Assembly (NCBI GenBank): GCA_013298025.1 | Contig: JAAFJE010000005.1 | Coordinates: forward strand, 1 to 64,000 | DNA length: 64,000 nucleotides | Reading direction: 5' to 3' | From: Cytophagales bacterium | GTDB taxonomy: Bacteria; Bacteroidota; Bacteroidia; Cytophagales; Spirosomataceae | In this document: one piece after another, positions 1 to 64,000 of the stretch | Layout: each line of letters opens with the position of its first letter | Position numbering within the stretch: the first letter of the stretch is position 1 | Made by a program: the position numbers and the translations under genes | Notes under the pieces: generated by a model | Told to the model about the DNA's origin: nothing | The model's database searches: none | The model's input: the letters and a program-made list of their open reading frames with translations, nothing else

Positions 1-150
1 GCTTTGTATGATGAAGTTCTTGGGTTTAGTTTTTTTATCCACAATCAAATAGATGTGAACGGATTGCTCCGATTCATTGCGTTCTATTCGACTAACTATA
101 AAATGGGGGTCGATTGGTAATAACTCTGTTATTTGGTCTATAAAATCCAT
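1..150 (-). CDS. Partial transposase N-terminal region protein (ISAon1/ISL3-like), runs off the left edge
   Basis: An open frame of 50 codons starts at an ATG at 150 and is still open at base 1. The peptide begins MDFIDQITELLPIDPHF and contains SVHIYLIVDKKTKPK. This pattern (short acidic start, then an HIYL/HLYF strand followed by a charged stretch) resembles the small N-terminal protein of ISAon1-type elements, which are ISL3-like and common in Bacteroidota. Only the first third would be present, so the family assignment rests on pattern memory. It lies next to the first hairpin-repeat cluster. It could instead be another short conserved protein. Confidence 0.42.
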   Translation of the reverse strand, partial: MDFIDQITELLPIDPHFIVSRIERNESEQSVHIYLIVDKKTKPKNFIIQS

Positions 151-197
151 CGCTTTTTAGTACAAAGATAGTAAACCAAGTAATTTCATAAAGAACC

Positions 198-300
198 AAA
201 TATGATAGAGGTTTGTTGCTTACGCACAAAAAGAAAATATGATAATGGTTTGTTGCTTACGCACAGCTTGTTGGAGATAACTCCAACAAGGGCGAAAAAG
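198..300. repeat. Dispersed repeat modules: tandem K module plus S hairpin
   Basis: Two near-identical copies of a unit containing GTTTGTTGCTTACGCACA sit at 201-228 and 239-266, 38 bp apart. A perfect hairpin follows at 267-290 (stem CTTGTTGGAG, loop ATAA), then the sequence GGCGAAAA. The same unit plus hairpin recurs at 13,999-14,062, and parts recur at 860-1,010 and 13,850-13,890. The block lies directly upstream of the membrane-protein frame at 303. Confidence 0.85.
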
Positions 301-302
301 TC

Positions 303-722
303 GTGAGTATTCTGGTGGTTATTATATTGGTACAAATTTTTTATACATATTTTTTAAATGAAAAGATTATGAGAGTATTATTAATCTTGATCGAAACAAT
401 TTGTATTACAATTATTTTCTTTTTTGGTTTAGTTTTCTGTCTTTCTCTTAACATGTTCGAATACGAAACTGGTGGGAGATTTGAAAAAGAGGAAATGCTG
501 GCATACTCGATGTATGTTGTTGTCATATTCTTATTTTTAAGAGTATTAGCCCGTAATGCATCAGTAAAAATACAATCAGTAATAGTTCTATCATACCTAT
601 TTGTATTATACTATGTTCGATTTAGTGGGATGTTTACTAGCCATATTTTATCTCATTTAACAATGTTTGGTACGCTTTCTTTAATCATAATTTCGTTAAT
701 GAGTCTGTATAGACGTCCATGA
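303..722 (+). CDS. Small integral membrane protein of unknown function, wedged between repeats
   Basis: The frame encodes 139 residues, very hydrophobic, with about four predicted membrane helices (roughly residues 2-18, 23-45, 68-82 and 95-137) and one charged loop around residues 50-65 (EYETGGRFEKEE). I do not recognise the family. The GTG start at 303 lies only 2 bp beyond the end of a repeat block; an in-frame ATG at 369 is an alternative. The stop at 722 is followed within 7 bp by another repeat element. A gene bounded this tightly by repeats may be a fragment whose 5' end was replaced. Confidence 0.5.
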   Translation: MSILVVIILVQIFYTYFLNEKIMRVLLILIETICITIIFFFGLVFCLSLNMFEYETGGRFEKEEMLAYSMYVVVIFLFLRVLARNASVKIQSVIVLSYLFVLYYVRFSGMFTSHILSHLTMFGTLSLIIISLMSLYRRP

Positions 723-728
723 GTTGCC

Positions 729-863
729 CTCGCTGTTTCAAGTTTAACAACTTGGAACAATAAATCAAGTGCAGTCTCCGACTGCACCACCAGTACAACC
801 AATAGCAAAGATTGAATATTTTAGTAGGTTCAATTTGAGCAAGGTCGCAGTCGGAGACTGCTT
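729..863 (+). repeat. MITE-like hairpin element, copy A (right end missing)
   Basis: This copy carries the left terminal inverted repeat (CTCGCTGTTTCAAGTTTAAC...), the first GCAGTC hairpin (loop TCC), the conserved central spacer with the phrase AAAGATTGAATATTTTAG, and the second GCAGTC hairpin (loop GGA). It then diverges, so the right terminal repeat is absent. The full-length copies are at 13,674-13,848 and, inverted, at 40,070-40,244. Confidence 0.85.
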
Positions 864-869
864 TCCGCC

Positions 870-893
870 TTCGTTGGAGTTATCTCCAACGAA
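870..893. repeat. S hairpin with inverted loop
   Basis: Perfect 10-bp stem (TTCGTTGGAG) with loop TTAT. The equivalent hairpins at 267-290, 13,863-13,886 and 14,030-14,053 have loop ATAA, the reverse complement. It sits between element copy A and the K module. Confidence 0.8.
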
Positions 894-899
894 ACGAGC

Positions 900-1009
900 G
901 TAAGCAACTCGCCAACGATGAAACAAAAAGAAAATATGATAGAGGTTTGTTGCTTACGCACAAAAACTAAATCTTGCGTAAGCAACAAACCAATAGCATA
1001 TTTTCTTTT
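900..1009. repeat. K module with 35-bp imperfect inverted repeat
   Basis: Arms at 926-960 and 975-1,009 match at 32 of 35 positions as inverted repeats, with a 14-bp spacer. Each arm carries the GTTTGTTGCTTACGCA phrase next to AAAAGAAAATATG. A shorter inverted pair, GTAAGCAAC at 900 and GTTGCTTAC at 949, offers an alternative fold. The same left half occurs at 13,968-14,027. There is no coding potential. Confidence 0.85.
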
Positions 1010-1037
1010 CGCTTCATAAAAGGGCTTGGATAAAACA

Positions 1038-1073
1038 CCAATCGCAGATTTCGGCTAGGAAATCTGCGATTGG
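1038..1073 (-). terminator. Hairpin terminator after the DUF5606 gene
   Basis: Perfect 14-bp stem (CCAATCGCAGATTT) with an 8-nt loop, 26 bp beyond the stop of the leftward DUF5606 gene. In that direction an AT-rich stretch follows. Confidence 0.75.
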
Positions 1074-1098
1074 TAAAGAAACATCCACTTGCTTGCGA

Positions 1099-1527
1099 TT
1101 ATTCGGCAGCAACCGTACTATTGCTTTCAAAAACGCTTGGTAAGTATTGTACCAAGAGGTTGTACCAATTGATGATTTTCTTTACATCGGAAGGATACAC
1201 CCTTGTGCGGTCGAAGTTTGGAGCAACTTCGTTCAAAATGTCGTATAATTCGCTATCAGAAGCAGTTTTAGTATTGATTTCGATGTTTGACGCAAACTTT
1301 TCTTTCAACGCCATCAAAATGTCGCCAAGAGGCACAGAGCTATCTTGGTGGTCGTCCATATATACAGAGATGTCTTTCAATACTGATACTCTTGCATTTG
1401 CTCCTACAACCGAACGCTCTTTTTTGGCATCTAAACTTTCAACAATAACGCCAGTACGAGTAGGTTTTAAGATTCGGTAAAGACCACTTTTTCCTGAGAT
1501 ATTGGCGATTTCTTTGAGTAATTCCAT
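1099..1527 (-). CDS. DUF5606 domain-containing protein
   Basis: A 142-residue soluble protein. The N-terminal start MELLKEIANISGKSGLYR followed by LKPTRTGVIVESL is the hallmark of DUF5606, a Bacteroidota-restricted family of unknown function. The first 60 residues look like a small beta domain; the remainder is helical and acidic and ends with a short tail. It lies downstream of engB on the same strand (88-bp gap), so the two may be cotranscribed, although a promoter-like -7 box lies between them. No catalytic motif is visible. The assignment to the family is firm; the function is not known. Confidence 0.9.
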   Translation of the reverse strand: MELLKEIANISGKSGLYRILKPTRTGVIVESLDAKKERSVVGANARVSVLKDISVYMDDHQDSSVPLGDILMALKEKFASNIEINTKTASDSELYDILNEVAPNFDRTRVYPSDVKKIINWYNLLVQYLPSVFESNSTVAAE

Positions 1528-1555
1528 AATAAATATGTCTTATGATTTGTTTTTG

Positions 1556-1591
1556 CAAAGTTAGCTAAATAAACGGTATCGCTTGGGCAAA
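1556..1591 (-). promoter_or_regulatory. Candidate Bacteroidota-type promoter for the DUF5606 gene
   Basis: Read leftward, a TTTG at 1,591-1,588 is followed by TAACTTTG at 1,563-1,556, matching the Bacteroidota -33 TTTG and -7 TAnnTTTG boxes. The spacing of 24 bp is at the long end. The -7 box is 28 bp from the ATG. Confidence 0.4.
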
Positions 1592-1614
1592 TTTCGCTAA
1601 AATATCATTCAAGG

Positions 1615-2217
1615 CTATACTTGAAAGTCCTGATTGAGCTTTTGAATTTCAGCCAAAATGTCGTTTCTACCTGTCCCGTTAACGGACGAGCTGACAAAAT
1701 ATTGCGGTACTTCATCCCAAGTTTCTTGCATTTTTTCGATATATGCCTCCACATTTTTGCCTACAGCCGTTGGAGAAAGCTTATCGGCTTTGGTAAAGAC
1801 AATGTAAAACGGAATGCCTTTTTCGCCCAAGGTTTCCATAAAGGCGAGGTCTATTTTCTGTGGCTCGTGTCTTACATCAATCAAGACAAACGTGCACACC
1901 AAATTGCTACGCAATGAGAGGTAGTCCATAATCATTTTTTCAAATTTCTCTCGCTCTGTTTTACTCACTTTGGCGTAGCCGTAGCCGGGCAAATCGACCA
2001 AATACCATTGTTGATTGATAGAGAAATGATTGATGAGTTGGGTTTTGCCAGGTACTTGCGACGTTTTCGCCAAGTCTTTCTTTTGTACCAAAGAATTAAT
2101 TAACGATGATTTGCCAACGTTAGAACGCCCAATAAAGGCATACTCAGGTTTATCGGGTTTGGGGCATTTGCTATATTCCGAGTTGCTCATCAGGAATTTT
2201 GCTTCTACTATTTTCAT
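1615..2217 (-). CDS. engB: Ribosome biogenesis GTPase EngB/YihA/YsxC
   Basis: A 200-residue TRAFAC-class GTPase needed for assembly of the large ribosomal subunit. Visible G motifs are G1 GRSNVGKSS at residues 30-38, the switch I region PGKTQLIN around 56-63, G3 DLPG at 75-78 and G4 TKAD at 142-145. The length matches the family (about 200). The ATG start is immediately upstream of the conserved KIVEAKFLMS beginning. Its 3' neighbour on the same strand is DUF5606. Confidence 0.97.
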   Translation of the reverse strand: MKIVEAKFLMSNSEYSKCPKPDKPEYAFIGRSNVGKSSLINSLVQKKDLAKTSQVPGKTQLINHFSINQQWYLVDLPGYGYAKVSKTEREKFEKMIMDYLSLRSNLVCTFVLIDVRHEPQKIDLAFMETLGEKGIPFYIVFTKADKLSPTAVGKNVEAYIEKMQETWDEVPQYFVSSSVNGTGRNDILAEIQKLNQDFQV

Positions 2218-2653
2218 CGTTTGTGTATTTTTTAGTAAATATCTAGGACTTAATGCCCTGAATATTCGATATTCGTAATATTTAATGAAGAATGTAATGA
2301 ATATTTATTGGCAAGTTTTGGTATTGCAATGCAAATTTACATAACTTTATAACATATCCGTTCTAAGGGCTGGGCTTAGGCTTATTTTATATGAAACACT
2401 TGTAAAAGACCTGCCATCAACAACGGTCTGAACAGCTTTTTAAAATAAAGTTCTATTGCTTTCTTTCTTAAAATAATACAATTATTCACAACAAAGCCTA
2501 CAGGATTATTCTCCGCCATTCATTATTTTTATGATAAAAGGGCTATCGAAGAAAAAAAGAAAGTGTTGAGCGAAAATTCGATTGTACCTACAACAGTGAA
2601 GAATTAACATTTGTATTTATTTATAACCCATAAAAAACTGAAATTTTCTAACC
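2218..2653. other. Intergenic region without a gene
   Basis: 436 bp between the divergent engB and the repeat-protein gene. The sequence is AT-rich with no convincing frame, hairpin or repeat. It presumably holds both promoters, but I could not place a clear -33/-7 pair. Confidence 0.5.
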
Positions 2654-4870
2654 ATGAAAGAAAATTACTCCCCGCTGTTGTTCTTAACGGCTGCTATAAC
2701 ATTGGGTTCGTCGAGTGTATTTGCTCAAAATGACCTACCTCCGAATGCCGTCAATGGTAAATGTTATGCCAAATGTCTAAAGCCCGCACAATTTACTACT
2801 AAAAATCAGCAATTTGTTGCCAAAGAATCAGGAAAACTCCTCAACGTTGTGCCTGCGGTATTGGGTGCAGGTTCTAAAACGATAGTTGTAAAAGAAGCTG
2901 CTAAAAAACTCGACGTAGTACCGGCTGCTTATAAAACTGTTACAGAGCAAATCTTGGCGAAAGAAGCAGGAAAAACAGTTTCGGTCATTCCGGCGGTGTA
3001 TAAAACCGAATCGGAAACCATTTTGGTAAAAGAAGCTTCTAAAAAGCTAGAGGTTGTACCTGCTCAGTACAAAACCCTTACCGAAAAAATCTTTGTAGGC
3101 GGATGCCCTACAGGTTCTTATATGGCAGGAACTTGGGACAATGCCAAGCGTGCTTTCGTCAAAGCCGATGGTGCTGTAGTAACGGGTTCGCCGTGTAAAA
3201 AATTAGAGGTTGTACCAGCCGTATTGAAAACCGAAACCGAACAATACGTAGCCAAAGCAGCGTCTAAAACTTATACAATTGTACCTGCGGTGTATAAAAC
3301 CGTAACCGAACAATACACCGTAAAGCCTGCTTATACTCGTATAGAGGTTTTACCAGCCGAGTTCAAAACTGTAACCGAACAAGTATTGGTAAAAGAAGCA
3401 TCGAAAGTACTATCGGTGATTCCAGCTACTTTCAAAAAAGTAACAGAAAAAAGATTAGTAAAAGAAGCATCGAAGGTATTAACACCTAATGCTTTTACTT
3501 ACAAAACCGTTACAGAACAAATTTTGGTCAAAGAAGCAACCAAGAAATTAGAGGTTGTGCCAGCGGCTTATAAAACCGTTACCGAACAAGTATTGATTAA
3601 AGATGCGGTAAAAACCTTGGTGACAACGCCACCAGTGTATGAAACTATCACTGAAAAGGTAAAAATCAGAGATGAATATACCAAATACGAGCGTGGTAAA
3701 GCCGATCCTTCTTGTCTTTCTGCCAATCCCGAAGATTGTAGAATTTTGTGTTTGGTGACTGTTCCTGCTGAATATAAAGTTATTACCAAACAAGTAGTGA
3801 AAATCCCAGCAGGCGTAAAAGAGGTAGTTACACCAGCCCAATACACAACAGTTACACGTCAAATTTTAGCATCGCCAGCTACGGTAAAAGAAACGGTGAT
3901 TCCTGCCGAATACAAAACCGTAACGAAACAATTGTTGGTTGCACCAGCTACATTGGCTTCTGCTAAAGATATTGTAGCCGAATACGAAACGTATGAAAAA
4001 GAGGTGGTTGACCAACCTGCCAAAGTGGTAGAAAAAGAAATTCCTGCCGAGTACAAAACTATCTCGAAAGTGGTATTCACTAAGCAAGCTACTTCTCGTA
4101 TCACAGACATCCCTGCCGAATATGCTAGTGTATCGAAACAAGTGCTTGTAAAAGACGCTGAGGTAAAAGAACAAGTGATTCCAGCAGTGTATGCTTCTCG
4201 CACAAAACAAACGGTAGTTTCGCCAGCTAAAACGGTTGAAGTAGATGCCCCAACGCCTTGCGTAGCACCGGGTACAGTAGCTAGTGCCGAATACGCCAAT
4301 GCTAAATTGCCTGCGGGCCAAAGTTGCTATCAGGTTTATACCAAAGAGGTGGTAGCTGCTCCTGCTACAACCCGTGAAATAGTTGTACCAGCCGTGTATG
4401 CTACTCGTACTAAACAAGTATTGGTTTCGCCTGCTACAACCAAAGTAACCGATGTGCCTGCTCAGTACGCTACTATCACGAAGCAATTGTTGGCTTCTGG
4501 TCCTAAAACTACAGAAACTGAAATCCCATCAGAATCGAAAGCGATTGCTCAAACGCTTGTAACAACACCAGCGAAAACAACCGAAAAAATAATTCCTGCG
4601 GAGTATGGCAATTATACTACTACAGTAAAAGTTTCGGATGAAACGTATTCCGACTGGGTAGAGATTCTTTGTGGCGATAAAATGACCATAAGCAAAGTGG
4701 CTCAAATCCAAAAAGCCTTAAAAGCGAAAGGTTATGACCCCGGTACAGCAAGCGATGTGCTTACGCCAAAAACAAGAGCGGCTTTACTCAAATTCCAAAA
4801 AGATAACAACTTGCCACAAGGTAACGTCAATATCGAAACATTGAAAGCGTTGGGTATCAGCGAAAACTAA
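2654..4870 (+). CDS. Secreted repeat protein with C-terminal peptidoglycan-binding domain
   Basis: A 738-residue protein with a Sec signal peptide (residues 1-24, ending SSVFAQ). The body consists of about 23 copies of a short unit of roughly 20-26 residues, pattern KEASKKLEVVPAxYKTVTEQ, in which the VPAxYKTV core is constant and the linker varies. Three cysteine-bearing insertions interrupt the array (near residues 150-182, 340-375 and 530-565). The last 60 residues form a PG_binding_1 domain (VAQIQKALKAKGYDPG..LTPKTRAALLKFQKDNNLP). This suggests a periplasmic protein that holds on to murein and extends a fibrous or beta-solenoid-like stalk. Similar VPAxYKT repeats occur in uncharacterised bacterial proteins; the function is unknown. 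It is monocistronic, with a strong terminator downstream. Confidence 0.85.
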   Translation: MKENYSPLLFLTAAITLGSSSVFAQNDLPPNAVNGKCYAKCLKPAQFTTKNQQFVAKESGKLLNVVPAVLGAGSKTIVVKEAAKKLDVVPAAYKTVTEQILAKEAGKTVSVIPAVYKTESETILVKEASKKLEVVPAQYKTLTEKIFVGGCPTGSYMAGTWDNAKRAFVKADGAVVTGSPCKKLEVVPAVLKTETEQYVAKAASKTYTIVPAVYKTVTEQYTVKPAYTRIEVLPAEFKTVTEQVLVKEASKVLSVIPATFKKVTEKRLVKEASKVLTPNAFTYKTVTEQILVKEATKKLEVVPAAYKTVTEQVLIKDAVKTLVTTPPVYETITEKVKIRDEYTKYERGKADPSCLSANPEDCRILCLVTVPAEYKVITKQVVKIPAGVKEVVTPAQYTTVTRQILASPATVKETVIPAEYKTVTKQLLVAPATLASAKDIVAEYETYEKEVVDQPAKVVEKEIPAEYKTISKVVFTKQATSRITDIPAEYASVSKQVLVKDAEVKEQVIPAVYASRTKQTVVSPAKTVEVDAPTPCVAPGTVASAEYANAKLPAGQSCYQVYTKEVVAAPATTREIVVPAVYATRTKQVLVSPATTKVTDVPAQYATITKQLLASGPKTTETEIPSESKAIAQTLVTTPAKTTEKIIPAEYGNYTTTVKVSDETYSDWVEILCGDKMTISKVAQIQKALKAKGYDPGTASDVLTPKTRAALLKFQKDNNLPQGNVNIETLKALGISEN

Positions 4871-4935
4871 GAGCAAACCTAGCGGTGATTGCACAGTGTA
4901 TCATCCTAAAGTCTTGTGTTTATGATACTTCATTC

Positions 4936-4969
4936 AAAAATACTACTCAGCCCACTGAGTAGTATTTTT
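4936..4969. terminator. Rho-independent terminator after the repeat-protein gene
   Basis: Perfect 15-bp stem (AAAAATACTACTCAG), loop CCCA, ending in a T-run. Its position argues against starting the next gene at the in-frame ATG at 4,916, because the hairpin would then be inside the coding region. Confidence 0.9.
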
Positions 4970-4987
4970 GTTTTACCTGTATGCACT

Positions 4988-5407
4988 ATGAAAAAAATGT
5001 TATTGATAGGGCTTTTTTGCACATCGTTGTCAAGCAAAACAGCGGCCCAACAAATACTGGCTGCTGCTTTTTATGACTATAGTTTCGAGGTTTTGTTGAA
5101 ACAAGCAACAAAACAACATAAGCCTATTTTACTATTTTTCACGGCCAATTGGTGTCAGCCTTGTCAACAACTGAAGGCAAGTTCTTTTTCAAACGAAACC
5201 GTGGCTTCTGTCATAAGCCTTAAATATATGGCAAAAATGGTTGATGTAGAACAATTTGTCGGAATGGACATCGCCGACTTGCACCAAGTTCGACAATACC
5301 CCACTATACTGCTGCTCAACAAAGAAGGGAAAGAAATCTTGCGTTTGAAGGGATATTATCCGCCCAGTTATCTCTTGAAGGTATTACTAGACAATCAGAC
5401 TAAATAA
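4988..5407 (+). CDS. Periplasmic thioredoxin-fold protein
   Basis: 139 residues from the ATG at 4,988, giving a normal signal peptide (MKKMLLIGLFCTSLSSKTAAQ). The longer frame from 4,916 would run through the upstream terminator and is rejected. The active-site motif WCQPC is at residues 55-59, and the cis-proline context YPTILLLNKEGKE is present. The fold resembles thioredoxin-like DUF255/TlpA-type proteins that reduce disulfides or act as chaperones outside the cytoplasm. The substrate is unknown. Confidence 0.85.
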   Translation: MKKMLLIGLFCTSLSSKTAAQQILAAAFYDYSFEVLLKQATKQHKPILLFFTANWCQPCQQLKASSFSNETVASVISLKYMAKMVDVEQFVGMDIADLHQVRQYPTILLLNKEGKEILRLKGYYPPSYLLKVLLDNQTK

Positions 5408-5587
5408 GTCTATTCGGATGAAATGAGTGCTACCGAATAATAATGATACCTAGCTTTCAGTAGCTTTTGCTCTCTATTTTTTTCAAAATAACATTAATAA
5501 TGATTAAAGAAGTAAAAGAGTGATAAATATATAGAAATACATTGTTATATTTACCAGTCTTAATCTTTTATCAACCTTTACACTTTC

Positions 5588-6793
5588 ATGAAAAAAAAAC
5601 TAATATTTCTCCTATGCTTCTTTTGCCTCAGCACGTATGTTCAAGCCCAACGACTTTACCTTGATGGCTATGTTGTCACCAATGCAGGTGATACCCTCAA
5701 AGGTAAAATTGACAATAAAAATTGGGTTCAAACACCGCAATTGATTCGCTTCTCGTCACCTGCTTTGGGTGAAATAGACTACAAAGTCGATGATATTCAG
5801 GGGTTTGGCATTACAAATGAGGTAGTATTTGTGCGTAAAAAAACGGATTTAGATGTTTCGCCTTATGCCTTGAGTAAATTACTCACAACAGCCGAACGAA
5901 TCATTGTAAAAGACACAACGCTATTGCTTCGCCAGATTGTAAAAGGACGCTTGAGCTTATTTTATACCAAAGATAAGCAAGAAAAAAATCACTATTTTAT
6001 CCAAAAGTTCGATGAGCCAGTAGCCGAATTGGTTGACCACCATTTTCTTAAAACAATTGATGGGCGACAATTCAACGCCCATTGGGATTTGTATAACCAG
6101 CAATTATTGCAATTGTGCCAAGACTGCTCTTTGTATGAAGGAAAAGCTTTTAAGTATTCTTTCGACGAATCAACCCTTACCTCTTTGATTTTGGCATACA
6201 ACCGTTTCTTTGGTGATAATAAGCCCACTATAGCCTCGAAAAAAGAAAAATTTAAAATGAATTTTTGCCTCAAAGCTGGGGTTAGTAGCTATGCTTATCA
6301 GGTTGATAGCTACGATTATTATGCGACTCGTTTTGAAAAATCTGGTTTGATTGCCTACAGTATTGGCGGAGGATTGTTGACAGAATTGCCTTCTTTTCGT
6401 CGTAAGCTTGGTTTTAGCCTTGATGTGTTATATACTGTATATAAAGAAGGCCTTGCACTCAATGCCAACTATTTACCCATGACCAACAAATCTTATTTAG
6501 GGTTGTATCTTACCCCTGCTTATTCGCTCTATAAAAATATTCCCAAACAACTTGATATGTTTGTAGAAGCAGGTGCTTCTATAGAAGTTCCTTTAAATAA
6601 GCTTAATAATAACTTTTTTGAGGAAGGAATGGGGGCTATGTACGGATATACTTTTGGTGTAGGATGTAAAGTGAAAAGGATGAGAGTATCCTTAGATTAT
6701 TATACCAATAATGCAGGTCTGCAAATATTCGTGAAGATTGGAGGAAACATCAATCGTTGGGGACTTAATGTGAGTTATGCGTTAGGGAAATAA
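5588..6793 (+). CDS. Exported outer-membrane beta-barrel-like protein
   Basis: 401 residues with a signal peptide (MKKKLIFLLCFFCLSTYVQAQ). It begins with the motif GYVVTNAGDTLKGKI, typical of a family of Bacteroidota exported proteins that carry this small domain before a PorT-like barrel. The C-terminal half (about 225-401) alternates hydrophobic and polar residues and ends in RWGLNVSYALGK, consistent with an eight-stranded barrel. No enzymatic motif is seen. It is monocistronic, with its own terminator. The molecular role is unknown. Confidence 0.75.
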   Translation: MKKKLIFLLCFFCLSTYVQAQRLYLDGYVVTNAGDTLKGKIDNKNWVQTPQLIRFSSPALGEIDYKVDDIQGFGITNEVVFVRKKTDLDVSPYALSKLLTTAERIIVKDTTLLLRQIVKGRLSLFYTKDKQEKNHYFIQKFDEPVAELVDHHFLKTIDGRQFNAHWDLYNQQLLQLCQDCSLYEGKAFKYSFDESTLTSLILAYNRFFGDNKPTIASKKEKFKMNFCLKAGVSSYAYQVDSYDYYATRFEKSGLIAYSIGGGLLTELPSFRRKLGFSLDVLYTVYKEGLALNANYLPMTNKSYLGLYLTPAYSLYKNIPKQLDMFVEAGASIEVPLNKLNNNFFEEGMGAMYGYTFGVGCKVKRMRVSLDYYTNNAGLQIFVKIGGNINRWGLNVSYALGK

Positions 6794-6832
6794 ATACACG
6801 ATATACCCAAGCCCCTTGGCGGATTAATTCGT

Positions 6833-6880
6833 AAATATGGTGCAAGTACCAGCGTTTTTAGCGATATTTGCACCATATTT
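6833..6880 (+). terminator. Hairpin terminator between the beta-barrel gene and hemE
   Basis: 13-bp perfect stem (AAATATGGTGCAA at 6,833-6,845 pairing with 6,868-6,880), 22-nt loop, followed by a T-rich tail. Confidence 0.75.
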
Positions 6881-6916
6881 TGCTTTATTCCATAATGAAT
6901 AAAGCCTTGGCAAGCA

Positions 6917-7948
6917 ATGGAACATTTACAAAACGATTTATTACTCAGAGCGGCTCGTGGCGAGCAAGTAGAACGTGTACCTGTATGGATGATGCGTCAG
7001 GCTGGTAGAATATTGGCAGAATACCGTGCTGTGCGTGCAAAAGCCGGCAGCTTTATTAAACTGGCTACTACGCCCGAATTGGCCGCCGAAGTGACAATCC
7101 AACCTGTTGACATCCTTGGTGTTGATGCGGCTATTATCTTTTCTGATATATTGGTTGTGCCAGAAGCAATGGGGCTACCTTATATTATGGAAGAAAAAGT
7201 AGGCCCTATTTTTCCTACAACCATTCAATCTATGGCAGATGTAGAACAGTTGCTTGTGCCAGACCCTCACGAAAAATTAGCGTATGTCATAGATGCCATC
7301 AAAATTGTTAAACAAGAACTCAACGGACGTGTGCCTTTGATTGGCTTTGCGGGTGCTCCTTTTACTTTATTATGCTACATGATAGAAGGAAAAGGCTCTA
7401 AAACCTTCTCGAAAGCGAAAAAAGCCTTGTATTCAGAAGAGGTACTTTCTCACGCTTTGCTACAAAAAATTACCGATACCACCATCGCTTACCTCAAAGC
7501 ACAAATTGCGGCTGGGGCCAATATCGTGCAAATCTTCGATTCTTGGGCTGGTATTCTTTCTCCCGAACAATACCGTACTTATTCGTTGCCGTATATTGCA
7601 CAAATTTGTGATGCTATTACAGAAGTACCTGTAACCGTATTTGCGAAAGGTGCTTTCTTCGCAAGGGAAGATATGGGTAAATTGAACTGCGAAACCATTG
7701 GCTTAGATTGGAACATGGACATCGCCGAATCTCGCCGACTCATTGGCAACAGCAAAACACTACAAGGCAACCTAGACCCTTGTGTGCTGTATGCTTCTTA
7801 CGACGAAATCAAAAAGCATACCATTACGATAATTGAGCAGTTTGGTACGCAACGTTATATAGCCAACCTTGGGCATGGCGTGTATCCCGACACAGACCCC
7901 GATAAGGTGAAATGCTTTATTGATACGGTGAAAGGATATGGCTTGTAA
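6917..7948 (+). CDS. hemE: Uroporphyrinogen decarboxylase
   Basis: 343 residues, normal for HemE. The enzyme removes the four acetate carboxyls of uroporphyrinogen III to give coproporphyrinogen III in heme synthesis. The N-terminal signature [11 protein letters not shown] (around residues 21-31) carries the substrate-binding arginines. [16 protein letters not shown], the aspartate-containing [10 protein letters not shown] loop and the C-terminal [11 protein letters not shown] are all intact. It is cytoplasmic and stands alone here without other hem genes. A shared bidirectional terminator follows. Confidence 0.98.
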
Positions 7949-7981
7949 GCTTAACTAGCCGAACGGAGGAACGCCAAAACG

Positions 7982-8035
7982 ATTGATTTCGGAAATACAA
8001 AAAATACCTTGATTTACTGTATTTCCGAAATCAAT
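7982..8035. terminator. Bidirectional terminator between hemE and a convergent gene
   Basis: Perfect 18-bp stem (ATTGATTTCGGAAATACA at 7,982-7,999 with 8,018-8,035). It is placed between two convergent genes. Confidence 0.85.
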
Positions 8036-8075
8036 GCTCTTCAATCTTTCATAGCTTGGTATTCACTTGGGAAGG

Positions 8076-8834
8076 TTATTTATCAAAAATGCTTTCTTGA
8101 AAATCGGCATTGGGTATCACTTTTTCTACTTCAAAAAAGCGTGCTTGTCCAAACATGATTTCTTTGGCTGCTATACTTATCTTAAACGGAAATAGCCAAT
8201 GTTGTACTTTGCGGTAGTCCGAAAAATAAACCTTGCTGTTATACGCTTGTCGCATCCCAAGTACCGATACATCGCCCCACATTTGGGCTAATAAATGCGT
8301 TTGCTTATCAAACCAGTACACCACTTTCGATTTATCCAGCTTCGAGGTCATTTTTACCTGATAAAAAAAGGCATTATCCGCAAACACTTCTCCCGTAAAT
8401 TCTAGTGTATAATCGGCTGACTGATAGTTTTCTAAGCCATAATGTAGCAGTGATTGTTTCAATAAAAACTGACATTCTTCGGGGTCGATGTTATAGGTCG
8501 TAATTTTACCTCCTACAGCCGAAGGAGCGTTTAAGTTCCAACCTTTATTTTGATGCACCGCATACACAAAATGATTAGAGCCATTTTCGAGGATAGATTC
8601 ATGCCGAAGCCCTATTTGCGGTATCAGGTAAATGGTATTGACAAACAGCGTAGTATCAGAAAAGCGATGTGTTCGGATGATTTTTAGGTGATGCAACAGC
8701 TCCCAGTGTTGCTTCCCACCAATGGCATCAAAGTATTGTTCGATGATGGTTTGTGGCGTAATTGCTTGTGCTAAACTTTGGGTATAAAACACCCATAAAA
8801 AAACACTGATGCACAGCTTTGCTTGGTATTTCAT
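8076..8834 (-). CDS. Exported LolA/LppX-like protein of unknown function
   Basis: 252 residues with a signal peptide ending TQSLAQ. The N-terminus TPQTIIEQYFDAIGGKQHW is the usual opening of exported Bacteroidota proteins that share the LolA-like half-barrel (outer-membrane lipoprotein-sorting type). The central part YWFDKQTHLLAQMWGD and PFKISI fit the same fold. It may bind a lipid or another hydrophobic ligand in the periplasm; that is inference from fold resemblance. Single gene, with convergent hemE on the 3' side. Confidence 0.7.
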   Translation of the reverse strand: MKYQAKLCISVFLWVFYTQSLAQAITPQTIIEQYFDAIGGKQHWELLHHLKIIRTHRFSDTTLFVNTIYLIPQIGLRHESILENGSNHFVYAVHQNKGWNLNAPSAVGGKITTYNIDPEECQFLLKQSLLHYGLENYQSADYTLEFTGEVFADNAFFYQVKMTSKLDKSKVVYWFDKQTHLLAQMWGDVSVLGMRQAYNSKVYFSDYRKVQHWLFPFKISIAAKEIMFGQARFFEVEKVIPNADFQESIFDK

Positions 8835-8998
8835 TGTTGAGATGGATGCTTGCGAATTACAGCAAATTTGGTATCAGTTTGCTGCTAGTTGATGACGGAA
8901 TTTGGGTGAAAATCTTTATTTTATCTAAAATTTCTTAGAAAAATTTTAAAAAAGATGAAAGCCGAAATCAACTAGCAGTAAAATGCTTTATATTGATG

Positions 8999-10414
8999 CT
9001 ACACTTCGCAAGGATAGCCGAAAAGGCAGTTGTCTTTGATGATTTTCGCAACCACAGGCGGTACGAAATTTTCCCAGCCATTTTCGCCCGATTGAATCAT
9101 TTTCAAGACATTATCGGTGTGGATGGTTAGCAGCGATTGATTGATGTTTTTAATGTCTTCAAACTTATCGTTATCTTTCATGTATTGGAACAAACCAGCA
9201 AGATGTTTGGGCGGTAAAAACTCTCTTGAAGTCACAATTGTTCCGTCCTTATCAATCATTGGGTGAAGGTAAATCTTGATATTGGGGCCAAACAGCGTAG
9301 CAAAAGCCGCCAAAATACCGCCAGGGAGTTTTTGGTAATGTTTTTCTTCAAAAATATACGCCAAATTGGGCATCCCCATGATAAGTGCCATGCGTTTGTT
9401 CGTAAAGCGACTGAGGTAGGAAACCAATTTGTAATATTCGTGGAAATTAGAAATCAATACGGTTTGTCCAAGCGAACAAAGAATATCCACACGGTCGAGA
9501 AAATCTTTTTCGTTGATTTGCTCGTCGCCTCCTTGTAGGTTTCGTAGGGTTAGTTCCGAAACCACCACCACTTTATCGTCGTCCACATCGGGTTCGTTTT
9601 CAAATTGCATTTGACCTTTTTTCAACATATCTACAAATACGTTTGTCACAGGTCTGAACCGTCCTCTAATAGCCACAATATGCTTTTTGTAGAAAGCTTC
9701 CGAAGGGTTCATTACGTTGCCATCGGGGCCAAACAAAGCGGCGTTGGTGAAGCCATTTTTCACCAAATGCAAAGACATCAGGCGGTTGTCAACCTCGGCA
9801 AAATCGGGACCAGCAAAACGAATCATGTCAATTTCGATACGGTCGGTATGCAGGTCATCCATCAACGACTGAATCAAAATATCGGGCTGTTGGTGGTAAT
9901 AAAAACAACCATACACCAAGTTTACGCCAATCACGCCCAAGGCTTGTTGTTGTAGCACGTTGTCGTTGTCTTTCATCCGCACGTGTACTACTACGTCGTT
10001 GGGCTCAGAGCCTGGGCGAAGCTGAAAACGCATCCCAATCCAGCCGTGAGGGTCGTTGGTTTTTTGGTAGTTGAGGGCTGCAACCGTATCAGCGAAGGCG
10101 AAAAACATCTTTTCAGAAGCCGTTTCTGTCAGACGGACATTCAAGAGCTTGTACTCACGGTTGAGCATTTTCATGAGGCGAGGCTCACACACATAGCGGC
10201 CCGAAGGTTCTTCTCCGTAAATCGCATCAGAGAAAGCCATATCATAAGCCGATATGGTTTTGGCTATTGTGCCAGAAGCACCGCCTGCTTTAAAAAAGTT
10301 GGCGGCAACGTCTTGCCCTGCACCAATTTCTGCAAATGAACCATAAATGCGTCTGTCAAGGTTGATACGCAGTGCCTTTTGCTTCGTGCCTAGATTTTTA
10401 TCGTAAGTAACCAT
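8999..10414 (-). CDS. Large conserved cytoplasmic protein of unknown function
   Basis: 471 residues without a signal peptide. The opening KALRINLDRRIYGSFAEIGAGQDVAANFFKAGGASGTIAKTISAYDM is characteristic of a highly conserved family that databases label inconsistently (TonB-dependent receptor, nicotinate-nucleotide adenylyltransferase). Neither label fits the visible sequence: there is no barrel, no plug and no HxGH motif. The GGASGTIAKT loop looks like a ligand-binding glycine loop, and the C-terminus contains LFGPNIKIYLHPMIDKDG. No obvious operon partner. The function remains open. Confidence 0.85.
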   Translation of the reverse strand: MVTYDKNLGTKQKALRINLDRRIYGSFAEIGAGQDVAANFFKAGGASGTIAKTISAYDMAFSDAIYGEEPSGRYVCEPRLMKMLNREYKLLNVRLTETASEKMFFAFADTVAALNYQKTNDPHGWIGMRFQLRPGSEPNDVVVHVRMKDNDNVLQQQALGVIGVNLVYGCFYYHQQPDILIQSLMDDLHTDRIEIDMIRFAGPDFAEVDNRLMSLHLVKNGFTNAALFGPDGNVMNPSEAFYKKHIVAIRGRFRPVTNVFVDMLKKGQMQFENEPDVDDDKVVVVSELTLRNLQGGDEQINEKDFLDRVDILCSLGQTVLISNFHEYYKLVSYLSRFTNKRMALIMGMPNLAYIFEEKHYQKLPGGILAAFATLFGPNIKIYLHPMIDKDGTIVTSREFLPPKHLAGLFQYMKDNDKFEDIKNINQSLLTIHTDNVLKMIQSGENGWENFVPPVVAKIIKDNCLFGYPCEV

Positions 10415-10588
10415 TTATCGTTTCTATGAATAGTTGGGGGTACATTAGCTAATTCTCCACTAATTTATATAAATAACGCCAATTATTGTATCATTTCTTA
10501 AAAAGATACAATTTTATTTTTGTTTTTCTTAATAAAATTAAACCCTATATTTTTAGTATAATTTTTTATAAAAAAAATGAAAAAAGGC

Positions 10589-11437
10589 TCAGGCTTCTTG
10601 ATGAAACAAGCTTAACCCAGCAATCGGACTTTCGGCGATAATGCCCACACTAGCCCCTTTTTGTTGGGCTACTCGGCGTAAAATATCGGTATAATAAAAG
10701 GCTACTGAGCCAGTAAAATGAATTTTATGGGACGGAAAATCTGGGTATTTACACAAGTATTTATCAAAAAACGCTTCAAACGCCTGAAATATCAATTGAA
10801 AGGCAAAAGGATGCTGACGATTATCGAAAAGAAATTTAGAAAAACCAGCAAAATAACGATTTGGAAAGGGCTTTTGGTAAGCATTTTCTAATACTTCAAG
10901 GCGTTCTTTTGCACCATATCTTTTATCAAATTTTTGACGTAAATCGGCGGGTAGTTCTTTGTGTAAGTAGCTCAAAAGCAATTGTTTGCCTAAATATCCG
11001 CCACTGCCTTCGTCGCCTAGCCAAAAGCCCAAAGGAGACACTTGAAAGCTGATGTTTTCGCCGTCATACAAACACGAGTTCGACCCTGTACCCAAAATAC
11101 CAATAATTCCTTGTTGCCGTCCTGCCAAGGCACGTGCTGCTCCTAGCATATCGCTGTAAACGGCAATCGTTTCGGCATAAGGAAACACCTGTCGAAGTGC
11201 CTGCTCAATGATTGCTCCTTTTTCGGGCGAACTTACGCCTGTGCCATAAAAATGTATTTCGCTGACAACCTGTGGTACAAGATGCGGACACAACTGTTGG
11301 GAGAGTTCGCTTACGATAGAAGGCGTATCTTGGTAGTACGGATTCAGTCCGATGGTTTTGTACGATTGTATTGCTCCCGTAGGAGCAAGGCTACGCCAAT
11401 CGGTTTTAGTAGAGCCACTGTCTGCAATGAGTTTCAT
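10589..11437 (-). CDS. BadF/BadG/BcrA/BcrD-type ATPase, N-acetylglucosamine kinase-like
   Basis: 282 residues with the ASKHA (actin/hexokinase) fold. The phosphate 1 loop is ADSGSTKTDW at residues 4-13. The second phosphate/adenosine segment contains GILGTGSNSC (around 111-120), and GFWLGDEGSGGYLGK (around 134-148) is the signature of eukaryotic-type N-acetylglucosamine kinases and their bacterial relatives. The likely reaction is ATP-dependent phosphorylation of an amino sugar released during cell-wall recycling; the substrate is inferred. The cytochrome b5-like gene lies upstream on the same strand, only 33 bp away. Confidence 0.88.
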   Translation of the reverse strand: MKLIADSGSTKTDWRSLAPTGAIQSYKTIGLNPYYQDTPSIVSELSQQLCPHLVPQVVSEIHFYGTGVSSPEKGAIIEQALRQVFPYAETIAVYSDMLGAARALAGRQQGIIGILGTGSNSCLYDGENISFQVSPLGFWLGDEGSGGYLGKQLLLSYLHKELPADLRQKFDKRYGAKERLEVLENAYQKPFPNRYFAGFSKFLFDNRQHPFAFQLIFQAFEAFFDKYLCKYPDFPSHKIHFTGSVAFYYTDILRRVAQQKGASVGIIAESPIAGLSLFHQEA

Positions 11438-11470
11438 GCGAAAGAATGAATAAAAATTTGGGACTGAACT

Positions 11471-11704
11471 TTAGTCGGCTAAAAGCCCAACAACAGGAAA
11501 TTTCTCAAACACCATCGCCGTATGCGGTGCATGGCGTAGCTCTTGGGTGAGGTCTTGCCCAGCCCAATGCTCGTAATGTTTGCCATTACGCCACAAACGA
11601 GAAGCTTGTACATCATAAATTTTACCTTGATAGGCAACCCATATTTCCGCTCGGTCTTGTCCATTTCTTAGGGCAAGTTGGGCTTTAGTGAACGTTTTAT
11701 CCAT
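11471..11704 (-). CDS. Cytochrome b5-like heme/steroid-binding domain protein
   Basis: 77 residues from the ATG at 11,704, giving MDKTFTKAQLALRNGQDR. An upstream in-frame ATG at 11,755 would add a hydrophobic stretch without family support. It contains the small cytochrome b5-like module: VAYQGKIYDVQASRLWRNGKHYEHWAGQDLT followed by HAPH. The histidines in KHYEHW and RHAPH are candidate heme ligands, as in the short bacterial b5-like proteins. It lies 33 bp upstream of the sugar-kinase gene and is probably cotranscribed with it. The partner reductase is unknown. Confidence 0.82.
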   Translation of the reverse strand: MDKTFTKAQLALRNGQDRAEIWVAYQGKIYDVQASRLWRNGKHYEHWAGQDLTQELRHAPHTAMVFEKFPVVGLLAD

Positions 11705-11988
11705 AAAAATAAGCTTTAACTGGCTGACAATCAAGCACGCTACATTACCTAACAATAAAAAACAAAAATCGGCGTTGAAGTGGCTAGATTATCGTAGGTA
11801 CATTTGTATAGCTAACAATCTTCAAGAAGATTAAGTTTGTTATTGGTAAGATGGGTACAAAGATAAGCAAACACAACAGGGAAGTAATAAGCGAAAACCT
11901 GCTATCAAACAAAGTGTTATGGGCGTATTTTATTTATTCATATTTTTTCTTTATTTTTAACAAAGTTTTTTAAACATTCTAAACAATC

Positions 11989-12453
11989 ATGAAAAAAATA
12001 TTATTCTTTTTGCCTGTGCTACTAGCTTTCGTGGGTGTTTTTACGGCTTGTAAAAGTTCTAGTTCTGAACCTTCGTTAGAAGAAAAGTTGGCTAAAGTCT
12101 GGACAGCCAAAGTCGTAAAAGAAGGCTCTACGGTGGTTTATGACAAATCGGCTACTTCACAGAGTATTCCCGGTTATGCCAATTATAAATTGGATTTGAC
12201 CAGTAAAACCGCAGCTAAATTGACTGAAAAAGACGGTAATACCTTTACAGGGTCGTGGTCGCTTTCGTCAGATAACACTACGCTTACGCTCTCTGGCTTG
12301 ACCAGCGCAGCGGGTGCTCCTACGGGTACATCGGGCACAATTGTGTATAAAATTGTAGGCTCGGCTACAACTTCGGCCGTAACACTCGAAACTGCCACCG
12401 CTTACATCAAAGCCAGCAACACAATTGCTAATTATCAATTAGTTAATCCATAA
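11989..12453 (+). CDS. Small lipoprotein, lipocalin-like
   Basis: 154 residues with a lipoprotein signal peptide (MKKILFFLPVLLAFVGVFTAC), lipobox FTAC with Cys21 as the acylation site, then a serine-rich linker. The rest is threonine- and serine-rich beta-strand sequence (FTGSWSLSSDNTTLTLSGL), as in the lipocalin-like lipoproteins common in this phylum. It is probably anchored in the outer membrane or facing the periplasm. No binding residues can be named. A strong terminator follows. Confidence 0.8.
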   Translation: MKKILFFLPVLLAFVGVFTACKSSSSEPSLEEKLAKVWTAKVVKEGSTVVYDKSATSQSIPGYANYKLDLTSKTAAKLTEKDGNTFTGSWSLSSDNTTLTLSGLTSAAGAPTGTSGTIVYKIVGSATTSAVTLETATAYIKASNTIANYQLVNP

Positions 12454-12490
12454 TATTGTACTTAAACCAAACCTAAATACCTACGCATTG

Positions 12491-12518
12491 GCCACTCTGG
12501 ATAAGAGTGGCTTTTTTT
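12491..12518 (+). terminator. Rho-independent terminator
   Basis: 8-bp GC-rich stem (GCCACTCT), loop GGATA and seven T residues, 37 bp after the lipoprotein stop. Confidence 0.9.
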
Positions 12519-12574
12519 GTGCCTACTTTGTAGAAAGATAGGACAGAAAGATTTATTCTCCGTAAATTTGCCTC

Positions 12575-13600
12575 ATGGAACAAAGAACAGAATTAAGTAC
12601 AATCGGAGAATTTGGACTCATTAATCGTATTGCGGCCAAATTTCCTATCACACAGCCAGAAACCATGAAAGGTATTGGCGACGACGCTGCCGTGATTGAT
12701 GCCAAGGGTAAAAAGGTAGTTGTTTCTACCGATTTGTTGATAGAAGGTGTACATTTCGACTTGATTTACACGCCGCTATTGCATTTGGGCTACAAAGCGG
12801 TGGCGGTCAATGTGTCTGATATTGCGGCTATGAATGCCATTCCCAAACAAATTACGGTGAGTTTGGGGCTGAGTAATCGTTTTTCGGTAGAAGCCATCGA
12901 AGAACTCTACGAAGGAATGCGTTTGGCTTGCGAAGCGTATCAAATAGATTTGATTGGTGGCGATACGTCGTCGTCGAGAAGTGGCTTGGTGATTTCGGTG
13001 ACAGCCTTGGGCTTGGGCGAAGAAGCCACATTGGCGTACCGCAACAAGGCACAAGCCAACGATATTATCTGTGTGACGGGCGACTTAGGTGCGGCGTATT
13101 TGGGGCTACAGGCACTCGAACGAGAAAAGCAAGTGTTTTTGGCTAATCCTGCTATGCAACCAGAATTGCAAGACAAAGATTATGTGGTAGGCCGACAACT
13201 CAAGCCCGAAGCTCGCATGGATATTATCCATGAACTAAACGCCTTGTCTATTGTGCCAACGGCGATGATAGATGTGTCGGACGGCTTGGCATCTGAATTG
13301 TTGCACATTTGTCAACAATCGAATATAGGAGGAGTAATTTTTGAAGATAAAATACCGATTGATGACCAAACTTACCTAACCGCCACAGAAATGAACCTTA
13401 GCCCCATGACGGCGGCCTTGAATGGGGGAGAAGATTATGAGTTGTTGTTTACGGTTCAACAATCGGATTACGAAAAAATCAAAAATATGACAGATGTAAG
13501 TATCATTGGCTATATGACGCACGACGTAGAACTCGCCCATTTGATGATGAAATCTGGCTCTTTGGTCAAACTAACCGCTCCAGGTTATGTGCATTTTTAG
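12575..13600 (+). CDS. thiL: Thiamine-monophosphate kinase
   Basis: 341 residues. ThiL phosphorylates thiamine monophosphate to the active diphosphate. Visible landmarks of the PurM/ThiL fold are STIGEFGLINRI at the start, GIGDDAAVI (ATP/metal loop), STDLLIEGVHF and NVSDIAAMNA (metal-binding aspartates), TGDLGAAYLG and IDVSDGLASEL. Length is normal. No other thi genes are adjacent. The TAG stop is the first triplet of a 51-bp perfect palindrome. Confidence 0.97.
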   Translation: MEQRTELSTIGEFGLINRIAAKFPITQPETMKGIGDDAAVIDAKGKKVVVSTDLLIEGVHFDLIYTPLLHLGYKAVAVNVSDIAAMNAIPKQITVSLGLSNRFSVEAIEELYEGMRLACEAYQIDLIGGDTSSSRSGLVISVTALGLGEEATLAYRNKAQANDIICVTGDLGAAYLGLQALEREKQVFLANPAMQPELQDKDYVVGRQLKPEARMDIIHELNALSIVPTAMIDVSDGLASELLHICQQSNIGGVIFEDKIPIDDQTYLTATEMNLSPMTAALNGGEDYELLFTVQQSDYEKIKNMTDVSIIGYMTHDVELAHLMMKSGSLVKLTAPGYVHF

Positions 13601-13648
13601 TAGTATAACGTCGGGGAGGTTTTAAACCTCCCCGACGTTATACTACTA
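13598..13648. terminator. Perfect 51-bp palindrome overlapping the thiL stop
   Basis: Two 25-base arms are perfect reverse complements around a single central T at 13,623 (core GGAGGTTT-T-AAACCTCC). It begins on the thiL stop codon. In RNA it would form a very stable hairpin and probably acts as a terminator, although there is no long U-run. It also marks the left border of a repeat cluster. Confidence 0.85.
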
Positions 13649-13673
13649 ATTAAGTACGTTTGAAAATCGCACC

Positions 13674-13848
13674 CTCGCTGTTTCAAGTTTAACAACTTGA
13701 AACAATAAATCAAGTGCAGTCGGAGACTGCACCATCAGTACAACCAATGGCAAAGATTGAATATTTTAGTCTGTTCAATTTGAGCAAGGTCGCAGTCGGA
13801 GACTGCTTCTTATTCGGCGTTCCAAGTTGTTAAACTTGAAACAGCGAG
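13674..13848 (+). repeat. MITE-like hairpin element, copy B (complete)
   Basis: 175 bp bounded by imperfect terminal inverted repeats of about 30 bp (CTCGCTGTTTCAAGTTTAAC at the left, its complement ending AAACAGCGAG at the right). Each terminal repeat contains its own small hairpin (CAAGTT, loop TAAC). Inside are two 15-bp hairpins GCAGTCGGAGACTGC flanking a spacer of about 60 bp. It has no coding capacity. It is nearly identical to the copy at 40,070-40,244. Confidence 0.9.
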
Positions 13849-14062
13849 TGGCTTACGCACAGCTTGTTGGAGATAACTCCAACAAGGGCGAAAATTTACT
13901 TTGGCTTGTTGGCGTAAGTGTTTGATTTCCTTTTTGTTCTAAGTTGTTAGACTTGAAACAGCAAGGGGTAAGCAACTCGCCAACTATCAAAAAAAGAAAA
14001 TATGATAGAGGTTTGTTGCTTACGCACAGCTTGTTGGAGATAACTCCAACAAGGGCGAAAAA
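13849..14062. repeat. Repeat cluster: S hairpins, solo T hairpin and K module
   Basis: In order: a GCTTACGCAC tail and S hairpin (13,863-13,886, loop ATAA); a 55-bp unit at 13,914-13,968 that recurs at 16,024-16,080; a K module from 13,968 containing GTTTGTTGCTTACGCAC; a second S hairpin at 14,030-14,053; and the terminal phrase GGCGAAAA. The cluster ends where the priA fragment begins. No gene is present. Confidence 0.85.
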
Positions 14063-14476
14063 GTGCTGATTCAAACCAATAATCCACAACAAAAGCTGTT
14101 GCATCAAATTGCCCAAAACGACTACGAAGGACTCTATCAAAGCGAAATAGAAGAACGGCAAGGCTTTGCGTATCCGCCTTTTACCCGCCTTATTCGCCTT
14201 ACAATCAAGCACACAGAAGAAGCGTTAGCCAACAAAACAGCACAAGCCTTGAGTAATAAATTAGCCGAAAAACTGAGCAAACAGCGAGTGCTAGGCCCAG
14301 AAAAGCCCTTGGTAGAACGCATACGCAACCAATTTATTTATGAGATTTTAATCAAACTAGAAAAAAGTATCAACCTCAAAGGAGCGAAACAATACATTCA
14401 CGAACAAGTAGAAAGCATCGTCACCGATAAGCAGTTTAAAGGAGCAAGTATTATTATTGATGTGGACTGTATGTAG
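14063..14476 (+). pseudogene. priA: 3' fragment of priA (primosomal protein N') cut off by a repeat
   Basis: 137 residues matching only the C-terminal domain of PriA: VLIQTNNPQQKLLHQIAQNDYEGLYQSEIEERQGFAYPPFTRLIRL is the family's diagnostic stretch, followed by LGPEKPLVERIRNQFIYEILIKL near the end. Full PriA is about 800 residues with a helicase domain and zinc-binding cysteines; none of that is present upstream. The frame continues backwards into the hairpin repeat and stops at a TAG at 14,006, so the 5' five-sixths is missing. The only start codon is a GTG at the repeat junction. It is probably a non-functional remnant; a complete priA should exist elsewhere in the genome. Confidence 0.85.
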
Positions 14477-14488
14477 GAAGACGAGCCA

Positions 14489-14529
14489 TCGCTGAGATAA
14501 CTTCAAGTTATCAAACTTGAAATAGCGAG
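14489..14529. repeat. Solo terminal-type hairpin after the priA fragment
   Basis: TCGCTG...TAGCGAGG encloses a stem TTCAAGTT/AACTTGAA with loop ATCA. It resembles a single end of the MITE-like element. The priA fragment therefore has family repeats on both sides. Confidence 0.65.
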
Positions 14530-14599
14530 GAGAAACCCTGCGTCCAAACCTCCATACGTTCAGTTCATAAACCAAAAAATCATATAAAAAACGAGCCAA

Positions 14600-15355
14600 A
14601 TGAAAACAACAAGCACTATGCTGTTATTGTTACTTATCCTAAACACGAGCTTGGGGCAAGGACAGGTATCACTGAAACAACTACAGGGAATATGGTCTGG
14701 AGTGGGGGTAGAGATAGGAGTAAAGGTTGTATTATATGATAATGTCTATATGATTATCAAAGGGAATAAAGCACTACAAATATATCAAGATAAGCATGAC
14801 CGTTCGAGTCTTTATACATTCGCTGCTCCTTTTTCTTATATTGGATTTGATAATGACAAAATACCATATCCCAAGAAAATCTCTGATTTATTAGATAAAG
14901 GAAACGTTTTATGTTTTTATGATGTGGAAGGCAAGGACTATGATAAACGGGGGAATATTTTACCTGATTCTAGAGGCCAAAGTTATTCTATAACATATAA
15001 CGAGGACATGGATGAAGACGCTAAACCTGCCGTTATTACACTGTATTACGATATAAATAGATATACCGGCTATGAACAAGTAACAGCAATAGACGATACT
15101 TTTCTTTTACAATTGCATAAGTGTAATAAAGTATTGTGGAAACAATATTTGGCTTTTGAGGGGTTAAAAGAAAAAAAGGTTATAGTCAAAAAATCAAGTA
15201 TTTACCCCGATGCCGATAGCCCCGAGCCAACAAAAATGTATTTGATAGAAGGTGATGTATTTGTGGTGTTAGAGGAAAAAAATGATCGGATAAAAATACG
15301 TTACTTTGGCAAAAAGAAAGTAGAAGGTTGGATTAAAAAAAACGAAGCCAATTAG
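14600..15355 (+). CDS. Exported protein with C-terminal SH3-like region, function unknown
   Basis: 251 residues with a signal peptide (MKTTSTMLLLLLILNTSLGQ). The middle is rich in aromatic and charged residues. The last 60 residues (SIYPDADSPEPTKMYLIEGDVFVVLEEKNDRIKIRYFGKKKVEGWIKKNE) look like a bacterial SH3 domain, which often binds cell-wall peptides. Base composition is more AT-rich than the housekeeping neighbours, and it sits just downstream of a repeat-bounded gene fragment, so it may be accessory DNA. Confidence 0.7.
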   Translation: MKTTSTMLLLLLILNTSLGQGQVSLKQLQGIWSGVGVEIGVKVVLYDNVYMIIKGNKALQIYQDKHDRSSLYTFAAPFSYIGFDNDKIPYPKKISDLLDKGNVLCFYDVEGKDYDKRGNILPDSRGQSYSITYNEDMDEDAKPAVITLYYDINRYTGYEQVTAIDDTFLLQLHKCNKVLWKQYLAFEGLKEKKVIVKKSSIYPDADSPEPTKMYLIEGDVFVVLEEKNDRIKIRYFGKKKVEGWIKKNEAN

Positions 15356-15374
15356 GTATGGTTTCAACGCTCAA

Positions 15375-15420
15375 CTCATGCCATGTATCCCATAAGGCTG
15401 ATGATAAGTCATGGCATGAG
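15375..15420. repeat. Hairpin with CTCATGCCATG arms
   Basis: 11-bp perfect inverted repeat (15,375-15,385 and 15,410-15,420) with a 24-nt loop containing CTGATGATAAGTC. The same arm sequence, three times, occurs at 40,290-40,385. It is positioned as a terminator for the upstream gene. Confidence 0.7.
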
Positions 15421-15488
15421 TAAAAGCCTTTCTGCTTTCATCGGATTTTTCTCCAACAAAAGCAAATCCCCTAAATCTATCTTCAAGC

Positions 15489-16007
15489 ATGATTTTATTC
15501 AATCAATTAAAACACCACTTACCTAGTATTTTGGATTTTATTGCGAGTCATTCGGTAGAATCGGAGGTGAATTTGTCGAAATTGGGTGATTCGTTGATGG
15601 ATTTATATACGGGTAGTTTGTCTGTGGACCTTATTTTTAAGGAAGCCTTAGCTTTTTTGAGAGAAGAGGGAATCACCTCAGAGGAGGATTATCGGGCCTT
15701 TTTGGAAAGGCATCAAGGCTATGCAACCTTTCAATTATCGGATACTTCCATGTGGGTATTTTTATGGGGCAACGAGCCTGAGCGATATGTACATATCCAT
15801 CCTGCAAGGTATTCACCTTACACGATACGTGTCAAGTCGGCTACGCTTAAAACCGCAGTGATGCTTAAAATTCGCAAGGTGAAGCAGCTTGACACCGATG
15901 CCATTAATACCGCACGAAAAAGCATGGGGTTGTCACCAATCAAAAGCATGGAGAAGGCTACCAACATTATCGAAGCCCTGACTTTGTTGGAAACTACGCA
16001 CGCTTAG
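15489..16007 (+). CDS. Hypothetical cytoplasmic protein
   Basis: 172 residues, no signal peptide and no membrane helix. The N-terminal half is helical (LPSILDFIASHS...LSKLGDSLMDLY); the C-terminal half has WVFLWGNEPERYVHIHPARYSPYTIRVKSATLKTAVMLK, which looks like a small alpha/beta domain. I do not recognise a family. It is flanked by repeat hairpins on both sides (15,375 and 16,024), as is the preceding gene, suggesting an accessory segment. Confidence 0.65.
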   Translation: MILFNQLKHHLPSILDFIASHSVESEVNLSKLGDSLMDLYTGSLSVDLIFKEALAFLREEGITSEEDYRAFLERHQGYATFQLSDTSMWVFLWGNEPERYVHIHPARYSPYTIRVKSATLKTAVMLKIRKVKQLDTDAINTARKSMGLSPIKSMEKATNIIEALTLLETTHA

Positions 16008-16023
16008 GTACATTTGCTTTGAC

Positions 16024-16080
16024 GTAAATGTTTGATTTCCCCTTGCCGTTCCAAGTTGTTAGACCTGAAACAGCTAGGGG
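16024..16080. repeat. Solo T-hairpin unit
   Basis: Matches 13,914-13,968: both start GTAA[GA]TGTTTGATTTCC and end in a hairpin around AAGTTGTTAGAC.TGAAACAGC followed by AGGGG. It lies between two convergent genes and could serve as a terminator. Confidence 0.75.
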
Positions 16081-16153
16081 ATATCAAAACACTAATCACA
16101 ATTTTGCATTCAGCTTTATCACGCTTGCCATGCCTAACAAAACCCAAATAAAG

Positions 16154-16858
16154 CTACTCCACCCACTTTTTAATGCTTGCTTCTTCTTGCAAACCTGTGG
16201 CTTTTTGGGTAAGCAATCCTTTCTTGAATACCAAAAAGCTTGGAATTTCGTCGATGCCATACAAGCTGAGGATTTCTTTGTTGGCATCGGCATTAATCTT
16301 CATAAAATGTACCTTGCCTTTGAGTTCTTCGGCTAGTTTGTCAACAATGGGCATCATTTTTACACAAGGCCCACACCAAGGAGCATAAAAATCAAGAATC
16401 ACTACATCGTGCAGGGCAATCAAATACTTTAATTGCTCTGGATGAACGCTTTGGGCGGTAGCTTCGCCTTGCACTCCTTCAACAGGCTTGAGCTTGGTTG
16501 TCCATTTCAAATAACCTCCTTGCAAGTCATAAATTTCTTTAAACCCATTTTTTTGTAAAACCTGCACCGCTTGTCCACTGCGGCCACCAGCCAAACAATA
16601 CACAAAAATGGGCTTGGTTTTATCTAATTGCTGTATTTGTTTTTCAAAATCTTCCTTCTTAAAATCAATGTTTACGGCTTTGGGCAAATGACCGCCCCCA
16701 AACTCGCCAGCCGTGCGTACATCGATGAGCTGTGCTTGCGGACTAGCCATATATTTTTTTTCAAAATCGTCGGTTGACAAAATTTGTCCACTGCAAAAAC
16801 TCGCTATACCTATATAAAAACAGGTTGTTAATGTGATTTTTAGAATAAAGTTTTTCAT
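16154..16858 (-). CDS. Exported rhodanese-thioredoxin fusion protein
   Basis: 234 residues with a signal peptide (about 1-24). Residues 26-125 form a rhodanese domain with the active-site loop CLAGGRSG (catalytic Cys88) and LIDVRTAGEFGGGHLPKAVNID. Residues 135-234 form a thioredoxin domain with the WCGPC motif at 161-165 and the cis-Pro motif EIPSFLVFK. Placing sulfurtransferase and thiol-disulfide domains in one periplasmic chain suggests that the thioredoxin part regenerates a persulfide or oxidised cysteine on the rhodanese part; this is inference. It is monocistronic and divergent from eno. Confidence 0.92.
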   Translation of the reverse strand: MKNFILKITLTTCFYIGIASFCSGQILSTDDFEKKYMASPQAQLIDVRTAGEFGGGHLPKAVNIDFKKEDFEKQIQQLDKTKPIFVYCLAGGRSGQAVQVLQKNGFKEIYDLQGGYLKWTTKLKPVEGVQGEATAQSVHPEQLKYLIALHDVVILDFYAPWCGPCVKMMPIVDKLAEELKGKVHFMKINADANKEILSLYGIDEIPSFLVFKKGLLTQKATGLQEEASIKKWVE

Positions 16859-17050
16859 TATTTTGTGGATGATTATTAATAATAAATGAAAGAAATAGAA
16901 ATTTACAAGTAATCTTAAAAAAACACGTAATTTTGTACATAAGTTGATGCAGCATGTAACAATTGACTAAAATATACATTATTACAAAGCCTTGGTGGGG
17001 CAATCCAACGGGCTTATGTACTGCATCAAACGCCCCAAGAATTTCCCTAA

Positions 17051-18367
<1,317 letters not shown>

Positions 18368-18387
18368 GCTAAGAATACCGTTAAACG

Positions 18388-18425
18388 AAAGGTTGGTACA
18401 GCTAAGGCTTACCAACCTTTTTTTT
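18388..18425 (+). terminator. Rho-independent terminator of eno
   Basis: 11-bp stem (AAAGGTTGGTA at 18,388-18,398 with 18,410-18,420) followed by a T-run. Confidence 0.9.
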
Positions 18426-18490
18426 GCCCTTTTCAAAATAATCTTTTAGTATTGTAGTGAAAATGCCTTGTAAACTTCAACTGTACTCAA

Positions 18491-18799
18491 ATGCTCAAAA
18501 AACTCTTTATCAAATATCGTTTTTACTGCCTTACGCTAGGAGGATTGTTTGGCTGGATGCTGTTTTTTGATGGCAATGATATTTTTACCCAATGGCGAAT
18601 GTATCGAGAGCTTGGGCGTATCGAAGATGAAATAGAATATTATCAAATCAAGGTAAAAGAGGTAGAGCGAGAACGCCAAGAAGTGATGGGCAATGCTAGT
18701 TTGATTGAAAAATTTGCCCGTGAAAAGTACTTGATGAAAAAGCCTACGGAAGAGATATTTATCTTGGTTGACGAAGATAACGAGCCTGTAGAAAAGTAA
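18491..18799 (+). CDS. Septum formation initiator (DivIC/FtsB-like)
   Basis: 102 residues: short cytoplasmic N-terminus, one membrane helix (about 12-28, YCLTLGGLFGWMLFF), then a coiled coil (about 40-70, ELGRIEDEIEYYQIKVKEVERERQEV) and the conserved IEKFAREKYLMKKPTEEIFIL tail. This is the layout of FtsB/DivIC, which with FtsL and DivIB/FtsQ links the division ring to septal wall synthesis. The location just behind eno is the conserved arrangement in many bacteria. Confidence 0.92.
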   Translation: MLKKLFIKYRFYCLTLGGLFGWMLFFDGNDIFTQWRMYRELGRIEDEIEYYQIKVKEVERERQEVMGNASLIEKFAREKYLMKKPTEEIFILVDEDNEPVEK

Positions 18800-18980
18800 A
18801 TACTTTTGCTATCTAAGTACTGATGTAGCATTGTGAATGAGTGTGTTGATTTTCAAAAAATTATACTTTTAAATCAATAGTAATTTTAGTTGATTGAGCC
18901 TGTAAGTATTTGAAAATGAAAAATTAACCCAAAAATCACTCAAGCACCAACGCACTCATTCACTCAATAACTCAACAACT

Positions 18981-19514
18981 ATGATTAAAGTATTATTTGT
19001 TTGTACTGGAAATATATGCCGTTCGCCTATTGCGGAGGAAACCTTTCGCTTGGCTGTGAAAAAACGTAATTTGCAACGCCAAATCCAATGCGATTCTGCG
19101 GCTACCCATAGCTACCATATAGGCGAGTTGCCCGACCACCGTACCCGTAAAAATGCCCAAAGTCATGGCATCAACCTAACGCATAAATGCCGCCGACTCA
19201 CGGGCGAAGACTTTTCGGTATTCGATTATATTGTAGGAATGGATTATTACAACATGGACAACATCCAAGGAATTTCGTACCGAGCCACAGGCATTTATCA
19301 GCCCGATGAGGTATGTTTCTTGTATCGCTGCTTCGACCCTGCTGTCGAAATTCCACAACGCTATTATCCAATCAATCACCACGATGTAGCCATTCCCGAA
19401 GTGCCAGACCCCTATTATGGCGACAGCAAAGATTTTGAGGAGGTTTATCAAATCGTCACTCGATGTGCCGATGCCTTCCTCGACTTTTTAGTTGAAACGC
19501 ACGGACTTGCGTAA
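18981..19514 (+). CDS. Low-molecular-weight protein-tyrosine-phosphatase
   Basis: 177 residues. The P-loop VCTGNICRSPIAE is at residues 7-19, with the nucleophilic cysteine at 8 and the arginine at 14. The general-acid loop VPDPYYGDSKDFEEV is near residue 143. The enzyme dephosphorylates tyrosine phosphate on proteins; in bacteria it often acts on exopolysaccharide kinases, but no polysaccharide genes are adjacent. An insertion around residues 105-135 makes it slightly longer than the usual 150-160. Confidence 0.95.
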   Translation: MIKVLFVCTGNICRSPIAEETFRLAVKKRNLQRQIQCDSAATHSYHIGELPDHRTRKNAQSHGINLTHKCRRLTGEDFSVFDYIVGMDYYNMDNIQGISYRATGIYQPDEVCFLYRCFDPAVEIPQRYYPINHHDVAIPEVPDPYYGDSKDFEEVYQIVTRCADAFLDFLVETHGLA

Positions 19515-19634
19515 AATCATTGAAAAAGAAGTACATAAATTGTAATTTAGCGTAGTCTTTAGAATAAAGGCATAAGCATTGCTTTTATCGGGCTTTCCCA
19601 ATTGCTTATTAAACAAAAATTAACCAAAAAACTC

Positions 19635-21161
19635 GTGAACAAGAAAGTAGTACTTATGATTTTGGATGGCTGGGGCATTGCTACCAAGCCAGAGGTGTCG
19701 GCGATAGATGCCGCTCAAACGCCATTTATAGATTCGTTGTATCCGAAATATCCACATTCAAAGCTAGAAGCTTCTGGTTTGGCGGTGGGTTTGCCCGCAG
19801 GACAAATGGGTAACTCTGAGGTTGGCCACATGAATTTGGGTGCAGGACGAGTAGTGTATCAAAATTTGGTAAGAATCAATAAAGCGGTAGAAGAAAATAC
19901 CTTAGCACAAGAACCTGTATTGGCCGAAGCTTTTGCTTATGCTATTGCTCAACATAAAAAAGTACACTTTATCGGATTGGTTTCTAATGGTGGGGTTCAC
20001 TCGCATATCAATCACTTGAAATCGCTTTGTACTGCTGCCCAAGTGGCAGGCGTTGAACAGGCGTATATTCACGCTTTTACAGATGGCCGTGATACCGACC
20101 CGAAATCGGGCTTGGCTTTCTTGACCGATTTGCAAGCACATATTGCTACAACAGGTGCTAAAATTGCTTCTGTGACGGGCCGTTACTACGCTATGGATAG
20201 AGATAACCGTTGGGAGCGTGTAAAATTGGCTTACGATGCTATGGTAAAAGGGGCAGGCGAACAAGAAGTAACCGCCGATGGCGTACTTGCGGCGATTAGT
20301 GCTTCTTATGAAGCTGGCGTAACCGACGAGTTTATCAAGCCTATCATTGTTACCGAAAATGGTAGCCCTGTGGCAACCATTGCCGAAGGCGATGTGGTAT
20401 TGTGCTTCAATTTCCGTACCGACCGTGGTCGTGAAATTACGCAAGCCCTTACCCAACGTGATTTCCCTGAACAAGAGATGCAAAAATTGTCGTTGTACTA
20501 CTTAACTATGACCGAATACGATAAGTCGTTTGAAGGCGTAAAGGTGGTATTCGACGATAGCAATATTGTGATGACTTTGGGCGAAGTATTACAAAATGCG
20601 GGCAAAAAGCAAATTCGTATGGCCGAAACAGAAAAGTATCCACACGTGACATTTTTCTTTTCGGGTGGGCGTGAAGAGCCTTTTGTTGGGCAAACAAATA
20701 TCTTGCGTGCCTCGCCAAAAGTGGCAACGTATGATTTAGCCCCAGAAATGTCGGCTCCAGCTTTGCGTGATGCCTTGATTCCTGAATTGGAAAAAGAAGA
20801 AGCTGATTTTGTATGCTTAAACTTCGCTAACCCCGACATGGTAGGGCATACGGGTGTTTTTGAAGCAGTGGTAAAAGCCGTTGAAACGGTTGACCAATGT
20901 GCTCAGGCGGTGGTTGAAACGGGCTTGAAACATGGCTATACTTTCATCATCATTGCCGACCACGGTAATGCCGACTTTATGATGAACGAAGACGGCTCTC
21001 CAAACACAGCGCACACAACCAACCTTGTGCCTTGTATTTTGGTGGATAACGACTATACACAGCCTATCAAAGATGGTAAATTGGGCGACATCGCTCCCAC
21101 TGTCCTTGCATTGATTGGTGTACCACAGCCGAAAGAAATGACGGGAGTAAGCTTGTTGTAA
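19635..21161 (+). CDS. gpmI: 2,3-bisphosphoglycerate-independent phosphoglycerate mutase
   Basis: 508 residues from the GTG at 19,635, which gives the family start MNKKVVLMILDGWG; the upstream TTG at 19,602 would add a lysine-rich stretch without support. It is a dinuclear manganese enzyme of the alkaline phosphatase superfamily that interconverts 3- and 2-phosphoglycerate. Visible sites are LDGWG, the phosphoserine region QMGNSEVGHMNLGAGRVVYQ, SNGGVHSH, DGRDTDPKSG, FNFRTDRGREIT, NFANPDMVGHTG and ADHGNADFM. It lies two genes from eno, so consecutive glycolytic steps are nearby. Confidence 0.97.
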   Translation: MNKKVVLMILDGWGIATKPEVSAIDAAQTPFIDSLYPKYPHSKLEASGLAVGLPAGQMGNSEVGHMNLGAGRVVYQNLVRINKAVEENTLAQEPVLAEAFAYAIAQHKKVHFIGLVSNGGVHSHINHLKSLCTAAQVAGVEQAYIHAFTDGRDTDPKSGLAFLTDLQAHIATTGAKIASVTGRYYAMDRDNRWERVKLAYDAMVKGAGEQEVTADGVLAAISASYEAGVTDEFIKPIIVTENGSPVATIAEGDVVLCFNFRTDRGREITQALTQRDFPEQEMQKLSLYYLTMTEYDKSFEGVKVVFDDSNIVMTLGEVLQNAGKKQIRMAETEKYPHVTFFFSGGREEPFVGQTNILRASPKVATYDLAPEMSAPALRDALIPELEKEEADFVCLNFANPDMVGHTGVFEAVVKAVETVDQCAQAVVETGLKHGYTFIIIADHGNADFMMNEDGSPNTAHTTNLVPCILVDNDYTQPIKDGKLGDIAPTVLALIGVPQPKEMTGVSLL

Positions 21162-21213
21162 GAGTAAAAGCGTAGCAAACGTTTTTGTTTCCTAGACAAA
21201 TTCAACTAAAACA

Positions 21214-21246
21214 GCCCTTGCAAGGAACAGCTTGCAGGGCTTTTTT
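21214..21246 (+). terminator. Rho-independent terminator of gpmI
   Basis: Stem GCCCTTGCAAG against CTTGCAGGGC (one mismatch), 6-nt loop, six T residues. Confidence 0.85.
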
Positions 21247-21260
21247 GTTAATTTTGTATC

Positions 21261-21782
21261 ATGAAACATTTTTTCTTTATGCTCATGGTAGTTGGACTTA
21301 CGGCTTGTTCGACTCCCGTAGAAAAAAGTACCCATACGTACTACGATATTAAAGGGCTTTTTGAGCGACAAATACAATTTTTTTCGACCCAAAAAACGCT
21401 CGTCGTTAAGGCTGTCGATGCTGAAACCAAAACAAAAACCATCGCAGATTGGGAAAAAGAATTGGCTTTCTTTCTCGATGCCGACCTCAATAAACCTGCT
21501 TTTACTAAAAGTTATGCTATTGTACAACAAGGCGATAGCGTTACTTACCGCTTGAAGGCTACCGAAAAACATCCCGTCAAAAATATTACCTTGCATTTCT
21601 CAGAAGGAAATGTAACACAGGTGCAAATAGTGCAGGAAGAAGAAAACTATTTATACCATACGCAAAAAAACTTGGAGGCTCGTTTTTCAAACGAAAAATT
21701 AAGGTTTTACCAAATCAAAGGAACACAGCAATTGGTTTGGGGTACGCCCAAAACTTATTGGATAAAAGGAACAATTCAATAG
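21261..21782 (+). CDS. Putative lipoprotein of unknown function
   Basis: 173 residues with a lipoprotein signal (MKHFFFMLMVVGLTAC, lipobox LTAC, Cys16). The remainder is a mixed alpha/beta sequence with a conserved-looking WEKELAFFLDADLNKPAF region and C-terminal beta strands (ITLHFSEGNVTQVQIVQEEEN). It is probably anchored facing the periplasm. No family is recognised. The SGNH-like gene follows after 18 bp and is probably in the same transcript. Confidence 0.75.
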   Translation: MKHFFFMLMVVGLTACSTPVEKSTHTYYDIKGLFERQIQFFSTQKTLVVKAVDAETKTKTIADWEKELAFFLDADLNKPAFTKSYAIVQQGDSVTYRLKATEKHPVKNITLHFSEGNVTQVQIVQEEENYLYHTQKNLEARFSNEKLRFYQIKGTQQLVWGTPKTYWIKGTIQ

Positions 21783-21800
21783 TGCTGCTGTATGCTTGTG

Positions 21801-22763
21801 ATGAAAAGATTTTGGTTTAAACTTGCCTGTCTGGCGGCACTTCCTTTGTTGGTGTTGAGTGTTTTGCATGGGGTTGTCGATACAGGACTCAGGCAATCGA
21901 GGCATCCTTTATATGCTGAATGGAACGACCTATTTAACGCCAAGATTCAGGCCGATATGCTGATTTTAGGCTCTTCTCGGGCAGCATTTCATATTTCTCC
22001 GTATATTCTTGATACTACGTTGCGGCTCAATTCCTATAATTTGGGGATGTCGGCATGGCGTTTAGATATGCAGCTTACCCGATTCAAGCTGTATTTAGCT
22101 CATAATCCCAAGCCTAAATACATCATTCACAATGTAGATGTGTATGGCTTTCGGAAACGAAAAGATTTGATTGATTACCAACAATTTTTGCCTTATATCA
22201 ACGAGCCTCTGTTACAAGCCAATTTTACTGGACTAAAAGGTAATTTTACCTATGCCCAACGCTATATTCCTTTGTACAAATATGCCAACGACTACGAGCT
22301 TATTTGGGAAGGAATCAAAAATTATACCCATGTTTTCGAGCCGCTTCAAACAGAAAAACATAAAGGCTTTAAAGCCAATGATTTGCCTTGGGATAATAAG
22401 TTTGAAGCATTCAAGAAAAAGTATCCTAAAGGGGTGAAATATCCGATAGAACCAGACCTACAACAAGCTTTTTTTGAATACTTGGCGTTTTGTCGTAAAC
22501 AGGGCATCCAAGTGATTTTGGTATATGCCCCCGAATATTACGAAGTACAACCCTTGTACAAAAACAAAAAAGCCTTTGTCGCACTTTGTCAAAAAGCACA
22601 GCAACAATACGGCTGTGTGTTTTTAGATTATACCAACGATTCCCTTTGTTTTAAACCAAATTTTTTTTACAATTCTCAACACCTCAACAAAACAGGGGCA
22701 AATCTCTTTTCGGTCAAACTAGCACAAGATTTTAAAAGAATTGTTTTGCAAAGCAATCGTTAA
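21801..22763 (+). CDS. Membrane-anchored SGNH-hydrolase-like protein
   Basis: 320 residues from the ATG at 21,801 (an ATG three codons earlier is also possible). The N-terminal hydrophobic helix (about 4-24) is a signal anchor. Block I is LILGSSRAAFHI with the presumed nucleophilic serine, the NLGMSAWR segment follows, and the C-terminal FYNSQHLNKTGANLFS carries the H of the catalytic pair, as in SGNH proteins that acetylate or deacetylate polysaccharides (DUF1574/AlgX-like). The substrate is unknown. Confidence 0.75.
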   Translation: MKRFWFKLACLAALPLLVLSVLHGVVDTGLRQSRHPLYAEWNDLFNAKIQADMLILGSSRAAFHISPYILDTTLRLNSYNLGMSAWRLDMQLTRFKLYLAHNPKPKYIIHNVDVYGFRKRKDLIDYQQFLPYINEPLLQANFTGLKGNFTYAQRYIPLYKYANDYELIWEGIKNYTHVFEPLQTEKHKGFKANDLPWDNKFEAFKKKYPKGVKYPIEPDLQQAFFEYLAFCRKQGIQVILVYAPEYYEVQPLYKNKKAFVALCQKAQQQYGCVFLDYTNDSLCFKPNFFYNSQHLNKTGANLFSVKLAQDFKRIVLQSNR

Positions 22764-22906
22764 GGTATTACTGTTAGCTGCTTCCTTATTTCCTTACTAG
22801 GCAAAATACAAATCCGATAACCAACACTTCCATATTAGCAAACTCCACAAAAAATTCGGAACTTTGTGGCTCATTATATCAGCTTTACGCAAAAAATTAC
22901 TGTAAT

Positions 22907-24139
22907 ATGAGAATTCACCGCCCTTTAGCCGATGCTGTTGTGGGTACTTTACAAGAGATTTTCCTCAACAAACGACACGCCGACCGTGCTATCGAATATG
23001 TCCTCAAATCTAATCGCAAATGGGGAAGTCGTGACAGGGCTTTTATTGCCGAAAATACCTACGAAATTGTACGCTGGTGGCGTTTGCTACATTTTGTGAT
23101 AGATGCTCCTGCTCAACTGAATAAATTCCACTTTTGGCAGGCTTTTGGGGCTTGGCAATTGCTCAAACAACGACACGTACAAAGCCCTGAGTTTTTACAA
23201 AATTTGCCCGATTGGCCCGAGTTTTCAAAAATGAGTGTGGCGGCGGTTCATGCTCGTTATGAAGAAGCAGGCAAAGTTCGCAAAATTATCGCTTCTGTAC
23301 CCGACTGGCTCGATGCCTTGGGTGTAGCAGAATTGGGCGAGGAAAAGTGGACAACAGAACTGGATGCCCTCAACCAACAAGCCCCTGTTGTATTGCGTAC
23401 CAATACCTTGAAAACCAACCGTGAACATTTGCAAGATTTGTTGAGCGACAACGATATTATCGCTTCTTTCAACAACGAATTACCCGACGGATTGATACTC
23501 GAAGGTCGCCCGAATGTGTTTAGAACGCCTTATTTTCAGGAGGGTTTTTTTGAGGTACAAGATGCTGCTTCACAATTGGTTGCACCGTATTTAGATGTAA
23601 AAGCAGGAATGCGGGTGATAGATGCTTGTGCAGGGGCAGGGGGTAAGACCTTGCATATTGCAGCCCTGATGCAAAACAAAGGGCGTATTATTGCGATGGA
23701 TGTGGAGGAAAGAAAATTGCAAGAATTACAAAAAAGAGCCAGAAGAGCCGGGGCTATGAACCTTGAAACTCGTTTGATTGAAGCCAAAACCATCAAGCGT
23801 TTACAGGCCAGTGCCGACAGGTTGTTGTTGGATGTACCCTGTTCTGGTTTGGGCGTTTTACGACGCAATCCTGATGCCAAATGGAAGCTTACACCCGAAT
23901 TTATTGAAAATCTCCACACGGTTCAGTACAATATTCTGACCCAATATGCAACGATGCTCAAAAAAGGAGGAAAAATGGTTTTTGCAACCTGTAGCCTTTT
24001 ACCCTCTGAAAGCGAGGCTCATGTCCAACGTTTTTTGCGTGAACAAGGCGAGCATTGGCAACTCCTAGCCGAACGCCGTACTTCTCCTGCCGAAGATGGC
24101 TACGATGGTTTTTATATGGCTTGTTTACAGCGATTGTAA
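22907..24139 (+). CDS. RsmB/Sun-family rRNA (cytosine-5) methyltransferase
   Basis: 410 residues. The N-terminal helical NusB-like part (1-140) is followed by a Rossmann methyltransferase domain: SAM-binding DACAGAGGKTLHIAALM, DVPCSGLGVLRRNPDAKW with one catalytic cysteine, and VFATCSLLPSESE with the second. These two cysteines are the RsmB/NOP2 hallmark; the product methylates a cytosine of 16S rRNA or tRNA. The precise target base cannot be decided from sequence. Confidence 0.93.
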   Translation: MRIHRPLADAVVGTLQEIFLNKRHADRAIEYVLKSNRKWGSRDRAFIAENTYEIVRWWRLLHFVIDAPAQLNKFHFWQAFGAWQLLKQRHVQSPEFLQNLPDWPEFSKMSVAAVHARYEEAGKVRKIIASVPDWLDALGVAELGEEKWTTELDALNQQAPVVLRTNTLKTNREHLQDLLSDNDIIASFNNELPDGLILEGRPNVFRTPYFQEGFFEVQDAASQLVAPYLDVKAGMRVIDACAGAGGKTLHIAALMQNKGRIIAMDVEERKLQELQKRARRAGAMNLETRLIEAKTIKRLQASADRLLLDVPCSGLGVLRRNPDAKWKLTPEFIENLHTVQYNILTQYATMLKKGGKMVFATCSLLPSESEAHVQRFLREQGEHWQLLAERRTSPAEDGYDGFYMACLQRL

Positions 24140-24164
24140 AAATAAAGAAAAGAATATGTTTGTG

Positions 24165-24196
24165 TAGGTTAACCTGTTTTGAACAGCGTTAACCTA
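24165..24196. terminator. Bidirectional terminator
   Basis: Stem TAGGTTAAC/GTTAACCTA with a nested CTGTT/AACAG stem on top, between two convergent genes, with T-rich sequence on the right. Confidence 0.8.
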
Positions 24197-24200
24197 TTTT

Positions 24201-25178
24201 TTATCGAATAGAAAAGCTACTTTCGCCAATTTTAAAGCCTTCTGCAAAAATTTCTACGATATAATTGCCTGATAAATAGCTAAATTCGCCTCGGCTGCTA
24301 TAAATCGCTTCTACTTTTTGGTCGTTGCTGGTGTAATCAACCACCTTGCGAATACTGAAAGGAAGGTCTTTGCCATCGTACTGAAATACGCCTGTGCCAT
24401 TAGACAAAACGATGCCATCGGGAGCAGAAATTTTTACATATACTTCTTTGGTATTTTGTTCGGCGGCAGCGTTGGGTGCTAGGTTGAAAGAAATGAGGAG
24501 TTGTTCTACATTTTTCGCTTTAAACGAACCTCCTTCTAGTATTTTACCTCGTTGATTGATGGCCGAAATACTGATGTTGTTGGCACGTAAGCGGCTAGCC
24601 GTATGAATTTTTTTGCGTAACTCGTCGTTTTTACTTGTCACTTCGTTCATACTTGAAGCTAGTACGCTTCTTTCTGCTTTGAGGTCGTTATTTTCCTTAA
24701 AAATACTTTCTTTCTCTTGAATTAAAGCCCCTTTTTCTTTTTGTAAAGTTTCGTTTTCGGCACGTAATTGGGCAATTAATTGGTCTTTTTCGTTGAGAAT
24801 AGCCTTGTATTCCTCAATGCGTTGGTCGAAACTTTCTTTGTCGAAATCTTGGGTATTTTTCAGTAAAGAAAGGTCTTTCATCAAGTGCAGACGGGTTTTT
24901 TCTAAACCATCAACCGTACCCCCAAGGTTTTTGATTTCGGCCATTTTGGCATCTAACTGCGTAGAAACAGAATCTAAACGGTATTGAATTTCGGTGATTT
25001 CTCCAATTTTTTTATCATAATCGGCTAAGGTTTTCTCAGCTTTAGCATTGGCATTGTAGAGCAAATAAGACAAAACGCCAATGGCTACCGTAGCAGTTAA
25101 ACCGAATATTTTGAGAATATTTCCGATTGAAGTAGCTCCCGACTGAGTAGAAGATGTATTGATATTTGGCCCGTCCAT
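24201..25178 (-). CDS. Membrane-anchored coiled-coil protein
   Basis: 325 residues. One membrane helix near the N-terminus (about 19-40, ILKIFGLTATVAIGVLSYLLY), then a long coiled coil (about 45-195, heptad-like with AENETLQKEKGALIQEKESIFKEN), then a beta-rich C-terminal domain (about 205-325) ending in IVEIFAEGFKIGESSFSIR. Proteins of this layout occur in Bacteroidota as chromosome-partitioning-like or envelope-structure proteins of unknown role. The C-terminal domain is presumably outside the cytoplasm. Confidence 0.75.
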   Translation of the reverse strand: MDGPNINTSSTQSGATSIGNILKIFGLTATVAIGVLSYLLYNANAKAEKTLADYDKKIGEITEIQYRLDSVSTQLDAKMAEIKNLGGTVDGLEKTRLHLMKDLSLLKNTQDFDKESFDQRIEEYKAILNEKDQLIAQLRAENETLQKEKGALIQEKESIFKENNDLKAERSVLASSMNEVTSKNDELRKKIHTASRLRANNISISAINQRGKILEGGSFKAKNVEQLLISFNLAPNAAAEQNTKEVYVKISAPDGIVLSNGTGVFQYDGKDLPFSIRKVVDYTSNDQKVEAIYSSRGEFSYLSGNYIVEIFAEGFKIGESSFSIR

Positions 25179-25528
25179 GCGTTGTACAATAGTAAAATAG
25201 CTTTTATTGGTTTTAGGTTATGTGCAAGAGTGTGTGCATTGTTGCTGCCTGTGGTAGAGGCAAAATTAAAAGTGGTTAGGTAATATGCTCTTTACACGAT
25301 TATATTTTCTGTAACACATATACAGCAAAATTTTTGCCAATAGGGTAAGCCCCTAGACAAAATCGTAACAGAGTAGTAAAATGTACGTGAACGAAATTTT
25401 TTAGTGATTGATTTTTTGTGAAAAATTTTATGTAAACAAACCTCAAAAGGTGATAGTTGAGGAATTGACAAACGAAAAGCATGATATGCCTGTAAAGGCA
25501 CAGCAGAAAGTGATAGGTTTCGTTAAGT
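25179..25528. other. Intergenic region without a gene
   Basis: 350 bp upstream of the coiled-coil gene and downstream of the esterase gene, both leftward. AT-rich, with no credible frame, repeat or hairpin seen. It presumably carries the promoter of the coiled-coil gene. Confidence 0.5.
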
Positions 25529-26257
25529 TTATAAATAGAGCTGCACCATTTTACGCCAATAACGGGCTTTGTGGGCTTCCTCGTCCCAGAAGTGTAGTTG
25601 ATGCGGAATATGTTTTTGCCATAAAATATCGCTAAAATGCTTGTTGTTTTCCAGAAAAGCATCTTCTTTGCCAATTACCATAATGATGTCGAGGCGACGT
25701 AATTCTTGCAAAATAGTGGAGTCTTGCAAGTTGGGCAAAAACTGCACAGGGTTGTTAAAGTAAATATCTTGGTCGTGGTAGCCATCGAACAAATCCCTGA
25801 AATAGCCAACTTCGTGGGTAAGGTCGTAGCGGCCACTCATACCCAAAATCTTGTTGAAATATTGCGGATATTTTGTAGCAATGTTCATGGCATGATAAGC
25901 CCCAAGGCTACAACCTGCCGAAATCATATTGATGTCGGGGTTTATTTCTCTCGAAAAAGGTAAAACCTCTTGCATAATGTACTGCTCGTACTGAATATGC
26001 CGTAAAATGCGTTCACGGGGAGAGCAATGGGTGTTGTACAAACTTTCGGCATCTACGCTGTCAACGCAATAAATCTGAAAAATGCCTGCTTCAATTTTGT
26101 CTTTGATGGCGTCTATCACACGCCAATTTTCATAATCATAAAATCTTGCACTGCGGGTAGGAAAAAATAAGACACGTGTGCCAGCATGACCAAAAACCAG
26201 CATTTCCATGTCTTTTTGTAAATGGTGACTGAACCATTTGTAATAAGTTCTTTTCAT
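25529..26257 (-). CDS. Putative esterase, alpha/beta hydrolase fold
   Basis: 242 residues without a signal peptide. The nucleophile elbow GCSLGAYH (serine near residue 115) fits GxSxG of the esterase D/antigen 85-like group. VDAESLYNTHCSPRERILRH upstream and IMVIGKEDAFLENN (acid) with HFWDEEAHKARYW (histidine) complete the expected triad. Cytoplasmic, substrate unknown. It follows an SGNH hydrolase gene by 41 bp on the same strand, forming a likely two-hydrolase operon. Confidence 0.88.
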   Translation of the reverse strand: MKRTYYKWFSHHLQKDMEMLVFGHAGTRVLFFPTRSARFYDYENWRVIDAIKDKIEAGIFQIYCVDSVDAESLYNTHCSPRERILRHIQYEQYIMQEVLPFSREINPDINMISAGCSLGAYHAMNIATKYPQYFNKILGMSGRYDLTHEVGYFRDLFDGYHDQDIYFNNPVQFLPNLQDSTILQELRRLDIIMVIGKEDAFLENNKHFSDILWQKHIPHQLHFWDEEAHKARYWRKMVQLYL

Positions 26258-26298
26258 TGCGTTCTATTAACTTGGGTGATAGCTGTATGCCAATGTAC

Positions 26299-26910
26299 TC
26301 ATTTGGGTATGTTGAGCGACTCAAGGTGTTGGATTAAAATATCTTTGAGTATTTGATGCCCAGCCGTATTAAAATGCAGCCCGTCGGCTTCATAAAATTG
26401 GGAGTTGGGTCGATGGTTTTTACCTAAATAATGGTCATAAATATCTACATAATGCCAATAGGGATGCTGGCGTTTTTGTATTTCTTTTTCAATAATCATA
26501 TTGGTGTATTTCACTTGGTCGTTGAGGTGCCAACGCTGCGGACTAGGCTTGATAGAAACGTAGGTACAGTGAATGTCGCCATAACGTTCTTGTAATCGTT
26601 GGAAGAGTTGAAACAGAAATAAGTAAATCTCTTCGGGATGCCGATGATTGCTCAAGTCGTTGTCGCCTGCATAAATCACAACCGAGTCGAGGTGATGGTA
26701 CTGTGCAAAAACCCTGTCGAAATACCACGCACAAGCCGCCAAAGTAGAGCCTCCAAAGCCGAGATTTACGGGCTTGAATGCTTGAAAATGCTCATAGAGG
26801 CTATTCCATAAAGTGAAAGTTGAACTACCATAAAAAGCCGTTTGAGGCTGATAGGTTATTTGTGTGCTTTCTCGTTCTAATCGTTTTACTTCTTCTTCGT
26901 ACCAAAACAT
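26299..26910 (-). CDS. SGNH/GDSL-family hydrolase
   Basis: 203 residues, no signal peptide. Block I is FYGSSTFTLW with the catalytic serine, the glycine block is LGFGGSTL, the asparagine block is YAGDNDLSNH, and the D-x-x-H block is DGLHFNTAGHQIL. These are the four conserved SGNH blocks. It probably removes acyl groups from a carbohydrate or lysophospholipid. It lies directly upstream of the alpha/beta esterase gene, in the same orientation. Confidence 0.92.
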   Translation of the reverse strand: MFWYEEEVKRLERESTQITYQPQTAFYGSSTFTLWNSLYEHFQAFKPVNLGFGGSTLAACAWYFDRVFAQYHHLDSVVIYAGDNDLSNHRHPEEIYLFLFQLFQRLQERYGDIHCTYVSIKPSPQRWHLNDQVKYTNMIIEKEIQKRQHPYWHYVDIYDHYLGKNHRPNSQFYEADGLHFNTAGHQILKDILIQHLESLNIPK

Positions 26911-27096
26911 GGCGGTTTACAAGGGTTATAGCATGGCAAAACAAATTGATTTAAGAATAATGTTTATTATGCAGGGGTTAAAAAATCTTTATGAAATGCT
27001 CGATTCGAGTGAAAAAAATCGTGTCATTCTCACAAAATTAACCAAAAAGATACGTTATTGGGCGTAGAAAGCGATAAAATATTGACAGAAAAATCC

Positions 27097-27810
27097 TTAC
27101 TTGTCATCGGTTTCTACCACAACTTCCCAACGAAAAGCCCACTTCCAGCGAATCGAAAAACGGGTGTAGCCAGCTTCTTGTAAAAGGTTGACAAGTTCCT
27201 GTTTTTTGAATGCTCGCCAAACCGATAGTTTGGCATCGTTTTTTACTAAATACGATTGTAAAAACAGGCGAGTTATCCAAGCTATGCTATGATACGCAAA
27301 CCAATGCCTGTGTATATCATTGATAATAAAGCCAATACGGGCTTGGGTTTTGAGTTGTTTGAACAATGCAAGTAGTTCGGCATCGGTGAAATGATGACAA
27401 AACAAGGTCATGGTTACTACGTCGAATTGCCTTTGTTGAAAGCTTTCGGAGAAAATGTTTTCTTGGATATAGGCGATATTAGGAACATTGGCGGTGCGTT
27501 TTTGGGCAAATTTTATCATAAAATCGTTGGCATCAATGCCCCAAAGTGTAGCTTTTTGCTTTTGTTTAGCCAGCCAACTTGCCATCAATTTGAGCATATC
27601 GCCGCCCCCACAGCCTATATCGGCCAAGTGCAAATGTGCCATAGTACGCCCTTTGAGCAATTGCTTTAGTCCGCCGATGGTCACTTGATTGCCTCCTAAA
27701 TACGTATTGATAAGGGCCAATTCTTCTAAGTTTTGACGAAGGGCATCGTTGTCGAGCGATAAATCATCAATCAATTCCTTTTGGGTACTGCGGTAGGATA
27801 AATTGGGCAT
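27097..27810 (-). CDS. Class I SAM-dependent methyltransferase
   Basis: 237 residues. Motif I LADIGCGGGDMLKLMASWL (around residues 62-80), acidic motif II LWGIDAND, and FDVVTMTLFCHHFTDAEL typical of UbiE/small-molecule methyltransferases. The C-terminus is basic and aromatic. The family often accompanies lipid or pigment genes in Bacteroidota, but no such genes are adjacent here. The substrate is unknown. Confidence 0.88.
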   Translation of the reverse strand: MPNLSYRSTQKELIDDLSLDNDALRQNLEELALINTYLGGNQVTIGGLKQLLKGRTMAHLHLADIGCGGGDMLKLMASWLAKQKQKATLWGIDANDFMIKFAQKRTANVPNIAYIQENIFSESFQQRQFDVVTMTLFCHHFTDAELLALFKQLKTQARIGFIINDIHRHWFAYHSIAWITRLFLQSYLVKNDAKLSVWRAFKKQELVNLLQEAGYTRFSIRWKWAFRWEVVVETDDK

Positions 27811-27859
27811 AAACGAATAAATTAACGTTCATTTTAAAACAAAAGCATTGAAAAGTAAA

Positions 27860-27894
27860 AAAGCCATTCCTAAACATGGGCTAGGAATGGCTTT
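27860..27894 (-). terminator. Terminator of icd
   Basis: 13-bp perfect stem (AAAGCCATTCCTA/TAGGAATGGCTTT) with a 9-nt loop, followed leftward by a T-run on the transcribed strand, 25 bp past the icd stop. Confidence 0.88.
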
Positions 27895-27918
27895 AGATGT
27901 ATCAACAATACGAATACC

Positions 27919-29151
27919 TTATTTTGCTAAAGCTACTTGCAAGTTTTCGTCGATTGCTGCTAAGAACTCTTCTGTGTATAAGTAATGTTCGCCATGAGAA
28001 ACTTTGTTTCCGTGGATACAAACCGCCAAGTCTTTGGTCATTTTACCAGACTCAACCGTTTCGATACATACTTTCTCTAATGTTTGGCTGAAGTTGATAA
28101 GCTCTTCGTTGCCATCTAATTTACCACGGAATTCCAAGCCACGAGTCCAAGCAAAGATAGAGGCAATAGGGTTGGTAGAAGTTGGTTTTCCAGCTTGGTG
28201 GTCACGGTAGTGACGAGTTACAGTGCCGTGAGCGGCTTCAGCTTCCATTGTTTTGCCATCTGGCGTAACCAATACAGAAGTCATTAAACCCAATGAACCA
28301 AATCCTTGTGCTACGGTATCAGACTGCACGTCGCCATCGTAGTTTTTACAAGCCCAAACAAAGTTGCCATTCCATTTCAAGGCAGAAGCCACCATGTCGT
28401 CAATCAAACGGTGTTCATACACAATGCCTTTTTCTGTGAAAGCAGCTTTAAATTCGTTTTCGTAAATTTCTTGGAAAATATCTTTGAAACGACCATCGTA
28501 TTTCTTCAAAATCGTATTTTTTGTAGAAAGGTACAAAGGCCATCCTTTGCTCAATGCCATGTTGAAGCAAGAGTACGCAAAACCACGGATAGACTCGTCG
28601 GTGTTGTACATGGTCAAAGCAACGCCATCGCCTTTGAAGTTATATACTTCAAATGTTTGTGGCTCGCCACCATCTTCAGGAGTGAAAGTAACGGTAAGTT
28701 TACCTTTTCCTTTGGTTACAAAATCTGTTGCACGGTATTGGTCTCCGAAAGCATGACGACCAATCATGATTGGGGCTGTCCAGTTGGGTACTAATCTTGG
28801 TACATTCTGACAAACGATAGGCTCACGGAATACAGTACCATCCAAGATATTACGGATTGTACCATTTGGCGACTTCCACATTTGTTTCAAATTGAACTCA
28901 GTTACACGAGCTTCATCAGGAGTAATGGTTGCACACTTGATACCTACGCCGTATTTTTTGATAGCTTCGGCAGCATCAACTGTTACTTGGTCGTTCGTTT
29001 CGTCACGGTATTCTACGCCCAAGTCATAGTATTTAATATCTAAATCCAAATAAGGAAGGATTAATTTATCCTTAATGAATTTCCAGATAATTCGGGTCAT
29101 TTCGTCGCCATCAAGCTCAACGACAGGGTTTGCAACTTTAATTTTTCCCAT
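27919..29151 (-). CDS. icd: NADP-dependent isocitrate dehydrogenase (eukaryotic-type)
   Basis: 410 residues, the length of the dimeric eukaryotic-type enzyme rather than the E. coli type. It oxidises isocitrate to 2-oxoglutarate with NADP in the TCA cycle. [23 protein letters not shown] at the start, the substrate phosphate-mimic region [47 protein letters not shown] with the metal aspartates, and [12 protein letters not shown] (NADP site) are intact. The gene stands alone with its own promoter-like box and terminator. Confidence 0.98.
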
Positions 29152-29216
29152 TTTTGTATAAAAACGTTATTTTCGTTATTAAATGATGCGTGAATAGTTG
29201 TGCGCATTTTCGTCTG

Positions 29217-29224
29217 CAAAGGTA
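29217..29224 (-). promoter_or_regulatory. Promoter -7 box upstream of icd
   Basis: Leftward TACCTTTG followed by CAG matches the Bacteroidota -7 consensus TAnnTTTG. It is about 65 bp before the icd ATG. No clean TTTG -33 box is seen. Confidence 0.4.
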
Positions 29225-29633
29225 CGGAATGAATTGATACGTAGGGAATTTTATTAGCTTAGAATCGTTAGTTTTTTCACAAAAGCCTTGCTAAAAAAGC
29301 TATAGATGCGGTTTTAAAGGTGAATTTATCAAGACTTTTGTTCTTCGTTATAGGGTTACACTTATCCGAATATGTTTTTCTATTTCGGGTTGCCATTCCT
29401 GTCGATTTGCCATCTTTGTACAAATCTTCTCCTGAAAATAAACTTGGTACCACGTTTTTGGTTGAAATTCACAAATATTTTTCATGTTAAAGATACGCTC
29501 GCAGATTATAGGGTGAAGTCACTATTTTTTAAAAATAATTGTGTACCAACGTTAATTTTCAGACAAAGACTAGCCGCACTAAACTAAATATTTGCTTTTT
29601 TGTTTTTCATACAATTTACCAGCACTCATCGTT
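29225..29633. other. Intergenic region without a gene
   Basis: About 410 bp between divergent icd and a small gene. AT-rich, with no repeats or strong hairpins recognised and only short frames without family resemblance. Confidence 0.5.
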
Positions 29634-30035
29634 ATGCAAACCCTTTTATTATATATTCAGTTGGTCGAAGATTTGGCTGAAATTCGTTTTGCCAATCCGA
29701 TGCTACCATATTTGCCCGCAAATGCCGTAGGGCTTACTTGCTACGACCTCGACAATTTTTCAGATGGCTTAGTGATACAGTACGCCCAAAAACTCATTAC
29801 CCAAGCCGATAGCATTGTGGTGGGCATCGAAGCCAAACCTCAAGCCAAATTACAGGGCGTAGGCAACTTATTGAGTCGTTTGGCCGACAAACAAGCCTCT
29901 GTTTCGCTTTTCTATCTTGGCGAAAATGAAAGCCTGATACGGCTGTTAAGTATTTTTGATTATACGGTTGCCTGTGAAAATACTTATGGATTTAGTGAAA
30001 TATCAAGAATCCTTGATAACATTTACCCTAAATAA
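29634..30035 (+). CDS. Hypothetical small cytoplasmic protein
   Basis: 133 residues from the ATG at 29,634 (MQTLLLYIQLVEDLAEIRF); a TTG 42 bp upstream would add an odd aromatic segment and is less likely. Alternating hydrophobic strands (SIVVGIEAKPQA, SVSLFYLGENES) suggest a small alpha/beta fold, perhaps flavodoxin- or receiver-like. I do not recognise the family. It lies upstream of the TonB cluster but is separated from it by 305 bp. Confidence 0.65.
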   Translation: MQTLLLYIQLVEDLAEIRFANPMLPYLPANAVGLTCYDLDNFSDGLVIQYAQKLITQADSIVVGIEAKPQAKLQGVGNLLSRLADKQASVSLFYLGENESLIRLLSIFDYTVACENTYGFSEISRILDNIYPK

Positions 30036-30340
30036 GATACCACTTTAAAAGTTTATATATTTTCTTGTAAAAATTAAATTCTTTGAAAAGTACATAGAAA
30101 AGTCATGATTCATGCCTGTTTTTATGACTATAGTACAATGACTAGGAATAGTAGAACAATTTGTTTAAAAAATCTTGACAAACAGGATATAAAAATTGAA
30201 AGATTTTTGTGTTAGTTTTGTCATTACTAGAAAACAGCATACAATCGAAATAATCTTTTGCGTGATTTAAGTTTTCTTAAGATTTATTTTAAAAATCACC
30301 TAAAAATTGTTTTTTAACTTAAACCCAAATTACCAAACTA
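30036..30340. other. Intergenic region upstream of the exbB cluster
   Basis: 305 bp of AT-rich DNA. A TAGTTTTG at 30,213-30,220 fits the -7 consensus and could drive exbB with a leader of about 110 nt, but no well-spaced -33 box is visible. Otherwise empty. Confidence 0.4.
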
Positions 30341-31186
30341 ATGAGTACACAACCAGCAAAACCAGCTGCTCCAAAGCCAGCAGCAGCTCCAGCAAACAAA
30401 AAGTCAGGCGGTATCCCTGCAGGTATCATTCTTGTGATTCTTTTTGTTGTTGCCCTTTCTCTTTACAAATTTGTGATGGGAGATCCTTCACACTTTGAAA
30501 ACAACAACCCAGATGGCCACCCAATTCCAGGTGACTACTTCGGTATCGTTTACAAAGGTGGTGTGATTGTACCTATCTTGATGACTTGTTTCTTAACTGC
30601 TTTGACGTTCTCTATCGAGCGTATTATCACTATTGGTAAGGCAAAAGGAACAGGTGATGTGAATGCTTTCGTTCGTAAAATCCAAGCCCTTTTAGACAAA
30701 GATGATATTGAAGGTGCTTTGAAAGAGTGCGACAAGCAAAAAGGTTCAGTAGGTAATGTTACATTAGCTGCTGTTAAAAAGTACAAACAATTGTCAACAG
30801 ACGGTTCTTTAGACAAAGAACAAAAGTTGGCTGCATTGAGCAAAGAGGTTGAAGAAGCTACTTCATTGGAATTGCCAATATTGGAGAAAAACCTTACAAT
30901 CATTGCTACGTTAGCTTCTGTATCTACCCTTATCGGTCTATTAGGAACGGTAATCGGTATGATTAAAGCGTTCTCGGCTCTTGGTAACTCAGGAGGTTCG
31001 ACAGACTCTACAGCTCTTGCAAACGGTATCTCTGAAGCCCTTGTAAACACTGCCTTGGGTATCGGTACTTCTGCTATCTGTATCATCGGTTATAACTTCT
31101 TTACTTCGAAAATCGACGAATTAACATACAGCATCGACGAAATCGGTTTGAGCGTTAACCAAAACTACGCTGCTCACCACAGTTAA
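30341..31186 (+). CDS. exbB: MotA/TolQ/ExbB proton channel family protein
   Basis: 281 residues. The N-terminal 25 residues are a proline- and alanine-rich tail (KPAAPKPAAAPANKK). Membrane helices are at about 28-45, 72-92, 185-210 and 230-255. The conserved ExbB core TLIGLLGTVIGMIKAFSAL and the GISEALVNTALGIGTSAICIIGYNFF helix are present. It forms the pentameric proton channel that powers TonB at the inner membrane. First gene of the cluster with two exbD genes and tonB. Confidence 0.96.
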   Translation: MSTQPAKPAAPKPAAAPANKKSGGIPAGIILVILFVVALSLYKFVMGDPSHFENNNPDGHPIPGDYFGIVYKGGVIVPILMTCFLTALTFSIERIITIGKAKGTGDVNAFVRKIQALLDKDDIEGALKECDKQKGSVGNVTLAAVKKYKQLSTDGSLDKEQKLAALSKEVEEATSLELPILEKNLTIIATLASVSTLIGLLGTVIGMIKAFSALGNSGGSTDSTALANGISEALVNTALGIGTSAICIIGYNFFTSKIDELTYSIDEIGLSVNQNYAAHHS

Positions 31187-31290
31187 TAGTTTGAAAATTG
31201 GGCAATTTGAAAATCTGAAGAGTTCACTCTTCTGAATCCCAAGATTGTTTTCAAATGTAAGTTTTCTCAAATTTTCAAATTAATAACATT

Positions 31291-31899
31291 ATGCCAAAGG
31301 TAAAAGCAAAAAGACAAAGTGTGTCTTTGGACATGACAGCGATGTGTGACGTGGCATTCTTGTTACTCACCTTCTTCATGTTGACGGCAAAATTCCGTCC
31401 TGAAGAAGCTGTTACCATTACGCCTCCTACGTCTATCTCTGAAAAACCGCTTGCTACTGAGAAAGGTGTTATTACCATTTCAGTATCGAATGAAGGCAAA
31501 ATTTTCATGGGAGTTGACGATAAGGAAGCTCAACAGTTGATGTTGGAAAGAATGTCTAACCGTTTGGGAATTCCAGTAAGTGCCGAAATGCAGAAGAACT
31601 TTATGGCTTCTGAAATTGTAGGCTACCCTGCTGGAGCATTGAAACAAGTATTGAGCGAGAAACCTTCTAAATGGAAAGCTGCCGGATTTTATACGGGCAT
31701 TCCATGCGATTCAGCTAATAATGAACTATTCTTGTGGGTAACGTATGCCAAAATGGCAAACCCTGCCCTTAGCGTAGCCATTAAAGGTGATGGCAACTCA
31801 AACTACAAAGTGTTCAACCAAGTGGTAGGTACATTGCAAGAACAAAACATCAACGTTTTCCAGTTGATTACAGGTCCTGAAAACAAACCTAGAAATTAA
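31291..31899 (+). CDS. exbD: ExbD/TolR biopolymer transport protein (first copy)
   Basis: 202 residues. Single N-terminal membrane helix with the functional aspartate in the motif LDMTAMCDVAFLLLTFFML (around residues 13-31). The C-terminal periplasmic domain contains a 40-residue insertion (LERMSNRLGIPVSAEMQKNF...) absent from the second copy. It couples proton flow through ExbB to TonB. Two different ExbD proteins in one cluster are usual in Bacteroidota. Confidence 0.95.
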   Translation: MPKVKAKRQSVSLDMTAMCDVAFLLLTFFMLTAKFRPEEAVTITPPTSISEKPLATEKGVITISVSNEGKIFMGVDDKEAQQLMLERMSNRLGIPVSAEMQKNFMASEIVGYPAGALKQVLSEKPSKWKAAGFYTGIPCDSANNELFLWVTYAKMANPALSVAIKGDGNSNYKVFNQVVGTLQEQNINVFQLITGPENKPRN

Positions 31900-31924
31900 T
31901 TAAGTTGTACTCAGTAGTTTATTG

Positions 31925-31951
31925 ACCCTGCCCCGCTTTGTGGGGTAGGGT
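31925..31951 (+). promoter_or_regulatory. Hairpin between the two exbD genes
   Basis: 10-bp stem ACCCTGCCCC with GGGGTAGGGT (one G-T pair), 7-nt loop, no T-run. It may act as an RNA stabiliser or attenuator that sets different amounts of the two proteins; this is inference. Confidence 0.55.
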
Positions 31952-32017
31952 ACTCATAGTACTGACAACAATAAAATTGATATTTAGCTTTCACAATTTT
32001 AAAACTACTCAACGACT

Positions 32018-32533
32018 ATGGCAGAAATAGACCAGTCCGGTGGGGGTAAAAAAGGTGGTAAAAAGCGTAGTAAGAAAGCGTCAACCAAAATTGACATGAC
32101 CCCAATGGTGGACTTGGGTTTCTTGCTAATCACCTTCTTTATGCTAACAACCACGTTGGCAAAACCCGTGACAATGCAGCTAAGCATGCCTGATAAAACT
32201 GATACGAAAGAAACTTCGCCAGTTAAGTTGTCTGAAACCCTAACGGTTTGTCCTGCTGAAAATAAAATATATTATTATCAGGGTATTCCAGGGTCTCCAG
32301 ATGCTGTACTACAAGTAACTGACTACTCAGACAAAGGCATCAGACAAACACTTTTTGATTTCAAAAAGAGAATCGGTAATAACTTCACCATCGTAATCAA
32401 AGCAACGAAAGAAGCTAAATACAAAAACATGGTGGACTTGCTTGATGAGTGTGCTATCACCGACAACAAGCGTTACGCCCTTCTCGAAATTGATGCAGCT
32501 ACAGAAGAGATGATTAAGAAGTCTGGTAAGTAG
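32018..32533 (+). CDS. exbD: ExbD/TolR biopolymer transport protein (second copy)
   Basis: 171 residues. A basic start (GGKKGGKKRSKKASTK) precedes the helix with the conserved aspartate, IDMTPMVDLGFLLITFFML. The periplasmic domain is shorter than in the first copy and ends in EEMIKKSGK. It is expected to heteromerise with the other ExbD and the ExbB pentamer. The tonB gene is 119 bp downstream. Confidence 0.95.
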   Translation: MAEIDQSGGGKKGGKKRSKKASTKIDMTPMVDLGFLLITFFMLTTTLAKPVTMQLSMPDKTDTKETSPVKLSETLTVCPAENKIYYYQGIPGSPDAVLQVTDYSDKGIRQTLFDFKKRIGNNFTIVIKATKEAKYKNMVDLLDECAITDNKRYALLEIDAATEEMIKKSGK

Positions 32534-32652
32534 CAAAAAGAATGAAAAATAAAACTAAGGAAATAGTTGTATAACTAAAAAAATAGTTTTATCTTAGTTC
32601 TGTAATTCTGAAAATCAGAAATTTCAACAGAGTTAACTCAACAAAGAGAAAT

Positions 32653-33483
32653 ATGTCAAACGTAATTAGCCCAAACGCAACGCTTGACGACATAATTTTT
32701 AAGGATAAAAACAAAGAATACGGTGCGTACTCTTTGAGAAAAAATTATCAAACAGTCGTTAAGAGATCAGTAATGATTGGCTCGGCTCTCTTTGCTAGTG
32801 CGCTTGCTCTCCCTTTCATTGTGAGTAGCTTGACACCAAAAGAAGATGAGAAAAAAGAGGTGATTGCAGAGGTGATGGACGTAAAGCAGCCACCTAAAAA
32901 GGAGGCTACACCACCGCCACCACCACCACCACCACCACCACCGCCAAAAGATATTCCAAAGGTGACAACCACTCGTTTCTTACCTCCTGAAATCAAACGT
33001 GATGAAGAGGTACAAAAACCTGAGCCACCACCAGAAGAAGTAAAAGGTAACACAGCTTCCGAAACGGTAAAAGGTAATACAGATGATATTGCCCCTCCTG
33101 TTGACCCTGATGCAAGAGGTACTAAAGAAGAAGCTCCTGTAGAACCACCAAAACCAGTAGAAGAAGAAATCTTTACTGCTGTTGAACAAAACGCCGAATT
33201 CCCTGGAGGTATGGCTGCGTTTGGTAAGTTCTTGCAGAAAAACCTTAAATACCCTGCTGCAGCTCAACGTGCCAACGTACAAGGTAAAGTTTACGTTCAG
33301 TTTGTTGTAAACACTGACGGTTCTATCCAAGGTGTTGAAGTATTGAAATCAGTAGGTTTTGGTTGCGACGAAGAAGCTGTTCGTGTAATCAAAATGGTAC
33401 CAAAATGGAACCCTGGTAAACAATCAGGCCGTGCAGTACGTTCGAGATTTACTGTGCCTATTAGCTTCGTGTTGTCGGAGTAA
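32653..33483 (+). CDS. tonB: TonB family energy transducer
   Basis: 276 residues. The N-terminus DDIIFKDKNKEYGAYSLRKNY is the conserved Bacteroidota TonB opening. One membrane helix lies at about 38-57. A polyproline stretch (twelve or more prolines around residues 87-102) and a Pro/Glu-rich linker span the periplasm. The C-terminal TonB domain is FPGGMAAFGKFLQKNLKYPAAAQ...GKVYVQFVVNTDGSIQGVEVLKSVGFGCDEEAVRVIKMVPKWNPGKQ. It transmits energy from ExbB/ExbD to outer-membrane receptors. Confidence 0.97.
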   Translation: MSNVISPNATLDDIIFKDKNKEYGAYSLRKNYQTVVKRSVMIGSALFASALALPFIVSSLTPKEDEKKEVIAEVMDVKQPPKKEATPPPPPPPPPPPPKDIPKVTTTRFLPPEIKRDEEVQKPEPPPEEVKGNTASETVKGNTDDIAPPVDPDARGTKEEAPVEPPKPVEEEIFTAVEQNAEFPGGMAAFGKFLQKNLKYPAAAQRANVQGKVYVQFVVNTDGSIQGVEVLKSVGFGCDEEAVRVIKMVPKWNPGKQSGRAVRSRFTVPISFVLSE

Positions 33484-33510
33484 TACCTAGGCTATGTCAT
33501 AACTCATTAG

Positions 33511-33540
33511 AAACCTGTCAGGAAACTGACAGGTTTCCTT
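33511..33540 (+). terminator. Terminator after tonB
   Basis: 11-bp perfect stem (AAACCTGTCAG), loop GAAA, then CCTTTTT. It separates the exb/tonB genes from the following three genes, which may have their own promoter. Confidence 0.88.
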
Positions 33541-33574
33541 TTTCAAAGGGAATTATGTTTTTACTTGAATAATC

Positions 33575-33859
33575 ATGCGCAACAGAAACGCCCAAAATAT
33601 TTATAAAAAATCGGTCTTTTTTATGAGCCTTGCTATGTCGGTGATTTATGTCTTGGCTGGCTTATTTTTTATTGTTTTTCCTTATTCTACGGTCGCACAA
33701 AATTTGCTTCCTTCGGCTAAATGGTCGTATATCTTAGGAGCTTTGTTGGTAATCTATGGTTTCTATCGTGCTTGGAGGGCTATCCAGTCACAAAAAGACG
33801 ACGACGACGATGAGGATGAAGAAGAGTATCGTTATTACTCTGGTAAAAAAAACGGATAA
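33575..33859 (+). CDS. Small two-helix membrane protein with acidic tail
   Basis: 94 residues: membrane helices at about 16-36 and 47-65, ending in an acidic run (DDDDEDEEE) and RYYSGKKNG. No known family. Its place between tonB and the PstS-like lipoprotein is typical of this Bacteroidota cluster, suggesting an accessory role in envelope energisation; the role itself is unknown. Confidence 0.75.
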   Translation: MRNRNAQNIYKKSVFFMSLAMSVIYVLAGLFFIVFPYSTVAQNLLPSAKWSYILGALLVIYGFYRAWRAIQSQKDDDDDEDEEEYRYYSGKKNG

Positions 33860-33945
33860 AATTGTGTTTTACATATAAGAATACTTTTATACAAAACCAT
33901 ACTTGCTTTACGTTACTTAGATAAATCTCAAAAAATATAGGAATT

Positions 33946-34905
33946 ATGAAAAAGTGTGTTAAACTTCTAACTGTACTAAGTTTGCTTGGTTCAACTTTGT
34001 TATCGTGTAGCGTTGGCACACGAAAAACAGAAAATGCTCCTGACGATACCCCTGCTAAAGGTGAGATTACTGTAGCGGTTGATGAATCTTTTCAACCTAT
34101 TTTAGATGCTGAAAAATCTGCTTTTGAACAAAGCTATAAATATACTAAAATCAAGCTCGTGTATAAGCCTGAAACAGAGGCTATCAACATGATGCTCAAC
34201 GACAAAGCTCGCTTGGCGGTTGTTACCCGTGACTTAACGCCGAAAGAAAAAAAAGTGTTTGAAGATGCCCGCATTACGTACCGAAGCTACAAATATGCAG
34301 GTGACGCTTTAGCGTTAATTACCAACAAGACCAATCACGATACGCTTATCAATGTGAACGACATCGCTGCTTTGATGAAAGGCGAAAAGAAGAAATGGTC
34401 TGATTTTTCTAAAAAGGGACGTGCCGAAGAGGTTGTGTTGGTTTTCGACAATGCCAATTCGAGCAACCTCACTTTTTTGATGGATAAATTTGGTATCAAG
34501 AAAAATGAAAAAGTGGCTTTTTATGCACTCAATTCCAACAAGGAAGTAATTGAGTATGTAAAAACGCATAAAAATGCCATTGGTGTCATTGGTACAAATT
34601 GGATTAGCGATGGTGATAATCCTGCGGCACTAGGCTTTATTAAAGATATTAATGTATTTTCTGTGACGGAAAAAGCCAACCCAACGCCAGATGATTATTA
34701 TCAGCCTTTTGGCTATAATTTGGCACTCAAACGCTATCCGCTCACCCGTGTCATTCGCTGTATTTTGAAAGAATCGCACATGGGGCTTGGCACGGGTTTT
34801 ATCAACTATATGTGTATGGACCAAGGACAATTGATTGTTTTGAAAGGTGGTTTGTTGCCCTTGACTCGCCCAATTCAGATTCGTACTGTGAAGATAGGAG
34901 GTTAA
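33946..34905 (+). CDS. PstS-like phosphate-binding lipoprotein
   Basis: 319 residues with a lipoprotein signal (lipobox LLSC, Cys21). The fold is that of the phosphate ABC transporter substrate-binding protein family (PBP-like 2): GEITVAVDESFQPILDAEKSAFEQSY, LAVVTRDLTPKEKK, VFDNANSSNLTFLMDKF, and the C-terminal YPLTRVIRCILKESHMGLGTGFINYM. No permease genes (pstC/A/B) are adjacent. Instead it is encoded with the TonB system, so it may bind a ligand in the periplasm for TonB-linked uptake or sense an anion rather than feed an ABC transporter; this is inference. Confidence 0.85.
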   Translation: MKKCVKLLTVLSLLGSTLLSCSVGTRKTENAPDDTPAKGEITVAVDESFQPILDAEKSAFEQSYKYTKIKLVYKPETEAINMMLNDKARLAVVTRDLTPKEKKVFEDARITYRSYKYAGDALALITNKTNHDTLINVNDIAALMKGEKKKWSDFSKKGRAEEVVLVFDNANSSNLTFLMDKFGIKKNEKVAFYALNSNKEVIEYVKTHKNAIGVIGTNWISDGDNPAALGFIKDINVFSVTEKANPTPDDYYQPFGYNLALKRYPLTRVIRCILKESHMGLGTGFINYMCMDQGQLIVLKGGLLPLTRPIQIRTVKIGG

Positions 34906-35380
34906 AATAGGCTTAAATCTGTCCTGTTTTATACTTAGATAAATACAATTTTGATTCTATTACAATACAAACATAAAATAGCCTAAACAATTTTTTGAGT
35001 TAAATTTTGTCTTTAAAAAGCCATAATTTTAATTTGCTTTTAATAAAAGTTAAATTGTCGTTATAAAGAATAAAATTTTGTCTTTTTATTACAAATTTTA
35101 CATTAATTTTGTGTAGTATGGTAAATTTGAAAGAAATACTTAACTTAGTGAAAAAATTTTATCTATACAAAAAGTGCTTAACAGCATACTCATGCAAGGT
35201 TTTGAAATGAGCCTCCCAAAGAAAAATAAAATAGGATTAAGCTAAAATTAAGTAGAAAAAATCCTATATTTTCTTTCTAGCATCGTATATTACAAATAAA
35301 CTATAAAGAGTACACAAGTAAATATCAAATACCAAATTCAGTATTTTTAAACATTACATTAATCCCAACTAATTACGCAA
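34906..35380. other. Long AT-rich leader region upstream of the TPR gene
   Basis: 475 bp without a gene. It contains several runs of A and T and a promoter-like pair at 35,077-35,111. If that is used, the TPR gene has a 5' leader of about 265 nt. Confidence 0.45.
35077..35111 (+). promoter_or_regulatory. Candidate promoter for the TPR gene
   Basis: TTTG at 35,077-35,080 and TAATTTTG at 35,104-35,111 fit the Bacteroidota -33/-7 pattern with a 23-bp spacer. Confidence 0.35.
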
Positions 35381-37141
35381 ATGAAAGTAAAGATTAAATC
35401 TCTGTTGGTGGCTGTTAGTTTGTTGTTTGCAGGCACTGCAAATGCTCAGACTATTCAGCAAGGTTTGTCGCAGTTGGATGGAGACCAGCCAAGTAAAGCG
35501 AAGGCGACTTTTGAGAGCTTGGTAGCGGCTGCTCCGACGGCAGAGAACCAATACTATGTAGGATACTACAATCTTCGTACAGGAAATTATGAGGCTGCCA
35601 AAGCGGCATTTGAAAAAGGACTTGCTGCCGACCGTAAATTTGCTCTTAATGCTGTAGGTGTGGCGGCTGTGAAAGTTGCTGAGAAGAAATTGGATGAGGC
35701 TAAGGCTGAATTTGAGAAAATTCTTACAGAAACAAAATACAAAAATGCCGATGTGTTGTATCGTATTGCAGAAGCTTATGTGATGTTTTATGACGTAAAC
35801 TTTGGCGACGAAGCAAACAAAGGCAACAACGACCCTGCTGAGGCTATCCGTTTGATTGACTTGATTCCTGAAAAAACGAAAAAGCCGCTCACGCCAGAAA
35901 TGTACACGGTAAAAGGTGATGCTTTCTTGATTAAAAACGATGGTGGCCCTGCGGTTTCAGCTTACGAACAAGCCAACTTTATTAGTAAAAGTGCTAAACT
36001 TTATACTAAAATTGGGGTAGTGTATCTTCGTGGTAAAAACTACCAATACGCTGTAAACTCGTACCAAAGTGCTATGGAAACAGACTCTAACTATGCTCCA
36101 ATTTATAAGCGTTTTGGCGAATATTACAACATCTTTAACCGCTACAAAGAGGCTTCTAAATACTTTAGAAAATATGTGAGCAAAGCTGAGGCTTCTCCTG
36201 CCATTTTGTTGAACACAGCTAAATTGTTGTTCTTGGCTAAAGACTATACAGGTTCAATGGACTTTACAAGCCAAGCCGAGCAAGCGGGTGCAAAAGACAA
36301 TGATATTTTCCGTATGAAAGGATATTCGTTCATCGAATTGAACAAATGCCAAGACGGTTTGTCGAACTTAGATTTAATGGTGAAAGCAGGTGTGAAACCT
36401 TATTTCTTGGATAATGTTTATTTTGCAAAAGGTTATGCTTGTGTTGGTAACGACTCTTTGGCTGCCCACTACTACGAACAAGCCGCTCCAATTGATACCA
36501 ACAACAACCATTACGCTACTTTGTATGGTATCCGTTATAAGCAAAAGAAATATGACGCTGCTGCCAACGCTGCTATTAATGCTATTGGCTGGAAAACAAA
36601 GAAAAAAGCAAGTGTAACCAGTGGTGACTGGTACAATGCGGCTATGGCTTACTATTTCTTGGCAGCTTATACGCCAAAAGAGGATACCTTGAAAAGATAC
36701 GACTTAGCTATGAAAGGCGATACGGCTTTCTCGAATGCTATCGCTGTGAATGCTAAATGGCCTTTGTTCCACTTGTATCGTGCAAGAATCAACAACTATG
36801 CCGACTTTACTGGTACAAAATGGTTGTCGGTACCTCATTATGAGAAATTTGTTGCGGCTGTAGAAGCGGCTAAAGCTGAAAATTTGGCTGGTTTTAAAGA
36901 AAGAAAAGACGATAGCTACGAAGCTTTAAGATACTTGGCTGGTTATCATATCACTGTAACAAAAGATGTGACCAAAGCAGAAGAGGTTGTCAACAAAGCT
37001 CTTGCTATCAAACCTGAAGACCCAGACGGCTTGAAAGCGATGCTTACGGGTTCACCTGTTCCTGCGGCGGGAAGTGCAACGCCAACAAAACCTGCTCCTG
37101 CGGCAGGAGGTGCAACAACAAAGCCTGCTCCTAAAAAATAA
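35381..37141 (+). CDS. Exported tetratricopeptide-repeat protein
   Basis: 586 residues with a signal peptide (MKVKIKSLLVAVSLLFAGTANAQ). TPR-like helical pairs run from residue 25 to about 540 (for example YYVGYYNLRTGNYEAAKAAFEKGLAAD and YTKIGVVYLRGKNYQYAVNSYQSAM). The C-terminal tail is a low-complexity Pro/Ala/Thr segment (TKPAPAAGGATTKPAPKK). It is a periplasmic scaffold, conserved next to the PstS-like lipoprotein and TonB genes in Bacteroidota. Partners are unknown. Confidence 0.88.
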   Translation: MKVKIKSLLVAVSLLFAGTANAQTIQQGLSQLDGDQPSKAKATFESLVAAAPTAENQYYVGYYNLRTGNYEAAKAAFEKGLAADRKFALNAVGVAAVKVAEKKLDEAKAEFEKILTETKYKNADVLYRIAEAYVMFYDVNFGDEANKGNNDPAEAIRLIDLIPEKTKKPLTPEMYTVKGDAFLIKNDGGPAVSAYEQANFISKSAKLYTKIGVVYLRGKNYQYAVNSYQSAMETDSNYAPIYKRFGEYYNIFNRYKEASKYFRKYVSKAEASPAILLNTAKLLFLAKDYTGSMDFTSQAEQAGAKDNDIFRMKGYSFIELNKCQDGLSNLDLMVKAGVKPYFLDNVYFAKGYACVGNDSLAAHYYEQAAPIDTNNNHYATLYGIRYKQKKYDAAANAAINAIGWKTKKKASVTSGDWYNAAMAYYFLAAYTPKEDTLKRYDLAMKGDTAFSNAIAVNAKWPLFHLYRARINNYADFTGTKWLSVPHYEKFVAAVEAAKAENLAGFKERKDDSYEALRYLAGYHITVTKDVTKAEEVVNKALAIKPEDPDGLKAMLTGSPVPAAGSATPTKPAPAAGGATTKPAPKK

Positions 37142-37162
37142 TCATCATAATTATTTTTTGTA

Positions 37163-37190
37163 CAAAGCCCTGCCTTTCGGTGGGGCTTTG
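37163..37190 (+). terminator. Terminator of the TPR gene
   Basis: CAAAGCCC/GGGCTTTG stem with additional GCC/GGT pairing in the loop, followed by TTAATTTT. Confidence 0.8.
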
Positions 37191-37227
37191 TTAATTTTGA
37201 GGGATATTCAACCAAACTATTCAAAAT

Positions 37228-38004
37228 ATGTCGTATGCTCTTATCACTGGTGCTAGTAAAGGAATTGGCAAAGAAATTGCCAAAGAACTAGCAAACCGTA
37301 AATATAACTTACTTTTAGTGGCTCGTTCTGGCGATTTATTGGCAAAAGTAGCCCAAGAAATTACCGAAACATACCAAGTAAAGGTCGATTTTCTTGCCAT
37401 TGATTTGGCGGCTATTGGCGTTGCACACAAAATTTATGATTGGGTAAATGCCAAACAATACGAGGTTTCGGTATTGGTCAACAATGCTGGTTATGGTTTG
37501 GTAGGAGCATTAGAGGACTATTCCGTTGAAGCCAACAGAGATATGATGACGCTCAATATGCTTACCCTTACAGAGATGTGTCAAGTATTTCTACCCATGT
37601 TAAAAAAGCAAACTAAGGCTTACATCCTCAATATCGCAAGCTCTACAGCATACCAAGCCTTGCCTTTTATGGCGATTTATGCCGCAACCAAGGTATTTGT
37701 GTTGAACTTTTCAAGAGGACTTAAACACGAATTGAGCGATACGTCTGTATCGGTGACGGTGGTAAGCCCAGGTTCTACCGCAACCGACTTCAACGACAGG
37801 GCTCAGGTAGGAGAGAAGGCGTTGAAAGCAGCCGAAAAAGTGATGATGTTGCCTAAAGAAGTAGCTCAAATTGCTGTTAAAGAAATGTTTGAAGGCTCTA
37901 CGGAGGTGGTTACTGGGCTAGTCAATAAATTAGGAGCATTTTTGGCATGGATTGCTCCAAAAACTATCACCGAAAAAGTAGCTAAGGGCATTTATCAAAA
38001 GTAA
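37228..38004 (+). CDS. Short-chain dehydrogenase/reductase
   Basis: 258 residues. Rossmann motif TGASKGIGKEIAKELA (residues 7-22, TGxxxGIG), NNAG at about 88-91, the catalytic serine in NIASSTAYQ and YxxxK as YAATK (about 151-155), and the C-terminal substrate region. Classical SDR of the DltE/YqjQ-like group. Cytoplasmic NAD(P)-dependent oxidoreductase; substrate unknown. Confidence 0.92.
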   Translation: MSYALITGASKGIGKEIAKELANRKYNLLLVARSGDLLAKVAQEITETYQVKVDFLAIDLAAIGVAHKIYDWVNAKQYEVSVLVNNAGYGLVGALEDYSVEANRDMMTLNMLTLTEMCQVFLPMLKKQTKAYILNIASSTAYQALPFMAIYAATKVFVLNFSRGLKHELSDTSVSVTVVSPGSTATDFNDRAQVGEKALKAAEKVMMLPKEVAQIAVKEMFEGSTEVVTGLVNKLGAFLAWIAPKTITEKVAKGIYQK

Positions 38005-38106
38005 AATTTTCGGTAAAAAATAGGAGTGTGATTGAGGTGGTACAAAAATTAAGGAGTAAAATTTATATATAATAGCTTGACTATTAACAAAAAAACTTTG
38101 TTGTAT

Positions 38107-38994
38107 ATGGAAAAATGGTCGTCGAATTATGCCGTGTATCATGGCACGAAGCAACCAGATTTAGCTCAAATTCCCACCCGCACTCCTGATTTATACAAAA
38201 CAGAAGCCGAGTACCAGAGCTTGCTGTCGGCTTTACATACCGAATTAGATGCACTACAAAGCACACTTTTTGCCCAAGGCAAATATGGGGTATTGGTGAT
38301 TTTTCAAGCCCTCGATGCGGCTGGAAAAGATAGTACCATCAAGGCGGTATTTACGGGAATCAATCCTGCTGGTATTGTGGTACATAGCTTCAAACGACCC
38401 AGTAGCACCGAACTAAGCCATGATTTTTTGTGGCGTAGTACCCTAAAAATGCCCGAAAAAGGGCAAATAGCAGTGCATAATCGTTCGTATTACGAAGAGG
38501 TATTGGTGGTGCAAGTGCACCCCGAATTATTGCAAGCACAACGCCTACCAGAGGCTTCGCATCACGACAAAGACAAACTGTGGCATCGTCGCTACGAGGC
38601 GATTCGGAATTATGAAAAATACCTTACCGACAATGGTATAGAAGTGATAAAATACTACCTGCATGTATCGAAAAAAGAACAAAAAGAACGTTTATTAGCT
38701 CGATTGAATAATCCAGATAAAAACTGGAAATTTGAAGCTCAGGACGTACAAGAAAGGGCTTTTTGGCATGATTATCGTAAAGTTTACGAAAATGTTATAG
38801 CCGAAACAGCTACCGAATACGCTCCTTGGTACATTGTACCTGCCGACGATAAAAAAAATATGCGTTTGCTAGTAGCCCATATTTTACGCAAACGCCTACA
38901 AAACCTACCACTAGCCATGCCGCAAGTCGATGAGACACAAAAGGCATTATTAGCACAATTTAAAACACAATTGGAAAGCCAAGACGATGATTGA
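38107..38994 (+). CDS. Polyphosphate kinase 2 family protein
   Basis: 295 residues from the ATG at 38,107 (MEKWSSNYAVYHGTKQPD); a TTG ten codons earlier is less likely. Walker A is FQALDAAGKDSTIKAVF, the Walker B/lid region is IAVHNRSYYEEVLVVQVHPELL, and the trailing lid is KKEQKERLLARLNNPDKNWKF, all diagnostic of PPK2. The enzyme phosphorylates nucleoside mono- or diphosphates with polyphosphate. With a single domain and this motif set it may be of the AMP/ADP-using class, but the class is uncertain. Confidence 0.92.
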   Translation: MEKWSSNYAVYHGTKQPDLAQIPTRTPDLYKTEAEYQSLLSALHTELDALQSTLFAQGKYGVLVIFQALDAAGKDSTIKAVFTGINPAGIVVHSFKRPSSTELSHDFLWRSTLKMPEKGQIAVHNRSYYEEVLVVQVHPELLQAQRLPEASHHDKDKLWHRRYEAIRNYEKYLTDNGIEVIKYYLHVSKKEQKERLLARLNNPDKNWKFEAQDVQERAFWHDYRKVYENVIAETATEYAPWYIVPADDKKNMRLLVAHILRKRLQNLPLAMPQVDETQKALLAQFKTQLESQDDD

Positions 38995-39134
38995 ATACCT
39001 AGTTTTTGACGAACGCAACACAAAACCCTGAGATTATTCTCTCAAATCTTAGCCATAGATTGCTAAAAAAGTGGGAACTTTGTAAGATAACCATACTTTT
39101 GGTCTATAGATGTGCCAAATACACACAATTCGAT

Positions 39135-39854
39135 ATGCGTTTTAAATTTGAAGAAAGTATCCTTTTTGAAAACGAGGATTATATAGTTATTAATAAACCC
39201 CCACATATTGCCTCTCTGGATGAGCGTCAGGCAGACAATACTCAGAGTATTTTGCGTCTTGCCAAACAATATTCCTCTGATGCCCAATTAGCCCATCGTT
39301 TAGACAAAGAAACGTCTGGCATTCTGGCGATTGCCAAAAATCCAGCAGCGTACAGGCATTTATCCATGCAGTTTGAACACCGACAAGTAGCCAAGCGTTA
39401 TCATGCTGTAGCCAATGGTACGCACGATTTAGATATGATTTCGGTGTATTTACCTATTGCAATCAAGCGAGATGGCACACAAGTAACGATAGATAGACAA
39501 AAAGGCAAAGAAGCCGAAACAATTTTTAACACCATCAAGGTGTATCGCCGTCATAGCCTGATAGAATGTATGCCGATTACGGGGCGTATGCACCAAATCA
39601 GGATTCACCTGGCTTGCTTGAAAGCGCCTATTGTGTGCGACCCTACGTATCAGGGCGAAGCCATTTACTTATCGGATTTGAAAAGAGGGTTTAACCTTAA
39701 AAAAAATACCGACGAATTACCCTTGATTAAAAGAGTTGCCTTGCACGCTCATTCGCTTACTTTCAATTTAATGAATGAAGAAAGAACGACGATTGAAGCT
39801 CCTTATCCGAAAGATTTTGAAGTTTTAGTAAAGCAGTTAGAGAAGTTTTCGTAA
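39135..39854 (+). CDS. RluA-family pseudouridine synthase
   Basis: 239 residues from the ATG at 39,135, giving the natural start MRFKFEESILFENEDYIVINKP. Upstream in-frame codons (to 39,006) include segments with no family support. The catalytic motif HRLDKETSGILAIAK carries the essential aspartate. ITGRMHQIRIHLA and HAHSLTF are the other RluA signatures. There is no S4 domain. It modifies a uridine in rRNA or tRNA; the target is not decidable. tRNA-Arg follows 16 bp downstream. Confidence 0.93.
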   Translation: MRFKFEESILFENEDYIVINKPPHIASLDERQADNTQSILRLAKQYSSDAQLAHRLDKETSGILAIAKNPAAYRHLSMQFEHRQVAKRYHAVANGTHDLDMISVYLPIAIKRDGTQVTIDRQKGKEAETIFNTIKVYRRHSLIECMPITGRMHQIRIHLACLKAPIVCDPTYQGEAIYLSDLKRGFNLKKNTDELPLIKRVALHAHSLTFNLMNEERTTIEAPYPKDFEVLVKQLEKFS

Positions 39855-39870
39855 TTTTGCGACATCAAAA

Positions 39871-39942
39871 GGCTCCGTAGTTCAATGGATAGAATGTGGG
39901 TTTCCGGTACCCAAGATACAGGTTCGATTCCTGTCGGGGCTA
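39871..39942 (+). tRNA. tRNA-Arg (anticodon CCG)
   Basis: Full cloverleaf: acceptor GGCTCCG with CGGGGCT (one G-T at the first pair, one T-G inside), D arm GTTCAATGGATAGAAT, anticodon stem TGGGT/ACCCA with loop TTCCGGT (CCG at positions 34-36), T arm ACAGGTTCGATTCCTGT. CCA is not encoded. It reads the CGG arginine codon. A terminator and then a repeat cluster follow. Confidence 0.95.
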
Positions 39943-39947
39943 CAAAA

Positions 39948-39983
39948 AGGGTTAATTTGCTGTTTTACGGTGAATTAACCCTT
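39948..39983 (+). terminator. Terminator of the tRNA gene
   Basis: 11-bp perfect stem (AAGGGTTAATT/AATTAACCCTT), followed by CTGTTTTTT. Confidence 0.88.
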
Positions 39984-40033
39984 CTGTTTTTTCAAGCATC
40001 CGTCGATTGAATCTAAGGAGCAAAACATCGTAT

Positions 40034-40279
40034 GATATAACCTTCCTGCAAGTTGCAGGAGCAAAACCCCTAGCTGTTTCAAGCTTAATAACTTGGAACG
40101 CCGAATAAGAAGCAGTCTCCGACTGCGACCTTGCTCAAAGTGAGCCTACTAAAGTATTCAATCTTTGCTATTGGTTGTACTGGTGGTGCAGTCGGAGACT
40201 GCACTTGATTTATTGTTCCAAGTTGTTAAACTTGAAACAGCGAGAGGATATAACCTTCCTGCGAGTTGCAGTAGCAAAA
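40034..40279 (-). repeat. MITE-like element copy C (inverted) inside a 33-bp direct repeat
   Basis: The element at 40,070-40,244 is 175 bp, complete and inverted relative to copies A and B. It carries the two GCAGTC hairpins (loops in opposite orientation) and both terminal repeats. A 33-bp unit starting GATATAACCTTCCTGC and ending AGCAAAA lies at 40,034-40,066 on the left and 40,247-40,279 on the right, differing at two positions. That is longer than a normal target-site duplication. No coding frame. Confidence 0.88.
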
Positions 40280-40289
40280 TATCTCACTA

Positions 40290-40385
40290 CTCATGGCATG
40301 ACTGATAATCATTTGTGTATCATCAGCACTATTTGATAAGTCATGCCATGAGTTGGCTCATTTAGGCTTTCACTCATGCCATGAC
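40290..40385. repeat. Triple ATGGCATGAC-type inverted/direct repeat
   Basis: CTCATGGCATGAC at 40,290-40,302 is inverted as GTCATGCCATGAG at 40,340-40,352, and the complementary CTCATGCCATGAC follows at 40,373-40,385. The same arm occurs at 15,375-15,420. The rest up to 40,612 holds no gene and no further repeat that I can see. Confidence 0.75.
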
Positions 40386-40612
40386 TAGAACTCATTGCTA
40401 ATTTACTTCTTTTTTAATCCAACCTTCAATCGTGCAGCATAAAATAAACCATAAATTACGGCAAACCCAAAAACTAGCTTCTCATTAATAATCCACAATT
40501 TTGCATTGTTACCTAAGCATTAATGCAGGTATTTTGCCAAAACTTTCGTAAAATAGGGCTGGCAAATAGCAAATAAAACAAAATTGTATTCTAACAATAC
40601 AGCCTAGCACAA

Positions 40613-41485
40613 ATGATGTACTCTATTCAAAACGAATGGCTCAAAGCTACTATCAATCCGAAAGGAGCAGAATTGACCAACTTAATTTTATTACAAGACA
40701 ACCTCGATGTTATGTGGTCGGGCAATGCGGCTTATTGGGGAAAAGTTTCGCCTGTCTTGTTTCCAATTGTGGGTGGTTTGAAAGATAATACCTATTCTTT
40801 CGAGGGACAATCTTATCAATTAGGAAGACATGGCTTTGCCCGTGACCGGGTGTTTGAGGTGGTGGCTCAAACCGACGACAGCATCGTATTCGAGCTACAA
40901 AACAATGAAAGCACTTGGGCGGTTTATCCTTTTGCTTTTGTCTTTCAGTTGCGTTATTCGTTGGCTGAAACTGCCTTGAAAGTAGAATATTGGGTAGAAA
41001 ACCCTTCGGATGAAACGCTGTACTTTTCGGTAGGAGGACACCCGGCTTTCAAAGTGCCTTTAGAGGAAGGAACTGCCTACAACGACTATGAGTTGTTTTT
41101 CAACGCCGACGAATCATTTGCTCGCTGGCCTTTATCGGCTGAAGGACTTATCGAAACAACGCCCGTACCGATAAGAGCAGGGCAAAGTTTGCCTCTGACG
41201 AAGGAGCTTTTTTGTGAAGATGCCTTGGTATTCAAAGGTTTAGCCTCGAATCGGGTGTGCTTGCGTTCGAGTAAAACGAGGTATCAATTGACCTTCGATT
41301 TTCCTGATTTTCCTTTCTTGGGAATATGGGCCGCTAAAAATGCCGATTTTGTTTGTATAGAGCCTTGGTGTGGCATTGCCGATGCCGTAACGCATAACCA
41401 AGAGTTGAAACAAAAAGAGGGGATTATTTCGCTAGGAGCAAAACAAACGTTTAGCCGTGCGTGGACGGTAGGGGTGGGAGTTTGA
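40613..41485 (+). CDS. Aldose 1-epimerase family protein
   Basis: 290 residues, galactose-mutarotase fold. It begins YSIQNEWLKATINPKGAELTNL; SPVLFPIVGGLKDNTYSF, the His/Arg pair in LGRHGFARDRVFEV and SVGGHPAFKVPL belong to the YeaD/LacX-like subgroup of epimerases. It probably interconverts the anomers of a hexose or hexose-6-phosphate. Cytoplasmic. Located between the repeat cluster and a convergent dioxygenase gene. Confidence 0.93.
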   Translation: MMYSIQNEWLKATINPKGAELTNLILLQDNLDVMWSGNAAYWGKVSPVLFPIVGGLKDNTYSFEGQSYQLGRHGFARDRVFEVVAQTDDSIVFELQNNESTWAVYPFAFVFQLRYSLAETALKVEYWVENPSDETLYFSVGGHPAFKVPLEEGTAYNDYELFFNADESFARWPLSAEGLIETTPVPIRAGQSLPLTKELFCEDALVFKGLASNRVCLRSSKTRYQLTFDFPDFPFLGIWAAKNADFVCIEPWCGIADAVTHNQELKQKEGIISLGAKQTFSRAWTVGVGV

Positions 41486-41553
41486 TGATTTGAAGATTTG
41501 GAAATTTGAAGATGTAGGAGTTGAGGATTTGGAAATGGGGGGAGGATACTTTG

Positions 41554-41595
41554 TATGTAAATGCTGAATTGTAGTATTAATTCAGCATTTACATA
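41554..41595. terminator. Bidirectional terminator
   Basis: 17-bp perfect stem (TATGTAAATGCTGAATT/AATTCAGCATTTACATA), loop GTAGTATT, between the convergent epimerase and dioxygenase genes. It is preceded by low-complexity GATTTGGAAATTTGAAG-like sequence. Confidence 0.9.
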
Positions 41596-41610
41596 TTACG
41601 CTTTACAAGC

Positions 41611-42432
41611 TTATTTCTGCACAACTTTGGCAAATCTATGATAGAAAGGCGTGCGGCTATTGGCTGATTTTGGCATGTATTTACCCGTAATAATTGGTAC
41701 ATACATCACACGGCGACGTGACTGCTCGCCAACGTAAGGCGAAACTTCTACCCTGTGCCAGAGGCGACCGTCGTGTACCGTTAAGTCACCAGCGTTGATT
41801 TCAAAACCAACTTCACGTGGGTCGGGGTTGTGGTCAATAAATTGCTTTTTACCAAACAACAATTTCAACACGTTTTGGTTTTGTGTGCCAGGCAATACAC
41901 GTAAGCCACCATTAGAGAACGGGCAGTCGTCAAGGTGAATACCAACGTTCAACATGGGGAGAATTTTTTGACCTAAAAATAAATCACGAGGGCTGTCGGT
42001 ATGCCATCCCATCTGTGAGAATTTACTGTTCGGGTCGTTTACGTAGTGGTTGAACACTAAGCCGTCTTTTTCGTTTTCGCTTACACGTCCTTCGTAAGGC
42101 GCGAGCAATTCAGTGAGAAGTTGCAAACGAGGGTCTTTCAAAAATTCGCCCAACACGGTGCTATAATGATTCGTAAAGCACATACGCTGAATCATTTTTT
42201 CGCCATTTTCGTTTTTACCGAACTTCAAGGGGATACCATTGATTTTCTCTACCCCTTCATCTAACCACTTCTTTTCAATGGTAGCCAACTCTCCAATAAA
42301 AAGTTTAGCTGTATCTTTTGAAATGAAGTTTTTAAACTGAATCACGCCGTATTTACGGAAGTATTCTTTTTGCTCTTCGGTTAACTTTTCGCCGAGAGTG
42401 AAGGTTTTGTACTCAAACTTTACCATTTTCAA
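41611..42432 (-). CDS. Phytanoyl-CoA dioxygenase family protein
   Basis: 273 residues. It belongs to the Fe(II)/2-oxoglutarate oxygenase superfamily. The metal-binding HxD is in MGWHTDSPRD, the distal histidine in GRLWHRVEVSPY, and the 2-oxoglutarate-binding arginine in EQSRRRVMYVPI. GGLRVLPGTQNQNVLK is the typical core of this family. No signal peptide. It probably hydroxylates a small molecule or lipid; the substrate is not inferable. Its promoter region is within 42,433-42,784. Confidence 0.93.
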   Translation of the reverse strand: MKMVKFEYKTFTLGEKLTEEQKEYFRKYGVIQFKNFISKDTAKLFIGELATIEKKWLDEGVEKINGIPLKFGKNENGEKMIQRMCFTNHYSTVLGEFLKDPRLQLLTELLAPYEGRVSENEKDGLVFNHYVNDPNSKFSQMGWHTDSPRDLFLGQKILPMLNVGIHLDDCPFSNGGLRVLPGTQNQNVLKLLFGKKQFIDHNPDPREVGFEINAGDLTVHDGRLWHRVEVSPYVGEQSRRRVMYVPIITGKYMPKSANSRTPFYHRFAKVVQK

Positions 42433-42784
42433 AATTGTACAAAATAAAGTTTAACGTTTGATTCTGATGGTTAGCGTATGCGGTTGGGCAGAACTACAGA
42501 CGCAAGTCATTTTTTTATTTTCCAAACAAAAAAAAAATTGTTATGGAAATGCAAATTAAATGAATATAACGAAATCTTAAACGTTTTGTAAGTTTTTTGT
42601 TGCTTACACTTGAAAAAATTATACGAAATTAAGGAATGTTTTTATATTGTCGTGGTAAGAGATATGCCACATTCCTTTTCTCATACAAATATAGGATATA
42701 TTATGTAATAAAAATACAAACCTTTGGATGTTTGGTAAACCTTTGGTTTTATTGGACTTATTCAATGTTGTACGTGTTTGGGGC
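42433..42784. other. Intergenic region without a gene
   Basis: 352 bp between two leftward genes. AT-rich, with A- and T-runs; a 10-bp direct repeat AAACCTTTGG occurs near 42,718-42,745. No hairpin terminator for the PAP2-like gene is visible. Confidence 0.5.
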
Positions 42785-43558
42785 TTATGGCTGAAAGCTT
42801 TTTCCATAAACAAATACCAGTTGTAAAATTGCACCAAAAGCCAATAAAATGCCTGCTGCCCACGTCCAAGGCAAACGATATACATATTTGGCCAATTGAT
42901 ATGAACCAAAAGTAAAGGCAAAAGCCGCCAGCACATCGGCCGAATAGTGAACGTGCTGTACAAGCAAAAGTAATGCCAACGAAAGACACGTGACTGCCCC
43001 GATGATTTTGTCGGTTTTGCCTCGTAAAAAAATCCAAACCATTACCATCGTTGCGGTGTGTCCAGAGAAAAATAAATCTTTTGTGATGGCTTGGTTACTG
43101 GCATATACAACGGCTTCGGTGAGTGGGTCTTTGAGTTCTACTAGGTTCAACGGCGGGTCGAGTGGCACAAGGGCAATGGTGAGCATCCGCAAAACGGTTT
43201 CAAAAACGAAAGTCATGGCAAACAAAAGAAACAAAGAAGCGTTTTTGAGCGTTTTAATAAGCATATATACCAACGTGCCATACAATAGCGTAAAAATAGG
43301 CACAGATACATCTATGGCAGGCAGTGCATCGAGGATGATGTCTTGTAAAATTACCCCTTTGCGTAATTGGATATTACGCAAATACGTAGGAAATTGCAAA
43401 GCACCAGCAAGAAAAATGCCCAAGGCAAGTATTATTTTTACCCGAAAATCGACCGTAATCCAAGCGTTTTTCCAACTCGAACACAGCGTTTGGAGATAAG
43501 ATTGATTGGAAAAATGTGGGTCAGTTTTAAGAGGTTTTGTTAATAATTCATTATCCAT
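42785..43558 (-). CDS. PAP2-related (sphingomyelin-synthase-like) membrane phosphatase
   Basis: 257 residues with about six membrane helices. The motifs DLFFSGHTATMVM (SGHT block) and LLVQHVHYSADVLAAFAF (HxxYSxD block) correspond to the PAP2_C/sphingomyelin-synthase-like phosphotransferase core. The catalytic His pair is present. The likely activity is dephosphorylation or headgroup transfer on a lipid phosphate at the inner membrane. Single gene, divergent from msrA. Confidence 0.87.
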   Translation of the reverse strand: MDNELLTKPLKTDPHFSNQSYLQTLCSSWKNAWITVDFRVKIILALGIFLAGALQFPTYLRNIQLRKGVILQDIILDALPAIDVSVPIFTLLYGTLVYMLIKTLKNASLFLLFAMTFVFETVLRMLTIALVPLDPPLNLVELKDPLTEAVVYASNQAITKDLFFSGHTATMVMVWIFLRGKTDKIIGAVTCLSLALLLLVQHVHYSADVLAAFAFTFGSYQLAKYVYRLPWTWAAGILLAFGAILQLVFVYGKSFQP

Positions 43559-43652
43559 AGATTATCCAAAAATTAAATAATTCTCTATACGGATTAGTCG
43601 TTTTGCCGACATTCGTAAACCAAAAAGTTTGCAAACTTACATCAAGTTTTAA

Positions 43653-44339
43653 ATGTTATCAACGATGATGAGAAAAATTAGTGCTTTTATTCTTGGAATA
43701 TTTACATTAAGTGCAAGTGTTTCATGCGGTCAGTCAACTGAAAATCAGAAAAATAAAGGAATGCAAACAGCAGAAAAAAACAATTTATCAGCCAGTACTT
43801 CTACCACCACAGCCCAAGCAACTTTTGGGGCTGGCTGTTTTTGGTGCGTTGAGGCAGTGTTTCAACGGCTCAAAGGCGTTATAAAAGTGCAGTCGGGCTA
43901 TGCTGGTGGCACGGTGAAAAATCCGACGTATCGAGAAGTTTGTACGGGCAACACTGGCCATGCCGAAGTATGCCAAATTACCTACGACCCTACGCAAATT
44001 ACCTTTGAAGAACTCCTAGAGGTGTTTTGGTCAACTCACGACCCTACCACACTCAACCGCCAAGGTGCAGACGAGGGCACGCAATACCGCTCGGCTGTGT
44101 TTTATCATAACGACGAACAGCGACAGTTGGCCGAAGCCTGGAAAGCCAAACTCAATGCCGAGAAGGTTTTTCCTAAGCCTATTGTAACCGAAATATCCGC
44201 CCTGAGTAATTTTTATCCAGCCGAAGACTACCACCAAGATTATTACAACCAAAACGGCTATCAGCCTTATTGCCAGATTGTGATAAAACCTAAGCTTGAC
44301 AAATTTACAAAGGCTTTCAAAAATAAATTGAAACAATAA
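43653..44339 (+). CDS. msrA: Peptide-methionine (S)-S-oxide reductase, lipoprotein form
   Basis: 228 residues. A lipoprotein signal (lipobox SVSC, Cys25) precedes a linker and the MsrA domain: ATFGAGCFWCVEAVF with catalytic Cys62, VQSGYAGGTVKNPTYREVCTGNTGHAEVCQITYDP, and YHQDYYNQN near the end. It reduces methionine-S-sulfoxide in damaged proteins, here in the periplasm. ATG codons at 43,665 and 43,668 are alternative starts. No MsrB domain is fused. Confidence 0.95.
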   Translation: MLSTMMRKISAFILGIFTLSASVSCGQSTENQKNKGMQTAEKNNLSASTSTTTAQATFGAGCFWCVEAVFQRLKGVIKVQSGYAGGTVKNPTYREVCTGNTGHAEVCQITYDPTQITFEELLEVFWSTHDPTTLNRQGADEGTQYRSAVFYHNDEQRQLAEAWKAKLNAEKVFPKPIVTEISALSNFYPAEDYHQDYYNQNGYQPYCQIVIKPKLDKFTKAFKNKLKQ

Positions 44340-44387
44340 GAGAAAATAACGTGATTTTAGTGTTAACACTGTAGTCAACTAACATTT

Positions 44388-44426
44388 AATTGAGCAAAGG
44401 TCTTTAAGTAAAGCTTTTGCTCAATT
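44388..44426 (+). terminator. Terminator of msrA
   Basis: 13-bp stem (AATTGAGCAAAGG with CTTTTGCTCAATT, 12 of 13 matching) and a 13-nt loop. Confidence 0.75.
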
Positions 44427-44548
44427 GTTGTAAAAATCTACATTCTCACGCTTCAAGTCTAAGTGCTATTTTCTTCTTGTGTAACAAATATCACAGATGT
44501 GTCCTTGTTTTTTTTACATTTTTACAAAAAATATTACATATCTATGTC

Positions 44549-44641
44549 ATGACTAATCATTTTCAAATACTCATCGTCGGAGGCAGCACAATTTCTCAGC
44601 TTTCGATAGGCATTAAGATGAGTCTTGTTATTTATTCATAA
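44549..44641 (+). pseudogene. Possible remnant of a flavoprotein oxidoreductase start
   Basis: A 30-codon frame reads MTNHFQILIVGGSTISQLS, resembling the first beta strand and degenerate GxGxxG loop of FAD/NAD(P) oxidoreductases such as sulfide:quinone reductase-like proteins (HFQILIVGGGxAGI), then stops. No more of the protein follows. It lies upstream of a Crp/Fnr regulator gene. It may be a decayed gene or chance. Confidence 0.3.
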
Positions 44642-44762
44642 ATTTACCCTGCTATGTACAATCAAATTGTCCTAATCTTTGTTAGCTAAAAAGAATTACG
44701 CAAATGCCTTCTTCGGTGAAGGTAACTTATACAAAAGATTATTGGCTATCAGGCTCTACTTT

Positions 44763-45392
44763 ATGAATTTAACATTTTTGCAAGAAAACCTCGTTGGGGT
44801 GTTTGAAAAAGGACTTTTAGAAGAACTTTCACACATTGGCAATTATATGGAACTGGAGGAAGGGCACGTGCTGATGCGTCCGGGAGGCTATATTCGGTTT
44901 GTTCCGATTGTGATACAGGGTTCTATCAAAATTTTACGTCCCGACGACGAAGGCAGAGAGGCATTGTTATATTATCTGGGCGGTATGGACTCCTGTGCGA
45001 TGTCGCTTACGTGTTGCCTTGATAGAAAACAAAGTGAAATTTTAGCTATTACAGAAGAAAAAACAAAATTGATTACCATTCCTGTCGAGAAAGTAGAAGA
45101 ATGGATGTGCAAATACCCTACTTGGCGGCAATTTGTGTTTTTGACCTACCAACGTCGTTTCGACGACCTGCTCAATGCCGTTGACGAAATCGCTTTTCAT
45201 AAGTTAGACGAACGTTTGTTGAGCTTACTTCAACGCAAGAGTAAGCAATCGAAAAGTACCATTATCAACAGTACGCACGAAGTCTTGGCAAGCGAATTGG
45301 CTACTTCTCGTGAAGTGGTATCGAGGTTATTGAAGCAATTAGAAAAAATGGGGAAAGTGCGTCTTTCTCGGAACAAGATAGAACTTCTATAA
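44763..45392 (+). CDS. Crp/Fnr-family transcriptional regulator
   Basis: 209 residues from the ATG at 44,763 (MNLTFLQENLVGVFEK); a TTG 84 bp upstream is unlikely. The N-terminal cyclic-nucleotide-binding-like beta roll contains MELEEGHVLMRPGGYIRFVPIVIQGSIKIL and the cysteine-bearing MDSCAMSLTCCLDRKQS. A dimerisation helix and a C-terminal winged HTH follow (NSTHEVLASELATSREVVSRLLKQLEKMGKVRLSRNKIEL). The cluster of cysteines (around 78-88) could sense redox or metal; this is inference. The UspA gene is convergent. Confidence 0.92.
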   Translation: MNLTFLQENLVGVFEKGLLEELSHIGNYMELEEGHVLMRPGGYIRFVPIVIQGSIKILRPDDEGREALLYYLGGMDSCAMSLTCCLDRKQSEILAITEEKTKLITIPVEKVEEWMCKYPTWRQFVFLTYQRRFDDLLNAVDEIAFHKLDERLLSLLQRKSKQSKSTIINSTHEVLASELATSREVVSRLLKQLEKMGKVRLSRNKIELL

Positions 45393-45400
45393 CCCAACAA

Positions 45401-45432
45401 AAAAGCATCAGCAAACCTACCGATGCTTTTTA
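45401..45432. terminator. Terminator after the Crp/Fnr gene
   Basis: 10-bp stem AAAAAGCATC/GATGCTTTTT with a 12-nt loop. U-rich on both strands. Confidence 0.85.
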
Positions 45433-45524
45433 CACACACCATTTGTTGCGTTGCTCAACGCTACTTTACCTATCGCATTAATTTATTCAATCTATTGTAC
45501 CGTAGGGGTGGCTGGTATATTTTT

Positions 45525-46364
45525 CTAAATATGGGTAATAAACACAGGTACTTTTAGGCTTTTGAGCAATTCGTCGGAGGTACTTCTATGCCAGAGCCTC
45601 GACAATACATTGCGGCCATAAGCACCCATCACTACAATAGAAGTGCGGTGATGCCCGATATATGCTGCCAACCGTTCGCCTGCATTGCCATGTGGTAGCA
45701 TTTCTACTTTGATGTCGTTGGTATATTGTTGTAAAAACGATAAAAAGGCGGTTTCATTCGGAATGCGTTGGTCTTCGTCGCTTTCGGCAACCGACAAAAC
45801 GGTGAAACTTTTATAACGTTTTTGAGGAAATAAATACAAAAACTGCTTGATGGCAAACACCGACGACGCAGAACCGTCATACGTGAGGGTAATGTGATGA
45901 ATCGGGTCGGCATCTTCTGGTACGATGATTACAGGACATTCGGCATCCTTGAGTAGCTCACGAACAAAGCGATTGTTGGCTTTGTCGTCGTCGTCTGTAA
46001 ACGAAACCTCTCCGCCTACCACAATAATATCGGCAAAGCGACTTTCTCTTGTGAGGTCATAATCGGGTATGCCCATGTCTTTTATGACTTCAAAATGAGG
46101 ATAAAACTCATGGCAATACCATTCAAATTGCTGAATGCTTTTGGCAATTTGCTCTTCGTCTTCGTGTGCCAATTTTACCAATGTACTGGCATCGTAAAAG
46201 GGTTGTTCTTCCAACAAGGCTGTGGTTGCCCCAGCTTTATAGTAAAGGTCATGTAAAAACACGCCTGTCAAAAATGCACCGTTGTCTTTTGCCACTTGAA
46301 TGGCATAGTTTACCGCTCCTTTTGAAAAATGCAGTCCATCGAAAGCTACGATTACTTTTTTCAT
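45525..46364 (-). CDS. Universal stress protein (tandem UspA domains)
   Basis: 279 residues, two UspA folds. The first (1-150) starts KKVIVAFDGLHFSKGAVNYAIQVA and includes DIIVVGGEV; the second (about 155-279) has LTYDGSASSVFAIKQFLYL and ends TSIVVMGAYGRNVLSRLWHRSTSDELLKSLKVPVFI, where GAYGRNVLSR is the ATP-binding G-2x-G-9x-G(S/T)-like loop. Stress or anaerobiosis-linked in many bacteria. Next to a Crp/Fnr regulator gene, which may control it; this is inference. Confidence 0.93.
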   Translation of the reverse strand: MKKVIVAFDGLHFSKGAVNYAIQVAKDNGAFLTGVFLHDLYYKAGATTALLEEQPFYDASTLVKLAHEDEEQIAKSIQQFEWYCHEFYPHFEVIKDMGIPDYDLTRESRFADIIVVGGEVSFTDDDDKANNRFVRELLKDAECPVIIVPEDADPIHHITLTYDGSASSVFAIKQFLYLFPQKRYKSFTVLSVAESDEDQRIPNETAFLSFLQQYTNDIKVEMLPHGNAGERLAAYIGHHRTSIVVMGAYGRNVLSRLWHRSTSDELLKSLKVPVFITHI

Positions 46365-46531
46365 AATTGCTGTTGTTTAGGTTTGAATCATACCCAAAAC
46401 TACAGCAATTATACGGGCTAATACATGACCTACCTCAGCCGCCAAGCCAATTGATGTTAGCTTTACAACTGACTTTAAAAAGCTTTGTAATAAACTGGAA
46501 TATAGTATGATACGAAAAAGTGGAGGCGAAT

Positions 46532-47404
46532 CTATTTTACGGGCTTGAGGGTATAACCTTGGGCTTTGAGGAGGGCAATTACACCTTCTTTTCCACCCAA
46601 ATGCCCAGCCCCTACAGCAATAAAACTAGGCTTTTCGGCAATAAAAGTTTTGATACGGGGAATCCACGAAAGATTACGAGTAACCAACATATCTTGTTGA
46701 AAAGCTGCATCCATACTCGACGACTGTAGCATGATGTGCAATAAAGCATTGAGGTCTTGTTGCTTGTAGGCGTTGATAAGGCTTTTAAATTCTTCTTTGC
46801 CTTTGTTCCATTCGTCAACCATTTTTACCAACATTACTTGGGCTTGTTTGGCATAGCCCATTTTGTCAATTGCCCCCATTTGTTCTTGTACGCTTTCTAA
46901 GCCCAAAATTTGCTTTTGCTGCTCTGTAGCCATGCTCGTAAATACAGCCTCATAGCTTTTCATCGGGCAATTGAGTAGTTTAGACATCGTGAGCGAACTC
47001 AACGCAAAGGGCTTGATGGTGGGTATCATGTCGATATTGGTTTGTAAGCTATCTTTAAAAAAAGTCGCTACTTTTTTGTAATCGCTTTCAGAAAGGAGCT
47101 TTTTAAGCGTTGTACCGTCGGTCATGAACATACTTTTCTGAATTTCGCCCATCAAACTTGGGTCGTCCATGTCGATTTCGAGGTATAATTGTTGGCTTTG
47201 GGCAAAAGCTTTTTGCGTAGCGGCTGTCAAGATAAAATCTTTTTCACAAATGGCGTGAATCGTGCCATATAAATAGGATGGCTGTTTGAGTCCATTGCCT
47301 GAAATTTCCCATAAAAGCGATTTACTTTCTTGGGCATAGGTTTGTGTGAGGAAGAGTAAAGCAAGACAAATGCCTTGTACGAGGGTTTTAGAGATTTTAA
47401 TCAT
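46532..47404 (-). CDS. TraB/GumN-family exported protein
   Basis: 290 residues from the ATG at 47,404, giving the signal peptide MIKISKTLVQGICLALLFLTQTYAQ; an upstream ATG adds an unrelated aromatic segment. The GumN-type signature LLWEISGNGLKQPSYLYGTIHAICEKDF and C-terminal RNLSWIPRIKTFIAEKPSFIAVGAGHLGGKEGVIALLKAQGYTL are present. These proteins share the Tiki-type protease-like fold; enzymatic activity is unproven. It overlaps the preceding membrane-protein gene by 8 bp, so translation is probably coupled. Confidence 0.9.
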   Translation of the reverse strand: MIKISKTLVQGICLALLFLTQTYAQESKSLLWEISGNGLKQPSYLYGTIHAICEKDFILTAATQKAFAQSQQLYLEIDMDDPSLMGEIQKSMFMTDGTTLKKLLSESDYKKVATFFKDSLQTNIDMIPTIKPFALSSLTMSKLLNCPMKSYEAVFTSMATEQQKQILGLESVQEQMGAIDKMGYAKQAQVMLVKMVDEWNKGKEEFKSLINAYKQQDLNALLHIMLQSSSMDAAFQQDMLVTRNLSWIPRIKTFIAEKPSFIAVGAGHLGGKEGVIALLKAQGYTLKPVK

Positions 47405-47828
47405 GATTTTTGAAAGTATTAAGTGAAATATTATAAAAAACCAATGCCACAATTGCTCCTACAGGTAAGCCAACAAGCAGGCTTTTGATCATCCAGCCAA
47501 TGACTGCCCCTAATGCTAACCCCACCAACAAATACAAGGTAGCCTGCGATTCGGGGTCGAATTTATAAACCATAATGGCGTGTTTTCGCAAGGTGCTGTA
47601 CTGTTGCATAAAACGGCTTGTAGCTGTTGCCATACCTGCTGGTGGCAACAGTTCAATAGTCAGGCGTAAGAGGGTAAATGTTTCTTTTTTGGCGGCATTG
47701 CTGGCAATAGATTTGTCTATGCGATTCATCAGTTTAGTCAATTGTGCTACCTTGTAGGTCTTTTTTTCTTGTTCCGAATAACCAGCAGTACGCTGATTCA
47801 TTAAGTTTTTTAAAACGTCTGTTTTCAT
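47397..47828 (-). CDS. Small membrane protein overlapping the GumN-like gene
   Basis: 143 residues. The cytoplasmic part (1-95) is basic and helical; two membrane helices lie at about 97-115 and 116-133 (LYLLVGLALGAVIGWMIKSLLVGLPVGAIVALVFY). No family is recognised. The stop codon lies inside the start region of the GumN-like gene (8-bp overlap), indicating a two-gene operon. Confidence 0.75.
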   Translation of the reverse strand: MKTDVLKNLMNQRTAGYSEQEKKTYKVAQLTKLMNRIDKSIASNAAKKETFTLLRLTIELLPPAGMATATSRFMQQYSTLRKHAIMVYKFDPESQATLYLLVGLALGAVIGWMIKSLLVGLPVGAIVALVFYNISLNTFKNHD

Positions 47829-47892
47829 ATACCATGCAAATACTTGAATTTGCTACAAACTTGTAAACAATACAAGAATTAAGCAAGAAAAA

Positions 47893-47915
47893 AGGTCGCC
47901 ATAGAATGACGACCT
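47893..47915 (-). terminator. Terminator of the first M1 peptidase gene
   Basis: AGGTCGCCAT/ATGACGACCT stem with one mismatch, 3-nt loop, flanked by A-runs. A closely related but perfect hairpin follows the paralogue at 56,526. Confidence 0.75.
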
Positions 47916-47933
47916 CTCTAAAGTACCTATTTT

Positions 47934-50270
47934 TTAATTTTTAGAACCTTGCACTGCTCCTGCGGCTTGCTTTTGTTGCTGCATAGGGTTGGGTTGTGCC
48001 TGACGCTGTGCCTTAAACACTTGGAAGCGTGTAGGTTGCTCTGGCTCACGAGGGAAGAAATTGCTCTTGGTGTCAATGTCTGCCGTTTCAAAGAAGGGGT
48101 CTAACACCCATTTGGCTACCTTTTTGCTGGTTGGAATAACCTTTTTCACTTCTTTGTCGTTCAAACGCCAAATTTCTGCTGGAATACGTACTACTTCATC
48201 TGTGCCATCTTCAAACACCATTTTGATAATTACAGGCGAAACCAAGCCTCCTACGTTTTTAAGGTTTACTACGTAGAAATTTTTGTTGCTGTTTACCAAC
48301 TGTTTTTCGTCTTCAGAAAGCCCTGCGGTGCTTTGCTCAAAGCGTTTTTTCTCGGCTTCTGACGTAGCAAAACGGTCGTAGCTGTTATAAAAATCACGCA
48401 TATCGGGATTGGCCTCTACCACTGTTTGCGGAATATCTTTTTTATTACGAATATTACTCATGGTTTGGCGTTTGGCTTCGGCATCAGCTTTGGCTTTGGC
48501 ATTTTTCTGCTCTGGACTTTGGTTGTCGATGCCAAACCATTCTACATTTTCGATAGAAACGTCCACGGGGTCAACGCCGTAAAACCAACCACGCCAGAAC
48601 CAATCTAAATCAACCCCCGAAGCATCTTCCATGGTGCGGAAAAAGTCTTGTGGCGTAGGGTGCTTAAATGCCCAACGACGTGAGTATTCTTTGAAAGCCG
48701 CATCGAACAGTTCACGCCCCATGACGGTTTCTCTCAAAATATTCAAAGCCGTTGCGGGCTTGGTATAAGCGTTTGGTCCAAAAGCCATGATATTGTCTGA
48801 ACTCGCCATAATTGGTACTTGCTGGCTTTTATCAGTTTTCATATAAGGTACAATGTCTTGTGGCTCGCCCGACGCATCAAAATCTCTATCCCATTCTTTT
48901 TCAGCCAATTGTTCGCAGAAAGTATTCAGTCCTTCATCCATCCAAGACCATTGACGTTCGTCTGAATTAACAATCATAGGGAAAAAATTGTGACCAACCT
49001 CGTGAATCACCACGCCAATCAAAAAGTCTTTTGTTCCTTGCGAGTATGTGCCATCGGCTTCGGGTCTTGCTCCATTAAAACAAATCATGGGGTATTCCAT
49101 ACCGCCTACAGGGCCATGAATTGATTGGGCAACAGGGTAGGGGTATGCGATGGTTCTTTTAGAATAGGAGCGTAAAGTATGGGCTACGAGCATGGTAGAA
49201 TATTGCCCCCAAAGCGGATTGGCTTCTTTAGGATAGGCCGACATCGTCCATACTTTTTTGCCTTCTACTTCTACTTGCATGGCATCCCAGATAAACTTAC
49301 GAGAACCAGCAAAAGCAAAGTCACGCACGTTATCGGCTTTGAAAACCCATGTTTTTGTACCCGTAGGTTTTGCCTTTTCGGCTACTTCTGCCTCTGCTTG
49401 CGATACGATAAGGACTGGACGAGTAGCGTTTTTGGCTTTTTCTAACCGTTTTAATTGTTCGGGCGAAAGTACTTGGTTGGGGTTTTGCAATTCGCCAGTG
49501 CCTAGTACAACAAAATCGTTGGGCATGGTTAAGGCTACTTTATAATCGCCGAAAGGTACGGTAAACTCACCTTGTCCTAAAAATTGCTTATGTTGCCAGC
49601 CGTTTACATCGTCATACACGCACATACGAGGAAACCACTGGGCTATTTCATAAATATAGTTGCCATCTTTGGCAAAAAACTCGTAGCCACTTCTGGCACG
49701 GGTTGCTACGGCATCGGTAATATTAAAGCTCCAATCAATCTGAAAACTCAGTTGCTGTCCCGATTTAAGCGGCGTAGGCAAGTCAACACGCATCATGGTT
49801 TCGTTGATAGTAAATTTTAGCGGAGCGCCTTTGGCATCTTTTACGGCTGCAATCACATAGCCATATTCTTTGGTGCTAAGATTGGCGGCGGCATTCAAAC
49901 GAGCAAAACTCATGCCTTTGTCGTTTACCGAAGAGGTTTGGGTTGTTTGAGCAATGCCTCCTTTTTTAAAATTATTTTGATCGAGTTGTACCCAAAGATA
50001 GCGAAGTTCATCGGGCGAAAAGTTTTTGTAGGTAATCAATTCCGAACCCGTAATGCGTTGTTGTTTGTCGTCGAGTTCGGCTTTAATATCGTAATCGGCT
50101 CGGTTTTGCCAATAATCTTTTCCGGGTGCTCCCGAAGCTGCCCGATAACTGTTGGGCGTAGGAAGAATGTTGCCGAGTTGTTCAAAACGGTCGTTGCCGT
50201 TGTAAGGGTTTTGTCCAAATAAACTCGAACAACACCCAACGAGCAGAGCTAAGAGGCTTGTTTTTTTCAT
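47934..50270 (-). CDS. Secreted M1-family metallopeptidase, copy 1
   Basis: 778 residues with a signal peptide (MKKTSLLALLVGCCSSLFGQ). The gluzincin site HEVGH is at residues 423-427 and the third zinc ligand E446 follows in WSWMDEGLNTF, with the usual 18-residue spacing. The exopeptidase-type segment GPVGGMEYPMICFNG precedes it. An N-terminal M1 beta domain (about 50-300) and a C-terminal extension ending in a Gln/Pro-rich tail (QPNPMQQQKQAAGAVQGSKN) frame the catalytic part. It is probably a periplasmic aminopeptidase. A close paralogue is 6.3 kb away. Confidence 0.93.
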   Translation of the reverse strand: MKKTSLLALLVGCCSSLFGQNPYNGNDRFEQLGNILPTPNSYRAASGAPGKDYWQNRADYDIKAELDDKQQRITGSELITYKNFSPDELRYLWVQLDQNNFKKGGIAQTTQTSSVNDKGMSFARLNAAANLSTKEYGYVIAAVKDAKGAPLKFTINETMMRVDLPTPLKSGQQLSFQIDWSFNITDAVATRARSGYEFFAKDGNYIYEIAQWFPRMCVYDDVNGWQHKQFLGQGEFTVPFGDYKVALTMPNDFVVLGTGELQNPNQVLSPEQLKRLEKAKNATRPVLIVSQAEAEVAEKAKPTGTKTWVFKADNVRDFAFAGSRKFIWDAMQVEVEGKKVWTMSAYPKEANPLWGQYSTMLVAHTLRSYSKRTIAYPYPVAQSIHGPVGGMEYPMICFNGARPEADGTYSQGTKDFLIGVVIHEVGHNFFPMIVNSDERQWSWMDEGLNTFCEQLAEKEWDRDFDASGEPQDIVPYMKTDKSQQVPIMASSDNIMAFGPNAYTKPATALNILRETVMGRELFDAAFKEYSRRWAFKHPTPQDFFRTMEDASGVDLDWFWRGWFYGVDPVDVSIENVEWFGIDNQSPEQKNAKAKADAEAKRQTMSNIRNKKDIPQTVVEANPDMRDFYNSYDRFATSEAEKKRFEQSTAGLSEDEKQLVNSNKNFYVVNLKNVGGLVSPVIIKMVFEDGTDEVVRIPAEIWRLNDKEVKKVIPTSKKVAKWVLDPFFETADIDTKSNFFPREPEQPTRFQVFKAQRQAQPNPMQQQKQAAGAVQGSKN

Positions 50271-50474
50271 GAAATAATTTGTTGCTGAAATGATTTTTTA
50301 CGAAAATACAGAATTTTCGGCAAAAAAGTTAGTTAAAAAAAGTGTTAAAATGGTTGCGTATATATATAATGGTTATTTCGCATCATTCTTTCGTCACTTA
50401 AACTTAAAAAGGGGCAAAAATCCAAAAACCAACCCTGTTGATATTTGCACCAACGTTTGTTTGTTACGTTAGGT

Positions 50475-50984
50475 TTAGCTGAGGTAAACGCCCATGCTTT
50501 CTGGGTTATCTAATACAACTTTTACGTGTTCGTTGATGGTCGTAGATAGCTCATAACCAACGTAATCCGCTAAAATAGGGAAACGACGGTAATCTCTATC
50601 GACCATCACAGCCACTTGGATGCGTTTGACATGAATTTTCAAAAAAGGAGAAAGACTATAAGCAAATGTACGCCCACTATTGAGTACGTCATCGACTACC
50701 ACAATGGTTTTATTTTCTAAAAAAACATCTTCGCAGTCAAATTTGATAGGCCGACTGTAAGGCGTTTCTTTGTCGATGTCTATCAATACCGCTGTTGTAT
50801 GGATAGATGAAATTTCTTGTAGGTTCTGTGCCAATAGTTTTGCTAACGTATGGCCTTGTCCTTGGATGCCCGCAATGACGATTTCGTTTTCTTCAAAGTT
50901 GTTTTCGTAAATCTCGAAGGCGATTCTCCTGATTTTTTGCAGCACCTGCGTAGAGCTTAGTATTTGATTATCTGTGATTTCCAT
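50475..50984 (-). CDS. Phosphoribosyltransferase-domain protein (PyrR-like)
   Basis: 169 residues. The PRPP-binding motif is ENKTIVVVDDVLNSGRTFAYSL, with the conserved acidic pair and glycine; IVIAGIQGQGHTLAKLLAQ and VMVDRDYRRFPILADYVG fit type I phosphoribosyltransferases of the PyrR/uracil group. The activity is likely salvage of a pyrimidine or regulation of its synthesis. No pyr genes or attenuator are adjacent, so regulation by RNA binding is not supported here. Confidence 0.87.
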   Translation of the reverse strand: MEITDNQILSSTQVLQKIRRIAFEIYENNFEENEIVIAGIQGQGHTLAKLLAQNLQEISSIHTTAVLIDIDKETPYSRPIKFDCEDVFLENKTIVVVDDVLNSGRTFAYSLSPFLKIHVKRIQVAVMVDRDYRRFPILADYVGYELSTTINEHVKVVLDNPESMGVYLS

Positions 50985-51170
50985 AAAAAAAAGTGAAAAA
51001 TAGGGGCTTTCTTATACCAAGAGCCTTCAAACAAAAAGCAATAATAGCGATTATGTGTTTATTTTTTTATAAAAATACATAAATCATAAATAAATTTTAG
51101 CAAAAATACAGAAATGGCACAATTTGTGCTTAATAGTATTATACTGAACTAATGTTACTTTAGACGTACC

Positions 51171-51578
51171 ATGAAACTATTACTATCCATATTACTGCTT
51201 GTCACATTCAGAATTTCTGCTTTGACATTTTCGCCAGAAGAAGCCTTACTTAATCAATTACAACTTTGTCTTAAACAAGGTCAAGCAAGTCAATTAGCCA
51301 ATCTATTCGACAACAACGTAGATTTGCTGATAGACAACGAGCAGGTTGACTTCAATGATATTTCAAATTCTCAGGCTGAGATTATTCTCAAGTCATTCTT
51401 TAAGCGTTGGCCAGCACAAGATTTCCAAGTGGTATATCAAGGCGACCAAAACGGTGCCAGATACTGCACGGGCTTGTACAAAACGCCAAGAGGCAACTAT
51501 GCCGTATATGTGTTGATGAAAAGAGGGGGTGAAGGTAGATTTATTATCGAAAGTCTTCAATTTAGAAAAGATAAATAA
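51171..51578 (+). CDS. DUF4783 exported protein
   Basis: 135 residues with a signal peptide (about 1-17, ending RISA). The SNTF2-like DUF4783 pattern is visible: NLFDNNVDLLIDNEQVDFNDISNSQAEIILKSFFKRWPAQDFQVVYQGDQNGARYCTGLYKTPRGNYAVYVLMKR. This family is restricted to Bacteroidota, periplasmic and of unknown function. Single gene, divergent from the phosphoribosyltransferase. Confidence 0.92.
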   Translation: MKLLLSILLLVTFRISALTFSPEEALLNQLQLCLKQGQASQLANLFDNNVDLLIDNEQVDFNDISNSQAEIILKSFFKRWPAQDFQVVYQGDQNGARYCTGLYKTPRGNYAVYVLMKRGGEGRFIIESLQFRKDK

Positions 51579-51673
51579 AACGCACAAGGCGTAAGCAGGG
51601 TCTAGCGACCTCGCAAGTAGTGTATTTCTCTTTTTTTAGGATAAAAAAATTAAAGCGTAGCAAAGTAAATCTC

Positions 51674-51702
51674 TTGGCTACGCTTATTTTTTTGTACATT
51701 TG
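51674..51702 (+). promoter_or_regulatory. Bacteroidota-type promoter
   Basis: TTGG at 51,674-51,677 and TACATTTG at 51,695-51,702 with a 17-bp spacer, followed by CACTCTG. It lies 45 bp before the next ATG, giving a leader of about 40 nt. Confidence 0.55.
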
Positions 51703-51747
51703 CACTCTGTTTAGAACGCAACAAAGTACTTAACATTATTTATACAC

Positions 51748-52299
51748 ATGGCAAAAGGATATGCACAAGGGCAACAGAAGCGAATGGTACAAATGCCAGT
51801 AAATCCACTGGCTATTAAAACAAAAAAATACGCTCTTGACAAAAACAAATTTATTTCTCTTAACATGACCCAATTCGTTAAGAATCAATGGTACTGGGGT
51901 TTTGTTCCACTCGGTTTGATTGCAGTAAATGCGGTTTTAAACATTACTGGGGTTTATCATAATTACTGGATTTATGTTTTGACAGTTGTTGCGGCTTTGG
52001 GTTATGTTGCTTTCTGGGCTATCCAATTTACGGGAATCACACAGCTTAAACAGTACGAGCAACTCTTCGAGAAATATCGTTATGAAATTGATAGCCGTCA
52101 GATTTTGATGAAAATATCAGACCAAGAAGGGGGCGTTATCAAATGGGATATGATAAAATCGGCAAGAAAAGACAAAGAAGCGTACATTCTTGATTTGGGT
52201 CAATACCAATTTATTTATCTTCCGTTCAATGTATTTACGAGCGATAATGATAAAAAATTATTGGATAAAATTTTGAAAGATAAAGGTTATTTCGCCTAA
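51748..52299 (+). CDS. YcxB-like membrane protein
   Basis: 183 residues: N-terminal cytoplasmic segment, two membrane helices (about 50-68 and 75-95), then a C-terminal beta domain (VIKWDMIKSARKDKEAYILDLGQYQFIYLPFNVF...DKILKDKGYF) matching the YcxB-like/PH-type pattern. Such proteins sit in the inner membrane with an unknown role. A textbook terminator shared with the convergent S41 gene follows. Confidence 0.78.
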   Translation: MAKGYAQGQQKRMVQMPVNPLAIKTKKYALDKNKFISLNMTQFVKNQWYWGFVPLGLIAVNAVLNITGVYHNYWIYVLTVVAALGYVAFWAIQFTGITQLKQYEQLFEKYRYEIDSRQILMKISDQEGGVIKWDMIKSARKDKEAYILDLGQYQFIYLPFNVFTSDNDKKLLDKILKDKGYFA

Positions 52300-52300
52300 C

Positions 52301-52328
52301 AAAAAAGCCCTCGCAAGAGGGCTTTTTT
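52301..52328. terminator. Bidirectional terminator
   Basis: 12-bp perfect stem (AAAAAAGCCCTC/GAGGGCTTTTTT), loop GCAA, between convergent genes; the S41 stop follows immediately. Confidence 0.93.
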
Positions 52329-52329
52329 G

Positions 52330-54027
52330 TTAATGCTTAAACGAATGAGAAAGCGTTTCGACGAGTTCGCCTTTGGCAAGCTTTTCGGCTTTATCGAAAT
52401 GATGCAGTGCCTTTTGGTAGGTATCGTCCACTACGCTCATTACTTGATAATATTCGTTGTTGAGTCCTGCATTGACACTTTTGCGAGTCCAGATGTTCCG
52501 TGCGATATTGGCTTTGAGTTGTGCCCTGATGTAATTGACCGAGCGGAAAAACTCTTTTTCATGGTAGGTAATTTGGCTACGAGTGGCCAATTGCTTCACA
52601 TCGTCGAGCATATCATTCGATACGGCAAAAGCCCTCAAAAACTCTTTAAACGACATCCGTTCTAGTTCTTGCTGGTGCTGAGAAGCGTACAAAAAGGCAT
52701 ATTCTCGAATGATGTTTTTGCCAATTAAATCGGATAAATACTTGGTGAAATACAGAGTATCTCGTGCCACAAATACATCGGGCGTAATGCCGCCACCGCC
52801 ATATACTACACGGCCACCAAGGGTGCGGTATTTGAGTTTTTCATTAAACTTAATGCTATCAGACGAGTACAGTTCGCCACTTTTGATGCGTTTTTCATAA
52901 TCTTTTTCGTATTCGTCTTCTCTGCCTAGTTGATACGGTTTCTGGATGCTCCGTCCGCTAGGCGTATAATAGCGTGAAATGGTGAGGCGTAACTCCGAGC
53001 CATCGGCCAAGCTTACGGGCATTTGCACCAATCCTTTGCCAAACGAGCGACGGCCCACAATCAAAGCCCTGTCGTTGTCTTGTAAAGCCCCTGCAACGAT
53101 TTCGGCGGCCGAAGCACTGTTTTCATCTACCAATACCATCACAGCCCCTTTTTCAAAAACACCGTCAAATTTGGTCATGGTTTGCGAGTCGTATTGCGAG
53201 CCTTTGCCATCGGTATAAACAATCATTTTGTCTTCGCCTAATAGTTCATCTACAACCTTTTCTGCTCGGTCTTTGTAGCCTCCAGGATTACCTCTCAAAT
53301 CGAGTAATAATCTTTTTGCTCCTTGGGTTTTGAGGTTGAGCAAGGTTGTGCGAAATTCTTGGTAGGTCGATTCGGTAAAACGGTCTATTTTGATATAGCC
53401 TGTTTGCTGGTCTATCATATAGCCAGCACTAATCGAGTAGGTCGGAATGCGGTCACGGGTTACAACAATTTGGCGAGGGGCATTTTCATTTCTTCTGATA
53501 ATCGTGAGCTTTACGTCTGTTCCTTTTTTCCCTCTGAGTTTACTAAAAATCACACTTGAGTTCAGATGTGGCCCAACCAAGGGTGCGCCGTCGGCTGCTA
53601 CAAGTTTGTCGCCACAGCGAATGCCAGCGATGTCGGATGGCCCACGCAATACGGTATTGGCAATATAAACGGTGTCGTTGAAAATGCTGTATTCTATGCC
53701 AATGCCATCGAAGCCCGATTCCAGTTGCGTATGAGCCAAAGACGCTTCGTCTGGTCCAAAATAATTGGTGTGTGGGTCTAATTTTTCGAGCATTTTTTTG
53801 ATAGAATATTCTACCAAAGAATCTGTACTAACCGAATCTACATAGCTTGTTTCTACGAGCGATAAAATTTCTCTGAATTTGTTAATCCCCCTAGAAATAT
53901 TACTCATTCTGGCTTGACCACCAAAAAAATTGGCTCCAATCAACATACCACATACCAGTGCTAAGGCAATAAGAATGGGGAGTTTGATGATGTAAGGATG
54001 ATTGTTTATGGGGTGATGGTCTTTCAT
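52330..54027 (-). CDS. C-terminal processing peptidase (S41 family)
   Basis: 565 residues. An N-terminal signal anchor (about 14-33) is followed by a helical stretch, a PDZ domain (about 85-175, ESGFDGIGIEYSIFNDTVYIANTVLRGPSDIAGIRCGD) and the S41 protease domain with the catalytic serine in VDENSASAAEIVAGALQDNDRA and the lysine in IVGRRSFGKGLVQ. A C-terminal domain follows. It degrades or trims periplasmic proteins from their C-terminus (Tsp/CtpA type). Divergent from ruvX. Confidence 0.96.
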   Translation of the reverse strand: MKDHHPINNHPYIIKLPILIALALVCGMLIGANFFGGQARMSNISRGINKFREILSLVETSYVDSVSTDSLVEYSIKKMLEKLDPHTNYFGPDEASLAHTQLESGFDGIGIEYSIFNDTVYIANTVLRGPSDIAGIRCGDKLVAADGAPLVGPHLNSSVIFSKLRGKKGTDVKLTIIRRNENAPRQIVVTRDRIPTYSISAGYMIDQQTGYIKIDRFTESTYQEFRTTLLNLKTQGAKRLLLDLRGNPGGYKDRAEKVVDELLGEDKMIVYTDGKGSQYDSQTMTKFDGVFEKGAVMVLVDENSASAAEIVAGALQDNDRALIVGRRSFGKGLVQMPVSLADGSELRLTISRYYTPSGRSIQKPYQLGREDEYEKDYEKRIKSGELYSSDSIKFNEKLKYRTLGGRVVYGGGGITPDVFVARDTLYFTKYLSDLIGKNIIREYAFLYASQHQQELERMSFKEFLRAFAVSNDMLDDVKQLATRSQITYHEKEFFRSVNYIRAQLKANIARNIWTRKSVNAGLNNEYYQVMSVVDDTYQKALHHFDKAEKLAKGELVETLSHSFKH

Positions 54028-54160
54028 AATTTTTGAGACGCTTGATTAATTTTTTATATGGACGATTGTTGTATAAAGTTACAAAAAACTCATCCTCAAC
54101 CAATCATTTCATCTAACTTTGTGATAATTTGTAAGTTTTTGATTTATTTGATAAAACAAT

Positions 54161-54583
54161 ATGGGAAGAATCGTTGCTATTGATTATGGTACAAAACGTG
54201 TGGGGTTAGCGGTGACAGACCCCTTGAAGATTATTGCATCGGCACTCGAAACGGTTCATGCCAAAGATGTATTAACTTACCTGAAAAATTATTGTGCCAA
54301 AGAAGCAGTAGATGCTTTTGTGGTAGGAATGCCCACACGCCTCGACGGTAGCGATACCAACAATACGTCACACGTCAAAGGGTTTGTCGGACAACTCAAA
54401 AAACTCTTTCCTGAACACCCCATTCATCTACACGACGAGCGGTTTACGTCGAGTATGGCTTTGCAAGCCATGATTATGAGTGGCAGTACCAAAAAAGACC
54501 GTCGGGAAAAAGGGAATATTGATAAAGTGTCGGCAACCATCATTTTGCAATCGTTTATGGAGCAGCAAGCCCTTCGCTCGTGA
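54161..54583 (+). CDS. ruvX: Holliday junction resolvase RuvX/YqgF
   Basis: 140 residues, RNase H fold. First acidic motif MGRIVAIDYGTKRVGLAVTDP, then FVVGMPTRLDGS, DERFTSSMAL and the final KGNIDKVSATIILQSFM with the last acidic residue. In bacteria this protein acts on 16S rRNA ends or Holliday junctions. A TAACTTTG -7-like box at 54,114-54,121 precedes the ATG by 40 bp. Confidence 0.96.
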   Translation: MGRIVAIDYGTKRVGLAVTDPLKIIASALETVHAKDVLTYLKNYCAKEAVDAFVVGMPTRLDGSDTNNTSHVKGFVGQLKKLFPEHPIHLHDERFTSSMALQAMIMSGSTKKDRREKGNIDKVSATIILQSFMEQQALRS

Positions 54584-54616
54584 ATCTAAGCAGGTTATTT
54601 TACAGCAAAAGGAGCA

Positions 54617-55678
54617 TTAAAAAAGCCCTAGTTGCTCGTTGCTGCCTAGGCGGTCGGTATAAAAATCGTTTACGTCTTTGTAGGCATCGGGCAGTTCTTT
54701 TCGTGTACAAGAAAGCCCAAAATGCGTGAATATTTTCTCTAATTCATCGGCGGCACGGTGGCCCGCTTTGTCGTTGTCGAGGTAGAAAATCACTTGGGCT
54801 CTTTTGAATAATTTGGCCCATTCTCGTTTAAAAACATTCGCTGTGCCAAGACTTACCGCCACTTTCCCTTCTTGTGCCAAACGCATACAGTCGAAAGCTC
54901 CTTCGGTGATATAGACCTCTTGGTCAATTTTGATTTTATCGAGGGCATCGGCATTGAAGAGCGTTAGGGGGTGTTTATACAAAAATTGGTAACGGCTATG
55001 TCCTTCGGGGGGCATTCCGAGTACTCGTCCTTGCAAATACACAATTCTTCCGTGACGGTAATAAGGAATAATGAGCGGATGGGCATAAAAAATCAAATTA
55101 TTTTTGTCGTTAAATAAGCCCGATTCTTGCAAATCGAGGGTAGAAAACCGTTGCTTGAGGTACCATGAAGCGGAGGCATAATCTTTGACAAAAAAGAGCC
55201 TAAAATCTTTGATGGTTTTTTCTGAAAATCCTCTTTTTTTTAAATACGCAAGGGCTTGTTGCGATAACTCGTTGGAGGGTTGTTGCAAACAAAAATCCCG
55301 AAAAGCCTCATAAATTTGCGAATGAATTTCTTCTACCGGCTTTTCTTTCTCTTGTATCCTTTTTACGTCGAGGCTAGGCGTAATAGGCTTGCTTGGCTTT
55401 TGATACGGTGTAGGATTATACGCTCCAAGATATTCTTTGGCCATTCCTTGAATACTGTCTTTGATACTGAGTTGTTTCACCTCGGCATACAATGAAATCG
55501 CATTCCCAGTTTTAGCACAACCAAAGCAGTAAAAACTGTTGGTGTGGCTGTACAGTACCAACGAAGGCGAGTCTTCTTGGTGAAAAGGGCATAGGATACG
55601 GTTGCGTTGTACTTCTAGCCCCAAATCTTGAGCTATTTGTACGATAGAAATTTGGCTAAGTTCTTCGAGTATATTCAT
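54617..55678 (-). CDS. Short stand-alone DnaG-like primase (CHC2 zinc finger plus TOPRIM)
   Basis: 353 residues, about half of a cellular DnaG. The zinc-finger ligands are C30, H33, C51 and C54 in ILCPFHQEDSP and FYCFGCAKTGNAI. The TOPRIM domain has YITEGAFDCMRLAQEGKVAVSLGTANV with its glutamate and IFYLDNDKAGHRAADEL with the DxD-like pair. The DnaB-binding C-terminal domain is missing. Such proteins occur on mobile or plasmid DNA and sometimes as chromosomal singletons. The role here is unknown; it is not the replicative primase. It lies between ruvX and an ECF sigma factor. Confidence 0.85.
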   Translation of the reverse strand: MNILEELSQISIVQIAQDLGLEVQRNRILCPFHQEDSPSLVLYSHTNSFYCFGCAKTGNAISLYAEVKQLSIKDSIQGMAKEYLGAYNPTPYQKPSKPITPSLDVKRIQEKEKPVEEIHSQIYEAFRDFCLQQPSNELSQQALAYLKKRGFSEKTIKDFRLFFVKDYASASWYLKQRFSTLDLQESGLFNDKNNLIFYAHPLIIPYYRHGRIVYLQGRVLGMPPEGHSRYQFLYKHPLTLFNADALDKIKIDQEVYITEGAFDCMRLAQEGKVAVSLGTANVFKREWAKLFKRAQVIFYLDNDKAGHRAADELEKIFTHFGLSCTRKELPDAYKDVNDFYTDRLGSNEQLGLF

Positions 55679-55748
55679 ACCAATGCTTCATTTTGTAAGT
55701 TAATGCTCCTGTTAGGGTACATTAACTTACAAAATAAAGCAAAACCCT

Positions 55749-56333
55749 TTATCTTCTGGCAATATATTGCTTCAAATAAAGTACACGCAACTTTTCTTTG
55801 GCACGAAGTACACGCATTTTGGTGGCACTTAGGGTAATACCGAGGTGTAAAGCTATTTCGTTGAGGCTCAACTCATCTTGATAGCGCATCCATAAAATAC
55901 GTTGTTCTTCAAGCGATAGGGTCGATACTGTACGGTCAATCTTTTGATGGGTTTCAAACGTGGCAGGTTCTTCTTCTACCCAATGTTGGTAGGAAGCGTC
56001 GTGGTAGTCAAACCGTTGAAAAGTATTTTTACTCGTCAAGCGAATTTGGTCAATACAATAATTATACGTGATAGCATACAACCAAGTGGAAAATTTAGCA
56101 TTCGACCTAAAAGAGGGAATTCTGACGACAAGCTTCAAGAATATATCGTGGGCATAGTCACGAGCTTGGTCGCCGTCTTTCACAAGAGACAAGCATTTAC
56201 GGTACACCTTCTCTGAATAACGTTGGTAGAGTTGGGCAAGATAGGTGTTTTGTTGTGTTTCGACGAAAAGGTGGGCAAGCATTTCATCGCTCAAATACGC
56301 TTTTTCGGATGATTTCATGATTGTAGAATGCAA
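55749..56333 (-). CDS. ECF-type RNA polymerase sigma factor
   Basis: 194 residues. Sigma region 2 (VETQQNTYLAQLYQRYSEKVYRKCLSLVKDGDQARDYAHDIFLKLV and FSTWLYAITYNYCIDQIR) and region 4 with the HTH (LSLEEQRILWMRYQDELSLNEIALHLGITLSATKMRVLRAKEKLR) are complete. No anti-sigma gene is adjacent; the S41 protease and M1 peptidase are the nearest envelope genes. It is probably an envelope-stress or general ECF regulator. The target regulon is not evident. Confidence 0.95.
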   Translation of the reverse strand: MHSTIMKSSEKAYLSDEMLAHLFVETQQNTYLAQLYQRYSEKVYRKCLSLVKDGDQARDYAHDIFLKLVVRIPSFRSNAKFSTWLYAITYNYCIDQIRLTSKNTFQRFDYHDASYQHWVEEEPATFETHQKIDRTVSTLSLEEQRILWMRYQDELSLNEIALHLGITLSATKMRVLRAKEKLRVLYLKQYIARR

Positions 56334-56525
56334 TTTATAAATGTTAGAATTATTTAGATGTACACCGATGTTAAGACTAAATTAAATAGTTGTAAAGAAA
56401 TTTGCAAGAAAAAAAGCTAGTTTTTTTATCGTAAATACCTAGTAATCAATTGTATAGCTTTTGTATTATTATAATTATATAATTAATGAAAATAATTCAA
56501 ATTTCACACGCATAGTTATATAAAA

Positions 56526-56563
56526 ACAAGAAAGGTCGTCATTCCAATGACGACCTTTCTTGT
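56526..56563 (-). terminator. Terminator of the second M1 peptidase gene
   Basis: 18-bp perfect stem (ACAAGAAAGGTCGTCATT), loop CC. Related in sequence to the imperfect hairpin behind the paralogue at 47,893. Confidence 0.92.
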
Positions 56564-56579
56564 CTAAGATAATTATTTT

Positions 56580-58925
56580 TTAATTTTTAGAACCTTGCAC
56601 TGCCCCTGCGGCTTGCTTTTGTTGCTGCATAGGGTTGGGCTGTGCCTGACGCTGTGCCTTAAACACTTGGAAGCGAGAAGGTTGCTCTGGCTCACGAGGG
56701 AAGGCGTTGTCTTCGGTATCAATGTCGGCAATTTCGTAGAAAGGGTCTAACACCCATTTGGCTACTTTTTTGCTGGTTGGAATAACCTTTTTCACTTCTT
56801 TGTCGTTCAAACGCCAGATTTCTGCTGGAATACGCACTACTTCGTCGGTGCCATCTTCAAATACCATTTTGATAATCACGGGCATCGGTAAACCGCCTTT
56901 GTTTTTGAGGTTTACTACGTAGAAGTTTTTGTTGCTATTCATCAACTGCTTTTCTTCGTCAGAAAGTCCTGCGGTGCTTTGCTCAAAGCGTTTTTTCTCA
57001 GCTTCCGACGTAGCAAAACGGTCGTAGCTGTTATAAAAATCACGCATATCGGGATTGGCTTCTACTACTGTTTGCGGAATATCTTTTTTATTACGAATAT
57101 TACTCATCGTTTGGCGTTTGGCTTCGGCATCAGCTTTGGCTTTGGCATTTTTCTGCTCTGGACTTTGGTTGTCGATACCAAACCATTCTACGTTTTCAAT
57201 CGACTGATTAACAGGCTCTACGCCATAGAACCAACCACGCCAGAACCAATCTAAATCAACTCCCGAAGCATCTTCCATGGTGCGGAAGAAATCGGCGGGA
57301 TAAGGCTGTTTGAAAGCCCAACGGCGTGCATATTCTTTGAAAGCCGCATCGAAAAGCTCACGTCCCATGACGGTTTCACGCAGGATATTGAGGGCTGTAG
57401 CAGGTTTTGCGTAGGCGTTTGGCCCAAATGCCATGATGTTTTCTGAGTTGGTCATGATAGGCACTTGTTGCGTAGGGTCGGTTTTCATGTAAGGAACAAT
57501 GTACTGTGGCTCACCACGACGAGAAGGGAAATCTCTGTCCCATTCTTGTTCGGCTAAATACTGGCAAAAAGTGTTCAATCCTTCGTCCATCCACGACCAT
57601 TGACGCTCATCGGAGTTGATAATCATAGGGAAGAAATTGTGGCCTACTTCGTGGATAATTACCCCAATCATACCGGCTTTGGTTGCTTCCGAATATGTAC
57701 CATCTGGCTCAGGACGACCGCCATTGAACGAAATCATTGGGTATTCCATACCACCGCCTTGGGTTGCATGACAAGAATAGGCAACAGGATACGGATACGC
57801 CACGGTATGTTTAGAATATGAACGCAAGGTATGTGCTACAACCATCGTAGAGTATTGTTCCCAAAGCGGATTACCTTCTTTTGGATACAACGACATAGCC
57901 CATACTTTTTTGCCTTCTACATCTACTTGCATCGCATCCCAGATAAATTTACGAGAACTAGCAAAGGCAAAGTCACGCACGTTATCAGCTTTGTAAATCC
58001 ATGTTTTTTTACCCGTAGGTTTTCCTTTTTCGGCGGCTTCTGCCTCTGCTTGCGATACAATAAGTACTGGGCGAGTGGCAGTTTTGGCTTTTTCCATACG
58101 CTTGATTTGTTCGGCAGACAATACTTGTGAGGCATTTTGTAATTCGCCCGAAGCCCCAACCACGTGGTCGTTTGGTACGGTGATGGCTACTTTATAATTA
58201 CCAAAATTAAGGGTAAATTCTCCTTGTCCTAAAAACTGCTTGTGTTGCCAGCCATATACATCGTTGTAAACCGCCATGCGAGGAAACCAGTGGGCAATAA
58301 AATAGTTGCAGTTGCCATCTTTCGGGTAAAACTCGTAGCCCGAACGCCCATAATATTCGGTAATCAAATAGTTCCAGTCGATAGCAAAAGACACCGATGC
58401 ACCCGATTTCAAAGGCGTTGGCAAATCAATACGCATCATGGTTTGGTTGATGGTATATTTCAACGGACTCCCCTTGGCATCACGTACCGATGTAATGTTG
58501 TAGCCATATTTTTTAGGGTCTGTAAGGTCTTTAAACTGCTGAAAAGAAGCCTGTTGCCCAATGCTACCCGTGCGTGTTTTATTGCCAATGGCATCTTCTT
58601 TGAAAAGGTTTTGGTCGAGTTGTAGCCAAAGGTACGTAAGTTCGTCGGGGGCGTTATTGTAGTACGTGATTGTTTCTGTACCCGTGATTTTGCGTTGGCT
58701 GTCGTCGAGTTCAACCTTTATATCGTAATCGGCTCGTTGTTGGAAATAATCTTTACCCGGTGCACCAGAAGCAGTACGATACGTATTGGGCGTAGGTAAA
58801 AGCGTTTCGAGTTGTTCAAAACGTTTATTGCCATTGTAGGGGTTAGCAGTAGGCGCCTGTTGGGCCAAACTCGTCAATTGCGAGCAAGCCATCACCCCTG
58901 TGAGGAGTAATAGTATTTTTTTCAT
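56580..58925 (-). CDS. Secreted M1-family metallopeptidase, copy 2
   Basis: 781 residues with a signal peptide (about 1-21). HEVGH is at residues 425-429 and E448 is in WSWMDEGLNTF. The domain plan is identical to copy 1. The last third (from about residue 590) is almost identical in protein and DNA to copy 1, including synonymous positions, whereas the N-terminal half is more diverged. Copy 2 has QGGGMEYPMI where copy 1 has PVGGMEYPMI. Direct-repeat copy DR-L starts at its ATG and covers its 5' flank. Confidence 0.93.
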   Translation of the reverse strand: MKKILLLLTGVMACSQLTSLAQQAPTANPYNGNKRFEQLETLLPTPNTYRTASGAPGKDYFQQRADYDIKVELDDSQRKITGTETITYYNNAPDELTYLWLQLDQNLFKEDAIGNKTRTGSIGQQASFQQFKDLTDPKKYGYNITSVRDAKGSPLKYTINQTMMRIDLPTPLKSGASVSFAIDWNYLITEYYGRSGYEFYPKDGNCNYFIAHWFPRMAVYNDVYGWQHKQFLGQGEFTLNFGNYKVAITVPNDHVVGASGELQNASQVLSAEQIKRMEKAKTATRPVLIVSQAEAEAAEKGKPTGKKTWIYKADNVRDFAFASSRKFIWDAMQVDVEGKKVWAMSLYPKEGNPLWEQYSTMVVAHTLRSYSKHTVAYPYPVAYSCHATQGGGMEYPMISFNGGRPEPDGTYSEATKAGMIGVIIHEVGHNFFPMIINSDERQWSWMDEGLNTFCQYLAEQEWDRDFPSRRGEPQYIVPYMKTDPTQQVPIMTNSENIMAFGPNAYAKPATALNILRETVMGRELFDAAFKEYARRWAFKQPYPADFFRTMEDASGVDLDWFWRGWFYGVEPVNQSIENVEWFGIDNQSPEQKNAKAKADAEAKRQTMSNIRNKKDIPQTVVEANPDMRDFYNSYDRFATSEAEKKRFEQSTAGLSDEEKQLMNSNKNFYVVNLKNKGGLPMPVIIKMVFEDGTDEVVRIPAEIWRLNDKEVKKVIPTSKKVAKWVLDPFYEIADIDTEDNAFPREPEQPSRFQVFKAQRQAQPNPMQQQKQAAGAVQGSKN

Positions 58926-59012
58926 GCGAGAGTTGTTGGTGAAAAATGATTTTGACGAAATTAAGAAAAAAACCGTTGCAAGCAGTTGGTTTTTGTAGGC
59001 TATTTGGCGAGT
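58925..59012. repeat. Left direct repeat (DR-L) flanking the Septu-like cassette
   Basis: 88 bp beginning TGCGAGAGTTGTTGGTGAAA and ending TTTGGCGAGT. It matches 61,295-61,358 in the same orientation, apart from about 20-24 bp present only here and two substitutions. DR-L is the 5' leader of the M1 gene. Confidence 0.85.
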
Positions 59013-59060
59013 AAAACAGGAAGTTGAGCGAATAGTGACTTTTCAGCTAGAATGGAAGGG

Positions 59061-59984
59061 CTATAAATTACCGTTTTTGTAGGCTTGGAATGCTTCTCGG
59101 ACGATAGTTTGTTGGCTAAACTCTAATTGTGATACGATTATTTGTTCAAATCTTACTTCATTTGAAACGATATATTTTCTTAATAAAGTATATTCTAAAG
59201 TAGCATCTTGACTTTTGGCCTCTGCTTCTTCAAAGGCAATCTTTAAAGCTTTGGGTAAATTTTCATCAGCAATGAGGCCTTGATTATTAAGAGCAAACAG
59301 CGAATCTATGTGCTTTATAAAAGAATCTGTAACATTCTTTTTACGAGCAAGCTTTAAATAATCACGATTCAAATTGCAAATTTTAATCGTCTTTTCTCCT
59401 CTAAGCTTATCTGTATCAAGCCCTAACATTTTAATCCCTTTGCTTTCATCATCTAATGTAAAGCCTAAAACAAGAACAGGGTTATCAATTTCAGGATGGA
59501 GTAAATAGGGCTTTTCTGCAATCAGTTCAGTTGATTTAGCAATAGATTTTTCTGTATCAAGTTTACCTAAAATATCAAGGATTGGGCTTTTCACTCTTGT
59601 CCCCATAACAGGAAATTGATTCCCTTTCCCTCCTTCTGTATTACAATACCTACAAGACGGTACAAGATTTGACCACTCGTAAGCCAACCAGTAATATCCA
59701 TTATGGGTGTTGTCTTCTGAAACTCCTTTTTTAGGGCGATAATGCTCAATTTCGGCTTTACATATCACTTCACAGTATGCACATTTATGAAAATAATATT
59801 TGTTTAGCTTTTCTCTAACCGATGATTGAGTTTTCCCTACACTATCGGTATAAGTACCTTTATAAACACTGTCCTTTATCAAGTTTGTATTTCCTGATAC
59901 CGCTATCTGATTTAAAGCATCAATTGTACTCTGCTCTTTCAAAATATCAGGCTTATCGTTTAAGTCTTTTATTACGAGTCGCAT
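59061..59984 (-). CDS. ptuB: Septu-like effector: HNH nuclease PtuB (TIGR02646 type)
   Basis: 307 residues. The HNH/TIGR02646 core is at residues 60-130: CAYC at 68-71, EHYRPK with the catalytic histidine at 81, YYWLAYEWSNLVPSCRYCN with the second Cys pair at 111-114, and KGNQFP. These four cysteines bind zinc around the HNH site. The C-terminal 180 residues are helical and presumably bind PtuA. The ATG is 3 bp after the PtuA stop codon, so the two are an operon with tight coupling. It resembles the PtuB nuclease of Septu and retron Ec78, which cleaves nucleic acid during phage attack. It is longer than the retron-type protein. Confidence 0.88.
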   Translation of the reverse strand: MRLVIKDLNDKPDILKEQSTIDALNQIAVSGNTNLIKDSVYKGTYTDSVGKTQSSVREKLNKYYFHKCAYCEVICKAEIEHYRPKKGVSEDNTHNGYYWLAYEWSNLVPSCRYCNTEGGKGNQFPVMGTRVKSPILDILGKLDTEKSIAKSTELIAEKPYLLHPEIDNPVLVLGFTLDDESKGIKMLGLDTDKLRGEKTIKICNLNRDYLKLARKKNVTDSFIKHIDSLFALNNQGLIADENLPKALKIAFEEAEAKSQDATLEYTLLRKYIVSNEVRFEQIIVSQLEFSQQTIVREAFQAYKNGNL

Positions 59985-59987
59985 ACT

Positions 59988-61064
59988 TTACGATGTTTTG
60001 ATAAGTTTGAGCAGTTCTTCTTGTCTTTCTTTGGTTAAGAAAGTATTGATGTCCTTTTTTAATTGGTCGTTGAATTTTAATTCTGCAAAAGTATCCTCCG
60101 TCCGAATCATCTTATCATTGCTTTTACTTTCAGGAACAAGGTCTTGAAAACCAAAAATGGGTGAGCTTAAAATGGTATTGGGCGTAAGTACACTAAAATC
60201 TATGTCTAATAATGCTGCTTTGATGCCTTCTTCTTTCGTTCTGGAAACATTGATAATGACAGAATTTTGGGGTGCTCCCAACAATGGAATGGGGCTATGG
60301 GTTGAAACAATAAATTGAATTTTAGGGAATAATTCTGTGAGCTTTTCTACAAATAGCTTTTGGTATTTAGGATGAAGATGTAATTCAAATTCATCTATTA
60401 GAACAATGCCTTCTAAACTTGATAAATCTTCAGGAACAGCCTCACGGGTCAATCTATTAATCATATCTCCAATCATGCCTAAGATATTTTTATACCCTGA
60501 TGCTAACTCGTTTAATTCAACGCTTTTATCTAATGGTTGCCCCTCCTCATCTAACTCATAGTATTCAATTTTATTCCTTTTGCTTTTCTCATCAACCTTA
60601 ACCTCTATTTTATCCAATCTTGGAATAAGCGTTTTGAAAATATTTTCAAGCTGTTCGTATCCTTTGGGATAATTTATTTTCCAATCTTTGAAGTTTTCTT
60701 CGATATTAACTAAAAGAGCTTCGTTAGAAAATAGTGATTCGGTAGAAGAATATTTGTCCATTACTTCTATGGCAGAACCAGCCGAAATCCTCAACCTAGT
60801 TGAACCATAACCTAGGATTTGGTTTGGTTTAGGGTACTTATTTTCCCGAAACTCAATTGTCATCAATATATCTACTTTTGCCATGAAGCTTTTCATCTTA
60901 TTCCAGTTTGCCACAGCCTGCAAAACCGAAGTCTTTCCAAAGCCATTTTCACCTGTTAAAAAAATCCATTGGGTATTGTCAGGAATATTATCAATTCGTG
61001 TGTCAATGATTCCTCTGTAATTTTTAATATGAAATGATTTTAAAGCGATTGGTAGCATGGTCAT
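59988..61064 (-). CDS. ptuA: Septu-like sensor: SMC/ABC-type ATPase PtuA
   Basis: 358 residues. Walker A GENGFGKTS at 38-46, a signature-like ELASGYKNILGMIGDMINRL (C-loop position), Walker B with LEGIVLIDEFELHLHPKYQKLF and the H-switch STHSPIPLLGAP. This is the AAA_15/21 overcoming-lysogenisation-like group that includes PtuA. First gene of the two-gene cassette. PtuA oligomerises and releases or activates the PtuB nuclease when ATP falls or phage is detected (known from Septu; inferred here). The next 300 bp upstream contain no gene. Confidence 0.87.
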   Translation of the reverse strand: MTMLPIALKSFHIKNYRGIIDTRIDNIPDNTQWIFLTGENGFGKTSVLQAVANWNKMKSFMAKVDILMTIEFRENKYPKPNQILGYGSTRLRISAGSAIEVMDKYSSTESLFSNEALLVNIEENFKDWKINYPKGYEQLENIFKTLIPRLDKIEVKVDEKSKRNKIEYYELDEEGQPLDKSVELNELASGYKNILGMIGDMINRLTREAVPEDLSSLEGIVLIDEFELHLHPKYQKLFVEKLTELFPKIQFIVSTHSPIPLLGAPQNSVIINVSRTKEEGIKAALLDIDFSVLTPNTILSSPIFGFQDLVPESKSNDKMIRTEDTFAELKFNDQLKKDINTFLTKERQEELLKLIKTS

Positions 61065-61294
61065 AGATTTTTGTTTTATACGAATTTACAAGATAATTAC
61101 GATTTATAAACAATAAAAAGCCAATATTAAGGCCTTATTATATCTGAAAAATCATAACTAAACTTATCGAAAATCCTAATAGATGAACTGTTTAAACGTT
61201 TGATTCACAGTCTATTTTTGCCTTAAACAAAACTCCAGATACATACTTATCGCAACCGATTTTTCTGAAAATGCTCATACCTACAATATGCCAT
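61065..61294. other. Upstream region of the Septu-like cassette
   Basis: 230 bp, AT-rich, without a frame or a TAnnTTTG box on the leftward strand. It presumably contains the promoter for ptuA. Confidence 0.45.
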
Positions 61295-61358
61295 TGCGAG
61301 AGCTGTTGGTGAAAAAAACAGTTGCAAGCAGTTGGTTTTTGTAGGCTACTTGGCGAGT
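61295..61358. repeat. Right direct repeat (DR-R)
   Basis: 64 bp in the same orientation as 58,925-59,012: TGCGAGAGCTGTTGGTGAAA, then GTTGCAAGCAGTTGGTTTTT and GGCGAGT. It lacks the 20-24-bp TGATTTTGACGAAATT block of DR-L. No gene is attached to this copy. Confidence 0.85.
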
Positions 61359-61418
61359 TGTGTTACAGCAGATAAAGCAAACAAGAAGAAATGGTCATAC
61401 CCTACTATCTTTTATAAG

Positions 61419-61712
61419 TCAATTCAAGTGTGGCGTAAAAGCATGACGCAACACGGTGGCGGTTTTGAAAGCCAATTTTTCATAATACTGCACCTTTTCG
61501 GCACTCGCCAAAGGCTCTAGTTTATGCACCACAAACTTTAGTGGCGTTTCTGCTGAAACAAATAGCAAGGAAATACGCCAAGTTTCTGCCGTGACAGCTT
61601 CTATCAAATAGCCCACAACAGAGTTGCCAAGCCATTTTTCATCTTGGATAGGCACTAAATCTACTTTTGTTCCTTGCGATTCTTCGACCAAATGATAATT
61701 AAAATAAGGCAT
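61419..61712 (-). CDS. Hypothetical small protein
   Basis: 97 residues, no signal or membrane segment. Predicted beta-rich (KVDLVPIQDEKWLGNSVVGYLIEAVTAETWRISLLFVSAETPLKFVVHKL). It might be a small sensor or immunity-like protein. No family is recognised. It lies 60 bp from DR-R. Confidence 0.55.
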   Translation of the reverse strand: MPYFNYHLVEESQGTKVDLVPIQDEKWLGNSVVGYLIEAVTAETWRISLLFVSAETPLKFVVHKLEPLASAEKVQYYEKLAFKTATVLRHAFTPHLN

Positions 61713-62121
61713 AATAAGAGTGGTAAATGGTGAATACTACGTTTTGCTGTATAAAAACTTTCTATATCGTGTGTTATGTTGATGGCAGAATGGTATTAAG
61801 AAAGGAAGTAATTCAACGCAAATCCGCAATCAGCAAGCCTTTATTTGTTGTAATTTTTATGTACTATTTTGTGAATATTTTTTACTTTTTAAATATAACA
61901 TAAAAAATAAGATATTTGTTGTATCGGCTTCTTTTTTTCTACATATAAAAAAAACGAGTGATTTATTACCTCTCATAGCTATACTTCTAGGATACATTAG
62001 AGGGAAATATTTAGGAAAAAAACTATATTTGAAATGAGGGTGTATGAAGTGTCGGATAAAATGACTGACGAGTCAACAACGATGCTCATGCTACGCTCGC
62101 TCACTTCAATAATCAAACTAG
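61713..62121. other. Intergenic region without a gene
   Basis: 409 bp between the divergent small gene and the aminotransferase gene. AT-rich on its left half. No clear repeat or hairpin. Confidence 0.45.
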
Positions 62122-63291
62122 ATGAATTTAAGTTGTCAGAAAGCCCTATTCAACCTCGACGAAGGGGTTCATTACATCAACTGTGCCACCATGTCGCCCA
62201 ACCTTATCAGTGTAGAAACGGCTGGCATACAGGGTATTTTACGAAAATCGCAGCCGCAAAACATTACTTCGCAAGACTTTTTTGAGGTTACGCAGCCTGT
62301 CAAGAATGCTTATGCCAAACTGATTAATTGTCCAGACCCCGAACGCCTCGTAATGATTCCTTCTACGTCTTATGGCATGGCTATTGTAGCGAAGAATTTG
62401 CCCCATAAAGCAGGCTTGCAAGCCCAACAACGCATTGTGATGGTAGCCGAAGAATTTCCATCAGATGTGTATGCTTGGGAAGAAGTTTGTGCCGAACAAA
62501 ACTTGCGTATGCACGTGGTGGCTGCTCCGCCAAGCTTACAAGACCGAGGGAAACAATGGAATGAGCAACTCTTGGCTGCCATTACGCCAAACACCTGTAT
62601 GGTGGTGATTTCGCCTGTGCATTGGGCCGATGGCACGCAGTTCGACTTGGTGGCTATTGGCAAGCAATGCCGTGCGGTAGGGGCATGGTTGGTGTTAGAC
62701 GGAACGCAGGCCATTGGAGCGATGCCTTTCGACTGGGCATTGGTACAGCCCGATGCCATTGTCAATGTGGGGTATAAATGGCTTTTGGGGCCTTATGCCT
62801 CTGGTATCATGTATTTGGGGCCTTGTTTCGACGAAGGGCGACCGCTCGAACGCAATTGGATTAATCGGGTGGGGTCGGATGATTTCAAAAATTTGGTACA
62901 ATACCAAACGGCTTATAGGCCTAAAGCCGAACGCTACAACATGGGTGAGCGAAGCAATTTTATCCTAAACCCTATGCTTGCCACCGCTATTGAGCAAATC
63001 AATGCTTGGGGCGTAGGAGCAATTCAGGCGTATTGCCAGCAATTATTGGCAGAACCTTTGGCTTTGCTGCAACAAAAAGGTTGTTGGGTCGAAGAGGAGG
63101 CATACCGAAGTAAACACTTGGTTGGCGTGCGACTGCCCAGCCATGCCCGTACAGAACGCATCCGACAGCAATTGCATGAACGCAATATTTTTGTTTCGTT
63201 TAGAGGGGAGGCTATTCGGATTGCTCCACACGTGTATAACGATGCCAACGACATGGCTGCCTTGGTCGATGCTTTGTTGAAAGGATTGTAA
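62122..63291 (+). CDS. Class V aminotransferase (cysteine-desulfurase-like)
   Basis: 389 residues, PLP fold type I. The start FNLDEGVHYINCATMSPNL is the usual opening; LVLDGTQAIGAMPFDWALVQPDAIVNVGYKWLLGPYASGIMYLG carries the PLP-binding aspartate/His region and the Schiff-base lysine in GYKWLLGP. The C-terminus contains RIRQQLHERNIFVSFRGEAIRIAPHVYN. It is probably a desulfurase- or kynureninase-like enzyme. No Fe-S assembly genes are adjacent, so the substrate is open. Located between the Septu cassette and an hsdR gene. Confidence 0.9.
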   Translation: MNLSCQKALFNLDEGVHYINCATMSPNLISVETAGIQGILRKSQPQNITSQDFFEVTQPVKNAYAKLINCPDPERLVMIPSTSYGMAIVAKNLPHKAGLQAQQRIVMVAEEFPSDVYAWEEVCAEQNLRMHVVAAPPSLQDRGKQWNEQLLAAITPNTCMVVISPVHWADGTQFDLVAIGKQCRAVGAWLVLDGTQAIGAMPFDWALVQPDAIVNVGYKWLLGPYASGIMYLGPCFDEGRPLERNWINRVGSDDFKNLVQYQTAYRPKAERYNMGERSNFILNPMLATAIEQINAWGVGAIQAYCQQLLAEPLALLQQKGCWVEEEAYRSKHLVGVRLPSHARTERIRQQLHERNIFVSFRGEAIRIAPHVYNDANDMAALVDALLKGL

Positions 63292-63346
63292 CGATGGTAC
63301 TCCGCTTGGGTGTTGGTTTGCCATTCAGGCGGAGGCATTTTTCATA

Positions 63347-64000
63347 TTATCCAACCATTGCTTTGCGGTTGGTTTCTTCGATGATTTGAATGATTTTTTG
63401 GTCATTGGTTGGAAAAACGCCACTGACACCGCTTTCGTGAAATTTGGTAAAGGGTGGCTCAAAAAGCATTTCGGGGTCTATTTTACCATTGGCGGTGAAT
63501 TGCTTGATGATAAATTCGATAAAGGTTATCTGTTCTGATGTTAATGGGCCATTAGAAAGAAAAGAGGAAAAAGCTTCTCTTACAGCCTGAACGTCCATAC
63601 CCAATATAGAACGAACAAATTCGCCAAGGGGCTTGTCGCCTATGATTTTTTTGAACTCTTCGTGCGTTGCTACGCCCGATTGCTCGAATAGCATTTTATC
63701 AAGAGCATCTAATTCAAAGCTCGTAATGGCTTGATTGGTGTGTAGCCTATGAATGGTTAGATTATGAGCATTTTCTAAAACGATTTTTTTCAATTTTGCA
63801 TAATGACTTTCAAAATTTCCATAGCTGCCAGCGAAGTCTTCTATTACTAAAGGGGCTGTGATTTCGTCTTGAAAATTGGTGTAAAATATCCCTTTCCCTG
63901 TGCCTACTTCTATCAATTTACTCAAATCTCGTATGGCTATACGCACTTGTTCAAGGCTTGGAATAGATACGCTTTCCCAGTATTCTTGTTGTACCAACAT
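63347..64000 (-). CDS. hsdR: Type I restriction enzyme R subunit, C-terminal part (runs off the right edge)
   Basis: Only the last 217 residues are in the window, ending at the TAA at 63,347. The sequence EYWESVSIPSLEQVRIAIRDLSKLIEVGTGKGIFYTNFQDEI and LTSEQITFIEFIIKQFTANGKIDPEMLFEPPFTKF match the EcoEI-R C-terminal domain of HsdR, which is helical and contacts the methylase core. The ATG at the edge is internal, not the gene start. HsdR with HsdS and HsdM should continue to the right. It belongs to a small defence island with PtuAB. Confidence 0.85.
   Translation of the reverse strand: MLVQQEYWESVSIPSLEQVRIAIRDLSKLIEVGTGKGIFYTNFQDEITAPLVIEDFAGSYGNFESHYAKLKKIVLENAHNLTIHRLHTNQAITSFELDALDKMLFEQSGVATHEEFKKIIGDKPLGEFVRSILGMDVQAVREAFSSFLSNGPLTSEQITFIEFIIKQFTANGKIDPEMLFEPPFTKFHESGVSGVFPTNDQKIIQIIEETNRKAMVG

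Follow-up and report, generated by a model that had tools for sequence, protein, structure and literature searches.

The window, that is the whole stretch of 64,000 nucleotides analyzed here, carries three copies of an inverted repeat unit, termed REP-A REPIN copies A, B and C, amid several other palindromic repeats (Table 1). An earlier note on this DNA had placed the three copies, and alignment confirmed their positions, the length of 175 bp for copies B and C, which are 92% identical to each other, and the lack of a right end in copy A. Copy A stops short because it is joined, at position 135 of the unit, to a palindromic REP-2 repeat, and the same junction recurs at C45:204810, C45:203868 and C16:64732. 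Each complete REP-A consists of 5'-GCT, an outer hairpin with a stem of about 10 bp, a 12-nt linker and an inner hairpin GCAGTC-TCC-GACTGC-3'. The foot of the stem is CGCT or AGCT and bears neither the canonical GT[AG]G nor the CGTC tag. Two REPs in inverted orientation and the 60-bp spacer between them, in which a weak central hairpin can be read from the sequence, form one conserved unit, the doublet arrangement of a REPIN. Terminal inverted repeats are present as claimed, and since the inverted match between the two halves runs over about 57 nt at 77-88%, they exceed the 30 bp first given. The outer hairpin and the GCAGTC hairpin were found where they had been described, and shuffles of the window gave a mean of 0.00-0.02 matches. 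Two of three solitary hairpins of the terminal type were likewise recovered, but the third, at 14489-14529, gave no match in the outer-hairpin scan, which allowed as many as 5 mismatches in 28.

Table 1. Repeat features in the window (positions of the whole stretch)
Feature	Position	Strand	Details
REP-2 palindrome	267..290	.	cognate of a second RAYT
REP-A REPIN copy A, right end missing	729..863	+	94% identity over query positions 1-135
Copy A left bipartite REP	732..785	+	outer hairpin 732-759, linker, inner hairpin 771-785
REP-2 palindrome joined to copy A	870..893	.	recurring junction
REP-A REPIN copy B, complete, 175 bp	13674..13848	+	sequence alignment
Copy B left REP (alpha)	13677..13730	+	outer hairpin 13677-13704, linker, inner hairpin 13716-13730
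Copy B right REP (beta)	13792..13845	-	inner hairpin 13792-13806, linker, outer hairpin 13818-13845
REP-2 palindrome	13863..13886	.	cognate of a second RAYT
Solitary REP-A outer hairpin	13935..13962	-	2 mismatches
REP-2 palindrome adjoining duplicated 3' piece of priA	14030..14053	.	cognate of a second RAYT
REP-3 palindrome	15375..15420	.	cognate of a third RAYT
Solitary REP-A outer hairpin	16047..16074	-	3 mismatches
REP-4 unit left of copy C	40033..40059	-	flank comparison
REP-A REPIN copy C, complete, 175 bp, between two REP-4 units	40070..40244	-	92% identity; flanks
REP-4 unit right of copy C	40246..40272	-	flank comparison
REP-3 palindromes adjoining copy C	40289..40386	.	cognate of a third RAYT

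A search of the genome with the 175-bp query yielded 33 near-full-length copies (from query position 1 or 3 to 172-175, 78-100% identity), which excludes the possibility that the copies in the window are the only ones; half units are also present. The alignment of the 33 copies has a mean column identity of 88%, and in copy B the loop of the left inner hairpin has the opposite sense to that in the other 32. Among 37 listed copies the left ends read CT[C/A]GCTG, CTCGCTA or CCCGCTG, and the intact right ends are mostly CAGC[G/T]AG. Scored per strand, the outer-hairpin pattern matches the genome 131 times, a count in which some palindromic sites appear on both strands. Local and segmental duplication adds to the copy number, as in a cluster on contig C34 and in the segments C7:129431-130233 and C16:919-1719, which share their flanks. 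Compensatory changes were seen in 0 of 36 predicted pairs within REP-A because the copies are too alike, and the folding program favours a long-range fold over the local hairpins, so that it is the between-species comparison described below that supports the hairpins. An Rfam search of the window detected tRNA only and no family matching the repeat.

The remaining repeats of the window could be assigned in part to transposase genes elsewhere in the genome. The REP-2 repeat also flanks a second RAYT gene (C12:128856-129332) and the REP-3 repeat a third (C12:59609), each being the cognate repeat of its gene; the window holds repeats from three REP-RAYT pairs of this genome. A reading of the priA fragment in the window as an inactivated priA was rejected, as an intact priA lies at C45:123448.

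The gene paired with REP-A is located at C34:11799-12353, inside a dense cluster of REP-A repeats, and encodes a RAYT/TnpA-REP protein of 185 aa. The earlier note had proposed a search for an IS200/605-like TnpA with the same ends, and it was this RAYT amid the repeats that the search brought to light. The protein scores 106 bits against the NCBIfam model NF047646 (curated cut-off 80) and also exceeds the Pfam Y1_Tnp cut-off; the three other RAYT-like proteins of the genome reach 68-75 bits against NF047646 and stay under its cut-off. Its reading frame is intact, the HUH, catalytic Tyr and SS motifs are invariant across five aligned relatives, and H60, H62 and Y147 are invariant in both the 5-protein and a 29-protein alignment. 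Within 2.3 kb around the gene lie 20 REP-A outer hairpins, of which the closest is some 40 nt away on the upstream and some 12 nt away on the downstream side, so the palindrome flanks its RAYT on both sides and is dispersed in the genome, the arrangement of a REPtron. The three other RAYT-like genes and the IS200 TnpA had no REP-A hairpin in the surrounding stretches that were fetched. By sequence, phmmer at E 0.01 retrieved no solved structure. A Dyadobacter RAYT (L084) that is 68% identical to the C34 protein has a predicted fold (pLDDT 91.5) that comes closest, at E 1.1e-8, to the complex of the E. coli RAYT with a REP hairpin (4er8).

Comparison of five congeneric genomes, this one being G000, points to a largely parallel distribution of three REP families and their RAYTs. 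REP-A has 131 matches in G000 and 3, 1, 0 and 0 in the other four. REP-B has 13, 12 and 10 matches in G001, G002 and G004, all of which carry RAYT-B, and none in G000 and G003. Two REP-C matches flank RAYT-C in G004, and two more occur in G002. Neither a RAYT of this kind nor any of REP-A, REP-B and REP-C is present in G003. There are exceptions: no RAYT-C was found in G002 despite its two REP-C copies, and G004 and G001 hold REP-A matches without the REP-A RAYT.

The genomic setting of REP-A is extragenic. None of 32 copies overlaps an open reading frame of 150 aa or more, and among 19 copies with both neighbours in the fetched stretch, 9 lie between convergent, 10 between co-directional and 0 between divergent genes. 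In G004 a REP-A copy forms part of an insert of repeats, about 340 bp long, at a site that measures 22 bp in G001 and G002 and whose flanks are syntenic and 87-93% identical; the insert is a mosaic of several repeats, and G003 has a different repeat at that site. The empty-site check suggested in the earlier note turned up presence and absence of a mosaic insert between congeners, but no clean empty site of REP-A only. Copy C breaks up a REP-4 array of a kind that is continuous elsewhere; it replaces about 7 nt of a REP-4 unit, so that decay or recombination could also explain these flanks. In 4 of 4 congeners the tRNA site of copy C is without REP-A in the 420 nt compared, which proves nothing since synteny ends after the tRNA. 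By inspection, no target-site duplication was apparent in the flanks of the listed copies or at copy C, and the genome comparisons revealed no excision or insertion event of a REP-A unit.

A search for relatives retrieved 310, and a wider survey of 85 Bacteroidota RAYT loci unveiled the same bipartite module at 67 of 163 gene flanks, compared with 6 of 413 control windows; 45 loci bear it and 40 of 85 show none. In its layout an outer hairpin, often with GCT in front (at -3 in 24 of the 67 modules), is joined to a short inner hairpin by a linker that mostly measures 9-13 nt, and the stem sequences differ between loci. A conserved TCC inner loop was rejected, as TGC, TCT, TCC, TGT and others occur across loci. 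On the RAYT tree, module presence requires 19 changes where shuffling gives 28.4 and none of 500 shuffles went that low, a signal to which near-copies contribute on a tree with many weakly supported branches. Modules in reverse order, with the inner hairpin distal, were found at 27 of 163 flanks in one count and 21 of 163 in another, more commonly than in shuffles, so the order of the hairpins is a bias and not a rule. Outer-hairpin apices of the TTAGC type outnumber those of the TTCC type by 17 to 10 upstream and are outnumbered by 6 to 17 downstream (Fisher p = 0.012), a left/right difference that is a lead only, because related loci are non-independent.

Taken together, the 175-bp unit is very probably a REPIN, an inverted pair of bipartite REP-A elements (alpha and beta) around a 60-bp spacer that belongs to the RAYT at C34:11799-12353. 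Our direct results are the sequences and their copy number, the physical linkage of REP-A with the RAYT gene, the REP-RAYT pairing between genomes and the predicted fold of a close RAYT relative; binding, cleavage and movement by the C34 protein we infer. When the region becomes single-stranded, as on the lagging strand, the RAYT would bind the folded REPs and use its HUH/tyrosine site to cleave next to the hairpin; the inverted pair could then be excised, or copied to a different single-stranded site, and no target duplication would result. Such a process would leave half units and mosaics as by-products or relics. A two-hairpin REP served by a RAYT would account for several of the window repeats together.

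The unit had been described as MITE-like, and as a short, non-coding, interspersed and multicopy repeat with inverted hairpin ends it does fit that description. That it is a true MITE, non-autonomous and derived from an IS (IS200/IS605, ISL3 or other) whose transposase recognizes 30-bp inverted ends, is nevertheless improbable: in the search for IS200/605-like TnpA, the single IS200 TnpA that turned up (C50:240173) is free of such hairpins over the 4 kb fetched around it, half units occur alone, as REPs would, and the enzyme embedded amid the repeats is a RAYT. The unit is thus no orphan, and since its matching enzyme is a REP-associated tyrosine transposase and not an IS transposase, it is to be classed as a REP/REPIN (BIME-type) element. 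At least as improbable are RNA modules that act in termination or 3'-end protection, are spread by recombination and border RAYT genes incidentally. The lack of copies between divergent genes (0 of 19, with 9 convergent) would suit them, and the abstract of PMC3733652 states such secondary roles for REPs, but hairpins of different sequence and the same layout border the RAYT gene in many species, the REP families track their RAYTs between genomes and no Rfam family matched in the window.

It is more easily conceivable, though still unlikely, that these are passive mosaic repeats which slippage during replication and duplication of segments have multiplied, and which do not actively transpose at present. 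Clusters and tandem REP-4 arrays, the single junction shared by the REP-A/REP-2 chimeras and the duplicated segments on C7 and C16 would all be expected from such a history. It accounts less well for full-length copies spread over 10 or more contigs, in many cases between unrelated flanks, for a unit kept at high column identity in differing surroundings and for the intact RAYT frame. A broader proposal can be put forward tentatively, with chances slightly short of even. Bacteroidota RAYTs of this clade may read a distinct composite REP, in which a GCT foot is followed by a long outer hairpin and, 9-13 nt (one helical turn) inward, by a short second hairpin, so that a single enzyme or a dimer would read both hairpins of each end. 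The two ends of the gene or REPIN, having a left and a right REP subtype, would differ as they do in IS200/IS605, and the system would be an intermediate on the way from a REPtron to a true single-strand transposon.

The biochemistry of REPs and their domesticated transposases has been worked out, as far as the accessible part of PMC8266576 goes, for proteobacterial enzymes and GTAG-tagged single hairpins. According to that source, the E. coli BIME/TnpA-REP system also has two REP subtypes in inverted pairs, and its cleavage dinucleotide CT adjoins the hairpin; the GCT before the REP-A outer hairpin contains a CT. The RAYT fold (4er8) is shared, as predicted for the close relative of the C34 protein, but REPs of E. 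coli consist of a single bulged hairpin and carry GTAG, whereas REP-A has GCT and two hairpins. The REPINs of Pseudomonas fluorescens SBW25 (Bertels and Rainey, 2011; PMC3116915) are likewise extragenic inverted REP doublets with a spacer, a RAYT in the genome and solitary REPs as relics; here each REP has two hairpins and no GTAG, and excision was seen in SBW25 and not here. In the accessible text on GTAG- and CGTC-tagged REPs (Di Nocera et al., 2013; PMC3733652), a stem-foot tag, head-to-head dimers, clusters and spacers that may hold small stem-loops are features shared with REP-A; the REP-A foot lacks GTAG and CGTC, and the second hairpin belongs to each REP-A unit whereas there it occurs in some spacers. 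A literature search extending to few subscription journals and to no supplements returned listings in which no paper names a REP with two hairpins or a GCT tag.

The statement in the earlier note that no described family has this layout does not hold, given the RAYT match and the 'atypical secondary structures' without GT[AG]G that Quentin et al. (2018; PMC6006769) report in their main text beside TnpA-REP subclass 2.6. As far as that text goes, this subclass, equivalent to group 5 of Bertels in their table, shares with the present system Bacteroidota hosts, the NHVH, YIHNNP and SS motifs (subclass pattern NH[LIV]H, YIH[QN]NP, SS) and flanking palindromes without GT[AG]G that have further copies elsewhere in the genome. 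The HUH-to-Tyr spacing is about 85 in the C34 protein compared with a median of 82, and its W motif is WR compared with WQ in the table. Where the main text gives the flanks as 'atypical' and 'weaker', although the supplement may list part of this, they are here resolved into bipartite, often GCT-tagged REPs in 175-bp inverted pairs. This provides an annotation rule for an abundant, mostly unannotated type of intergenic repeat and, along with the 45 module-bearing loci and a genus with REP/RAYT turnover, makes recognition and mobility directly testable. A class so far set aside as 'atypical' hence acquires a concrete anatomy of GCT foot, outer hairpin, linker and inner hairpin.

The genome carrying the window (G000, a draft assembly with 53 contigs totalling 5.44 Mb and a completeness of 99.97%) was searched with the 175-bp hairpin unit. 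The three copies described in the earlier note were found in place, far above chance, and the genome-wide count came to 33 near-full copies together with many half units. Among 59 genomes of relatives, G000 included, matches occurred only in G000 and in the congeneric genomes G001 and G004. Each end of the unit, most probably a REPIN made of two inverted REP-A repeats, comprises, going inward, CT[C/A]GCT, an outer hairpin (GTTTCAAGTT-TAAC-AACTTGGAAC), a 12-nt linker and an inner hairpin (GCAGTC-TCC-GACTGC), followed by the 60-bp spacer, which contains a weak central hairpin. The linker is unlike at the two ends and distinguishes alpha (left, AATAAATCAAGT type) from beta (right, GCCGAATAAGAA type); solitary alpha and beta halves were also found and are numerous around a transposase gene on contig C34. 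The left inner loop of copy B differs in sense from the other 32 aligned copies (GGA versus TCC or close variants), as if this hairpin had been inverted in place.

A matching transposase, which the earlier note had proposed to look for, could be recognized in the same genome. Five Y1 transposase genes were detected, one of them inside a group of 20 clustered REP-A outer hairpins; the closest hairpin upstream is about 40 nt from the start of this gene, and the closest downstream about 12 nt from its stop. The encoded protein of 185 aa is a REP-associated tyrosine transposase (RAYT; NCBIfam, 106 bits versus a cut-off of 80) with a Pfam Y1_Tnp domain (35.5 versus a cut-off of 23), and its HUH and tyrosine motifs do not vary in alignments of 5 and of 29 relatives. 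Three other proteins are RAYT-like, scoring 68-75 and thus under the NCBIfam cut-off of 80, and the fifth is an IS200 TnpA. The predicted fold of a Dyadobacter relative, 68% identical to the C34 RAYT and modelled in its place, reached a pLDDT of 91.5; its top PDB match was 4er8 (E. coli RAYT in complex with a REP hairpin), with the ISDra2 and IS608 transposases next.

Palindromes flanking the RAYTs of congeneric genomes differ in sequence and keep the layout of REP-A. A set of genomes in which each species has a single representative was searched with an alignment of five RAYTs, and the best 80 of 310 relatives were combined with the five first loci, giving 85 loci and 163 sufficiently long flanks of 250 nt. 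A module was defined as an outer hairpin (stem of at least 8) away from the gene, a linker and an inner hairpin (stem of at least 5). With linkers of 5-16 nt it was present in 69 of 163 flanks versus 0.9% of shuffled flanks, the reverse hairpin order occurring in 27; with linkers of 7-15 nt it was present in 67 of 163 flanks versus 6 of 413 control windows located 1-2 kb away at the same loci. The contrast persisted with stems of at least 10 and 6 (38/163 versus 3/413). At least one side carried the module in 45 of the 85 loci and both sides in 24; the remaining 40 lacked it by these criteria, some having a single outer hairpin only. The linker measured 9-13 nt in 52 of the 69 best modules, and 24 of 67 modules had GCT immediately before the outer stem (flank background 1.4% per position). 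The module was clustered in the tree built from the 85 proteins (19 changes versus a shuffled mean of 28.4, with none of 500 shuffles as low), and it occurred in 24 of 28 rows of the group containing the C34 RAYT (support 88).

Three REP families were compared with three RAYTs over five genomes of the genus, G000 to G004. The C34 enzyme (RAYT-A) is confined to G000, where REP-A has 131 matches, as against 3 in G004, 1 in G001 and none in G002 and G003. RAYT-B occurs in G001, G002 and G004, which hold 13, 12 and 10 REP-B matches, respectively; G000 and G003 hold none. RAYT-C occurs in G004 with one REP-C match on each side of the gene, and two further REP-C matches are present in G002, where no RAYT-C was found. 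G003 lacks RAYTs of this kind as well as all three families. The families fit their enzymes well though not perfectly, and the exceptions are what relics would predict.

E. coli TnpA-REP binds single-stranded REP, requires a foot tetranucleotide and cleaves at CT (PMC8266576). By analogy, one would expect the C34 RAYT to bind REP-A when it is folded in single-stranded DNA, to cut next to the GCT foot and to mobilize or copy the inverted REP pair, as PMC3116915 proposes for REPINs. The second hairpin may provide a second recognition site.

None of 32 REP-A copies examined overlapped an ORF of at least 150 aa; 9 lie between convergent genes, 10 between co-directional and none between divergent ones, and 13 had no neighbour in the stretch examined. 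The single full copy in G004 sits inside a repeat-bearing insert of about 340 bp, at a site that measures 22 bp in G001 and G002 (syntenic flanks, 87-93% identity) and 87 bp, with another repeat, in G003. Because the G004 insert also contains pieces of other repeats, what this site shows as gained is a mosaic rather than a REPIN inserted cleanly. Copy C breaks an array of a further repeat, REP-4, at GGAGCAAAAC/GATATAACC with about 7 nt lost and no duplication, as judged against uninterrupted arrays on contig C16.

Beside REP-A, the window holds the palindromes REP-2 (CTTGTTGGAGTTATCTCCAACAAG) and REP-3 (CTCATGGCATGACT), each of which also flanks a RAYT-like gene on contig C12. Its clusters are therefore mosaics in which at least three REP families, each having an enzyme of its own, are mixed with REP-4, a palindromic repeat of 41 bp in tandem arrays; no RAYT was found beside the REP-4 arrays, nor any enzyme for this repeat. 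Four REP-A copies end at position 135, where they are joined to REP-2, and this joint is a chimeric repeat that was itself multiplied. A 422-nt piece of the priA 3' end, sharing 97.9% identity with the intact gene, stands right after a REP-2 palindrome and looks like host sequence that was captured or duplicated next to a REP. The palindromes on both sides of a fourth RAYT-like gene (C52; GTCGGGTTTCCAACCCGAC upstream, read by eye) are possibly a fourth REP family. Further palindromic families in G004, some ending AGTAGGAAAA...TTTCCTACTACTT, are found at one common intergenic site in G003 and G004 and are absent from G001 and G002.

Coordinates of the features (window, C45:1-64000; C, contig; L, sequence stretch around a locus)
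Feature	Location	Remark
REP-A copy A	window 729-863	truncated
REP-A copy B	window 13674-13848	+
Left inner hairpin, copy B	window 13716-13730	
REP-A copy C	window 40070-40244	-
REP-A ending at position 135	window 729; C45:204810; C45:203868; C16:64732	
REP-A/REP-2 joint	window 857-900; C45:204810; C45:203868; C16:64732	
priA piece	window 14059-14480	intact priA, C45:123448
REP-4 array	window 40033-40272	
REP-4 arrays	L054:2750-2976; L054:5445-5723	5.5 and 6.8 units
C34 RAYT gene	C34:11799-12353	
REP-A hairpins around it	~C34:11107 to 13406	
RAYT-like gene, REP-2	C12:128856	
RAYT-like gene, REP-3	C12:59609	
Palindromes, C52 gene	L065:1280-1310; L065:2075-2110	
Further G004 families	L177:1900-2250 (G004 C21)	more contigs
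Two long similar genes	window 47917-50270; 56563-58925	~8.65 kb apart; blocks 74-91% identical
69-nt direct repeats	window 2914-3621	within 738-aa ORF; weak HxsA match of ORF

RAYT subclass 2.6 was defined in Bacteroidetes with 'atypical secondary structures', the lack of GT[AG]G and copies elsewhere in the genome (PMC6006769), and this description already covers the kind of element. What is added here is the anatomy of the unit and its spread over sampled loci with controls (the supplement of PMC6006769 may list structures), as well as the way in which two units are assembled into a 175-bp REPIN and REP families are paired with their enzymes.
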